Positions 1 to 41,127 of a stretch of 41,127 nucleotides of DNA are shown in pieces (position 1 is the first letter of the stretch; the number at the start of each line of letters is the position of its first letter). A program made the position numbers and the translations under genes. The notes under the pieces are model-generated. The model did not search any database and was not told the origin of the DNA. It was given only the letters and a program-made list of their open reading frames with translations. This DNA comes from a virus, in the IMG/VR virus record IMGVR_UViG_3300032296_000397, positions 1 to 41,127 of that record. One strand, 5' to 3'.

Positions 1-4
1 GTAA

Positions 5-406
5 ATGACAACTGTTGTCAAGAAAGCCACACCTGCTGCAATTGCTGTGCTGCGCCAAGCGACGGCATTGTTTCCAAAGAGGAAGAAAGCAAGCGATGGT
101 CTACTACCATCTGCTGCTCACTTACAAGCCAGTCCTGATTCAGATCACAACACTGGTCTAGCAGCAGACCTAACCCATGATCCTATTAATGGAGTCGACT
201 GTAAAGATATTTACAATCGACTTAAAGAAGACGATAGAGTTTCTTATTTAATATTTGATGGTCGCATTTGGTCTAAACAAAAAGGCGATAGAAAATATAC
301 TGGCTCCAATAAGCACGTAAAACATTTACATATATCTATTAAAGATGAATGCGCTAATGACACATCACCATGGTTTAAATGGATTGAACAACCAAAAAAG
401 AAGTAG
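5..406 (+). CDS. M15-type peptidase endolysin
   Basis: This probably cleaves peptidoglycan cross-bridges at the end of infection. The 133 residues carry the zinc-peptidase pattern of M15 D,D/L,D-carboxypeptidases: H48-x6-D55 (HNTGLAAD) and a second metal site HLH at 107-109. No signal peptide or wall-binding domain is fused to it. A separate small peptidoglycan-binding-like protein is encoded two genes downstream (2324-2542). Across the circle junction the gene follows two holin-like genes and overlaps the second one, giving a holin-holin-endolysin cassette. The copy starting at 41069 differs from this one in codons 2-4, so the true N-terminus is slightly uncertain. The family assignment rests on the motif and gene order. 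Confidence 0.82.
   Translation: MTTVVKKATPAAIAVLRQATALFPKRKKASDGLLPSAAHLQASPDSDHNTGLAADLTHDPINGVDCKDIYNRLKEDDRVSYLIFDGRIWSKQKGDRKYTGSNKHVKHLHISIKDECANDTSPWFKWIEQPKKK
17..63 (+). repeat. Direct terminal repeat, left copy
   Basis: These 47 bases are identical to 41081-41127. The repeat lies inside the endolysin gene, so it most simply marks a circular or circularly permuted genome whose assembly overlaps itself. The bases just upstream match only loosely (atgacaactgtt here, atgaaacctgta at the right end). Confidence 0.95.
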
Positions 407-416
407 GAGATAAGGC

Positions 417-2324
417 GTGGCAACAACCAACAAATATCTTAAAGGCGATTTGCCTATTGCAATTAGCGTTAACATCCCTACCGCTTTGGTTAGATACCAA
501 CGTGAGGATTTTGCTGCTAGTTATGCTATAGGTAATACACCTTGGCTGTCTGCTGCCTCCGACAATAATCGCATTAGTCGTATTACTACGACATACCAGA
601 AGGAACGTATTGACCAAAGCGCAACTGCTGGTGAGCAGTCGCTATCTAACTGGTGGTTAAGATCTGCTACCTCATGGCACCATGGTGCGGGCGAAAGATT
701 CTATGACGCTGAGTCATCTGATCTATTTAGATTCTATGAATCAAACAACGTAGATCCTTGGACTCTTGGTGAGCTTAAGTTATTACCAGCAACTACACAG
801 TTAAGTACATCAGCAGCAACTTACCCAGCAACTGTATCGGGTGGTACATTTTTTATATCAGGCGGTAACGTAAATTTTTATAATGGAAGTACAACAACCT
901 CAACATCTTTAGGAACATCTACTACCGCACAATCATTAACATCAGATGGTACCTTTGCAATTGTTGGTGCTAGTAATGGTATCTATCAGGTAAGCACAGC
1001 CCTGGCTGTAACTAAATTATGGAATAAGCCAACTGCAGTAACAACACAAACCGTTCAAGCAATTGGTTATGTTAAAGATCGTATTGTTGCTGGCATTAAA
1101 CATGATAATACTGATATGCATTTATATGAATTATCTCGTAATCCAAGTTCTCCCCCTGCAACTATATCTAATACTGAAGAAAGATTTACTTACCCAAATA
1201 CATCTTTAACATTTAACTCTATATCAGAGTTGCCTGGTTCTATTATAGTTGGCTACACACAAGGTATAATATCTAAAATACAGTCTTATACAATTAATGC
1301 AGCATCTCCATTAGCTGCTATTAATGATCCAGCTATTATTGCAGAGTTACCTAGGGGTGAAACATTAAATCAAATTCGTTTATACTTAAACGAGTTTGTT
1401 GTTCTTGCTACATCTAAAGGTGTTCGTGTAGGTGCAGTCGGTACAGACGGTACATCATTTGTATATGGACCTCTTAATGTCACTGGTAATGTATCTGACT
1501 TAGCCTTTGACCAGTCTTATATATACGCAACTAGATCTGAAACGGTATCTGGATCTACTGGATTGTGGCGGATTAACCTAGGTCAAGTTGTAGGTAATGG
1601 CTATGCTTATGCATCTGATTTGGTTATTGATAGTAGTTCACCTAATGGTGTTTCCTTTATTGGTACAACAGGACAAAAATTTATTACATCATCTACTGGA
1701 GTATGGATTGAGTCTGCTACAGTTAAAGCAGCATCTGGTTATTTAAAATCTGGCTGGATTAGATGGGGTACTAGCGAAAGAAAACAACCAGTATCTTTGT
1801 TGATCAATTCAGATCCAGACAGTAGTGGAACATTAGGATTTACTGTTGAGGATCAAGATGATCAACTTATAACTATTGGATCTACTCCATTAGGTATGAG
1901 TACTGAAATTACTTTAGCTGGTTATGTACAACCAGCCGATCACTTTGAAATTACATTTAACTTTACTAGAAATTCATCTGATACTACCAAATCACCTTTA
2001 TTAGAGGAGTGGCAGATACGTGCATTACCTGCACCACAAAGATCTAGAACATTAACCATCCCATTACTATGCTATGAAGAGGAACGTGATCCTAATGGAA
2101 ACACAAACATATCAATCCCATGGGAACGAATCTCATACCTTGAACGTATTGAGCAGAATGGTGGAGCAGTACTCTACCAAGACTTTTCAAGTGGAGAAGA
2201 AAGAATCTGTGTTATCCGTGCTGTTCAGTTTGAGCAAGTTGCACCTCCCACTTTTGCGAGCGGGTTCGGAGGAATAGTAACTGTTCAGTTACAAACTATT
2301 GACACTGAACAAATTATTTCTTAA
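417..2324 (+). CDS. Large beta-rich virion protein, probably tail or baseplate
   Basis: This is a 635-residue protein starting with GTG at 417, with an AGGAG ribosome site overlapping the stop codon of the endolysin. It is rich in Ser, Thr, Gly and aromatic residues and contains repeated short beta-strand units from about residue 120 to 430. That region resembles a propeller or other all-beta fold (GTFFISGGNV, SDGTFAIVGA, GDVSDLAFDQ-like units). The last 150 residues look like a separate globular domain. There is no signal peptide and no enzyme motif. Its position directly after endolysin and before a terminator, at the end of the rightward structural module on the circle, supports a tail or baseplate role. 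I do not recognise a named family. Confidence 0.6.
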   Translation: MATTNKYLKGDLPIAISVNIPTALVRYQREDFAASYAIGNTPWLSAASDNNRISRITTTYQKERIDQSATAGEQSLSNWWLRSATSWHHGAGERFYDAESSDLFRFYESNNVDPWTLGELKLLPATTQLSTSAATYPATVSGGTFFISGGNVNFYNGSTTTSTSLGTSTTAQSLTSDGTFAIVGASNGIYQVSTALAVTKLWNKPTAVTTQTVQAIGYVKDRIVAGIKHDNTDMHLYELSRNPSSPPATISNTEERFTYPNTSLTFNSISELPGSIIVGYTQGIISKIQSYTINAASPLAAINDPAIIAELPRGETLNQIRLYLNEFVVLATSKGVRVGAVGTDGTSFVYGPLNVTGNVSDLAFDQSYIYATRSETVSGSTGLWRINLGQVVGNGYAYASDLVIDSSSPNGVSFIGTTGQKFITSSTGVWIESATVKAASGYLKSGWIRWGTSERKQPVSLLINSDPDSSGTLGFTVEDQDDQLITIGSTPLGMSTEITLAGYVQPADHFEITFNFTRNSSDTTKSPLLEEWQIRALPAPQRSRTLTIPLLCYEEERDPNGNTNISIPWERISYLERIEQNGGAVLYQDFSSGEERICVIRAVQFEQVAPPTFASGFGGIVTVQLQTIDTEQIIS

Positions 2325-2542
2325 TGGATACAAATAAATTATTGACACTTGTTGGACCAGATGAAAGAAGTGATCTAGTCACGAAAGTTCGTGTGGCTCT
2401 TAACGTTGCTGGCGATGATGTGCTTGATGCTCCCCTACAAGAAATGTTAAAAGGGTTGCAGCGTCGCTATGACATCCCAGCAGTCGGGTGCATCAATATA
2501 GCCACGCTGGATGCGCTCGCAGTTGCTCCACCAGAATGGTAG
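2324..2542 (+). CDS. Small peptidoglycan-binding-like protein
   Basis: This 72-residue protein has its ATG overlapping the preceding TAA (TAATG), so translation is coupled. Residues 44-67 (LKGLQRRYDIP...GCINIATLDAL) resemble the core of the PG_binding_1 repeat, in which a LQ-R-x-G stretch is followed by a G-x-x-x-x-x-T-x-x-AL helix. It may supply the wall-binding function that the endolysin lacks, or decorate the tail tip. It is the last gene of the rightward module and is followed by a strong terminator. The motif match is partial, so the assignment is tentative. Confidence 0.55.
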   Translation: MDTNKLLTLVGPDERSDLVTKVRVALNVAGDDVLDAPLQEMLKGLQRRYDIPAVGCINIATLDALAVAPPEW

Positions 2543-2552
2543 GGCTAGAAGG

Positions 2553-2587
2553 AGAGGGGGATCTTAATTGATCCCCCTCTTTTTTTA
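2553..2587 (+). terminator. Rho-independent terminator ending the late module
   Basis: An 11-bp perfect stem, AGAGGGGGATC (2553-2563) with GATCCCCCTCT (2570-2580), has a TTAATT loop and is followed by a run of seven or eight T. It lacks a T-run on the other strand, so it acts rightward only. It sits between the last rightward virion gene and the leftward methyltransferase. Confidence 0.92.
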
Positions 2588-2588
2588 T

Positions 2589-3164
2589 TTATATAATCTT
2601 TTTTAACCAGATCTGAGAGTTGTCTTCTATCTTTTCAACTCTTCCAATAAGTAAATGACACAATACATCTATTGCATATTTTGGATCATAGAAGTCACCT
2701 TTATTCATGGTCCATATATAATCATCAAATGCAATTAGTCCACCAATAACTGTTTGTTCATATGCATTCATACCATCACGTAATACAGCAAATGCAGAAT
2801 GATCACCATCTACATATATAAAGTCATAACCCCCACCAGACATAGCAAAGAAAACATCACTTCTTTTTTTGGTTGGTATTATTTTATTCTTCTCAATAGC
2901 TTCTTTATTCTTTTGGTAGTATGTATCCCATACATCATTCCAATCCATATTTTTATGGATCTCTTCATCAGACCCTTGCCATGTATCTACATCTATGAGG
3001 CTAGAGGATTCATGCTGAAGGATGTTATCTACCATCCATTTAGATGCATCTCCTGTATATGCGCCTATTTGAACACAGCGCAAGGCTGTGTTCGATAATG
3101 GCAGTAAATGTTTTTCAAAGTTTATTCTTGCATTACTACCCTCAAACCAATTTGGGTATGTCAT
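2589..3164 (-). CDS. Class I SAM-dependent methyltransferase
   Basis: The 191 residues carry the SAM-binding loop VQIGAYTGDAS (31-41), an acidic LIDVDTW strand end (56-62) and FIYVDGDHS (115-123). The last pattern is typical of Methyltransf_24-like small-molecule or glycan methyltransferases. The substrate cannot be read from the sequence. No DNA-methyltransferase motif (DPPY/NPPY or PC) is present. The gene is alone on the minus strand between two rightward operons, which is the usual placement of a moron. It could act with the glycosyltransferase at 10413-11135 on a surface glycan, but that link is inference. Confidence 0.78.
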   Translation of the reverse strand: MTYPNWFEGSNARINFEKHLLPLSNTALRCVQIGAYTGDASKWMVDNILQHESSSLIDVDTWQGSDEEIHKNMDWNDVWDTYYQKNKEAIEKNKIIPTKKRSDVFFAMSGGGYDFIYVDGDHSAFAVLRDGMNAYEQTVIGGLIAFDDYIWTMNKGDFYDPKYAIDVLCHLLIGRVEKIEDNSQIWLKKII

Positions 3165-3300
3165 AGTTTCCTATTCTTTTCACGGCTCGCCCTGAGCGAG
3201 CCTTTCCCACCCACCACCCTTTAACTTTATCAGATTATTGGTAAGAACTACAAGTGTGTCGTTACCAAGGAATGTCACTTGGTTGTATTACTCTTCTGGT
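3165..3300. promoter_or_regulatory. Divergent intergenic region before the replication operon
   Basis: This 136-base gap separates the leftward methyltransferase from the rightward early operon. It holds a hairpin GGCTCGC-CCTGA-GCGAGCC (3184-3202) and an exact 7-bp inverted repeat TTGGTAA (3238-3244) / TTACCAA (3262-3268) with a 17-base spacer, which could be an operator. I see no convincing -35/-10 pair. An open frame runs in from TTG at 3238, but there is no ribosome site there and family similarity begins after ATG 3301. Confidence 0.5.
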
Positions 3301-3492
3301 ATGAATGAACTTCCTCCGCATAGATCCTATAGCCAGTTATCTACTTGGCAATCCTGCCCACAGAAATACTATCTTAGTAAAATAGCTATGGTTCCAGAGA
3401 AACCTGCGGTGTATCTTGCTGCTGGTTCTGCTGTTCACTCCATGCTGGAGTGGCTCAACCATGAGTTCTATAAGAAGCAACTTGACAATTGA
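3301..3492 (+). CDS. RecB/Cas4-like nuclease, N-terminal piece
   Basis: This 63-residue fragment corresponds to the start of a PD-(D/E)XK exonuclease of the RecB/Cas4 type. It contains the YSQLSTWQSCPQKYYL helix, whose Cys is the first ligand of a 4Fe-4S cluster, and the AAGSAVHSMLEW helix with the conserved G-x-x-x-H. The catalytic Asp/Lys residues and the other three Cys lie in the separate downstream gene 3672-4343. The frame closes at a TGA at 3492. ATG 3301 was chosen because family-like sequence begins there, although no good ribosome site is visible. The two parts may reassemble into one enzyme. Confidence 0.72.
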   Translation: MNELPPHRSYSQLSTWQSCPQKYYLSKIAMVPEKPAVYLAAGSAVHSMLEWLNHEFYKKQLDN

Positions 3493-3685
3493 TCAACGTG
3501 GTATACCAAGCAATGAGTGTATCAACTGTGGCTCAAACATACAGGTTATTCGTGCAATCTTTAATGACTATGAATTGGTTATGTGGTTCCTTGATTCTTT
3601 CTGTGCGAACTGCGGTTCGCCTATGACCGCACCTACCCCTGTGGATAACCCTGATTACAAAGAGGGTGATGATGAACTCTATTGA
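3461..3685 (+). CDS. Small zinc-ribbon protein inserted in the nuclease gene
   Basis: This is a 74-residue protein with two CxxC pairs (ECINCGS and FCANCGS) separated by about 27 residues, followed by an acidic tail. That is a classic small zinc ribbon. ATG 3461 has a GGAG about ten bases upstream; TTG 3482 is a possible alternative start, because the RGIPSNEC stretch looks like the natural N-terminal region. The gene overlaps the end of the N-terminal nuclease piece and the start of the C-terminal piece in other frames, so it sits exactly in the break. Its role is unknown; it could be a binding partner of the nuclease or a free-standing phage protein that landed there. Confidence 0.68.
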   Translation: MSSIRSNLTIDQRGIPSNECINCGSNIQVIRAIFNDYELVMWFLDSFCANCGSPMTAPTPVDNPDYKEGDDELY

Positions 3686-4343
3686 TTTGACACAGAAGTG
3701 GCTTGAGGTATTTAATGATGCCGTCAAGGAGACCGAAGAGAAATCTGGTATTCCCTCGACAGAGTGGAAGACGGCTGGACGTAAGACCACCTTACGCCCA
3801 GACGGAGAAGATCTATCGTTCTGGCAAAGCGATGGACTCAAGCAGGTAGAGGCGTACCAGAAATGGTACGAGTCTTCTGGTTGGCAAATTGCTACGATGC
3901 CTGATGGTCGTCCTGGAATTGAATGGGCAGCAGATGTTCACTTCGGGGGAACACCAGTTCGCTTTATTGTTGATGCGATCTATCAAGTAGGGGAAGACTT
4001 GGTAATCGTTGATTACAAGACAGGTTCTAGGACACCATTCGGTATGATCCAAGCAGGTTTGTATGCCTCTGGTATTGAAAAAGCTTTAGGCGTTCGCCCT
4101 AAGTGGGGCGCATTCTTTATGACAAGACAAGGTACGCTTGACGATCTTATAGATCTGTCGCACCTTACTATAGATTATTTTGATTATGTATTTGGTGCAA
4201 TGAACCATTCGGTATTGAACGGATGGTTTCCACCATCCGTCGGTGATTCATGTCGGATGTGTTCATTCCAATCTCAATGCCCAGCAATGGGTAGTACAGA
4301 TTTCCCACTGAAAATACCAACAACCAAGGGAAAGAAAGGATGA
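3672..4343 (+). CDS. RecB/Cas4-like nuclease, C-terminal catalytic piece
   Basis: The 223 residues hold the catalytic core of a PD-(D/E)XK exonuclease: RFIVDAIYQ (motif II Asp), VIVDYKTGSR (D-x-K), the downstream Q-x-x-L/Y helix (MIQAGLYASG) and the C-terminal Fe-S ligands CRMCSFQSQC. The missing first Cys and the His helix are encoded at 3301-3492. It has its own ribosome site, AGAGGG just before the ATG at 3672; ATG 3669 and GTG 3666 are also in frame. This suggests it is translated independently rather than being debris. Such nucleases process DNA ends in phage recombination, and the ATPase two genes downstream is a plausible partner. Confidence 0.8.
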   Translation: MNSIDLTQKWLEVFNDAVKETEEKSGIPSTEWKTAGRKTTLRPDGEDLSFWQSDGLKQVEAYQKWYESSGWQIATMPDGRPGIEWAADVHFGGTPVRFIVDAIYQVGEDLVIVDYKTGSRTPFGMIQAGLYASGIEKALGVRPKWGAFFMTRQGTLDDLIDLSHLTIDYFDYVFGAMNHSVLNGWFPPSVGDSCRMCSFQSQCPAMGSTDFPLKIPTTKGKKG

Positions 4344-4349
4344 ACATAG

Positions 4350-4799
4350 ATGACTGAATCTAAGTTCTCGTATACAGGCAAGCTAAACAGCACAGACTTA
4401 TTCACCGTAAGAGGTGATAGTGCTGAGGAGTTTGCTACCAACATGCAGGCTGCAGTTGAGGCAATCAAGGCAGCAACTGAACTACAGATCGCACTAGGTG
4501 GTCGTGGTGGCATGACATCAATGGATAAAACGGTACAAGCATTAACTAATGCTGGATTAAATCCAACAGTAGTTAGTTCTGGACCTACCTCTATTGAGGT
4601 TGTCAAAGATAAGTACAACAATGAATGGACATATGGACATCCAGATGCTCCAGATCTACCAGATGGTCGTGGCAAGTACGCTAAGAAGAAGGGCGTATCC
4701 AAAGCTGGCAAGAACTATGTAGGTTGGTTTGATCCTGCAAAAGGACCAAAGCCATTTACAGTAGGCGCAGTAGAAGCCGAAACAATCTGGACTAAGTAA
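4350..4799 (+). CDS. Hypothetical protein in the recombination operon
   Basis: I do not recognise a family in this 149-residue protein. The N-terminal half is predicted to be alpha/beta (FSYTGKLNSTDLFTVRGDS, then an Ala-rich helix). The C-terminal half is basic and Gly/Lys/Trp rich (DGRGKYAKKKGVSKAGKNYVG), which fits nucleic-acid contact. It lies between a recombination nuclease and a RecA/DnaB-like ATPase with only a few bases between genes. A single-strand-binding or nuclease-accessory role is therefore possible from position only. Confidence 0.6.
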   Translation: MTESKFSYTGKLNSTDLFTVRGDSAEEFATNMQAAVEAIKAATELQIALGGRGGMTSMDKTVQALTNAGLNPTVVSSGPTSIEVVKDKYNNEWTYGHPDAPDLPDGRGKYAKKKGVSKAGKNYVGWFDPAKGPKPFTVGAVEAETIWTK

Positions 4800-4802
4800 T
4801 CC

Positions 4803-5636
4803 ATGCGTACCTTATTGCAAGTAGTAGGAGTGGAATCTCCAGCAGGGCATGCCCTTCCTGAGATTCTTCCTCAACTCACCAGCAATCAAGTTGTATTCCG
4901 TCAGGCACAATTACACTTGGTTGCAGCGCAACCAGGTGGTGGCAAAACCATGCTTGCTTTATGGTACGCAATCACATCTAAAACTCCAGCCTTATATTTT
5001 TCAGCAGACTCTGATTCTCGAACGATTGCTCTTCGTGCAGGTGCAATCCTTATGGATAGATCAGTAACTGATGTGGAAAGAATGATGGACTCGGAGGCAT
5101 CTGTCCTCCTAGAAGATGCACTGGCTGATGGTGCTGGGCATATTCGATTTAGTTTTGATCCGTCTCCTTCTTTACAAGATATCGAAGAAGAGATTGAAGC
5201 TTGGATTGAATTGCACGGTGCTCCACCATCAGCAATTTATATTGATAACTTAATGAACGTCGCTGCAGTTAGTGACAATGAGTGGACAGCATTGCGTGAT
5301 GCAATGTCTGCATTCCATTACATGGCTAGAGAATATGAATCAGCATTCGTAGTTCTACACCATGTATCTGAAAATGAAAAGATGTCTAAGCCTAACTACC
5401 CAGCCCCACGTAAAGCTTTAATGGGTAAGGTCTCCGCCTTACCTGAACTGGTACTGAGCGTAGCGTTAGATGGTATAGCCAATGCATATAGAGTTGCTGT
5501 TGTAAAGAATCGCCATGGTAAGGCTGATCCAACAGCAGAGAACTATGTAACTTTATCTGTTGAACCAAGTCATATGAGTTTATATAACTCTCCTGCTGAA
5601 TTGCAAAGAGCAAGGACAATGAGACAATGGCAGTAA
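4803..5636 (+). CDS. DnaB/RecA-like ATPase
   Basis: The 277 residues form one RecA-fold domain. It has Walker A AAQPGGGKT (41-49), the SADSDSRTIALRA segment typical of DnaB/KaiC-like ATPases, Walker B AIYIDN (144-149) and a later FVVLHHVSEN strand that suits a sensor. The DnaB N-terminal domain is absent, so this is a short form. It may be the replicative helicase paired with the primase genes downstream, or a recombinase mediator working with the upstream nuclease. The neighbours support either use. Confidence 0.8.
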   Translation: MRTLLQVVGVESPAGHALPEILPQLTSNQVVFRQAQLHLVAAQPGGGKTMLALWYAITSKTPALYFSADSDSRTIALRAGAILMDRSVTDVERMMDSEASVLLEDALADGAGHIRFSFDPSPSLQDIEEEIEAWIELHGAPPSAIYIDNLMNVAAVSDNEWTALRDAMSAFHYMAREYESAFVVLHHVSENEKMSKPNYPAPRKALMGKVSALPELVLSVALDGIANAYRVAVVKNRHGKADPTAENYVTLSVEPSHMSLYNSPAELQRARTMRQWQ

Positions 5637-6148
5637 TAGAATTAACTGAAGATGAGATTATGGATTCACTTAGGTTTATCCACAGGGTTAGAAAGAACAA
5701 GAAAGAGTTTGATGTTACGGATCGTAAGTTTGATAAAAATAATTCCTCGTATTCCGTCAATCTTATGGGTCGCTTGGGTGAGGTGGCATGTGCTAGGTTC
5801 CTTGGGCTACCGACGGATAACACGATTACGCCTGGCGGTGATAACGGAAACGACCTCCAAACGATATTGGGAAGATCTATACAGGTTAAGACGTCGACAC
5901 TACCGCAATTAATATTTAATGCACCAGAGTTATTTGTTTCAGATCTGGCTGTACTTGTAAAGTTTTCTGGGGATAAACAACTTCCACATGTGGATAGTTT
6001 GTTTGATGTTATTGGTTGGACAACACGAGAAAATTTTCTTGCTAATCATTACTTACATGACTATGGTTACGGAACTCGATTAGTTATGGACGCTAATCAA
6101 TTACAACCGATTGAGGTACTAGTCAATGAAATATCCAGACTTCACTAA
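5627..6148 (+). CDS. Putative PD-(D/E)XK-fold nuclease
   Basis: This is a 173-residue protein overlapping the ATPase gene by ten bases. The stretch MGRLGEVACARFLG (helix with E52), then GNDL (D76), then the strand SIQVKTS (Q86-V87-K88) matches the E...D...(E/Q)xK layout of restriction-endonuclease-fold enzymes. The Q in place of E is common in several phage members. The C-terminal region has no recognised domain. It is likely a structure-specific or sequence-specific DNA nuclease. The fold is inferred from motif spacing alone. Confidence 0.62.
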   Translation: MAVIELTEDEIMDSLRFIHRVRKNKKEFDVTDRKFDKNNSSYSVNLMGRLGEVACARFLGLPTDNTITPGGDNGNDLQTILGRSIQVKTSTLPQLIFNAPELFVSDLAVLVKFSGDKQLPHVDSLFDVIGWTTRENFLANHYLHDYGYGTRLVMDANQLQPIEVLVNEISRLH

Positions 6149-6401
6149 TGCAACTTGTAAAGAAATTGGTTTAGAGTTTTTCTTTCAAGAGCATAACAAC
6201 GCTACTAGTAGTGAAGAACGGAAAGCTAAATCAATATGTAAGGAGTGTCCAGTAATGAAAGAATGTTTAGAGTGGGGTCTTGCCCATGAGTCATATGGTA
6301 TATGGGGTGGCACTTCTCCGAGAGAGAGAATGCGAATTAGAAAAAGACTTGGTATGGAAGTTAAACAAATATTAGTAAGTCATTATGTCAACACCAAGTA
6401 A
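6126..6401 (+). CDS. WhiB-family Fe-S transcription factor
   Basis: This 91-residue protein has the four WhiB cluster cysteines C11, C38, C41 and C47 (CxxCxxxxxC), then GIWGG at 58-62 and a basic C-terminal tail (SPRERMRIRKRLG). WhiB proteins hold a 4Fe-4S cluster and bind region 4 of the principal sigma factor. The phage TM4 homologue is known to interfere with host WhiB2. This gene overlaps its neighbours on both sides and so is made with the replication proteins. It is the strongest single pointer to an actinobacterial host. Confidence 0.95.
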   Translation: MKYPDFTNATCKEIGLEFFFQEHNNATSSEERKAKSICKECPVMKECLEWGLAHESYGIWGGTSPRERMRIRKRLGMEVKQILVSHYVNTK

Positions 6402-6738
6402 ACGCAAAGGCTCACAGTATGAGCGTGATGTAGCCAAGTGGTTAGTTGCCAATGGTTTCTCCTGTGCTGAACGAGCTTATGGTGCTGGTCGTCATGACGA
6501 CGTTGGTGATATTGATGGGATAGATGGTGTTGTAGTAGAATGTAAGAATGAAAAGAAGATAGATTTGTCTGGGTATCTAAAAGAGTTAGACAATGAAATG
6601 ACTCATGCAGATGCCGAGACTGGAGTGGTGCTAGTAAAAAAGCGTGGCACTACAAATGTCTCAGAGTCGTATGCAGTAATGCCAGCGCAACTCTGGGTCG
6701 ATCTGCTAAAACAGGCAGGTTACAATGGACATAGATAA
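6385..6738 (+). CDS. Hjc-like Holliday junction resolvase
   Basis: The 117 residues show KGSQYERDVAKWL (catalytic E13), GDIDGIDG (D42, D44) and VVVECKNEKK (E52, K54). This is the layout of archaeal-type Hjc resolvases and related PD-(D/E)XK nucleases. It probably resolves branched DNA before packaging. The start ATG overlaps the end of the WhiB gene by 17 bases. A second, unrelated junction-cleaving enzyme (endonuclease VII) is encoded at 9174-9461. Confidence 0.83.
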   Translation: MSTPSKRKGSQYERDVAKWLVANGFSCAERAYGAGRHDDVGDIDGIDGVVVECKNEKKIDLSGYLKELDNEMTHADAETGVVLVKKRGTTNVSESYAVMPAQLWVDLLKQAGYNGHR

Positions 6739-6776
6739 CAAGGTGACAGTTAGTTATCAACTGAAAAGAGGTAACT

Positions 6777-7154
6777 ATGCGGTTGAAGATAATGACCGTA
6801 TTAACTATGTTGATAGTGATATCAACACCAGCGTTAGCCACATCCCCAGTTCTAACAGTGGAGAAAGTTCTCCCTACATTGAACAAGGAAGAAGCTTTAA
6901 TGTTGGCAATAAGCACGGTAACAACAGACAGACGAGAGGCTGCTTGTGCGAAGAAGATTGCGTACAAAGAGAGCCGTTACAACATCGACTCGTACAACAA
7001 ATCGAGTGGTGCTCGTGGAGTATGGCAGTTACTCTGGGGAAAACCAGAGTGGTCAATACTAAAACAGACATCAGAAGCACACAAGTATGTGCTTCATCGA
7101 TACGGAACTTGGTGCAAGGCGTACGAGTTCCATCAAGAAAGGAATTGGTATTAA
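6777..7154 (+). CDS. Secreted lytic transglycosylase-like protein
   Basis: The 125 residues start with a clear signal peptide (MRLKIMTVLTMLIVISTPALA, cleavage likely after about 21). A short SLT-type core follows: IAYKESRYNIDSYN with the catalytic Glu, then SGARGVWQL. This matches the ESx(n)GxxGxxQ pattern of Slt/Rpf-like muralytic domains. AGAGG precedes the ATG at good spacing; an overlapping longer frame was discarded because it lacks these features. The gene lies inside the replication operon rather than the lysis cassette, so it would be exported early. It could loosen peptidoglycan, or resemble actinobacterial resuscitation factors. Confidence 0.8.
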   Translation: MRLKIMTVLTMLIVISTPALATSPVLTVEKVLPTLNKEEALMLAISTVTTDRREAACAKKIAYKESRYNIDSYNKSSGARGVWQLLWGKPEWSILKQTSEAHKYVLHRYGTWCKAYEFHQERNWY

Positions 7155-7484
7155 ATGAATCAACCTGAATTTCTTGAAGCAGTCTTTAATCATTATGGAT
7201 TAACCTTGCCACAAGGTGAGAAGTCTATTCTCTGCCCTGTGCATGATGATTCACGTAAGTCTGCTTCAGTTAATTCAGAGAAGGGCGTCTGGGTATGTTA
7301 CGCATGTAGCAGTAGTGGTTCTGGTATTCACATAATCATGGCTCGTGAGAAGCTAACATACTCAGAGGCTCGTAAGTGGGCAGAGAAAAACATAGGATCA
7401 GAAAAGAGTAAAGAGTTTGCCACGCCTATGCGTGGCAGAAGACGAACCAATGGTCGGTGGACACCGCCAAGATTGCGGAAGTAA
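7155..7484 (+). CDS. Primase zinc-finger protein (CHC2 type)
   Basis: The 109 residues carry the DnaG N-terminal zinc finger: CPVH (C27, H30) and CYAC (C48, C51), separated by a short beta hairpin, then a SGSGIHIIM helix. The C-terminal tail is basic (MRGRRRTNGR). In DnaG this domain reads the template and is fused to a TOPRIM catalytic domain. Here the TOPRIM part is a separate gene at 8213-8857. A perfect 8-bp hairpin (7418-7437, loop CTAT) lies within the coding sequence near the 3' end. Confidence 0.85.
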   Translation: MNQPEFLEAVFNHYGLTLPQGEKSILCPVHDDSRKSASVNSEKGVWVCYACSSSGSGIHIIMAREKLTYSEARKWAEKNIGSEKSKEFATPMRGRRRTNGRWTPPRLRK

Positions 7485-8017
7485 TGACAACCATTATTGG
7501 TATACAAAAGAATGATCACTGCGTTATCGCAGCCGACTCTCGTACAACTACAGAGAAGGGCAGACCATACTCTCATCCTATTATTACAAAGATTACCAAG
7601 CGTGGTAAGTATTTAATTGCAGGGGCTGGCACGACTATGCCATGCGATACGATCCAACACATCTGGAAACCACCAGCACTACCACCTTCAATCAAAGATC
7701 AATATCATTTTATGATTACAGATATAGTTCCAAGTATGCGTGAAGCTTTAAAGGAGAATGGCTGGGTAGCAGATGATAAGTCAGATGACTATGAGTTTTT
7801 ATTTTTAATTGCAGTTAATGGAATCATCTATGAAGTAGATGATACCTTCTCGGTATTCTTACGTGATGATGGTATATATGGAATAGGATCAGGATCTTCT
7901 TACGCAGTTGGTGCGGTACAACAAGGCGCAACTTGGCGTAAGGCGTTGCAGATAGCAGCGAAGAATGATGTGTATACTGCACCTCCATTCATAATGCACA
8001 GGCAGGAGAAGAGATAG
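7484..8017 (+). CDS. Proteasome-beta/HslV-like Ntn hydrolase
   Basis: The 177 residues start MTTIIGIQKND; removal of Met would expose Thr1, the nucleophile of proteasome beta and HslV subunits. In mature numbering AAD17SR is exactly at the catalytic Asp17. K35 in ITKIT matches Lys33 after a two-residue insertion. The GIGSGSSYA turn (133-141) and A-x-x-x-DVYT (about 158-165) match the GSGG-YA and D-x-YT signatures. The ATG overlaps the primase stop (TAATG). An in-frame GTG at 7457 would add nine residues as a propeptide but is less likely. No HslU-like ATPase is present, so it may self-assemble or join host partners. Confidence 0.85.
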   Translation: MTTIIGIQKNDHCVIAADSRTTTEKGRPYSHPIITKITKRGKYLIAGAGTTMPCDTIQHIWKPPALPPSIKDQYHFMITDIVPSMREALKENGWVADDKSDDYEFLFLIAVNGIIYEVDDTFSVFLRDDGIYGIGSGSSYAVGAVQQGATWRKALQIAAKNDVYTAPPFIMHRQEKR

Positions 8018-8223
8018 TGGGAAGACTTAGTTTGTATGCAGGGTTCAACCGTCTTTATTGTTGGGGTCTTGGTATCAATTACCATACTATGACTTCAGTA
8101 TATGAAGATCTAGATTCTCTTGACTTGATTGAGTATGTAGATGCCAGAGTAATACGTTTTGATTTCCTAATATTTTATATTAACATCACCCAATGGGCGA
8201 AGCAGGAGTGGGATGAGAACTAA
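8017..8223 (+). CDS. Small hypothetical protein
   Basis: This 68-residue frame opens with GTG overlapping the preceding TAG, has GGAGAAGAG upstream, and overlaps the next gene by eleven bases, as is usual in this operon. It is rich in Tyr, Leu and Ile, with a hydrophobic stretch RFDFLIFYINITQW near the C-terminus that is too short and polar for a confident membrane segment. No family is recognised. Alternatively, the interval is merely a spacer between the Ntn hydrolase and the primase. Confidence 0.5.
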   Translation: MGRLSLYAGFNRLYCWGLGINYHTMTSVYEDLDSLDLIEYVDARVIRFDFLIFYINITQWAKQEWDEN

Positions 8224-8857
8224 TCCAAAGCTAATTGAACTCTGGACTAGGGCAGCCAAGCAATACCACGATGCTCTTGCTGGTTCACCAGCAGAGGCTT
8301 ACTTAAAAGAGCGTGGGATTCTTGATGGTGCTAGTCGGTTCATGCTTGGGTATGTATCAGAGGTAGCACCTGGACATGAGGATAGAATCAAGAACCATTT
8401 ATCTATCCCATATATAACTGAGGCTGGTGTGGTTGGGTTTAAGTTCCGTCGTATCGATGGCGGAGATCCTAAGTACATGATACCTACTGGTCAGAAGCAC
8501 CACCTATATAATGTTGATGCAATACTCAACGCCATTAATAAAGTTCTAATAGTAGAAGGAGAAATAGATGCAATCAGTGCAACACTTATTGGTCATCCTG
8601 CTGTCGCTGTTGCAGGAGTTAACGCTTGGAAGCCTCACTTTGCTCGTTGCTTTGATGGGATAGGTACGGTAGTAATCTGTACTGACAACGATGCTAAAGA
8701 AGATGGGTCAAATCCTGGGCAGGAATTAGCTAGAAGATTACAAGATGCAATACCTCAAGCGGTGCGTGTGTCGCTACCACCTGACAGCGATGTTAATAGT
8801 ATAATTTGTAACCAAGGAGCGCAAGCATTGACTGACTTAGTCAATGCAATTAACTAG
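8213..8857 (+). CDS. DnaG-like primase, TOPRIM domain
   Basis: The 214 residues include the primase lead-in (EAYLKERGILDGASRFMLGYV), a fold-start SIPYITEAGVVGFKFRRIDG, and the TOPRIM motifs LIVEGEIDAIS (E115-G-E117) and TVVICTDNDA (D158-N-D160). The zinc finger is encoded separately at 7155-7484. AGGAG precedes the ATG. There is no C-terminal helicase or polymerase domain. With the zinc-finger protein and the DnaB-like ATPase it would form a primosome that hands over to the host polymerase. Confidence 0.87.
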   Translation: MRTNPKLIELWTRAAKQYHDALAGSPAEAYLKERGILDGASRFMLGYVSEVAPGHEDRIKNHLSIPYITEAGVVGFKFRRIDGGDPKYMIPTGQKHHLYNVDAILNAINKVLIVEGEIDAISATLIGHPAVAVAGVNAWKPHFARCFDGIGTVVICTDNDAKEDGSNPGQELARRLQDAIPQAVRVSLPPDSDVNSIICNQGAQALTDLVNAIN

Positions 8858-8869
8858 AAAGGTGCTCCG

Positions 8870-9193
8870 TTGGCGACTGAAAAATCAGACCAGCTAATCC
8901 TCGAGTTCGAAGAGGATGCTCAGAAAATATATGATGAGTTGCTGGCAGTTCTCGTAAAGAAACAAATAGATTATGGTCCATTCAATATCTGGAATGCACC
9001 TGGTGGTGCAACCAATGGGTTAATGGTTCGTATGTCAGACAAGTTGGAGCGATTAAAGAATCTGATATATAAGAATGTTAAACCTAATAACGAATCATTA
9101 GAAGATTCGTTTGTTGATATTGCAAACTACGCAATCATTGCATTGATGGTGCAGCGTGGGGTATGGGCTAAGCATGCCAAGAAATCGGAATAA
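8870..9193 (+). CDS. DUF1599-like (nucleotide modification associated) protein
   Basis: The 107-residue protein has DYGPFNIWNAPGG, then NGLMVRMSDKLERLKNL and ESLEDSFVDIANYAII. This is the layout of the DUF1599/Nmad1 group, MazG-like helical proteins linked with nucleotide pools or DNA base modification in phages. The last Asp-rich helix suits metal-nucleotide binding. It starts with TTG at 8870, behind AGAAAGG. No base-modifying enzyme is recognised nearby, so a pool-cleaning role is as likely as a modification role. Confidence 0.68.
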   Translation: MATEKSDQLILEFEEDAQKIYDELLAVLVKKQIDYGPFNIWNAPGGATNGLMVRMSDKLERLKNLIYKNVKPNNESLEDSFVDIANYAIIALMVQRGVWAKHAKKSE

Positions 9194-9461
9194 GACTTAC
9201 GAAGAGCAACGGATCTCAAGGATCCGTTCTTATGGAATAAGTGTTGATGATTATAATCGTATGCTTGAAGAACAAAACGGCGGATGTTACATCTGTGGTA
9301 AATCATATACACATCGTGCTCTTGATATTGATCATGATCATGAGACTGGCAAGGTGCGGGGTCTCTTGTGTTCGCCTCACAATAGAGTACTAGGTTTACT
9401 TAACGATGATCCAGAGATGTTAATGGCGGCGCATGCATATTTAATTAAAGAACATGACTGA
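9174..9461 (+). CDS. Recombination endonuclease VII
   Basis: This 95-residue protein has the endonuclease VII layout: YGISVDDYNRMLEEQNGGCYICG (C38, C41), the HNH core DIDHDHETGKVRGLLC (D53-H54-D55-H56, C66), then the RVLGLL helix. The enzyme cleaves branched DNA. The usual second zinc pair CxxC is CxxH here (C66, H69). ATG 9174 overlaps the previous gene, and its own stop overlaps the next start (ATGA region). A perfect 8-bp hairpin lies at 9208-9228 inside the gene. Confidence 0.9.
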   Translation: MPRNRNKTYEEQRISRIRSYGISVDDYNRMLEEQNGGCYICGKSYTHRALDIDHDHETGKVRGLLCSPHNRVLGLLNDDPEMLMAAHAYLIKEHD

Positions 9462-10092
9462 GTTAAACCGTGATCATCCTATATGGGATGAAGTTAATGA
9501 GATTAATATATCTTTGGCTTGGGGTTTATCCAAGCGTTACCATAGATTCGTAGAGCTTCAAGATATTAGACAGGCAATGAATGAGTATGCTTGGAAACGC
9601 AGAGATAAAGTTGCTGAGTATTTAATTCGTGAAGATCCTATTGAGATTAAGCAGGGATATAAAGCATTCACTACGTTCATGCGTAGGGCTGGCGAGCGAT
9701 ACGCTCGCAAAGAGAAGGCTCGTACACTTGGTTATGAACTAGGTGATGAGTACTTCTATCGCTTAGATTTAATTGAGAACTTAATTAAAGTTGCTGGTAC
9801 TAATGAATCATACTTGGCTAACCAAGTCTTTGATCCAGATATACATGGAGTCAAGGCTAAGAAGCCAGCTAATGAAGGCAACAATCTGGCAGCGATGATC
9901 GCTGATGTATCCAGAGCAATGAAGAAACTAGATCCCAGAATGCAAGGCATCCTGACATCTAGGTTTGTTAACGACATGCCACTTGCAGACATAGCCGAGG
10001 CTTGGGATATCTCACCTCAACGTGTGGAACAATTGGTTGCCAAAGGAATAAAAGATATAGCAGACAAACTCGGAGGGATGACACCGTACTAA
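9454..10092 (+). CDS. Sigma-70-like factor
   Basis: The C-terminal 60 residues of this 212-residue protein (AMKKLDPRMQGILTSRFV, then MPLADIAEAWDISPQRVEQLVAKGIKDI) form the region 4 helix-turn-helix that reads a -35 element. The N-terminal part (LAWGLSKRYHRFVELQDIRQAMNEYAW) resembles region 2 in length and helix pattern. It probably redirects host RNA polymerase to phage promoters, perhaps together with the WhiB protein encoded in the same operon. A small terminase subunit with HTH was considered but the position argues against it. Confidence 0.7.
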   Translation: MTELNRDHPIWDEVNEINISLAWGLSKRYHRFVELQDIRQAMNEYAWKRRDKVAEYLIREDPIEIKQGYKAFTTFMRRAGERYARKEKARTLGYELGDEYFYRLDLIENLIKVAGTNESYLANQVFDPDIHGVKAKKPANEGNNLAAMIADVSRAMKKLDPRMQGILTSRFVNDMPLADIAEAWDISPQRVEQLVAKGIKDIADKLGGMTPY

Positions 10093-10253
10093 TGAAGAAG
10101 AAACCATTTTGGAAAACAACTAATCCAAAGAAGATATCAACACCACTAACACCTGAACAGAAAGCTGAGGCACGTGCTCGTGCTAAGGCAGCAGGTAGAC
10201 CATACCCAAACTTAATTGACAACGCAGCAGTAGCAAGAAAGAAAAAGAAATAG
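10092..10253 (+). CDS. Small basic hypothetical protein
   Basis: This 53-residue protein starts at ATG 10092, which overlaps the preceding TAA. It is Lys/Arg/Ala rich with a helix PEQKAEARARAKAAGRPYPN and a KKKK tail, which fits nucleic-acid binding. Its stop overlaps the GTG start of the zinc-ribbon gene. No family is recognised. Confidence 0.65.
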   Translation: MKKKPFWKTTNPKKISTPLTPEQKAEARARAKAAGRPYPNLIDNAAVARKKKK

Positions 10254-10426
10254 TGCCAACCTTTGACTTCAGATGTATGAACTGTGAATCAGTCGTTGAA
10301 CTAATCATTACCGATGATCCGTTCCCTAAGTGTGAGAGATGTGATGTCACACTGACTAAAGTATTTACACCACCAGCCATTCACTTTAAAGGTGGAGGAT
10401 GGGGTGGTGACCATGTCAAAAGCTAA
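10253..10426 (+). CDS. FmdB-type small zinc ribbon
   Basis: This 57-residue protein starts with GTG overlapping the preceding TAG. It begins PTFDFRCMNCES, continues to PKCERCD and then VFTPPAIHFKGGGWGG. The N-terminal tyrosine/phenylalanine-x-CxxC, second CxxC, and the ending P-A-x-x-F-K-G-x-G-W are the signature of the FmdB/CxxC_CXXC_SSSS regulatory zinc ribbons that are common in actinobacteria. The role of the family is poorly defined; a small transcription or translation regulator is the usual suggestion. It overlaps the glycosyltransferase start by 14 bases. Confidence 0.82.
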   Translation: MPTFDFRCMNCESVVELIITDDPFPKCERCDVTLTKVFTPPAIHFKGGGWGGDHVKS

Positions 10427-11135
10427 AGATAGAATCTTAATTACTTGGTGTGACAATGGAACTACTGATGGAAAGTTTACTCAAGGAATTGTATATACAA
10501 TTCTTACCAGTGGTTTGCCCATTGCCTCAGCTCAACGTGTGCAAGGTAATCAGATAGGCAGACAAAGACAAACCGCATTTGATACATGGCATTTAAAGAC
10601 AGACATCGAGTGGATCTTATGGATAGATTCAGACATCGTTCTTACGAACGATGCTGCTCATAAACTCTGGGCTATGGCTGATGCTAAAGAAAGACCAGCA
10701 GTTACTGGCACATACTTCATATCTAAACAGAATGAGCAGGCACTTATGGAGCCATATCCTGCGCTGTTTATAGCCCATCCCACAGATAAATATGTAATGT
10801 CATACGCTCATCCACTTGAACCAAACGCTATGGTCAAGGTTGATTACGCTGGCTATGGATTCTTTCTCATGCACAGATCAGTGGCTGACAAGATGCGTAA
10901 GTTTCATGGCAATAGACCATTGTTCATGGAGACTTCTAGTGGTGAAGACGATCAGTTTATATCGGAAGACATTCAGTTCTTCATGTTAATGAAGGAAGCT
11001 GGCATCCCACTCTATGCTCACACTGGAGCAACAGTTCAACACATGAAACGATTTGCATTTGATGAAGACTTCTATAAATTATATTGGGTAACTAACATGG
11101 CTGCACGAGGGAAAGAAAAAAAGGCGGAGGCATAA
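10413..11135 (+). CDS. GT-A fold glycosyltransferase
   Basis: The 240-residue protein has an N-terminal RILITWCDNG strand, the IEWILWIDSDIVL segment with the D72-S-D74 DxD metal/nucleotide-sugar site, and KVDYAGYGFFLMHRSV plus SEDIQFFMLMKEAGIPLYAHTG, which resemble the acceptor loop and the ED motif of GT2-like enzymes. ATG 10413 is preferred over an upstream in-frame GTG at 10392. It may glycosylate a host surface structure, a virion protein or DNA. No nucleotide-sugar synthesis genes are nearby, so host donors would be used. It is the last gene of the rightward operon. Confidence 0.78.
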   Translation: MSKAKDRILITWCDNGTTDGKFTQGIVYTILTSGLPIASAQRVQGNQIGRQRQTAFDTWHLKTDIEWILWIDSDIVLTNDAAHKLWAMADAKERPAVTGTYFISKQNEQALMEPYPALFIAHPTDKYVMSYAHPLEPNAMVKVDYAGYGFFLMHRSVADKMRKFHGNRPLFMETSSGEDDQFISEDIQFFMLMKEAGIPLYAHTGATVQHMKRFAFDEDFYKLYWVTNMAARGKEKKAEA

Positions 11136-11157
11136 CGCCCCCGCCTTTAGTTTATTT
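11113..11157. terminator. Bidirectional terminator between convergent operons
   Basis: The stem AAAGGCGG (11120-11127) pairs with CCGCCTTT (11141-11148), with an inner GGC/GCC extension across one mismatch. Rightward it is followed by TTTAGTTTATTT. On the minus strand the stem is followed by a run of seven T (the A-run at 11116-11122). It can therefore end both the glycosyltransferase operon and the leftward block. Confidence 0.88.
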
Positions 11158-11319
11158 CTTGGATACAGTAGAGAAGAACTCTCTACTCTTTGCGTCTAGA
11201 TTCTTTAAGGTCTGATACATCTCTGTCTTACCTCGTTGGTAACCATAATAGTTACCAATCCAGTATGCAGTTAGACCCGCAAAGATCTGCATCAGTAAAG
11301 TGAATCCGTTGTAGAACAT
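11152..11319 (-). CDS. Small single-pass membrane protein
   Basis: This 55-residue protein has a hydrophobic segment at about residues 5-25 (GFTLLMQIFAGLTAYWIGNYY) followed by a charged cytoplasmic-type tail. Its ATG overlaps the stop of the upstream gene by one base (TAATG on the minus strand). It is the last gene of the leftward block and its stop lies in the terminator. No family is recognised; superinfection exclusion or membrane remodelling is possible, but nothing in the sequence shows this. Confidence 0.7.
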   Translation of the reverse strand: MFYNGFTLLMQIFAGLTAYWIGNYYGYQRGKTEMYQTLKNLDAKSREFFSTVSKK

Positions 11320-11639
11320 TACTTGGTTACTCCTATTCTTTTGAGTAGGTCATCTGGATTTTCCAGACGAACGATTGATCCCTTACCACCTGTGTCTGGT
11401 GATGAAAGATTGGGGAAGAACTTCTCCGCTTGTAAGCGGGTACTGAACTCACCCCATGCTTGCACTGGAACCCAGTCTGCCAATTTTGCTACGACAATAA
11501 ACGATTCTCTCTTGGTTCTAGATTTATCTAGAGCCTCAATGATTTCAACCGCTAGTTCCGCAGCATCTTCGGAGTTCTCGGCGTCAGGATCTAGTAGCTT
11601 TGCTACTAGTTTTATTTCTGTTGGACGTGGCTTGCCCAT
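11319..11639 (-). CDS. Hypothetical protein
   Basis: The 106-residue protein is mainly helical, with an acidic AENSEDAAELAVEIIEALDKS region, then a beta-rich FIVVAKLADWVPVQAWGEF centre and a GGKGSIVRL strand near the C-terminus. No family is recognised. It overlaps the upstream gene by 56 bases in another frame. A perfect 8-bp, three-base-loop hairpin (11591-11609) lies in that overlap. Confidence 0.65.
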   Translation of the reverse strand: MGKPRPTEIKLVAKLLDPDAENSEDAAELAVEIIEALDKSRTKRESFIVVAKLADWVPVQAWGEFSTRLQAEKFFPNLSSPDTGGKGSIVRLENPDDLLKRIGVTK

Positions 11640-11865
11640 TACTCTCCTTCTCGACCTTATGTTCCCTTACATAGATGTCACAGTCATCAGTTACTTCTGA
11701 GAAGTAATCCATGTGAGCACCAGCCATCCACAATACTTCATGCCTAGTGTCACCACTTCCCATGGTGTCGTGATACCCACAGTACCACGACCACCCAGCG
11801 AGTTGTTTAACCTGCAGACTAGGTGGTCTAGCCTGCAGGATTTCTTTATTGATTAACTTACCCAT
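11584..11865 (-). CDS. Hypothetical protein
   Basis: This 93-residue protein starts at the ATG at 11865, just inside the end of the upstream gene. The middle is aromatic (AGWSWYCGYHDTMG, VLWMAGAHMDYFSEV), followed by a basic, Ser/Thr-rich tail that is probably disordered. No family is recognised. A 12-bp hairpin with one G-U pair in the mRNA (11811-11839) lies within codons of its N-terminal third. Confidence 0.6.
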   Translation of the reverse strand: MGKLINKEILQARPPSLQVKQLAGWSWYCGYHDTMGSGDTRHEVLWMAGAHMDYFSEVTDDCDIYVREHKVEKESNGQATSNRNKTSSKATRS

Positions 11866-12091
11866 TCGGTATCTCCTCTGGAGACATAACCACAATGTCA
11901 ACCATTGCTTCCTCTGTCTCCTTGTGTATGTCTGACTCTATAAGTTCAGGCTCATCTTTTTCTCCTGCATAAATATGCAGGTAATCAAGAGCCTTGATTA
12001 TGTAGTTAGCCATACGAATAGATATCTTTGGTGGTACGAAGGGAGTTGGATTATCCAACTCATCAACGTACTTCTGTAATGGATTCTCCAT
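11858..12091 (-). CDS. Hypothetical acidic protein
   Basis: This 77-residue acidic protein has a helix SIRMANYIIKALDYLHIYAG and a C-terminal stretch EEAMVDIVVMSPEEIP. No family is recognised. It starts where the DUF932 gene ends and overlaps the next gene by eight bases, so it is translated in the same chain. Confidence 0.63.
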   Translation of the reverse strand: MENPLQKYVDELDNPTPFVPPKISIRMANYIIKALDYLHIYAGEKDEPELIESDIHKETEEAMVDIVVMSPEEIPNG

Positions 12092-13074
12092 TAGATTCCT
12101 TTCGTTAGTAGTTCAAGAGCTTTGCTCTTGATGCGATCAGCAGAACCAGTAACGATACGCTCTGCTCGCACTGCCTCAGCCTTGTGACTGTAGTGATCTG
12201 CATACTCCACGATAGATTGGAACACACCGAACCTAGTTCCGTATAGTTCCTCTTGTGTACCAGTATCACCACGATAGATTGCTTTAGCAGTCTGACGTGC
12301 CACTGTTGCTGAGTTGAACTGACGCTTCTGCCCTGCACTTAACAGTGCATAAGGTGAGTTCTCAATGATGCTTGGTATAGACCACATCTTCTCGAAGATG
12401 TTATCCACTTCTGCATCTGTTAACTTCTCGTTGATAAGTTTGTTACCGATAAGTTCGTAGAACTTGATGCCCTCATAGGTAACAGGGATGATGCGCTTGA
12501 TATCCTCAATGCGGAACTTAGCATTGGTTGTGTGCTTGAGTGTATAAGTACCAGCCTTAGCAAAGATACCTGCTATCTGATTGGTACAACGCAAGCGTTG
12601 GATTGATGGTGAGATTTGTAGTGCAGTTGAACCATCGTGTGATGTCCTTGCTACAAGGTAACAAGCATGAGGATCGTTGGCTATCTTAACTTCGTTAGGT
12701 AGCTCGAGCACCATGTATACCTGCGCTCCACCTCTTACCTCACCAGCGAATGCATATCTTGCATCGCCTGAATCAACCAGTGCATCTAGACCTGAGAACA
12801 TTTCCTCATTCTGAAACACCTTGTATCTACCACCGACAGTGCCAAGCACTGACTGTGTTGCATCCTTATTGGTACGAACTGTTGCGAATGTTGATGGCAC
12901 TTCGAGGGTGTTGACACCATCATTCGATACGGCTAACGCTTGTACGTCAGCCAGTTGTACATGCCAGTCGAGACCAGCCTGTTGTGCTGCATCCTTTGCG
13001 GATGTAGCGGTTACTGCCTCACCGATAATGCGGTATGCACTACGGCGTCGAGGGTTGGATATTACTGTACTCAT
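12091..13074 (-). CDS. DUF932 family protein
   Basis: The 327-residue protein has the features of DUF932/TIGR03299 phage-plasmid proteins: SVLGTVGGRYKVFQNEEMFSGLDALV, then GAQVYMVLELPNEV, SPSIQRLRCTNQIAGI, and a helical C-terminus with a GTRFGVFQSIVEYADH segment. The start MSTVISNP at 13074 follows a good AGGAG; an in-frame extension further upstream has no ribosome site. The family function is unknown, though members sit in early, host-takeover or anti-defence regions of many phages and plasmids. It is the largest gene of the leftward block and has its own candidate promoter. Confidence 0.88.
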   Translation of the reverse strand: MSTVISNPRRRSAYRIIGEAVTATSAKDAAQQAGLDWHVQLADVQALAVSNDGVNTLEVPSTFATVRTNKDATQSVLGTVGGRYKVFQNEEMFSGLDALVDSGDARYAFAGEVRGGAQVYMVLELPNEVKIANDPHACYLVARTSHDGSTALQISPSIQRLRCTNQIAGIFAKAGTYTLKHTTNAKFRIEDIKRIIPVTYEGIKFYELIGNKLINEKLTDAEVDNIFEKMWSIPSIIENSPYALLSAGQKRQFNSATVARQTAKAIYRGDTGTQEELYGTRFGVFQSIVEYADHYSHKAEAVRAERIVTGSADRIKSKALELLTKGI

Positions 13075-13105
13075 TTGTTTCTCCTGTTCGTTTGGTTGTG
13101 GGATT

Positions 13106-13134
13106 AGTATCTCATGTACGGCTGTCGAAATCAA
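13106..13134 (-). promoter_or_regulatory. Candidate promoter for the DUF932 gene
   Basis: Read on the minus strand, TTGATT (13134-13129) and GATACT (13111-13106) are separated by 17 bases. They end about 30 bases before the DUF932 start codon. The hexamers are close to sigma-70 consensus but not perfect, and the site lies at the end of the upstream gene. Confidence 0.45.
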
Positions 13135-13381
13135 CAACTGCTTCTGAGAGTGTGTCATGATAGTGACCATTTCTGGCATGCACCAAGCCATCTTCGCTTG
13201 GATATATTCTCCATGTTACATACAGGTCAGCGATCCGTTTGATTGGTTCGACCTGCTGTCTGTCCTCTGTCCATAGACAGAGTGCTAGGTATGTATCTGG
13301 GTCTGTGTCCCAAGATCTCTTGAGATCTACTATGACCGCACCATTATTGATGCGGTCACCGATGTGAGGGATGAACATCAT
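13112..13381 (-). CDS. Hypothetical protein
   Basis: This 89-residue protein is beta-rich with an N-terminal IGDRINNGAVIVDLKRS and a later YVTWRIYPSEDG strand. The start ATG overlaps the upstream stop (ATGA). No family is recognised. The gene contains several perfect inverted repeats (7-bp stem at 13264-13281; AGATCTC/GAGATCT at 13313-13328; 8-bp stem with a 10-base loop at 13334-13359). Confidence 0.6.
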   Translation of the reverse strand: MMFIPHIGDRINNGAVIVDLKRSWDTDPDTYLALCLWTEDRQQVEPIKRIADLYVTWRIYPSEDGLVHARNGHYHDTLSEAVVDFDSRT

Positions 13382-13599
13382 TGTATTGCACCTACCTTTC
13401 TTAGTCGTTCGATAATTGTAAAGGCACAGTTGTCATAACTTTCTGCACCATTACCATCTGCACCTTCTAACCAAAGAATTACATTCTTTAGTCTGATTGT
13501 TGAGCCATTACCATACAAGCTCATGAGTAATGCACCTGCTGCGTAGTCAGACACCTCAGCAAATTGCTCACCGCTTGGGTCATATACTTTTACTTTCAT
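13378..13599 (-). CDS. Hypothetical protein
   Basis: This 73-residue protein begins MKVKVYDPSGEQFAEVSDYAAG and has an amphipathic C-terminal helix FTIIERLRKVG. It is likely a small alpha/beta domain. No family is recognised. It overlaps the gene before it (13596-13772) and the gene after it by four bases each. Confidence 0.62.
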   Translation of the reverse strand: MKVKVYDPSGEQFAEVSDYAAGALLMSLYGNGSTIRLKNVILWLEGADGNGAESYDNCAFTIIERLRKVGAIQ

Positions 13600-13772
13600 T
13601 TACTTGCTCCTTCCGCTAACATGTTTTTGATTATATCAACCTGCTTATTCCTTGCCTGAACCCGAAGGTCCATTGCCTTTTGCATCAGTCCGTGTGCCAT
13701 GTCCTCGGCTTGGTTAGCCAAGACCATGAGTTCACCGACTGTCATATCTTCAGTGCGGATACTGCTTTCCAT
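13596..13772 (-). CDS. Small helical hypothetical protein
   Basis: This 58-residue frame has a strong AAGGAG upstream of its ATG and a stop that overlaps the next gene. It is almost entirely helical and Met-rich (LMVLANQAEDMAHGLMQKAM), which could dimerise as a coiled coil. No family is recognised. It is the first gene after hairpin copy A. Confidence 0.68.
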   Translation of the reverse strand: MESSIRTEDMTVGELMVLANQAEDMAHGLMQKAMDLRVQARNKQVDIIKNMLAEGASK

Positions 13773-13811
13773 TTGGTTCTCCTTTCGGTTGGTGTTGCTG
13801 CCATATATCTA

Positions 13812-13830
13812 AACAGATCTTTGATCTGTT
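13812..13830 (-). repeat. Intergenic triloop hairpin, copy A
   Basis: The perfect 8-bp stem AACAGATC / GATCTGTT has a three-base loop (TTT on the plus strand, AAA on the coding strand). It begins directly after the stop of 13832-14107. On the coding strand it is flanked by TTGATA before and TAGATA after, 18 bases apart, so it could be an operator inside a promoter, a terminator or a processing site. Confidence 0.8.
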
Positions 13831-13831
13831 A

Positions 13832-14107
13832 TCAATGAAAGACAGGTGCGCCCCATGTCTCGAGCATGCCATCGCTTGTGTCTTTGTCATCAAGCAGGGC
13901 ATCAGCCAGATTACATACCTCTTCTGGGAACTTGCCCCAGTTATCAGCGTTGTAATTGAACTCTCCACCTGTAGGTGGGAGGATACGTGCGTCTATGTCT
14001 ACGACTTGGCGTGTGCCATCTGAGTATTCTTCTAGCGTTCCCCATAGGTGGACGCCCCACTCCTTACCATCAACTGTTATCCAGTTGTATTGTGTTATGT
14101 CAGTCAT
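13832..14107 (-). CDS. Hypothetical protein
   Basis: This 91-residue, Trp-rich protein (YNWITVDGKEWGVHLWGTLEEY) has a short strand-turn core and a C-terminal acidic helix EEVCNLADALLDDKD. It has the look of a small beta domain found in other actinophage early genes, but I cannot name a family. Its stop abuts hairpin copy A. Confidence 0.62.
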   Translation of the reverse strand: MTDITQYNWITVDGKEWGVHLWGTLEEYSDGTRQVVDIDARILPPTGGEFNYNADNWGKFPEEVCNLADALLDDKDTSDGMLETWGAPVFH

Positions 14108-14405
14108 TATCTATCTCCTTTACTAGTTGGTTATCCTTGAGATACTCAAGGGTAAGTTCGTCGATAGTTTCGTAGTCCAATCCGTAGAAGTGTTGACCCA
14201 TATCTACGAACCAATTGTCTTTGACAATTTTATCGAAGGCTTCTTCACGAGTGGACAATAGGGTTAGGTCATGTAGTTCAGGTCGCTTGTATATATCCTC
14301 AAGCGTTTGCCATATGGCAAGGTCTTGCATCCCTAACCTTTTATAGTAACTGGTGTAATTAGATAGCGTTGTTTCTACTTGCGTGATCATGAATGATGCT
14401 TCCAT
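14100..14405 (-). CDS. Hypothetical protein
   Basis: This 101-residue helical protein includes DLAIWQTLEDIYKR and ETIDELTLEYLKDNQLVKE. No family is recognised. The start may be the ATG at 14405 or the one five codons later. A perfect 7-bp hairpin (14135-14151, loop ATA) lies near the 3' end of the gene. Confidence 0.62.
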   Translation of the reverse strand: MEASFMITQVETTLSNYTSYYKRLGMQDLAIWQTLEDIYKRPELHDLTLLSTREEAFDKIVKDNWFVDMGQHFYGLDYETIDELTLEYLKDNQLVKEIDND

Positions 14406-14413
14406 TTGTTACC

Positions 14414-15136
14414 TCATTTCTTGGTTGAACTGAATCGTATGTCGGCTTTGCCGACGATGCATAGCCCGCAGCTGACGCAGGCTGACCCGCTCTTGGATAT
14501 GAGTGGGATTTGCTTGGTCAATGCTGGACATTTAGCACCGACCTTGCCAGTTATGCGAAGCATTTCTTTCTCCGCATTTGCGAATGTATCTGACAGCCAC
14601 GCTAGTTTAGTGTCTGTCTCACGCCGAACTTGTTCGGCAATATGTTTGTTCTCTCTGTCTGCACTGTAATACAGTGACAGATTGTCAAGTCCTGATAGTG
14701 AGTAGGCTGCGGATCGCACTCGTGTATAGCACCAGAACTGTATCTCTGGGTGCATCATGATTACTTTCTGCCATGCATACTCATATGTTTGATTGAAGAA
14801 GTCGCCGTCCCAGTGGATGCGGAATAACTTCGGGGCATTCCGTTTCTCACAGTCCTTGACGAAGTCATTGATCATGTCATCAAGTAGTTCAACCATTTGG
14901 TTGATGTCGGCGTCCTTCAATAGTTGCCAGTTGTGAATGAGAACTTCTCTCACTCCCTTGTATACACGCTCGAGCTTGCCTGCATAACACACCTTCTCGC
15001 AGATACTTGTGGCATCAGGACATGAGAAGGCTTTGCCTGCTGGCAAGCCAAAGGTGTTGCGAATTGCTGAAGCCTTGCCAGTTGGCGAGACTAGGTTGGT
15101 GACTTTGCGGTCATGACTTCTAAGTAACGACAGCAT
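14414..15136 (-). CDS. GP88-like cysteine-cluster protein
   Basis: The 240-residue protein has an N-terminal cluster FSCPDATSICEKVCYAGK (C39, C46, C50), a central FRIHWDGDFFNQTYEYAWQKVI segment and a C-terminal ACVSCGLC (C220, C223, C226). This pattern matches the Gene product 88 group first noted in mycobacteriophages, whose function is unknown. The cysteine spacing suggests zinc or an Fe-S cluster. The DGD and WCYTRV segments recall a TIM-barrel-like core, but no radical-SAM CxxxCxxC is present in canonical form. Confidence 0.78.
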   Translation of the reverse strand: MLSLLRSHDRKVTNLVSPTGKASAIRNTFGLPAGKAFSCPDATSICEKVCYAGKLERVYKGVREVLIHNWQLLKDADINQMVELLDDMINDFVKDCEKRNAPKLFRIHWDGDFFNQTYEYAWQKVIMMHPEIQFWCYTRVRSAAYSLSGLDNLSLYYSADRENKHIAEQVRRETDTKLAWLSDTFANAEKEMLRITGKVGAKCPALTKQIPLISKSGSACVSCGLCIVGKADIRFSSTKK

Positions 15137-15176
15137 CTTGCTCCTTTCTGTTGGTTAATTGTTGCCCTATATTTAA

Positions 15177-15195
15177 AGCACATCTTTGATGTGCT
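15177..15195 (-). repeat. Intergenic triloop hairpin, copy B
   Basis: The stem AGCACATC / GATGTGCT with a TTT loop has the same 8-3-8 geometry as copy A. Two stem positions are changed on both arms, so pairing is kept. The right end overlaps the TAG stop of 15194-15418. On the coding strand it is followed by TTAAATATAGGGCA, close to the TAGATATATGGCA after copy A. Confidence 0.8.
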
Positions 15196-15418
15196 ATTTA
15201 TTGCGGATAGCCCACGCTAAATCATCTGCGTATCGCCTGCTATCAGCCCATGCATTCTCTCCATAAAAGTATTTGGTTCTAACATTAGAACCACCTACCT
15301 TGAAGAAGAAGTCGTCGATATCAGCAGTGAATACTTGGACATACTCATTGCCGTTCTCGTGTGGGATCCATTGCTTAACCTCACCCACCTTTGGCTTTGT
15401 TAGTCGTGATTTATACAT
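15194..15418 (-). CDS. Hypothetical protein
   Basis: This is a 74-residue basic and aromatic protein (VKQWIPHENGNEYVQVFTADID, then KVGGSNVRTKYFYGENAW). The sequence suggests a small beta sheet followed by a helix. No family is recognised. Its ATG overlaps the preceding gene and its stop codon forms part of hairpin copy B. Confidence 0.62.
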   Translation of the reverse strand: MYKSRLTKPKVGEVKQWIPHENGNEYVQVFTADIDDFFFKVGGSNVRTKYFYGENAWADSRRYADDLAWAIRNK

Positions 15419-15596
15419 TGCTTTCCTCCTCTGCTTCTACTCCTTCTACATAGCCTTCGGCTAGTAGACCTTCGAAGAAGTCCCATATATTTACGAGACC
15501 TGCTGTTGTCTTTGTGTCCAGTGCTGGCACATACTCTTGTGCTCGAGATAACGCAGCACCGAACGCTTGTATATCCTCATACTTGTAGCCCATCAT
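15411..15596 (-). CDS. Hypothetical protein
   Basis: This 61-residue, acidic, mostly helical protein includes DIQAFGAALSRAQEYV and IWDFFEGLLAEGYVEG. The first two codons are both ATG and either could start. It overlaps both neighbours by a few bases. No family is recognised. Confidence 0.6.
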   Translation of the reverse strand: MMGYKYEDIQAFGAALSRAQEYVPALDTKTTAGLVNIWDFFEGLLAEGYVEGVEAEEESNV

Positions 15597-15790
15597 GATT
15601 GCTCCTCCTTAAAGTCGCCTTCTCTTAGGCGAGTGATTACTTCATCAACAATTTCATTATAGAAATTGTCTGTTCGTCCTTGTATTTCATCTATTGCTGA
15701 GGATAACTCTGCCTCACTAGGCATTGTTGCCTCATCTTCGAACTCGCTCTCGAATAAATAGAGCAGTGTTTCATTGGTCATGTCACACAT
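15593..15790 (-). CDS. Hypothetical acidic protein
   Basis: This 65-residue acidic helical protein (LLYLFESEFEDEATMPSEAE) starts at ATG 15790, with AAGGAG seven bases upstream lying inside the end of the previous gene. A second in-frame ATG follows three codons later. It might mimic DNA because of its strong negative charge, as some anti-defence proteins do, but that is speculation. Confidence 0.6.
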   Translation of the reverse strand: MCDMTNETLLYLFESEFEDEATMPSEAELSSAIDEIQGRTDNFYNEIVDEVITRLREGDFKEEQS

Positions 15791-16418
15791 TGGTTTTCTC
15801 CTTATCTTCTATGGCGTAGCCATTTGCTCCGCATTTATGTTGGTGTTCATCTTCGTCATACTCATTCCAGTATTCATCATCATGTTCCCATTGCTTGCCA
15901 CATGCGTAGCATTTCTGGGCGAACTCGTTGATTGTTATACACTGACCATTGATGAACTCAAGTTCACCGCCCCAGCCTGTCTCTTCCTCGAAGTCAAGGT
16001 TGAAACTGACATCAGGGTATTGCTCTGAAAGAGCAGTCATTGCTCCTTCAGCAACACCCCAAGGGGTATGGAATTGGTATTGAAGTGAGGTCTCGTCCGC
16101 TTCCGTGAGCTGGCACTCGCTGGCGTCCCACTTAACACCCCAATTGCTGGTGTTCCAGTTATACCAGTTGTATTCGGTATCGCCGTAGGATTTTCCATCA
16201 CTCCAGCCTTTGGCTGAATGGTATTCGTCCATCTTGTCAGCAGGTGGGCGAATGATGTTCCAAAAAGAGAAATCTTTTTGAACAGTTTCAGTTGTCCATT
16301 CATCAGACCGAAGGTCTTGATGTTTGGTTTCGTAAGGCGCAGATAACTGCGCCTTTATCTTGCTGATTACTTGAGGCTCTGCCTCAATTAGTAGTGTGTT
16401 ATAGCACCAGTTAGGCAT
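15783..16418 (-). CDS. Api92-like ferredoxin-fold protein
   Basis: The 211-residue protein begins MPNWCYNTLLIEAEP, the hallmark of Api92-like phage and conjugative-element proteins with a ferredoxin-like domain. Later signature stretches are FSFWNIIRPP, YNWNTSNWGVKWDA and FHTPWGVAEGAMTALSEQYP. A C-terminal extension adds CYACGKQWEHDDEYW...HQHKCG, which could bind zinc. Function is unknown; homologues are common in mobile elements. It overlaps both neighbours. Confidence 0.8.
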   Translation of the reverse strand: MPNWCYNTLLIEAEPQVISKIKAQLSAPYETKHQDLRSDEWTTETVQKDFSFWNIIRPPADKMDEYHSAKGWSDGKSYGDTEYNWYNWNTSNWGVKWDASECQLTEADETSLQYQFHTPWGVAEGAMTALSEQYPDVSFNLDFEEETGWGGELEFINGQCITINEFAQKCYACGKQWEHDDEYWNEYDEDEHQHKCGANGYAIEDKEKTNV

Positions 16419-16758
16419 TTTGGTATTCCCCTTTCGCTAGTCCATACTTTACGAATGTATCAAAGGCAACTCCGTCAACAGTTTTGTTGATGAAGTCAAT
16501 CTCTACGCAAAGATCCCATGGATCTTCCATCTCGGTGCTTGCGTAGATACCGAAGCCAGTCTCTGACTTCCATTGTTCTCCAATTAAATTGGAGATTGCG
16601 ATACGAGTTCCATAAGAAGGGTCATCCCAGCGTGGCTCTGCTACGGACAGAGCACAAGCCAAGTCAACCTCCCATGAATCTGCGCCCCAGTGTGAGTAAA
16701 GCACCACACTTGGTGTGTTTTCGTATTGCTTGAATACGAAGTTAACTCTTGCTCCCAT
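16411..16758 (-). CDS. Hypothetical protein
   Basis: This 115-residue protein starts MGARVNFVFKQYENTPSVVLYSHWGADSW and contains RIAISNLIGEQW. A beta-rich start is followed by a helix, resembling small phage proteins of unknown role that often sit beside Api92-like genes. No family name can be given. The start codon is two bases beyond the stop of the zinc-binding gene upstream. Confidence 0.63.
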   Translation of the reverse strand: MGARVNFVFKQYENTPSVVLYSHWGADSWEVDLACALSVAEPRWDDPSYGTRIAISNLIGEQWKSETGFGIYASTEMEDPWDLCVEIDFINKTVDGVAFDTFVKYGLAKGEYQNA

Positions 16759-16760
16759 AT

Positions 16761-16991
16761 TTATTCCTCCTCGTCTTCATCACTGCCGAACAACTCTTGC
16801 CAGCAGGTATTACATGTGCCTGAGATAAGCAACTCTCTATCTCCGATAGAGAAGTCAGGGAAGATTTCTTGCACGAGTCTGCGCTCGCCACGAGGAAGCG
16901 CATACTCAGCAAACTGCTCAGGTGAAGCGGTTAAGTAGGTCGGCTCATTACACCGACGGCAATTCATTACTGCGGTTTGTTGCGTTCTCAT
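16761..16991 (-). CDS. Small zinc-binding protein
   Basis: This 76-residue protein has two CxxC pairs, NCRRCNEPTYL near the N-terminus and GTCNTCWQELFG near the C-terminus, that can form one zinc site. An acidic DEDEEE tail follows. The ATG at 16991 has AAGGAG at good spacing; a longer in-frame start has none. A hairpin followed by a T-run (17013-17042) lies just upstream and may control it. Confidence 0.68.
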   Translation of the reverse strand: MRTQQTAVMNCRRCNEPTYLTASPEQFAEYALPRGERRLVQEIFPDFSIGDRELLISGTCNTCWQELFGSDEDEEE

Positions 16992-17012
16992 AGTTGCTCC
17001 TTTCTGAAGCGA

Positions 17013-17042
17013 CAAAAGAGGGGATAGCGATTTGCTACCCCC
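17013..17042 (-). terminator. Leftward terminator or attenuator
   Basis: On the minus strand GGGGGTAGC pairs with GCTATCCCC (one G-U pair) around a five-base loop and is followed by TCTTTTG. It lies only about 22 bases before the start of 16761-16991, leaving no room for a promoter in between. An attenuator or partial terminator is therefore more likely than a full stop. Confidence 0.62.
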
Positions 17043-17049
17043 CCTAATA

Positions 17050-17068
17050 AGCAGATCTTTGATCTGCT
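17050..17068 (-). repeat. Intergenic triloop hairpin, copy C
   Basis: The stem AGCAGATC / GATCTGCT with a TTT loop again has the 8-3-8 geometry. It differs from copy A by one paired change. Its right end overlaps the TAG stop of 17067-17195. It stands directly before the G-rich terminator-like hairpin at 17013-17042. Confidence 0.8.
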
Positions 17069-17195
17069 ATCTTTGACGAGCGAGCCACTCACGGACTGCC
17101 CGACGAGCGACGATTAAACCGATAGCGAAACCGCTACCGAATAGAGCGATTGCTACAGCAATCAGGTCGGTATAAAGTAGGGGTAGCGTGGTCAT
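17067..17195 (-). CDS. Tiny single-pass membrane protein
   Basis: This 42-residue protein has a hydrophobic segment at about residues 9-30 (TDLIAVAIALFGSGFAIGLIV) and a basic tail (ARRAVREWLARQR), so the C-terminus should face the cytoplasm. GGAGG precedes the ATG, and the start overlaps the upstream gene by four bases. No family is recognised. Confidence 0.7.
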   Translation of the reverse strand: MTTLPLLYTDLIAVAIALFGSGFAIGLIVARRAVREWLARQR

Positions 17196-17407
17196 GCGAC
17201 TACCTCCAATCTTGCCCAGCCACCTGAACCTTCGTTCAGTTTGACTAGTGCTTTTTCTACCTCTGGTAGAATGAGGTCTTGCGCCATTTGATTTAAGAAC
17301 AAGACTCTGTCTTGTTCAGGTAGGGCAAGGAGTTTCTGTATTGTTGAGTTGCTTTCGTCAACTACACTTTGTAGTTGAAGCGTGAATGGGTGTGTGATGG
17401 TAGTCAT
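17192..17407 (-). CDS. Hypothetical helical protein
   Basis: This 71-residue helical protein includes LQSVVDESNSTIQKLLALPEQDRVLFLNQMAQDLI. No family is recognised. The gene is notable for three perfect short-loop hairpins in 216 bases: 17224-17239 (6 bp, loop CTTC), 17297-17317 (9 bp, loop TCT) and 17358-17378 (9 bp, loop CTT). Confidence 0.62.
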   Translation of the reverse strand: MTTITHPFTLQLQSVVDESNSTIQKLLALPEQDRVLFLNQMAQDLILPEVEKALVKLNEGSGGWARLEVVA

Positions 17408-17652
17408 TAGGCGACACTTCCTTTCAGGGTTAGGTAAGCCTTTGGCTCAACCTTGGCTATCTCGCCTGCTACAAGCGAGAAGTTTGGATATGCCTTGAAG
17501 GCTGATAGAATTGCCTCAATCTTCTTAGAAGATTTGGCGGTGTTAGTGGTGATACGAACCTTGGCGAAGACACGCTTGTCATCTGCCTTGGCTACATGAA
17601 CAACGCCGTTCTTAACGACGCCGACTAGTGTCTTACTTTCAACTGTTCTCAT
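17407..17652 (-). CDS. Hypothetical protein, first gene of the leftward block
   Basis: This 81-residue basic protein has alternating beta strands (KTLVGVVKNGVVHVAK, RVFAKVRITTN) and Lys-rich helices. No family is recognised. It is promoter-proximal in the leftward block. GAAAGGAAC precedes the ATG. A 7-bp hairpin (17518-17534, loop TTA) lies within it. Confidence 0.63.
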   Translation of the reverse strand: MRTVESKTLVGVVKNGVVHVAKADDKRVFAKVRITTNTAKSSKKIEAILSAFKAYPNFSLVAGEIAKVEPKAYLTLKGSVA

Positions 17653-17704
17653 GGTGTTCCTTTCGTTAATCTGCCAAACCGATTTGATTTGACCCCCTTT
17701 ATCA

Positions 17705-17723
17705 AACAGATCTTCGATCTGTT
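17705..17723 (-). repeat. Intergenic triloop hairpin, copy D
   Basis: The stem is identical to copy A (AACAGATC / GATCTGTT), but the loop is TTC (GAA on the coding strand). The flank TTATCAAGAAAAGAC matches the copy A flank TTATCAATGAAAGAC. No gene ends here. On the minus strand TTGATA and TGATAA flank it at 18 bases, so it may be the operator-promoter of the leftward block. Confidence 0.8.
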
Positions 17724-17910
17724 ATCAAGAAAAGACATGCGTGTGCGTAGCTCAGGCGTGTATCACCTGCCACTTGCCCATCCGTCAATTCACGCACAGT
17801 GGGCGCACATGCGCCCGCATATGGGGTTTCATACATACACAGGCACACACATGTCATGACATGACATACACGCACAGTGAGCCGACACTCCGTCTATTTA
17901 CGCTCAGTGT

Positions 17911-17939
17911 TTGACATTCGGCTCGAGGTATGAGATAAT
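17911..17939 (+). promoter_or_regulatory. Sigma-70-type promoter
   Basis: A perfect TTGACA (17911-17916) and GATAAT (17934-17939) are separated by exactly 17 bases. They lie about 50 bases before the start codon at 17991. This is the best promoter in the window and needs only host housekeeping sigma factor. Confidence 0.85.
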
Positions 17940-17990
17940 TCTCGGTGTTGGTTGAGGTGGTCTCAACAACAAGTCTGAAAGGACAGCAAG

Positions 17991-18254
17991 ATGAATACAT
18001 ACGCAAATGAAGACCTATTCGCAGACCTAACCGCAGAGATTGCGGAGGTTAAAGCGTTTTACAATGTGCCTACGCTTGAGCATGTTCCAGATAGCGAACT
18101 GAGTTTGTTATCACAAGCACACGCAGGCGACTTGGTTCGTAAAGGTAAGCATGTTGGTATCGTGTTTGATGTAATCGCATGCGGAGGTAATGAGGGCGTT
18201 CGCATAGTGTTCAACAGTGGGCGTGTGATTACACACACTCGCAAGCCTCTATAG
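17991..18254 (+). CDS. Promoter-proximal hypothetical protein
   Basis: This 87-residue acidic protein has a helical N-terminal half (LFADLTAEIAEVKAFYNVP) and a C-terminal small beta domain (GKHVGIVFDVIACGG, VRIVFNSGRVITH). GAAAGGAC precedes the ATG. It is the only gene of a short transcription unit with a near-consensus promoter and two terminators, which suggests strong early expression. No family is recognised. It could be a regulator acting on the adjacent palindromes, but no HTH is visible. Confidence 0.75.
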   Translation: MNTYANEDLFADLTAEIAEVKAFYNVPTLEHVPDSELSLLSQAHAGDLVRKGKHVGIVFDVIACGGNEGVRIVFNSGRVITHTRKPL

Positions 18255-18268
18255 ATAGTCAGGCGAAG

Positions 18269-18301
18269 CCCTGCGCTCGATAGCACAGAGCGTGGGGTTT
18301 T
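18269..18301 (+). terminator. Rho-independent terminator 1
   Basis: A ten-pair stem CCCTGCGCTC (18269-18278) / GAGCGTGGGG (18288-18297), with two wobble pairs, is followed by TTTT. It lies just after the gene ending at 18254. Confidence 0.72.
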
Positions 18302-18333
18302 GTCAACTCTGAGCACAGTTTTCGGCGGGGCGG

Positions 18334-18357
18334 GGGGCAACCTCTGCCCCTTTTTTT
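18334..18357 (+). terminator. Rho-independent terminator 2
   Basis: The stem GGGGCA / TGCCCC has a loop ACCTC and is followed directly by seven T. It forms a tandem pair with terminator 1 and isolates the early unit from the packaging operon. Confidence 0.88.
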
Positions 18358-18657
18358 ATGCGCTCGCCCTAGCCGACCCCCACCATGTTTAACACCACCC
18401 CCCACCCTCCCCCCACTATCAGCTAAATAATTTTCACCAGAAAACCTACTCTGACCAGCACTTTTGTTATACCAAGAAAAAAAGTTTTGATTTGCTCTTG
18501 AAACACGCCGACGCTCTAGACCCCTATATAAGTATAAGGCGAAATACTTATTGAGCCTTCTAAGGCAGGCATTAAGCCTGCCGTTAAGTGATTGTATATA
18601 ACAGTGGGGATACTTCTGTCCAGACCCCTGTGGACCCCTACAGGCACTGGAGGAACG
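18358..18657 (+). other. Gene-free region upstream of terminase
   Basis: This 300-base stretch has a strongly C-rich plus strand at 18374-18416, including runs of six, three and six C at 18398-18414; the opposite strand is G-rich. An AT-rich segment follows, with TATATAAGTATAAG at 18525-18538 that may contain a -10 element, though I find no well-spaced -35. A hairpin GGCAGGC-ATTAA-GCCTGCC lies at 18561-18579. It is the natural place for a late promoter and a packaging (pac) site, but neither can be proved from sequence. Confidence 0.5.
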
Positions 18658-20547
18658 TTGGAAAGACAATTAGCACCAGAAGAAGCAAGGAAAGAACTTA
18701 TCCTCTTGGTGCGCCAAGGGCGCACTATTGCTGATGGTTTAAAAGTTATTGGTAGATCTAGATCTTGGTATGATACCCAACGCCGAGAAGCCGAGGGCTT
18801 CTCAGCTTTAATAGATAATGCTCGGTTTAGAACACAGGACCTCGCTGGTGAAGCTCGGTCCAATTTGTCTGATTTTGCAGAGTTCTCTGAAAAGTATCTT
18901 GGTACCAAAGTACCACTCCATATGCTTAATGTGGTATCCATGTTGGAAGGTAAAGATCCAACCTGGTTACATGATTCCATGGTTTATGAAAAGGGATCGG
19001 CGGGCTTATCCCGCCTCTTGGTAAACGTACCACCCAACCACGCTAAGACCATGACCATCACAATTAACTACGTAACTTATCGAGTAGTTAAGAATCCCAA
19101 CATTAACGTCATGGTTATATCCAAGACACAGGAACAAGCAAAGAAGTTTTTGTATGCGATCAAGCAACGCTTGACGCATCCTCGGTATGCAGACCTTCAG
19201 GTAGCCTTTGGTCCAGCCGATGGTTATAAAGCAACCGCCGACCAGTGGTCGGCTACCAAGGTATATCTTGGTGGCGACGTACGTGAGTCAGATGCTAAAG
19301 ACCCAACTATAGAAGCTATAGGAATGGGCGGGCAGGTTTATGGTAACCGTGCCGATCTCATCGTCCTCGATGACGTGGTCACTCTGAGTAATGCTTCAGA
19401 GTGGTCTAAGCAACAAGAATGGATTAGGCAAGAAGTTGCCTCTCGTCTTCCGCCTGGTGGCGGTCAACTCTTGGTAGTTGGTACCAGAGTCTCAGCAGTT
19501 GATCTATATAAAGAATTAAGAAACCCAAGCCACTACACCGATGGTGTACTCCCTTGGTCATATTTGTCCATGCCTGCGGTCTTAGAATACGCAGACGATC
19601 CAAAGGATTGGAAAACTCTTTGGGAGAAATCTGAACAACCACTTACTGAGGATGATGTCCCAGACCAAGATGGAATGTTTGATCGATGGACAGGACAGCG
19701 TCTAACGGCTGTCCGAAACGAGGCAGGACCATCTAAGTGGTCACTGGTTTACCAGAACCTCGATATTGCGGAGAATGCAATCTTCGACCCGATGTGCGTC
19801 AGAGGCGCAGTAAACGGAATGAGAAAATCGGGTGCTTTGGTTGCAGGCGCAGCAGGTCATCCTGAAAACTCTAATAACTTTTTTAGAGTCATTGGTATAG
19901 ATCCAGCAATGTCTGGAGATACCGCTGCCATCGCCTATGCGGTTGACCGCAGGTCACATAAACGCTATGTCATGGATGTTCACATCATGACTGCCCCTAC
20001 ACCTGCAGCAATCCGTTCTCTTATCAAGGAGTGGACCGATGCGTATAAACCGCATACGGTCATTGTGGAATCAAATGCTTTTCAGCTTTTCCTTACACAA
20101 GACGAAGAGATTCGTAACTTCCTGTCAACACGAGGTGTTAGTTATAGACCTCATTACACAGGAAACAATAAACAGGATCCCGAGTTCGGCGTAGCCTCAC
20201 TCGCTCCTTTATTCGGCACCATTACCAAGCGGGATGGTGTCATGAATAACTTTAAGCATGCTGACGATAACTTAATTGAATTGCCAGATAGCTCGAAGAA
20301 TGAACACGTAAAGAAGTTAATCGAACAACTTGTAACCTGGCAACCAGGAGTACAAGGCAAGAAACTCAAGATGGACGCAGTCATGGCACTGTGGTTCTGT
20401 GAGATCGTAGCAAGAGAAACTTTACTTACTTCAGCAAATGTACCTAACTTTTTAAGTAATCAATTTACTTCTAGAGGAGACATCGAGTCTCGGTACATCA
20501 TCAACTTAGATGATCTAGCTGCAGCGCAGCGGACTGCGAGATTGTGA
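18658..20547 (+). CDS. terL: Large terminase subunit with N-terminal HTH
   Basis: The 629 residues (TTG start at 18658, GGAGG just upstream) form the DNA-packaging motor. Residues 1-60 contain a helix-turn-helix-like unit (EARKELILLVRQGRTIADGLKVIGRSRSWYD region) of the kind found in small terminase subunits. The ATPase follows: a variant Walker A VPPNHAKT (124-131) and Walker B ADLIVLDD (232-239). The C-terminal RNase H-like nuclease has RVIGIDPAMSGD, HTVIVESNAF and KMDAVMALW, carrying the three acidic residues. No separate small terminase is visible nearby. An in-frame extension to TTG 18592 lacks a ribosome site. Confidence 0.93.
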   Translation: MERQLAPEEARKELILLVRQGRTIADGLKVIGRSRSWYDTQRREAEGFSALIDNARFRTQDLAGEARSNLSDFAEFSEKYLGTKVPLHMLNVVSMLEGKDPTWLHDSMVYEKGSAGLSRLLVNVPPNHAKTMTITINYVTYRVVKNPNINVMVISKTQEQAKKFLYAIKQRLTHPRYADLQVAFGPADGYKATADQWSATKVYLGGDVRESDAKDPTIEAIGMGGQVYGNRADLIVLDDVVTLSNASEWSKQQEWIRQEVASRLPPGGGQLLVVGTRVSAVDLYKELRNPSHYTDGVLPWSYLSMPAVLEYADDPKDWKTLWEKSEQPLTEDDVPDQDGMFDRWTGQRLTAVRNEAGPSKWSLVYQNLDIAENAIFDPMCVRGAVNGMRKSGALVAGAAGHPENSNNFFRVIGIDPAMSGDTAAIAYAVDRRSHKRYVMDVHIMTAPTPAAIRSLIKEWTDAYKPHTVIVESNAFQLFLTQDEEIRNFLSTRGVSYRPHYTGNNKQDPEFGVASLAPLFGTITKRDGVMNNFKHADDNLIELPDSSKNEHVKKLIEQLVTWQPGVQGKKLKMDAVMALWFCEIVARETLLTSANVPNFLSNQFTSRGDIESRYIINLDDLAAAQRTARL

Positions 20548-22316
20548 CATTAATGAAAGATTTACAACAAGCCTTTGAGCAATTAAAAGCTCGTAACTCC
20601 GAACGTGATAGACGTATGCGTGAGGTGGCACTAGTAAGAGCAGGACAAGCAGATCAGGTATTCCAAGGATTATTTCCTGAAGGAGTATGGTCACGTCCTA
20701 TCATTGCCAACCTTATTGATGTTGTTGCTCGAGATGTTTCTGAACAAGTCGGTGTTCTACCTACCATTACTGCTGCTGGGGATTCATCATTAGATGATAA
20801 CCAGCGTACCAAAGCTGACAAGCGTACAAAGATTGCTAACTACTATGTAGCAGCATCCAGACTAGGTACAGAGTTACTGCGTGGCGCAGACCAACTAGCA
20901 ACATACGGTTTCGTTCCTATTAGAGTTGAACCAAACTTTAAAGATAAGAGACCACACATCCATATTGAAAACTCTATGGGTGCATATTTTGATCAAGATC
21001 GTTTCGGTGTAGTTAATGTTTATGCTCGGCTATATCACCGTAAAGCAGGTGATTTAGCAGCACACTTCCCAGAGTATGCCGATCAAATTTTACAATCTGG
21101 TGCATGGACTCGTGGTGATGGTAACTCATTACTACAGGTTGTCCGTTGGACAGATAAAGACAAAACAGTTTTATTTTTACCAGATCGTGGAGGTTTAGTT
21201 CTTGCGACAACACCAAACAAAACAGGTACAGTCCCAGTTGCGATTGCTCAACGTCCTTCACTCGATGGCGAAGCTAGAGGTCAGTTCGACGATGTGTTGC
21301 CAGTCTACGCAGCAAAAGCAAGACTTGCGCTCCTCACTATGGAGGCTGTTCAAAAATCTGTTGAAGCTCCCCTTGCTCTTCCTAATGATGTTACTTCTCT
21401 ATCCATTGGTCCTGATTCGGTCATTCGTTCGAACAGTCCTGAGAAAATTCGTAGGGTTAATCTAGACGTACCTCAATATGCATTTGCTGAGAACAATGTT
21501 CTAGCAGATGAAATGAAATTAGGAACTCGCTTTCCTCAAGCTCGTGCAGGACAAGCTGAAGGTTCAGTTGTTACAGGTCAGGGTGTTAAAGCACTTATGG
21601 CTGGGTACGACTCTCAAGTTAAAATTTATCAATCAATTCTTGGCGAAGCAATTGGTCAAGCAATCTCATTTGCCTTTGCAACTGATGAAGCATACTTCCC
21701 TGAGTTAAGTCGTGAAGTATCTGCAACAGCTAACGGAGTTCCATACAAATTAAAATACAAGCCAAGTTCTGATATCAATGGTAACTATGGCGTAACCGTT
21801 GAATACGGTTTAATGGCAGGTTTAGATCCTAACCGTGCTTTGGTGTGGGGTCTACAGGCAAGAGGAGATAAATTAATTTCTCGAGGAATGTTGCGTCGCA
21901 ACCTTCCTATCTCACTAAATGCTGGTGAAGAAGAGAGAGCAATTGACATTGAAGAGATGCGTGATTCCCTTAAGGCATCCGTATCTTCTATGGCTGCTGC
22001 AATTCCACAAATGGTAATGCAAGGTCAAGATCCAATGAAGATTGTTGAAAAAATGGCAAGTGTTATTACTGATCGTAAAAAGGGTATTCCTCTTGAAGAT
22101 GCAGTAGCAAATGCTTTTAAGCCAGAACCAGCACCAAAACAACAACCAGCACAACCAGGAATGCCAGAAGTACCAGCAGGTCCTGAGCCAATGGCTGGTG
22201 GTCAAGCACCACAACTTCCACAAGGTAGACCAGCAATGCAAGAACTTCTTGCAGGTTTAACTGGTGGAGGAAATCCAAATCTATCAGCGAGAGTTACTCG
22301 TCAAATACCAGCATAA
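20544..22316 (+). CDS. Portal protein
   Basis: This 590-residue protein overlaps the terminase stop (GTGA); ATG 20553 is an alternative start. The N-terminal half has portal-like features (SRPIIANLIDVVARDVSEQVG, LLRGADQLATYGFVPIRVEPN, AYFDQDRFG). The middle is helical, and the C-terminal tail is Pro/Gln/Gly rich and disordered. The portal forms the dodecameric ring that takes up DNA from the terminase and joins the tail. Position directly after terL and length support the call. Confidence 0.86.
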   Translation: MTLMKDLQQAFEQLKARNSERDRRMREVALVRAGQADQVFQGLFPEGVWSRPIIANLIDVVARDVSEQVGVLPTITAAGDSSLDDNQRTKADKRTKIANYYVAASRLGTELLRGADQLATYGFVPIRVEPNFKDKRPHIHIENSMGAYFDQDRFGVVNVYARLYHRKAGDLAAHFPEYADQILQSGAWTRGDGNSLLQVVRWTDKDKTVLFLPDRGGLVLATTPNKTGTVPVAIAQRPSLDGEARGQFDDVLPVYAAKARLALLTMEAVQKSVEAPLALPNDVTSLSIGPDSVIRSNSPEKIRRVNLDVPQYAFAENNVLADEMKLGTRFPQARAGQAEGSVVTGQGVKALMAGYDSQVKIYQSILGEAIGQAISFAFATDEAYFPELSREVSATANGVPYKLKYKPSSDINGNYGVTVEYGLMAGLDPNRALVWGLQARGDKLISRGMLRRNLPISLNAGEEERAIDIEEMRDSLKASVSSMAAAIPQMVMQGQDPMKIVEKMASVITDRKKGIPLEDAVANAFKPEPAPKQQPAQPGMPEVPAGPEPMAGGQAPQLPQGRPAMQELLAGLTGGGNPNLSARVTRQIPA

Positions 22317-22329
22317 TAAGGAGAAACAA

Positions 22330-22479
22330 ATGTTCGGAAAGCAAGGAAAATCAGCTAAAGCTCCAGTTCACCCAGGTCACGCAGGCAAGAAGAACAGTGG
22401 ATCTGTTAAAGGTGGCGGACTAGTAAAGCAAGGTGTTACACCTAAAGGCATTAAAGGCAACAACAACAAAGTTAAGTAA
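22330..22479 (+). CDS. Small Gly/Lys-rich protein
   Basis: This 49-residue basic, glycine-rich protein (GKQGKSAKAPVHPGHAGKKNSG) has AAGGAG upstream of the ATG at 22330. It is probably disordered. Its place between portal and other virion genes suggests a minor head component. No family is recognised. Confidence 0.68.
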   Translation: MFGKQGKSAKAPVHPGHAGKKNSGSVKGGGLVKQGVTPKGIKGNNNKVK

Positions 22480-22505
22480 TTTCATTTTATAAGTAAAGGA
22501 TAACA

Positions 22506-23966
22506 ATGGCAGCCAAAAAGACTCCAAAGAAATTCAGGCAGGCACGTAAGGCTGCCAAAGTTGACGCTAAAAAAGCTTTTAGCGGTGCAAAGAAAGCAAG
22601 TTTAAAAGATCCTTTTACAAAATTTTCTAAAGATGATATTGAAGTTCTTAAGGAAATGAAAGCGGAAGCTAAGAAAGGTTATATTACCGACGACAAAGGT
22701 AATAAAGTTAATGTTAAACCTACTGAGACAGCGCAAGAGCGCATGGCTCGTGATCGTGCTGCTGCTAAAGCAGAAGCATTAAGAATGTATCCTTATGATA
22801 AGGCTGAATTAGAAGCCATGTCTAAGGCAGATCGTCAAGCTGCAGAACTTGCACAAAAAAGAATGTCTGAACCTAAGTCACAAAAAGCTGGCAAGCCAGC
22901 ACCTAAAACAACCGAGGCTGGAAAAGTTCGTAGTGCAGTAACTGTTACAGAACCAAAGCCACAAAGTTACAAGGTTGATAAGACAGGTAAAAAAATTAAA
23001 GAAGGTGCAGGACGAAGCACATCTCAAAATAAATTATTAAAGAAGTCTGTTGATAAAACTAAAGCACCAGTTGTTAAAAAAGGTTTTGCTGCAGGTAAAG
23101 AACTTAATGCAGAAGGTAAAGCCATGTACGACAAGTTTATTAAAGAAGGCATCAAACCTAAGTCTGCACTTAACAAAGCTTTATTTCGTCAGGAAAAAGG
23201 CGCAAAGGTAGCAGCTAAAGCTGCAGCTCCAATTGCCACAGCAGCCAAATCTGCTGCTGAAAAAGTTAAAAGTCGAGTGCCAGCAGGTGCTAAACCAATC
23301 GGTGTAGGCACTATGAAGAACGGTAAACTTACATTTAAGTTTGATGATAAACAAATTAAATCTGTTGTTGAAAAGAATAAAGCAGCTAAAGCTATTAAAG
23401 TACCTTCAACAGTTGTGTCATCTAAGCCAAACGTTCCAGGTAAGGAACTTGCTGTACGTCCTAAAGCAGGTCCAGTTGTTGCTAAAACTGCTGCTAAAAA
23501 GGCTGGCGCAAAAGCTGCATTTAAAACCGCAGCACTAGGTGCTGCTAAATCAACAGGTAGATTATTTACAAGCAAGGCTGGATTAGCCATAACTGCTGCA
23601 AGTTTACTAGGTAAACCAGTATTACAGGCATTAACAAAAGAACCAGCAGGTGCTAAGAAAGCAAAGATTAATGCTGCTAAAACTCCAGGACCAGAAGCAA
23701 GAAGTAATCAACCACGTATTACTGGTCAAGGTAAATTTGTTGGTGTAGGTGCAGGTGGATCTACCTATAGAGTAAATGCTGGAGATACATTATCTGGTAT
23801 TGCTAAAAAGTCTGGCGTAACTCTTTCAGAGTTAATGGCAGCAAATAAGAAAATTAAAGACCCAAGAAAGATCTACAGAAATACCCAAGTAAATATTCCA
23901 TCAAAAGGAAAAGTTCCTACTGGTGGTTATGCGGGTCCTGTTCCATATCGTCCTAAAAAGAAGTAG
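22506..23966 (+). CDS. Lys/Ala-rich virion protein with C-terminal LysM
   Basis: The 486-residue protein is extremely rich in Lys and Ala over residues 1-350 and likely disordered or helical, followed by a hydrophobic stretch at about 357-375 (AGLAITAASLLGKPVLQAL). The last 70 residues are a LysM domain (STYRVNAGDTLSGIAKKSG, ending NTQVNIP) that binds peptidoglycan sugar. A basic DNA-contacting protein that is ejected and docks on the wall would fit. Codon use matches the neighbours. Confidence 0.78.
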   Translation: MAAKKTPKKFRQARKAAKVDAKKAFSGAKKASLKDPFTKFSKDDIEVLKEMKAEAKKGYITDDKGNKVNVKPTETAQERMARDRAAAKAEALRMYPYDKAELEAMSKADRQAAELAQKRMSEPKSQKAGKPAPKTTEAGKVRSAVTVTEPKPQSYKVDKTGKKIKEGAGRSTSQNKLLKKSVDKTKAPVVKKGFAAGKELNAEGKAMYDKFIKEGIKPKSALNKALFRQEKGAKVAAKAAAPIATAAKSAAEKVKSRVPAGAKPIGVGTMKNGKLTFKFDDKQIKSVVEKNKAAKAIKVPSTVVSSKPNVPGKELAVRPKAGPVVAKTAAKKAGAKAAFKTAALGAAKSTGRLFTSKAGLAITAASLLGKPVLQALTKEPAGAKKAKINAAKTPGPEARSNQPRITGQGKFVGVGAGGSTYRVNAGDTLSGIAKKSGVTLSELMAANKKIKDPRKIYRNTQVNIPSKGKVPTGGYAGPVPYRPKKK

Positions 23967-23973
23967 GTAACTT

Positions 23974-24396
23974 ATGTCAATGGTTAATCCTGCTGCTATT
24001 CCTATGCCTGGGGCAATGTCTAATCGAAGTGACTTGCCTCCAGCACAAGGTGCGAAACGATTACCAGATGCAGCATATGGTGAGCAACAGCAATTTTTAG
24101 CAGAACAAAAATCTGCTCCTATGGCTAAAGCACAAGATCCTTCAGCAAACATTATTCCATTAGGTGCGGAAACCCGCAGACCAAATGAGTTTGTTACTGC
24201 TGGGGTTAATGCTGGTCCTGGTCCTGGTAGAGAAATACTTAATTTGCCAAACCCAGCAGAAACACAAATTGCTGATTTGTCCATGATATCTAAATACCTT
24301 CCGTTGATGCAGACATTTGCTGATTCACCTAATTCAACTGGAACTATGAAGGCATTTACTAAGTATTTAAAAAGTCAAATAGATGAAAATATTTAA
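23974..24396 (+). CDS. Hypothetical virion protein
   Basis: This 140-residue protein is Pro, Ala and Asn rich through about residue 90 (likely disordered) with a helical C-terminus (LSMISKYLPLMQTFADS, then MKAFTKYLKSQID). No family is recognised. It overlaps the next small gene by 14 bases and lies in the packaging/head operon. Confidence 0.65.
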   Translation: MSMVNPAAIPMPGAMSNRSDLPPAQGAKRLPDAAYGEQQQFLAEQKSAPMAKAQDPSANIIPLGAETRRPNEFVTAGVNAGPGPGREILNLPNPAETQIADLSMISKYLPLMQTFADSPNSTGTMKAFTKYLKSQIDENI

Positions 24397-24553
24397 AAAG
24401 TTTGAAGAGAATCTTGAGTACCTGGGATTTGAATTAGCACCAGTTGCATGGGATTTAGCACGATTTGATTTTGAATCAGATGATGATCGTTATGCATTAT
24501 TAGAAGAGTTAACTGCTGGAAGGGAAATTAATCCGAATGGGAATATGGGATGA
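24383..24553 (+). CDS. Small acidic hypothetical protein
   Basis: This 56-residue frame starts at ATG 24383 inside the end of the preceding gene and ends inside the start of the giant gene. It is helical and acidic (FKKFEENLEYLGFELAPVAWDL, then DDDRYALLEELTAG). The overlaps on both sides are typical of a translated gene in this operon. Function is unknown. Confidence 0.7.
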   Translation: MKIFKKFEENLEYLGFELAPVAWDLARFDFESDDDRYALLEELTAGREINPNGNMG

Positions 24554-27500
24554 CTGGAGAGCTGAAACAGGCACAACTTCTACACCTAACCCTTTAAGCA
24601 GAGTTAACGAATTTAAAAAAGAACAATTAGATAAAACTGCTGTAGGTAAGGTAGAAGAAAAAGTTGGTGCTGGCATTGCCAGTGGAATAGAAAAAGCTCA
24701 AGCTAGTCCATTTAGATTCTTAGTTAACCCTGCTCTTAATGTAATGGAAAAAGTTGGCGGTATGGTAAGTGCCGTTACTCAAACAGTTGCAACACCTTTC
24801 CTTGCTGCTGAAGCAGCACGTCAAGGTCAAACAAAAGGATTTGTACAAAGCTTTAGATTTGCTAGAGAGCAAGCCAAGAAGGTTTCAATGGGTCAGGCTC
24901 TTGCCACCCAGGTTGGTCAAACAGTTGGCGCATTCTTACCAGACCAAATTACACCTACGTTCATGGATAAAGACTTTAACGTCTTTGATGACAAGCAAAG
25001 AAACCAAGCATATAAAAATGAATTTCTTGGATGGCTTGCATCTGGAAGTACTGACTTAGGACTTGCCCTACTTGGAACTAAAGGTGCTGGTAGTGCAGTT
25101 AAAGCAGCAAAGACCTCAGCACTTGGTTCTGAAAAGATAGTAACCAAAGCTGATCAAGATCTATTTAAAAAGAATTTAGAAGATGCAGTTGCATGGGGTG
25201 CTCGAAATGATGGGACTCCACCACCTACAGGATTATCTAAATTAGTAGATGATGCAGTTAAAACAAAAGATGTAAGTAAGATTATTGCTAACCCATTAGT
25301 ATCTAATGGATCTAACCCTAATCGCTCTGCAGCGATTATGGCTCGCATTGATAACCATAGAGATATGGCAGATTATCTATTAGCTGAGCGTGGAGATAAG
25401 TTAGCTTTCCAAAGATTTTTTACTAAATCACCTTTAATGGCTGATCACCTAGATAACTATGGAATGAATAATATAGATCCCATTTCGGATCTATCTAAGA
25501 TTCATACAGAAGCTTTAGATCCTAAGTTAACACCTAGATATCAACAACTTATCGAAGATAAGAAAGCAAGAGACAGAGAATTTAGATACGCCTTAGAAGG
25601 TTTTAAGGATGATATTAACGTTGGTCAGTTCTCATCTTATCGTCCAGGTAAGTTTGCATCTATTGAATCGGTTAAACTTGCTAAAGAAAAGATTAAACTT
25701 GAAGCCAAGTTTGGTGATCTAAAGTTATTTGGTAAAGATGGTGGCAACGGTTGGCGTACTCAGGTTTACCAATCAAATCCATATGATCGTGTTATTCGTA
25801 CTATTGCTTGGGTAGGGTCAGGTCGCCCACAGGGAATGATTAATATATCAAACCCACGTAAGTATGAATCTGCAATGGATGTGCTTTCAGATCTAAACCG
25901 TCTACAAATCCTTCGTGGTCAAGAAGGTACTGACTTTAAACGTAAAATGGTATCTAGGTTTTTAAATGCCCAAGATGATACTCAACGTGCTATTGCCTTA
26001 GATTACATTGAGCAACAGGTAATGTTAAAACTAGCTAAGTTTGCAGGTGCTGGAGATGTTCAAGATATTAGAACCGCTGCTGACCAAGTTAAATTAATTA
26101 CTAATTGGCATGCTGCAGTTAAAGGTCGCCGTCAAACTATTAAAGAATATGCCACAAAAAATGGTTTTGTTCCAGATGAAAACGGTGGAGTTAACGTAAG
26201 TAATTTCTTTTCTATCTCAAACGAAGCATCAATCATTCCAATGCTTGATTTCCGTAAGTTGGAAATAGAAGTTATATTAAATTCTAAAAGAGTTTTGGGT
26301 GAAGTATCTCCAATTACCTCTGGGCAAGTTAAAGGAGCCGTTGCTTCTAAAGCCCTTATGGGTACTGGTGAGTTTTTAGATTTATCAAACGCTGTATTCA
26401 GCAACTTAAACCTTATTCGTCTTGCTTACATACCAAAGAACTCTATGCTTGATCCGTTTGCTAGAGCAAGTATGGCTCTTGGTAACCTAAGTCTACTTAA
26501 AAACGTACTTCCAGGTATAAACAACCTTGTTCATAATGCTAGTTTAAGAACCGATATGGCAAAAAGATTTATCCCAGGGTCTCCTTCTAACCATGCTCGT
26601 AAAATGGAGAAGCAAGCTCAGAAAGAAATGGACATTCTGGCTAACCAATTAAAGCCAGTAGTCGAAACATGGGAAACTGCTCAAAAAACTTTTGATGCTG
26701 CAGAGATAAAGCTAAATGCTGCGATAGCAGCACAGGCAAAAGCCGAAGCAGCACTACGCAAATCAACTAAAACTAATAAAGCGGATCTTACTGCAGTTAA
26801 AAACAATGCAGACTATGAGATGTTTAAAGCCCAAAGAGAATATGTTGATGCAGATGATGCGTTAACCAATAGTGCTGACATGGTAAATGGTGTTTCTTCC
26901 TTAATGAAGAAACATAGAGATGTTCTTACTACTGCTGCAACACATAGAGCAGAGTTACAACAGTACAAATACCTAGGACAAGATAAAGAAATCCTAGAAG
27001 TTAATGGTAAAAAGTACACCATTGATGGTTTGGCTGATCCAAATATCCGTGGAGCCAGTGCTTATCTGGCTGAGATGGATACTGCTGCCAACTTTATTAA
27101 TACTCAGACACAATCACAGATTTCTAGACAATTAAGAGCCGATGGAACAAGGTTTGTAACCATTGCTCGTAATGATGTTAAGCCATATATGAATGCCTTG
27201 ACTCACATAGCCAATCGTCAGATTCGTCAAGAGCTAGACATGCCATTAGGTATGTTATTTCGTGGTGATTCACCAATCGAAATTGTTAGATACTTATATA
27301 AAGACACTAAAGGTGCTGAGTATCGCCGTCGTATGGAATCTCGTGCTGGTAGACCAATGGGTCAAGATGACTTCTTGAACTGGGCTACAGCAACTCAAGA
27401 TAAATTGTTTAAGATGTATCCAGATCCTAACATTCGTCAGATTGTTTTGAATAGAAACGTCAGCATTGACGAAATGACCGCAGCATTAAAGAATAGACCA

Positions 27501-29504
27501 GATCTATTACCTGAAATTGATGGACCAAACATCGATCTATCTGATTTAAATCGTTTAGAGCGTGGTCTGGTTAAGACTCAAGGTGCTATTGATGCAGCCT
27601 GGAGAGTCTTAGCAGCATCTGAAAATAGAATGGTTCGTAATCCACTCTTCCTTACTTACGTAAGAGAAGAGATGAAGGATCTTATTGCAGCAGCACAACG
27701 AAATGGTATAGATCCATCAGATGCTGTAGTTAATAACCAGTTCCGTCAGGTTGCATATCGTAAAGCCACAGATCGTGTAGAGAGAACCTTATACTCCTCA
27801 CGTCGTTTAAGTAATGGTATGTATGCAGCACGGTTTGCAATGTCTTTCCCTCTAGCATTCTTTAACTCACAGGCTGTGGCTCTTCGCCTTATGGCAAAGA
27901 ACCCAATGAACGCCTATTGGTATGGAAGTATTGCCAATGCCTTCGATAACTTCGAATCATATGAAGATGAAGATGGTAATACCTATAAGTCAATGAAGGA
28001 TGTACCAGCAGGTAAGAATGTAACTGTTAAATATCCAATACCTTATGGAGATAAACTACCAAAGGTAATTAAAGATTCACTTAAACCATATACTGATTCT
28101 CGTGGTGGTGGATTAAAGTGGAATCCAAAGCAAATGGAGTTCATGATTGCTGATCCAAGCGTGTCTTGGTTTGGTGGAGTTACATTATCTGAACTTGTTA
28201 AGAATGGATTCACCGCACCAGGTGGATTATGGAAGATTTATGGCGAGGATATATCTGAAGGACTAAGAAGTACCTTTGGAGATGACTTCTATGAGAATAG
28301 CTTGCTTTATGCTGGCTATCCAATCGAAGGAAAGAATGCAGCAGCGACTGCAATCAATGCAATAGTTCCAAGTTATCTACAATCTTTAATTGATTCAGGA
28401 AAGATCCCTGGACCAATCGCAGCAGCAATGTCAGCAGTTGGTTTAGATAAGAGTGAGCGTTTCGCAGATGATGTGAATATGTTCTTTAGAGTTCAATACT
28501 CTGAATGGGATCGCAATGGTCGTATAGGTAATCCACCTAACATGGATTCTGCTGCTAAGGCAGCAGGCAATATGGCATTTATTAGATCTATAAGCCAGTT
28601 CTCTGCACCTATTGCCACAAGCTTTGATCCAGTAACTAGGGCTGCAACTCAATACTATAGTGACCTAGTAACTCAGTTTAATGGTGATTACGATAAGGCT
28701 CAAGATAGATTTGTTCAAGACTTTGGTGTTGACGGTCTAGCATTTATTGGATCTAACCGAAAGAATATAGCAGGAGTAGCAGCAAACCTATCCGATATCA
28801 AGATGCTACGTAATAACCCAGAGTTATTAGAGAGTATCGGTAGATACGATACTAAATTTGCACAGATGTTATCTACTGGTTATGGCGATTTAACGGATGA
28901 GTACTCAACCGAAGTTGCTGCTATATATAAAAGATTAAATTTTCCTGGTGGATATAACTCACCATTGACTCAACAAAAGAGTTCTGAAGAAGTAAGAGCA
29001 TCTGTTGAGGCAAGACGTGGATGGTATGAATATGACAAGCTCTCTAAGTGGAGAGATGCCATGATGTATCAGTATGCCATTAAATCTACCTCAGAAGCTA
29101 GGTACGAAACAACTGGCATGAAGGCATACTTTAATGACCAAGTTGCACAGATTAGTAGCAACTTTAAAGGTTGGGCTGACGAACGTCAGCAAGGTCAAAA
29201 AGACTTTTGGAATGTAACCGTTCCAGTAATCGAAGAGATTGTTAATAACCAGAAGTGGATGAACCATGCTGGTAAACAAACTAATAAGTGGAATGAAATT
29301 TCCTTCTACCTTCAACAGATTAAACAATTTAAAAAAGAATACGACTTGGTTATGAATGATCCACGTCGTGAAAGAGATCTAAGAAGTCAATTGTCTCAAT
29401 GGCACTTTGATTTTCTACAAGTAGCGGGAGATGATTTTGACGCATTCTCAGCAAGGTGGTTTGAAAACATGCCTCAACTAAGTACAGATTTGGTGGTGAG
29501 ATAA
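24537..29504 (+). CDS. Giant putative internal (ejection) protein, 1655 residues
   Basis: This is the largest gene of the window. Amphipathic Ala/Gly-rich segments occupy about residues 20-200, a long coiled-coil-like region lies near 680-830 (EMDILANQLKPVVETWETAQ and the following Ala/Lys repeats), and FAMSFPLAFFNSQAVALRL near 1100 could insert in membrane. No lysozyme, protease or polymerase motif is recognised. Its place between portal and capsid genes, its size and its helical make-up fit an internal virion protein like T7 gp16, which is ejected to build a channel. A tape measure is less likely, because no tail-tube genes accompany it. Confidence 0.65.
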   Translation: MGIWDDWRAETGTTSTPNPLSRVNEFKKEQLDKTAVGKVEEKVGAGIASGIEKAQASPFRFLVNPALNVMEKVGGMVSAVTQTVATPFLAAEAARQGQTKGFVQSFRFAREQAKKVSMGQALATQVGQTVGAFLPDQITPTFMDKDFNVFDDKQRNQAYKNEFLGWLASGSTDLGLALLGTKGAGSAVKAAKTSALGSEKIVTKADQDLFKKNLEDAVAWGARNDGTPPPTGLSKLVDDAVKTKDVSKIIANPLVSNGSNPNRSAAIMARIDNHRDMADYLLAERGDKLAFQRFFTKSPLMADHLDNYGMNNIDPISDLSKIHTEALDPKLTPRYQQLIEDKKARDREFRYALEGFKDDINVGQFSSYRPGKFASIESVKLAKEKIKLEAKFGDLKLFGKDGGNGWRTQVYQSNPYDRVIRTIAWVGSGRPQGMINISNPRKYESAMDVLSDLNRLQILRGQEGTDFKRKMVSRFLNAQDDTQRAIALDYIEQQVMLKLAKFAGAGDVQDIRTAADQVKLITNWHAAVKGRRQTIKEYATKNGFVPDENGGVNVSNFFSISNEASIIPMLDFRKLEIEVILNSKRVLGEVSPITSGQVKGAVASKALMGTGEFLDLSNAVFSNLNLIRLAYIPKNSMLDPFARASMALGNLSLLKNVLPGINNLVHNASLRTDMAKRFIPGSPSNHARKMEKQAQKEMDILANQLKPVVETWETAQKTFDAAEIKLNAAIAAQAKAEAALRKSTKTNKADLTAVKNNADYEMFKAQREYVDADDALTNSADMVNGVSSLMKKHRDVLTTAATHRAELQQYKYLGQDKEILEVNGKKYTIDGLADPNIRGASAYLAEMDTAANFINTQTQSQISRQLRADGTRFVTIARNDVKPYMNALTHIANRQIRQELDMPLGMLFRGDSPIEIVRYLYKDTKGAEYRRRMESRAGRPMGQDDFLNWATATQDKLFKMYPDPNIRQIVLNRNVSIDEMTAALKNRPDLLPEIDGPNIDLSDLNRLERGLVKTQGAIDAAWRVLAASENRMVRNPLFLTYVREEMKDLIAAAQRNGIDPSDAVVNNQFRQVAYRKATDRVERTLYSSRRLSNGMYAARFAMSFPLAFFNSQAVALRLMAKNPMNAYWYGSIANAFDNFESYEDEDGNTYKSMKDVPAGKNVTVKYPIPYGDKLPKVIKDSLKPYTDSRGGGLKWNPKQMEFMIADPSVSWFGGVTLSELVKNGFTAPGGLWKIYGEDISEGLRSTFGDDFYENSLLYAGYPIEGKNAAATAINAIVPSYLQSLIDSGKIPGPIAAAMSAVGLDKSERFADDVNMFFRVQYSEWDRNGRIGNPPNMDSAAKAAGNMAFIRSISQFSAPIATSFDPVTRAATQYYSDLVTQFNGDYDKAQDRFVQDFGVDGLAFIGSNRKNIAGVAANLSDIKMLRNNPELLESIGRYDTKFAQMLSTGYGDLTDEYSTEVAAIYKRLNFPGGYNSPLTQQKSSEEVRASVEARRGWYEYDKLSKWRDAMMYQYAIKSTSEARYETTGMKAYFNDQVAQISSNFKGWADERQQGQKDFWNVTVPVIEEIVNNQKWMNHAGKQTNKWNEISFYLQQIKQFKKEYDLVMNDPRRERDLRSQLSQWHFDFLQVAGDDFDAFSARWFENMPQLSTDLVVR

Positions 29505-30310
29505 TGGCTGAACCAAGATACGGTCCTAATGGAGAAAGTCTAGTTCCAGGAACAGAAGCCTATAAAAAAGGTTCAAAGATTCCACCTCAATTTCCAACGA
29601 CATCAACCTCTACATCAAACTACCCTGGGTTTAGTTCTAATATTGCAGCAATTAATATCCCTGGCGTACAAAGATCAGTAACTGGTGATGAAGCTAAAGC
29701 CTGGTTTAAGTTCTTAAAGAATAATAACAAAGCACGTTACGATCAATTTATTGCAGAACTTGCAGCCAGAGGTGTTCCTAAATCCGCAGCACAAAAAGTG
29801 TGGAATGACGCAGTTGACTGGACTCAAGTAGTTGGTGGTGCAACATCTAACCCAGAAGACTACTTAGATATTTTAGATCCATCAGATTACCAAGGTGCTA
29901 CCAAGAAGTATGGAACTACCAAGGTGCGTGATGAGCGTATGACTCAATACAGCCCATCTGCTGGTGCTCAAACTATTTCCGATACCATGGAACAAGAGCT
30001 TGGTCGTACCGCTTCTGCTAATGAAATAGCAGCAGGAACTGCAGCAATGAATGTTGCTGCTACAAAAGAACCATCTATATTTGAAGGAACTACAACTACC
30101 GCTCCTGGTGGTAAAGGTTTTGAATTAGGTCAGACAACTACCAAAGGAACTCAAACAACTGGATTTGATCCAACTATGTTTGCTCGCAACTTTGCTCGTA
30201 GTCAACCAGACTTCGCAGAATCATTTGCTGCTAAGAATTTCTTAAAACTAGTCAGTGGTTTATTGACTGATCCAAATGCTATTGGACAGGTGGTGAGTGA
30301 TGGCAGATAG
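29504..30310 (+). CDS. Hypothetical virion protein
   Basis: This 268-residue protein starts where the giant gene stops (TAATG). It begins AEPRYGPNGESLVPGTEAYKKG and has a central helical domain of about 80 residues (GDEAKAWFKFLKNNNKARYDQFI). A long Thr/Gly-rich C-terminal part follows, with repeated TTTKG/TTTAPGG. No family is recognised. It is probably an internal or minor head component because it lies between the giant protein and the LysM proteins. Confidence 0.65.
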   Translation: MAEPRYGPNGESLVPGTEAYKKGSKIPPQFPTTSTSTSNYPGFSSNIAAINIPGVQRSVTGDEAKAWFKFLKNNNKARYDQFIAELAARGVPKSAAQKVWNDAVDWTQVVGGATSNPEDYLDILDPSDYQGATKKYGTTKVRDERMTQYSPSAGAQTISDTMEQELGRTASANEIAAGTAAMNVAATKEPSIFEGTTTTAPGGKGFELGQTTTKGTQTTGFDPTMFARNFARSQPDFAESFAAKNFLKLVSGLLTDPNAIGQVVSDGR

Positions 30311-31556
30311 ATATACCGTTAAATCTGGCGATACATTATCCAAAATTGCTGCAGCTAATAAAACAACAGTTGCAAAGATTGTTGCTGCTAACCCTGTATT
30401 AACTACTAATCCTAAATACAATGGCGGAAGTACAATCTTTTCTGGAACTAAACTTACTATTCCAACTACTGTTAATACTTCTAAGCCAGTAGTAAATACA
30501 CCAGGTATTCCTCCAGTAACTGGATCAACTACTAGTGTTTCTCCTGGTAGTAGCACTGTTGTAAATACAGGTATCTCATCTACTGGTGCAACCCAAATGG
30601 ATACCTTATCTATGGCAACTTTGGAAGCAAAGTTTGGTATTGCTGCTGCCGTTATCGGTTCAGATAAAAGCCTTCAAGATGCTTTAAATAGAATCCTTGG
30701 GCTTGATGGTAGTGGAACTATGATTACAGATCCTGCGTTACAGACACAGATTATTCAGGGAACTACTTGGTATAAGAACCAAACAGACACTCAACGTAAA
30801 CATGCATATTACAAGCAGACAAACCCTGGTCAGTATGCTGCAGATTTAGAATTAAATGCAAGTAATATTATTAAACAATATGCAGGTAATGGTTTAACCA
30901 TTACTGCAGCAGATGCTATTAAGTATGCAGATCAGATGATGCAACAGGCTGTTATTAAAGATGGAAAGGTTATTAGATATAACCAAGATTTTTTAAACAA
31001 GTTGATGGCTGACTCTATTAAGTTTGATAAAACAAATACTTTTGAAAGTAATGGCAAAGTTGTTTATGATCTTGATGGAAAGCTTGAGACTATGGCTCAA
31101 GCTTTATATGACAGAGCATATGACTATGGTTACCCAGCAACTACATCAAATGATGGATTTAAAAAATGGTTTGAAGCAACAATCAAAGGATTGGTTGCTG
31201 GAACTTTAAACCCAGAAGATGTTGATAATGAATTAGAACAACGTGCTATGTCATTATTCCCTGGCTTAAAAGACAGAATCCTACGTGGTGAAACGGCTCG
31301 TCAAGCAGCGGATCCATATCTACAAGCCATTGCTAATACTTGGGAAGTTGATCCAAAAGATGTAGATCTTAATAACGATACTGTTCAACAGGTTATTAAC
31401 TACACAGATGAAAAAGGAAATATAGTTCCTATGAATATTTATGGCGCAAAGAAGGCAGCAAGGCGTCATGCTAATTTTGATTTTACTCAAACTGCCAAAG
31501 AAGAAAAAACAAATATCGGAGCAACAATTCTTAGAGATCATGGGTTTCTAGCATGA
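30300..31556 (+). CDS. LysM-domain virion protein
   Basis: The 418-residue protein opens with a LysM domain (DRYTVKSGDTLSKIAAANK, ending SGTKLTIP, residues 4-52). A Thr/Ser-rich linker to about 105 and a helical domain follow. The LysM carries an insertion PKYNGGSTIFSGTK that is also present in the next protein. LysM binds GlcNAc-containing peptidoglycan, so the protein may dock the particle on the wall or work with ejected proteins. It overlaps the genes on both sides. Confidence 0.8.
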   Translation: MADRYTVKSGDTLSKIAAANKTTVAKIVAANPVLTTNPKYNGGSTIFSGTKLTIPTTVNTSKPVVNTPGIPPVTGSTTSVSPGSSTVVNTGISSTGATQMDTLSMATLEAKFGIAAAVIGSDKSLQDALNRILGLDGSGTMITDPALQTQIIQGTTWYKNQTDTQRKHAYYKQTNPGQYAADLELNASNIIKQYAGNGLTITAADAIKYADQMMQQAVIKDGKVIRYNQDFLNKLMADSIKFDKTNTFESNGKVVYDLDGKLETMAQALYDRAYDYGYPATTSNDGFKKWFEATIKGLVAGTLNPEDVDNELEQRAMSLFPGLKDRILRGETARQAADPYLQAIANTWEVDPKDVDLNNDTVQQVINYTDEKGNIVPMNIYGAKKAARRHANFDFTQTAKEEKTNIGATILRDHGFLA

Positions 31557-33082
31557 GTGCATTAGACGCAGCAAACTGGGCAAGAACTGTTGGTGCATTT
31601 CAAGAGGTATATTCAAAATCAACCAGCGCACCTGCGCCAGTTGCGCCTCCTACTCCACCTGTTGTAGTTCAAAGAGGCGACACATTAAGTCAGATTGCAA
31701 AAGATGCTGGTATAAGCCTAAAGGAACTTTATGATTTAAATCCTAAGTTTAAATCAGATCCTAAGTATGCTGGTGGTAGCACAATATTTTCTGGAACAAA
31801 AGTGAATGTTGCGCCTAAACCAGCCAAAGTAACTACACCAACTCCAGAACCTCCTGTCAGTGATGGTCAACCAGAAGAACCGCCTGTAAAAGAAGAACCG
31901 CCTGTAAAAAAAGAACCACCTACTGAAGATAATAAACCGCCATCAGGTGGAAGTGGTGGATCATCAACAACATTTATTGATCCAACAACAGTAGCAACCG
32001 CATCTGTCAATGAACAGATACTTGCATTACAAACTCAGATTGCAGCAATGCAATCTGCTGCAGCAGCAGAAGCTGCTAAGCCAAAGGTTGTCGGTCAGAA
32101 GACTGTACGTAAAACTGGTGGCGTTGTTGAAGTTTATCAAACCATGTCAGATGGTACGCAAGGATCTTTAATAGAATCATATAAAGACTTTGGTGCTCGT
32201 GATTCAGTAATGAAGATGTTTGAAAATACTGGACTAGGTCAAGCATACATTGATTCTCTCATGACAACTATTGACAAGGTTTATGAAGAAAACATCATGC
32301 CAACCGATGCTCAGGTTCTTAATAGTATTTATAATAGCCAGGCTTACAAGACTCGATTTGCAGCTAATGAAGCAATTAAAAAGCGTATGGCTGATGGCAA
32401 GGGAAGACCTGGAGATAGGCTTCTTACACCTTATGAATACATTCAAACTGAAAAAGCTTATGAAGAAATCCTTAGAGAAGCAGGGCTTCCTACAGGATTC
32501 TATGATCAGCAAGAAGATTTTACTAACTTTATTTCTGCTGGCATAAGCACAGCAGAATTAACTGATCGAGTTAACATAGCCAGAAATGCTTTAAACAATG
32601 CCGATGAAGGTATTAAGACAGCACTTAAAGATTACTATGGATTAACCAATGAGGATTTAACAGCATACCTTCTTGATAAAGATAGAGCAATTAACTTAAT
32701 TGATTCTAGATTTAGATACACAACTGAAGAAGCCAAGAAGATGTACACCTCTGCTGAAATTGGTGGAGCAGCACTTCGTGCGGGTCAGATGTCTGACAAA
32801 GCATTTGCTGAAGAAATCTATACTGCTGGTAAAGCAGGTCAAGCAGAGTCTGCGTTCCAGACCGCTGCTACACAACAAAGAGATTACAGACGCTTAATGG
32901 GTCTATATGGTGAAACCGCAGGCGAGCAAGATATTGCTCGTGAAGAGTTAGCACTTGCTGGTGGCACTGATGTATCCGTTAAGAAGAAGAAACTTGCATC
33001 TAAAGAGAGAGCAATGTTCCAGCAGAAGTCTGCGATTGATACGTCATCTCTTGGTCGTAGATCTAAAACAGCAGACGTATAA
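31553..33082 (+). CDS. LysM-domain virion protein with Pro-rich linker
   Basis: The 509-residue protein has LysM at about 36-85 (VVVQRGDTLSQIAKDAG, then PKYAGGSTIFSGTKVNV). A Pro/Glu/Lys linker with the repeats EEPPVKEEPPVKKEPP (about 100-130) and a long helical C-terminal domain follow. It shares the rare GGSTIFSGTK stretch with the preceding LysM protein, so one is probably a duplicate of the other with a new C-terminus. It is expected to be a virion component that contacts the cell wall. Confidence 0.8.
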   Translation: MSALDAANWARTVGAFQEVYSKSTSAPAPVAPPTPPVVVQRGDTLSQIAKDAGISLKELYDLNPKFKSDPKYAGGSTIFSGTKVNVAPKPAKVTTPTPEPPVSDGQPEEPPVKEEPPVKKEPPTEDNKPPSGGSGGSSTTFIDPTTVATASVNEQILALQTQIAAMQSAAAAEAAKPKVVGQKTVRKTGGVVEVYQTMSDGTQGSLIESYKDFGARDSVMKMFENTGLGQAYIDSLMTTIDKVYEENIMPTDAQVLNSIYNSQAYKTRFAANEAIKKRMADGKGRPGDRLLTPYEYIQTEKAYEEILREAGLPTGFYDQQEDFTNFISAGISTAELTDRVNIARNALNNADEGIKTALKDYYGLTNEDLTAYLLDKDRAINLIDSRFRYTTEEAKKMYTSAEIGGAALRAGQMSDKAFAEEIYTAGKAGQAESAFQTAATQQRDYRRLMGLYGETAGEQDIAREELALAGGTDVSVKKKKLASKERAMFQQKSAIDTSSLGRRSKTADV

Positions 33083-33223
33083 CTAGTTTCCGTTCCTGAT
33101 CCGCCAGCCCAGGTAACGTGTATAAGTCTGGTAGTCATCACGTCTACGAATCACTTCCCCTGGTGAGGAGTACGTGTGGTGCAAACCCGATGAGGGTCCA
33201 ATCAACTATAGGGAGAAAACACA
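33083..33223 (+). promoter_or_regulatory. Leader region before scaffold and capsid genes
   Basis: This 141-base gap holds several possible pairings: ACGTG/CACGT and CACGT/ACGTG around 33115-33175, and ACCC-GATGA-GGGT near 33185-33197. It ends with ACTATAGGGAGA (33205-33216) eight bases before the scaffold ATG. That 12-mer equals the core of phage T7 class III promoters, although it also supplies the GGGAGA ribosome site. A structured 5' leader or a late promoter for the capsid genes is likely. Confidence 0.5.
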
Positions 33224-33682
33224 ATGGCAGAATATACAGAGTACGATTTTGAAGATGATTCTTCAGATTTTGGTACTGATCTAGTAAAGAAACTACGTAA
33301 ACAAGTTGACCTACTTTCTAAAGAAATTAAGGAAAGAGATCAAGTTATTCAGGAGTTTCAAACTTATAGTCACGAAGCTTCAGTAGGAGAAATCCTAGAG
33401 AGCTTTGGACTAAATCCAAAAATCGCTCAGTTCATTCCATCGGAGATTGAAGCCGACGAGGATGCAGTTTCTGAATGGTTAACCGAATACGGCGAGGCTT
33501 TTGGAATTACTGCCGTTGATGAATCAGAGGCTGGTTATGAACCAGACGCTGACGCTCAATCTTTTGAGCAAATATCAGATTTTGAGAATGGTGATATCGA
33601 CCCACATGTGGGTCGAGACATCTCTTCACTTATTGCTAACGCATCAAGTCCAGAAGAATTAACCAATTTCTTAAAACGCTGA
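33224..33682 (+). CDS. Putative capsid scaffolding protein
   Basis: This 152-residue, very acidic protein has a coiled-coil stretch at about 20-48 (LVKKLRKQVDLLSKEIKERD) and a short C-terminal helix ending in basic residues (SPEELTNFLKR). Small, acidic, coiled-coil proteins directly before the major capsid gene are usually scaffolds that leave the procapsid during maturation. No protease gene is evident. The 20-base perfect palindrome at 33597-33616 lies within the coding sequence. Confidence 0.75.
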   Translation: MAEYTEYDFEDDSSDFGTDLVKKLRKQVDLLSKEIKERDQVIQEFQTYSHEASVGEILESFGLNPKIAQFIPSEIEADEDAVSEWLTEYGEAFGITAVDESEAGYEPDADAQSFEQISDFENGDIDPHVGRDISSLIANASSPEELTNFLKR

Positions 33683-33714
33683 TAGTCCATATCAAACCCT
33701 AATAGAAGGAAATT

Positions 33715-34689
33715 ATGCCTATAACCCCAGCAACATCAACTACGACATCAACAATGTCGAACTTGATCCAGACTGCGTATGATAAGTATATCGAGTTTAA
33801 CCTTCGCTCAGAGCCAATGTTCCGCAAGTTTGCGGACAAGCGTCCTGTCGATGTAACAAACCCAGGTAACACTGTCGTATTCCAGGTCTACACAGATCTA
33901 TCACGTCAAACAACAGCACTAACCCAGACTGAAGATCCAGATGCAGTACAGTTAAGCAACACTAACCGTGTTAACGTAACAGTTAACGAGTACGGTAATG
34001 CTGTTATCACAACTGAAAAACTTGCTCTAGAGTCTTTGTCTGCAATTGATCCAGCAGTTGCCGACATGTTGTCTTTCAACATGCGTGACTCACTAGATTC
34101 TATTGTATGGAGTCGTTTGACTTCTCTTGCAACAGGACGTTTCACAGGAACTTCATCTGCTGATGAATCAACCATTAATGGTGAGAACGTTTCTTCAAGC
34201 ACAAGCGCAGCAAATATTACTGCAGCACTTGCTCGTAAAGGAGTTGCAAGACTGCGTGGAGCAAATGTTCAACCTCGTGATGGTGGCTTCTACACAGCAC
34301 TTATCCACCCAGATGTGTCTTATGACCTTCGTTCAGAAGCACAATCAAGCGGATCTGCTGTATGGCAACTACCTCATACCTACACCGAAGCTGGTGTTGG
34401 TAACCTATGGACAGGTGAGATCGGAATCTTTGATCAGGTTCGTTACATTGAGACACCTCGTGCAGAATCTATCTCAGGTTCTGGCACATCAAAGGTATAC
34501 GCAACTGTTCTTCTTGGTAAGCAAGCTCTTATCGAAGCAGTTACCTATGAGCCAAAGACCGTTATCGGTCCAGTAACTGATAAGTTGATGCGTTTCCGTC
34601 CAGCTGGATGGAAGGCTCTTATTGGATGGAACATCTTCCGTAAGGAAGCACGTTACGTCATCCAGACGAAGTCAAGCATCGCACAATAG
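33715..34689 (+). CDS. Major capsid protein, N4-gp56-like
   Basis: The 324-residue HK97-fold type protein resembles the N4 gp56 family: LRSEPMFRKFADKRPVDV, then PGNTVVFQVYTDLSRQTTALTQTEDP, the VTVNEYGNAVITTEKLAL strand and a C-terminal domain with FYTALIHPDVSYDLRSE and FRPAGWKALIGWNIFRKE. The order scaffold-capsid, the leader upstream, and the strong hairpin directly downstream fit a highly expressed gene. The codons are noticeably more C-ending than in neighbours, as expected for high expression. Confidence 0.9.
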   Translation: MPITPATSTTTSTMSNLIQTAYDKYIEFNLRSEPMFRKFADKRPVDVTNPGNTVVFQVYTDLSRQTTALTQTEDPDAVQLSNTNRVNVTVNEYGNAVITTEKLALESLSAIDPAVADMLSFNMRDSLDSIVWSRLTSLATGRFTGTSSADESTINGENVSSSTSAANITAALARKGVARLRGANVQPRDGGFYTALIHPDVSYDLRSEAQSSGSAVWQLPHTYTEAGVGNLWTGEIGIFDQVRYIETPRAESISGSGTSKVYATVLLGKQALIEAVTYEPKTVIGPVTDKLMRFRPAGWKALIGWNIFRKEARYVIQTKSSIAQ

Positions 34690-34696
34690 TTATAAA

Positions 34697-34724
34697 GAAG
34701 AGGGGCTGGCAACAGCCCCTCTTC
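34697..34724 (+). terminator. Strong hairpin after the capsid gene
   Basis: A perfect 12-bp stem GAAGAGGGGCTG / CAGCCCCTCTTC is capped by a GCAA tetraloop, the GNRA type. No T-run follows, so it is more likely an mRNA 3' stabiliser or partial terminator than a full terminator. It would raise capsid mRNA relative to downstream genes. Confidence 0.78.
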
Positions 34725-34751
34725 ACCCAACAACAATAAAAGGAGAAGGCA

Positions 34752-34898
34752 ATGCCAAATGTAGGCGGAAAAGAATTTAGTTATTCCCCAATGGGGATGG
34801 CTATGGCTAAGAAAGCAGCCAAGAAGTCAGGAAAGAAAATGGTAGTAAAACCTGCTATGAAAAAAGCAATGGTTAAGAAAATGGGTAAGAAGAAGTAA
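34752..34898 (+). CDS. Small Lys/Met-rich protein
   Basis: This 48-residue protein has AGGAG upstream of its ATG and the basic sequence AKKAAKKSGKKMVVKPAMKKAM. Its stop overlaps the next ATG (TAATG). It may bind DNA or stabilise the head, but no family is recognised. Confidence 0.7.
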   Translation: MPNVGGKEFSYSPMGMAMAKKAAKKSGKKMVVKPAMKKAMVKKMGKKK

Positions 34899-35047
34899 TG
34901 TCATCTAGTGGCACTTATAAACGCCATGATGGTTTCAACCCAATGCAGATTAAAAATGGAATGGTAGTTCGTATAAACAAAGACGGACGTATCAAATCAA
35001 TACTCGGAAAAGTTGGAGAGTACAAGAAGAATGGACCCAAGGCTTAA
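34898..35047 (+). CDS. Small basic hypothetical protein
   Basis: This 49-residue protein contains TYKRHDGFNPMQIKNGMVVRIN and IKSILGKVGEYKKNG. Translation is coupled by TAATG to the preceding gene. It overlaps the next gene by 17 bases. No family is recognised. Confidence 0.65.
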   Translation: MSSSGTYKRHDGFNPMQIKNGMVVRINKDGRIKSILGKVGEYKKNGPKA

Positions 35048-35306
35048 AAGAGCAGGTGTATCTGGTTTTAATAAACCAAAGAGAACACCTACCCATCCTA
35101 AAAAATCTCATGTGGTTGTAGCCAAGTCTGGCTCCCAAGTAAAAACAATTAGGTTTGGTCAACAGGGTGTATCTGGCTCTCCAAAGAAGTCTGGTGAGAC
35201 AAAGTCTTACCGACAAAGACGTCAGTCTTTCAAGGCACGTCATGCTAAAAACATTAACAAAGGTGTTATGTCAGCAGCATATTGGGCAGATAAGGTGAAG
35301 TGGTAA
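35031..35306 (+). CDS. Conserved phage protein of unknown function
   Basis: This 91-residue basic protein (start ATG 35031) begins MDPRLKRAGVSGFNKPKRTP and has KSHVVVAKSGSQVKTIRFGQQG and SFKARHAKNINKGVMSAAYW near the C-terminus. I recall near-identical small proteins in many marine and freshwater phages, usually close to head-tail genes, but their role is unknown. The basic surface suggests nucleic-acid contact. Confidence 0.75.
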   Translation: MDPRLKRAGVSGFNKPKRTPTHPKKSHVVVAKSGSQVKTIRFGQQGVSGSPKKSGETKSYRQRRQSFKARHAKNINKGVMSAAYWADKVKW

Positions 35307-35560
35307 TGACAAAGATATTTCGTGGACCTACTTACCGCTACAAACTTGGTCGTCCTAATGATCTTTGGTTTGTATCTTATCCAATTGGTAAGAGTGTAAT
35401 TAAGAATAATGGAACATGGTCAACGGTTGTTGTCCCTAAAGACAGTGATCTTGCTACATACCAACGTGTATTGCGTGGCGGGTATGACAATGTTATTACG
35501 GACGCTGAAGCTGCTGAGTTAACAGCAGCAGGTTATGGAGATTACATCTGGGATGAGTAA
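35306..35560 (+). CDS. Hypothetical virion-region protein
   Basis: This 84-residue protein starts at ATG 35306 (TAATG coupling). It has KIFRGPTYRYKLGRPNDLWF and TWSTVVVPKDSDLATYQRVL, with a C-terminal helix. A small beta-rich fold is likely. It lies in the run of short genes between capsid and head-tail connector genes. No family is recognised. Confidence 0.65.
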   Translation: MTKIFRGPTYRYKLGRPNDLWFVSYPIGKSVIKNNGTWSTVVVPKDSDLATYQRVLRGGYDNVITDAEAAELTAAGYGDYIWDE

Positions 35561-35795
35561 CTGTAGATCTGGTTGTAAGACCCAAGACCATGCTAACTGG
35601 GGCGAATGTGCAAGAGCAGCAAATTTTAGTATTACAGATCCACTGGCTAATGCGGTATCCAAGCAAGCCAATTCAGAATTAGACGCATATAGAAATGCAA
35701 GAAAACAAGGTATTCAACCTAGATCCACAAAGATGCATGATATCAAGGCTGCTGTTATGGCATCCGATACTTTAGGAAAGGCGGTTCAAGCATAA
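35553..35795 (+). CDS. Small Cys-containing conserved protein
   Basis: This 80-residue protein begins MSNCRSGCKTQDHANWGECARAANF. The CxxxC-x5-H-x4-C pattern may bind a metal. The rest is helical. Proteins opening with CRSGCxTQDHxxWxEC occur widely in actinophage structural regions, though their role is not known. Its start overlaps the end of the preceding gene, and its stop overlaps the next ATG. Confidence 0.68.
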   Translation: MSNCRSGCKTQDHANWGECARAANFSITDPLANAVSKQANSELDAYRNARKQGIQPRSTKMHDIKAAVMASDTLGKAVQA

Positions 35796-36688
35796 TGGCT
35801 ACGTTAAATCAGTTAACAGAACAAACGCTTGGTGAAGTTAGTGGTTATGTTAAGAACCAAGAGTCAGTAACTATTGCAACTAATACTGTTGCTGCTGGTG
35901 ATATATCAATAACAGTAGATGATGCCTCTGCTTTAAGTAAGGGTATTATTGAAATTGATGATGAATTAATATATGTAAAGAAATCAGTTGTGGCATCAGG
36001 AACAGTTCAGATTTTAGGAACAAATGCTAATCCATCTGGCAGAGGGTGGCGTGGTACTACCGCCACTAGCCATGTATCTGGATCGGTTGTTAAGAACAAC
36101 CCTATGTTCCCACGTAGTCAGGTTAAGCGAGCAATCCTTGAAACAATTAAAGGAATGAACTTTCCTGTTCTAGCTAATGAAACATTTACCTTTAATGGTA
36201 CTGATTATTCTTACATAATGCCTGATGCTTTAGTAGATGTTACTGGAGTATCTTGGGAACTACCAGATTCTTCGGGAGTCTGGGGTTTAATTAAGCGTTG
36301 GAGATTAGACACTAACTATCTATATAACGGATCTACTGGTCAAGCACTTATATTAAATGAAGCACCAATGCCAGGACAAACAGTTCGTGTTCAGTATACA
36401 AAGTTTCCAACAACTATTACTGACAACCAAGAGTTAACAGTAAGTGGTTTACCAACATCGTGCGAAGATGTAGTTCGTCTTGGTGCTATGTATCGACTGT
36501 TATCAACAGTCGACCCAGGTAAGGTAATTGCTACATCGGTATCTGCTGATGCTTTAGATCAACCTGTTTCAGCTGGTGCTTCTACGAATACAGCAAAATA
36601 TATTTTCCAGCTTTATACCGTCCGCTTAGCGGAAGAGGTAGCAAAGCAACAAGACAACTTCCTAAACACTATCCAGTACTCGAGGTAA
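35795..36688 (+). CDS. Putative head-tail connector or tail adaptor
   Basis: The 297-residue protein has an N-terminal beta segment (SITVDDASALSKGIIEIDDELIYV) like those that recur in tail-adaptor proteins. A helical centre (SQVKRAILETIKGMNFPV), a beta sandwich (WRLDTNYLYNGSTGQALIL) and a C-terminal long helix follow. Its position between capsid and fibre genes suggests an adaptor or tubular tail ring. A perfect 9-bp hairpin lies at 36493-36513. No exact family is assigned. Confidence 0.6.
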   Translation: MATLNQLTEQTLGEVSGYVKNQESVTIATNTVAAGDISITVDDASALSKGIIEIDDELIYVKKSVVASGTVQILGTNANPSGRGWRGTTATSHVSGSVVKNNPMFPRSQVKRAILETIKGMNFPVLANETFTFNGTDYSYIMPDALVDVTGVSWELPDSSGVWGLIKRWRLDTNYLYNGSTGQALILNEAPMPGQTVRVQYTKFPTTITDNQELTVSGLPTSCEDVVRLGAMYRLLSTVDPGKVIATSVSADALDQPVSAGASTNTAKYIFQLYTVRLAEEVAKQQDNFLNTIQYSR

Positions 36689-36691
36689 TAA

Positions 36692-38305
36692 ATGTCAACA
36701 CCGTCACGCTATTACAGTTCGAATGCTGCTAAAACAACCTTAGCGGATTCGATATCCTCATCAGCAACCAGCTTAACGCTGTCTGCTGCATCTAATTTAC
36801 CAGCGCAATATCCTTACACGCTGATCCTTGAAAAGGATACAGCTAATGAAGAGGTTGTTGAGGTAACTGGTCTTGTAGGTTCTTCTTATCAGATCACACG
36901 TAACATTGACTCATCTGGTGCTAAGGCACATGCTGTTGGTGCTAACGTTGAACACGGTGTATCGGCTAGAGACTTTACAGAATCAAGAGCACATGAAGTA
37001 GCAACTACCAGCGTTCATGGTATATCTGGAGATGTTGTTGGTACAAGCGGTGCTCAAACTTTAGCAAGTAAAACTTTAACAACACCTATTATAAACGGTG
37101 CAACCATATCTGGAACCTTTACCTCTACTGCAACTATTAGTGGTGGAACCATTACTGGTGCAAGTATTACTGGACTGGCGACACCTACATCATCTTCTTC
37201 CGCAGCAACAAAAGGTTATATTGATACATCTGTAACTAGTGCTGCAGCATCAGCCACGGCTGCTGCCACTTCTGCATCCAGTGCCTCTACTTCAGCATCT
37301 AGTGCTGCTACCTCTGCTGCAAGTGCTGCCACAAGTGCTACCGCTGCAGCTACTTCAGCTTCTTCTGCATCTACTTCTGCATCTAGCGCACAAACATTTG
37401 CAAGCACAATGGCTACTAGTGTTAGTTCTGCTGCTACTAGTGCGTCTAGTGCATCAACATCAGCTTCTTCGGCTTTAACATCACAAACATCGGCAGCAAC
37501 TTCAGCAAGTAGTGCAGCGACTTCGGCAACTGCTGCTGCAAGCAGCGCAACCGCTGCTGCATCATCTGCAACTACTGCTGCTGCATCCGTTGCAACTATT
37601 GCAAGTTATGCAACTGCTGCTGCGTCTAGTGAGACTGCTGCTGCGTCTTCTGCTACCGCTGCTGCTACAAGTGCATCATCGGCTGCAACTAGCGCATCTT
37701 CTGCTGCGACATCTGCTTCAACTATGGCAACTAGTGTTTCTTCTGCACAGACATCTGCATCATCGGCTGCAGCAAGCGCATCCGCTGCTGCAACATCAGC
37801 GTCTTCAGCATCTACTAGTGCATCTAATGCAGCAGCATCTGATGTTTCTGCACAAAATTGGGCTACACAACTTTCAACACCAGTTGCGGGTGGAGAGTAT
37901 TCAGCCAAGTATCACGCTCAGGCATCAGCAACTAGTGCAACTAGTGCTTCTGCATCTGCTTCAAGCGCAGCCACTAGTGCATCTAGTGCTGCTACAACAT
38001 ACGATAACTTTGATGATCGTTACCTTGGTGCTAAGTCAACCGCCCCAACATTAGATAATGATGGCAACGCACTTATTACAGGTGCGCTGTACTTTAACTC
38101 AACAACTGGAATTATGGGAGTGTGGTCAGGATCTGCTTGGGTAGCAATTAATACAACAAGCTCATACTCAGCACCAACACTTGGCTCAACACTTATTGCG
38201 TCTGGAACAACAGTAACAACACTAGAAGGTGTTGTTGACATTGTTCTTACTGGACCAGGAAGTATTACAGACGAATTAACCTTGCTTCTTATGGAAGCAC
38301 TCTAA
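36692..38305 (+). CDS. Tail fibre with Ala/Ser repeat shaft
   Basis: This is a 537-residue fibre. The N-terminal domain (about 1-120) contains a TSLTLSAASNLPAQYPYTLILE adaptor unit similar to the start of the preceding protein. From about residue 180 to 430 it consists of repeated ATSASSAATSAS units. These occur in phage side-tail fibres such as lambda Stf and probably form a trimeric coiled shaft. The C-terminal domain has GALYFNSTTGIMGVWSGSAWVAI, a common fibre-tip module. It likely carries host recognition. Confidence 0.82.
   Translation: MSTPSRYYSSNAAKTTLADSISSSATSLTLSAASNLPAQYPYTLILEKDTANEEVVEVTGLVGSSYQITRNIDSSGAKAHAVGANVEHGVSARDFTESRAHEVATTSVHGISGDVVGTSGAQTLASKTLTTPIINGATISGTFTSTATISGGTITGASITGLATPTSSSSAATKGYIDTSVTSAAASATAAATSASSASTSASSAATSAASAATSATAAATSASSASTSASSAQTFASTMATSVSSAATSASSASTSASSALTSQTSAATSASSAATSATAAASSATAAASSATTAAASVATIASYATAAASSETAAASSATAAATSASSAATSASSAATSASTMATSVSSAQTSASSAAASASAAATSASSASTSASNAAASDVSAQNWATQLSTPVAGGEYSAKYHAQASATSATSASASASSAATSASSAATTYDNFDDRYLGAKSTAPTLDNDGNALITGALYFNSTTGIMGVWSGSAWVAINTTSSYSAPTLGSTLIASGTTVTTLEGVVDIVLTGPGSITDELTLLLMEAL
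37234..37990 (+). repeat. Ala/Ser-coding repeat tract
   Basis: This low-complexity DNA consists of imperfect repeats of GCATCTAGTGCT/ACTTCTGCATC-like units coding for Ala, Ser and Thr. Its long antisense and shifted open frames are by-products of the repeat. Such tracts can expand and contract by recombination. Confidence 0.85.
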
Positions 38306-38324
38306 CAAGGAAAGGTAGTAACTA

Positions 38325-38639
38325 ATGGCTACAACAACCAAGGCTATTGCTCGTACAGCAGCAGCCACATCAAGCACAACCCTATACACAGTGCCAACAA
38401 CAACAACTACAACTGTTGTTTCAAACATTGTGTTGGCTAATGCAGCAACATCAGCCTCAACAGCAACCATTGCTATTGATGGCGTAACAATTGTTCCTGC
38501 GGTATCGATCCCAGCTAACTCTGTAGTTGGCTTTGATATGAAGCAGGTTATTCCTGCCAACGCAACGCCTAAGATAATTACTGGGTTTGCATCTACAACT
38601 GCTGTGTCTATTCACATCAGTGGAGTGGAGATTTCATAA
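38325..38639 (+). CDS. Putative fibre-associated beta protein
   Basis: This 104-residue Thr/Ala/Val-rich protein forms regular beta strands (TTLYTVPTTTTTTVVSNIVLAN, then GVTIVPAVSIPANSVVGF). It resembles small beta-sandwich proteins that cap or decorate fibres. It lies between two fibre genes and overlaps the second by one base (TAATG). No family name is assigned. Confidence 0.65.
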   Translation: MATTTKAIARTAAATSSTTLYTVPTTTTTTVVSNIVLANAATSASTATIAIDGVTIVPAVSIPANSVVGFDMKQVIPANATPKIITGFASTTAVSIHISGVEIS

Positions 38640-40252
38640 TGGCATTTCAACAATTTCCTCAAAAGGGTGGCATCCCTAGTGGTAATACCGCTGGTCGTCC
38701 ATCTAACCCTGTAATTGGCGACACTTACTACAATGGTCAACTAGAAATTCTTGAAATTTACAACGGTACTGTATGGGTTGCAACATCTGCTCCTCCAGCA
38801 ACCCCAACTATTGCAACACCAACCGATGTTGGAAATGTTGCTTTTGAAAGTGGTGGGTCATTAACTACCGTGTTTACTCCTGGTTCTGGTGGAGGTACAC
38901 CTAGCCAATATAATGTTTTTACATCAACAGGTGGGTTTTCTGCCTCAAGTTCTAGCACAACAGTAACTATAACTGGTTTAACCCCAGCAACATCTTTTAC
39001 TATTTACGGTAATGCACAAAACAATTTTGGTACAACTGTTAATACTGCAAATGCAGAACCAGTAACAGCAACAACACTTCCACAAATCAGAACTATTGGA
39101 ACAGCAACTGCTTCAACATCTGCAAATGAAGTTACAGTAACTTGGACAAACGGAAATAACGGTGGCAAGGCTCTTTCTGCAATTACCATTACTCCATTTC
39201 TTAATGGAACAACTGCTCAAACTTCTCGTACAGCAGCAACAACATCTAGCACTTCATACACATTTACACAAGGTCAATTAACAGGTGGTGGTGCTTACAC
39301 ATTTAAAGTAAAAGCAACTAATGCAAATGGAACTTGTGCAGATTCAACTGCAACTAACTCAGCAACAATGCCTAATTTTACTTTTTTAGATTTCTTAGTT
39401 GTTGCAGGTGGTGGTGCAGGTGGCTCAAAGGCTGCTTCTGTTGCTGCTGGCGGTGGCGGTGCTGGTGGTATGAAAAGTTCTGTTTCTAATACTGGCGGTA
39501 GCGTTGGTACATTAAAAGATGCTTTTGTTTTAACAACAGGAGTTACCTATACAGTTTCTGTAGGTGGAGGTGGTGCTGCATTTGCTGGGGCGGTTAATGA
39601 AACTGGTGAAAGAGCAAGCTCTGGAACCGACTCATATATTTCTGGTACTGGTATAACTACTATGACTGCAAGTGGCGGTTCTGGTGGTCATGGCGGTCAA
39701 GGTAATGCTAATCCTCCAATTAACGGTGGCTCTGGTGGTGGTGCAGGTGCTGCCGATGCTGCTGCAACTGGCGGTTCTGGTAACTCTGATGAAGGATTTA
39801 AGGGCGGAAATAGTAATGGCTCTGGTTCTAACCCAGCCCGTGGTGCTGGTGGCGGTGGCGGTGCTTCGGCTGCTGGTGCTGATGCAGGTAGCGGGCAAGC
39901 AACTGCTGGTGGTGCTGGTCAATCTAACTCAATTACTGGAAGTTCTGTAACCTACGCAGGTGGTGGTGGTGCTGCAACTTATTTAACTGCTGCTGCTGGC
40001 GGGGCTGGTGGCGGAGGAGCTGGTGGATATGGTGGTGTCAGTAACGCTGTGGCTGGCACAGCTAATACAGGCGGTGGTGGTGGAGCAGTTGTTGATAACG
40101 CAAACCAGCGAAACTCAGGTGCTGGTGGCTCTGGTGTTGTTATTTTAAGATCTCTGGCTCAAGCCGTATCTACAACTGGCTCACCTACGGCTACTACAAA
40201 TGGCAGTTACTATATCTATAAGTTTACTGGCACAGGAACAATTACTTACTAA
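38639..40252 (+). CDS. Fibre or adhesin with Fn3 repeats and Gly-rich tip
   Basis: The 537-residue protein has a short anchor with GDTYYNGQLEILEIYNGTVW and two fibronectin type III-like domains (about 57-150 and 150-245, SSTTVTITGLTPATSFTIYG). A region of about 230 residues follows with many GGGGAGG runs (DFLVVAGGGAGG onward). Gly-rich tips of this type form the polyglycine-II sandwich of receptor-binding adhesins such as the T-even gp38 class. It is the most likely receptor-binding protein. The short variable loops between Gly runs are the expected contact points. Confidence 0.8.
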   Translation: MAFQQFPQKGGIPSGNTAGRPSNPVIGDTYYNGQLEILEIYNGTVWVATSAPPATPTIATPTDVGNVAFESGGSLTTVFTPGSGGGTPSQYNVFTSTGGFSASSSSTTVTITGLTPATSFTIYGNAQNNFGTTVNTANAEPVTATTLPQIRTIGTATASTSANEVTVTWTNGNNGGKALSAITITPFLNGTTAQTSRTAATTSSTSYTFTQGQLTGGGAYTFKVKATNANGTCADSTATNSATMPNFTFLDFLVVAGGGAGGSKAASVAAGGGGAGGMKSSVSNTGGSVGTLKDAFVLTTGVTYTVSVGGGGAAFAGAVNETGERASSGTDSYISGTGITTMTASGGSGGHGGQGNANPPINGGSGGGAGAADAAATGGSGNSDEGFKGGNSNGSGSNPARGAGGGGGASAAGADAGSGQATAGGAGQSNSITGSSVTYAGGGGAATYLTAAAGGAGGGGAGGYGGVSNAVAGTANTGGGGGAVVDNANQRNSGAGGSGVVILRSLAQAVSTTGSPTATTNGSYYIYKFTGTGTITY

Positions 40253-40261
40253 GGAGAAACA

Positions 40262-40651
40262 ATGGCACATTTTGCTGAATTAGATGAAAACGATGTTGTT
40301 GTTAATGTCTTAGTTGTAAACAACGATGTCATAACAATAGACGGTGAAGAATCAGAACTGGTTGGAATTGAGTTTCTTAACTCAATATTCGGGCACAGAC
40401 GATGGAAAAAAACATCTTACAATGCTGCAGAAAATGGATATAGAAAACATTATTGTGGCAAGGGATTTGTATACGATAGTGACTGGGATGCATTTATTCC
40501 ACCATCACCATACCCATCTTGGAAGTTAGACTATACGACTTTTACTTGGGTGGCACCTATTGCTCAACCAAGTGAAGTTGAAGGATATTGGTGGAGATGG
40601 TCTGAAATAAATCAAGAGTGGATTCAAGTAGCAATCCCTACAGAAAACTAA
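40262..40651 (+). CDS. Conserved phage protein near fibre genes
   Basis: This 129-residue protein begins MAHFAELDENDVVVNVLVVNND and has KTSYNAAENGYRKHYCGKGF, DAFIPPSPYPSWKLD and a Trp-rich C-terminus. I recall proteins of this layout beside fibre genes in many aquatic phages. A role in fibre assembly or as a fibre tip is possible but unproven. It has AAGGAG upstream. Confidence 0.7.
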   Translation: MAHFAELDENDVVVNVLVVNNDVITIDGEESELVGIEFLNSIFGHRRWKKTSYNAAENGYRKHYCGKGFVYDSDWDAFIPPSPYPSWKLDYTTFTWVAPIAQPSEVEGYWWRWSEINQEWIQVAIPTEN

Positions 40652-40662
40652 AGGAGATATAA

Positions 40663-40869
40663 ATGGACAGATTAAAGTTAACAACAAAGCAAAAGGCAAT
40701 ACTTAAGTCATACCTTCGTGGTGTACTAGTTTCATTCTTAGGATTCTTAGCAAGCAATGAACTTGGATTAGATCCAATTGTATCTATTGCTGTTGCTGCT
40801 ATCGCTGGTCCTGCAGCCAAGGCATTGGACAAGACTGAATCCGAATACGGCGTAGGTTCTAAAGAGTAA
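40663..40869 (+). CDS. Holin-like membrane protein
   Basis: This 68-residue protein has a basic N-terminus and two hydrophobic helices (about 20-32, GVLVSFLGFLAS; and 38-54, DPIVSIAVAAIAGPAAKAL), followed by an acidic tail. Size, topology and its place two genes before the endolysin across the circle junction fit a holin. The first helix is short, so a single effective membrane pass is possible. AAGGAG precedes the ATG. Confidence 0.68.
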   Translation: MDRLKLTTKQKAILKSYLRGVLVSFLGFLASNELGLDPIVSIAVAAIAGPAAKALDKTESEYGVGSKE

Positions 40870-41072
40870 TGACTACCAACGAATGGGCTGGTATCGCAGT
40901 AGCGGTTACCACAATAGTCGCCAGCTTTGCTGGCTCAGTTCGTTGGCTGGTAAAGCATTACCTTAATGAACTTCGCCCGAATGGGGGCAGCTCGATAAAA
41001 GATTCCATTTCTAGATTAGAAAATAGGATTGACAGTTTGTTTGAACTAGTGGCAGGAAAGAGTAATGAATGA
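40869..41072 (+). CDS. Holin or antiholin-like membrane protein
   Basis: This 67-residue protein has an N-terminal membrane segment (WAGIAVAVTTIVASFAGSVRWLV, about 5-27). A charged coiled-coil-like tail follows (SIKDSISRLENRIDSLFELV). This layout is common in actinophage second lysis proteins. Its ATG overlaps the first holin stop (TAATG), and its TGA overlaps the ATG of the endolysin copy at 41069. It may regulate or complete the holin. Confidence 0.7.
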   Translation: MTTNEWAGIAVAVTTIVASFAGSVRWLVKHYLNELRPNGGSSIKDSISRLENRIDSLFELVAGKSNE

Positions 41073-41127
41073 AACCTGTAGTCAAGAAAGCCACACCTGC
41101 TGCAATTGCTGTGCTGCGCCAAGCGAC
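41069..41127 (+). CDS. Endolysin gene, start (partial, wraps to position 5)
   Basis: These are the first codons (MKPVVKKATPAAIAVLRQA) of the same M15-type endolysin that is complete at 5-406; the gene runs off the right end of the window. The start overlaps the preceding stop (ATGA), which explains how the lysis genes are coupled. Codons 2-4 differ from the left copy, and the remainder is identical. Confidence 0.9.
   Translation, partial: MKPVVKKATPAAIAVLRQA
41081..41127 (+). repeat. Direct terminal repeat, right copy
   Basis: This is identical over 47 bases to 17-63. It marks the overlap of the assembled circle. The bases before it fit the reading frame of the upstream lysis gene, so this copy probably shows the natural junction. 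Confidence 0.95.

Follow-up and report, generated by a model that had tools for sequence, protein, structure and literature searches.

A phage-encoded proteasome-type Ntn hydrolase resembling BPH and HslV belongs to a little-noticed actinophage branch and may act without an ATPase partner

Introduction

The described systems closest to the protein studied here are BPH, HslV (ClpQ) and proteasome homologues already reported from phages. BPH, a tetradecameric double ring for which structures are available (PDB 5OVS, 5OVT and 5OVU), binds epoxomicin and carries a long acidic loop that has been proposed to help it recognise substrates with no unfoldase involved, and the catalytic lysine, found at position 33 in the proteasome and HslV, is at position 37 in Td-BPH (PMC5777263). 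Fuchs, Alva and Lupas (2021) gave names to 22 proteasome homologues. PPH and AAH are among those that occur in phages, and none of the phages in which they found AAH was specific to actinobacteria; no AAA+ partner could be identified for the novel homologues, and in proteasome beta subunits it is chiefly the helix 3-4 hairpin that joins ring to ring (PMC8665760). Lone HslV-like genes are also known in jumbo phages (PMC7823757). Our literature search turned up no function for any phage proteasome homologue.

Here we describe a gene of this kind in a viral record of 41,127 nucleotides (IMG/VR IMGVR_UViG_3300032296_000397, hereafter the window), together with its relatives in other phages.

Results

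The gene and its surroundings

The gene starts at ATG 7484 and stops at TAG 8015-8017, and its product begins MTTIIGIQKN. The mechanically called open reading frame starts at an upstream GTG (7457); we took ATG 7484 as the start, since at this very position of the alignment the homologues show a start codon (ATG, GTG or TTG). The features of the window that bear on the gene are as follows.

4803-5636, plus strand: DnaB-like replicative helicase, a RecA-type ATPase and not an unfoldase (PHROG 243, 6.6e-75; AAA_25, DnaB_C)
6126-6401, plus strand: WhiB-like regulator, a marker of an actinobacterial host (PHROG 472, 1.1e-20)
7155-7484, plus strand: primase zinc-ribbon gene (Pfam Zn_ribbon_DnaG, 1.1e-11)
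7484-8017, plus strand: proteasome/BPH/HslV-type Ntn hydrolase, 177 aa (open reading frame, PHROG 1040, AF2, Foldseek)
8017-8223, plus strand: 68-aa open reading frame between the Ntn and TOPRIM genes (sequence, locus comparison)
8213-8857, plus strand: primase TOPRIM gene (Toprim_3, 4.3e-10; PHROG 47, 1.9e-32)
20544-22316, plus strand: portal gene (PHROG 104; synteny with E7)

The zinc-ribbon stop overlaps the Ntn start (TAATG) and the Ntn stop overlaps the start of the 68-aa frame (TAGTG), forming a packed run of four genes that ends with TOPRIM. The 68-aa frame, which overlaps both of its neighbours and was seen in the window's own subclade only, had no match in Pfam or PHROGs. Elsewhere in this mostly plus-strand genome, a minus-strand block at 12091-16758 carries genes with DUF932, GP88 and DUF1281_C (Api92-like) domains.

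Fold and profile matches

Reading the window from its letters alone, an earlier sequence-only reading had called the 7484-8017 product a proteasome-beta/HslV-like Ntn hydrolase, and profile comparisons agreed with it. PHROG 1040 ('peptidase HslV family'), a profile broad enough to match E. coli HslV and BPH-like proteins too, matched residues 1-175 at 8e-25. Pfam PF00227 (Proteasome) gave the window protein alone 19.5 bits, under the gathering score of 22.4; of the 55 family members, 52 matched it at E<=0.1, the best at 2.8e-9. The best matches in a PDB sequence search were HslV (4e-4) and BPH (1e-3). A mixed profile placed BPH first (8e-25), and a phage-only profile found HslV (3.5e-6) and BPH (1.2e-5) about equally well, so that the designation of BPH as nearest rests mainly on structure and on the pore loop.

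Structure prediction and a structural search, which the sequence-only reading had called for, also returned the Ntn fold. With an alignment of 15 close homologues the AF2 model reached a pLDDT of 38; with 55 diverse rows, including six bacterial rows of which some are BPH-like, it reached 93.2 (pTM 0.89). The latter model is an alpha-beta-beta-alpha structure with the proteasome-type order of strands and helices, in which both helix pairs are present (helix 2, residues 73-91). Taken with the PHROG 1040 and Pfam results, this model puts the resemblance to the proteasome family beyond chance. Foldseek against the PDB gave 987 matches at E<=0.001, with BPH first (E 1.4e-10, TM 0.73-0.78), HslV next (TM about 0.65) and 20S beta after that, an order to be read with the BPH-like rows in mind, as these could have pulled the model towards BPH. 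Many phage proteins in BFVD matched the model as well.

20S proteasomes are frequent in Actinobacteria, and the shared fold would suit a mimic or poison of the host 20S proteasome, as had been suggested from the sequence, acting by co-assembly with host subunits. However, the NCBIfam model for the bacterial 20S beta subunit (TIGR03690, PrcB) did not match the window protein at E<=0.1, although HslV models did (HslV equivalog TIGR03692, 27.9 bits against a cut-off of 157.75); the closest structures are BPH and HslV; and the whole active site, which a poison would not need, is conserved. We therefore regard mimicry of the host proteasome as extremely unlikely.

Active site and selection

Counting residues from the Thr that follows the initiator Met, the predicted active site is encoded at the following positions.

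7487-7489, plus strand: codon of the catalytic Thr1, exposed once Met is removed (Thr or Ser in all homologues having an N terminus)
7535-7537, plus strand: codon of the Asp17 equivalent (invariant in 173 distinct homologues)
7589-7591, plus strand: codon of the Lys33 equivalent, Lys35 in the window protein (172 of 173 homologues)

The three residues proposed from the sequence held up across 173 distinct homologues. Position 1 is Thr in 168 and Ser in 4 of the 172 that have an N terminus, Asp17 is present in every one, and the lysine, expected after a two-residue insertion, is missing from a single homologue, apparently E. coli HslV itself, which the alignment displaces by two residues. Lys35 has normal spacing, lying between the Lys33 of the proteasome and HslV and the Lys37 of BPH. 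Two further motifs had been pointed out: GSG-x-YA proved to be conserved, whereas the first residue of D-x-YT varies (Asp in 99, Asn in 56 and Ser in 11). Values of dN/dS within the window clade were 0.04-0.16 (leaving aside one pair with four changes only), as expected of a gene under strong purifying selection. Since Thr/Ser1, Asp17 and the lysine are kept and dN/dS is about 0.04-0.16, the window protein is very probably a working enzyme. The sole broken copy that we found (locus L302, 993-1544) is interrupted by one in-frame stop.

Pore loop and helix 3-4 hairpin

Two further elements of the protein were compared with BPH and HslV.

7757-7795, plus strand: acidic loop from helix 2 to strand 7, at the pore-loop position, NGWVADDKSDDYE, net charge -4 (secondary structure, charges, comparison with BPH; PMC5777263)
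7892-7975, plus strand: shortened helix 3-helix 4 hairpin, 28 residues (length comparison with BPH-like proteins and HslV)

Almost every homologue has an acidic loop in the pore region (net charge mostly -2 to -4), compared with +1 in E. coli HslV and -6 in a BPH-like protein. The hairpin has 28 residues in 155 of the 173 homologues and is thus nine residues shorter than that of HslV (37) and about eight shorter than in BPH-like proteins (36-37). Given the ring-contact role of this hairpin in relatives, assembly of the window protein may differ from theirs; by analogy, the double ring may not form. It is possible, though less likely than not, that the actinophage proteins are a distinct, structurally modified subfamily in which the hairpin has been shortened and the ring-ring contact lost or changed, leaving a single ring, an open assembly or a monomer: an exposed, ATP-independent protease of proteasome type that would be a core gene of the dominant freshwater actinophages.

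Loss of the ring-ring contact might also have enabled a non-hydrolytic or monomeric derivative, such as a connectase-like protein ligase, and the 28-residue hairpin is what speaks for it. In connectase, however, the first helix pair is missing and strands 3 and 4 are separated by an insertion (PMC8665760); the model of the window protein has both helices and shows no such insertion, making such a derivative very unlikely.

No partner ATPase

The sequence-only reading had seen no partner ATPase in the window, and we likewise found no match to PF07724 (AAA_2, ClpX/HslU-type) or PF00004 (AAA) there. PF07724 was absent from all 24 records searched (the window and 23 related ones) and present in 14 of 14 control genomes. 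PF00004 did match in nine small-genome relatives and in phage E7, in proteins the size of the DnaB-like helicase; the E7 match maps to that helicase, and we rejected these proteins as partners of the Ntn hydrolase. Neither the window nor its small-genome relatives yielded an AAA+ unfoldase, in agreement with what was reported for other novel proteasome homologues (PMC8665760). DSL-LC01, a phage of 129 kb, has two PF00004 matches, and these we count against an ATP-independent mode of action.

Relatives and tree

Scanning viral contigs with the window protein gave 77 loci at 50-100% identity, and with the E7 copy at least 80 loci at 43-92%, other scans yielding smaller groups; IMG/VR contigs are fragments and many of these loci overlap. 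The nearest deposited phages are OX376640 (LanE43-AprE7) and OX376641 (LanE43-AprF5), at 37-38% identity; these, here E7 and F5, were the first phages isolated on 'Ca. Nanopelagicales' (PMC10202952). Relatives annotated as 'protease' occur in Arthrobacter phages Hum25 and Pitbull and Microbacterium phage Pumpernickel, and one annotated as 'ATP-dependent protease subunit' in the Actinomycetia phage DSL-LC01. These four are about 30% identical to the window protein and come from other genome types with other neighbours. Bacterial homologues in the genome collection were distant only (24-31% identity).

In a tree built without E. coli HslV, rooting with which produced a long-branch artefact, the actinophage proteins group in a single clade (98/91), separate from BPH-like and proteobacterial-phage proteins; deep positions are uncertain, given the long branches of Hum25, Pumpernickel and L335. 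By this placement the window protein shares an actinophage branch with those of E7 and F5, a branch little noticed among phage proteasome homologues. Hum25, Pumpernickel and DSL-LC01 fall in the same clade; the first two share the 28-residue hairpin, whereas that of DSL-LC01 is long. Its WhiB gene and its kinship with E7 suggest that the window phage infects a freshwater actinobacterium. Longer HslV-like proteins (288-388 aa) with C-terminal extensions were seen near phoH in Vibrio and Pseudoalteromonas phages (L082 3789-4984, L344 and L348).

Gene position across phages

The window phage and E7 are syntenic, with homologous terminase, portal, head, DnaB-like helicase, RusA, sigma and both primase genes, and differ in the place of the Ntn gene, which directly follows the portal in E7 and lies between the primase genes in the window. 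Around 100 loci, some from the same contigs, have the gene between zinc ribbon and TOPRIM, and about 80, including cultured E7 and F5, have it after the portal. It is also found between TOPRIM and sigma, after sigma, between DnaB and RusA and, in the DSL-LC01 group, beside WhiB. In a single family of syntenic phages, this single-copy gene occupies at least five positions. The association with the primase locus made in the sequence-only reading, which had suggested checking related phages for homologues beside the primase, holds for the window clade only. The gene itself is kept: all 76 TOPRIM-selected loci with upstream DNA carry it, as do all 11 genomes selected by portal without regard to the Ntn gene, once per phage genome. 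One contig of 82,688 bases (IMGVR_UViG_3300027754_000069; L197 and L234) has two portals and two Ntn genes about 40 kb apart, and is apparently an assembly artefact that unites two related phage genomes.

As the portal position is found in the E7 clade and in lineage L307, which is sister to the replication-block lineages, the most economical history on this tree, some forks of which are weak, would take six changes in total: a single transfer of the gene out of the structural block into the replication block, and later reshuffling. On the evidence of gene order, the primase neighbourhood is incidental, and since the position varies within one family the protein most likely acts in trans and not as part of the primase. 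We also considered whether the gene splits an intact primase and rejected this, as the zinc-ribbon and TOPRIM genes are separate in E7 and in Streptomyces phage Manuel too, although no other gene lies between the two. Manuel has the same overall plan, including the split primase, and lacks the Ntn gene; the window phage resembles a Beephvirinae relative from fresh water. Very large genes follow the portal region in the window (24537-29504, 1655 aa) and in L079 (7228-12522, 1764 aa), with one of 4,941 bases at the same place in Manuel, and possibly encode an internal virion protein.

The place directly after the portal in E7/F5-type phages is the usual one for a head-maturation (prohead) protease, and the window showed no other recognisable protease of this type. 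However, the replication block is where the gene lies in the window clade and its sister clades, and Manuel, which shares the order of terminase, portal, head and primase genes, has neither the Ntn gene nor an annotated prohead protease. We consider a role in head maturation quite unlikely; capsid maturation and host-proteasome mimicry are both poorly supported.

A less easily dismissed alternative, to which we give a lower but real chance, is a specialised processing or anti-host protease that cuts one or a few host or phage proteins (e.g., a regulator or a defence protein) in place of bulk peptides. A lone subunit under strong purifying selection would suit such a role, as would its packing among replication genes in the window clade, where it is probably co-expressed with them, and the authors of the BPH study suggest a specialised substrate spectrum for BPH (PMC5777263). 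Against it, no candidate partner or substrate stays adjacent, the neighbours changing completely between clades.

Discussion

Our preferred reading, to which we assign a probability of roughly 0.6, is that the window protein is a catalytically competent phage-encoded peptidase of the BPH/HslV side (proteasome-like group I) that acts independently of ATP in the infected cell. What follows on assembly into rings, on peptidase activity and on when and on which substrates the protein acts we infer, as we do all that is said here of function. Met1 would be removed by the host, exposing Thr1 as the nucleophile, to be activated by Asp17 and Lys35. The subunits would probably form rings with the active sites inside, and entry may be controlled by the acidic pore loop, by analogy with BPH. 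Working without a dedicated ATPase, the peptidase would, in the infected actinobacterial cell, degrade or trim polypeptides that are short, unfolded or accessible in some other way. That BPH bound epoxomicin and was without activity on model substrates (PMC5777263) counts against this explanation, as does the shortened hairpin.

BPH is the best structural match, and shares with the window protein Thr1, Asp17 and a lysine spacing above 33, an elongated acidic pore loop, the lack of a partner unfoldase and a Pro-Pro motif between helices 1 and 2 that aligns with 5OVS. The window protein differs in being phage-borne and in a clade separate from BPH-like proteins, and in not having their full-length hairpin. 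HslV shares the fold, the active site and GSG-x-YA, but the window protein falls below the equivalog cut-off, its pore region is acidic and not basic, its hairpin is shorter and it has no HslU. Like PPH and AAH, it is a phage-encoded proteasome-like subunit without an AAA+ partner, and PHROG 1040 covers it; PPH, compared here by its published description only, has about 140 aa and is missing helix 2 (PMC8665760), whereas the window protein has 177 aa and possesses it. Nor is it a first of its kind, phage proteasome homologues without ATPase partners having been published in 2021 (PMC8665760) and relatives in cultured actinophages already bearing the annotation 'protease'. New here are, as judged from the tree and gene order, its place in an actinophage branch with E7 and F5 and the incidental nature of the primase neighbourhood, and the combination of a BPH-like acidic pore loop with a shortened hairpin.

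Phage proteasome homologues have so far been described from sequence only. Here a single-copy, strongly constrained gene of this type is found in phages related to those of 'Ca. Nanopelagicales', which are among the commonest freshwater bacteria, and the short ring-contact hairpin makes a clear structural prediction. As E7 and F5 are in culture, their host 'Ca. Planktophila' strain LanE-43 grows and both carry the gene, the role of a lone proteasome-type subunit in a phage becomes testable.
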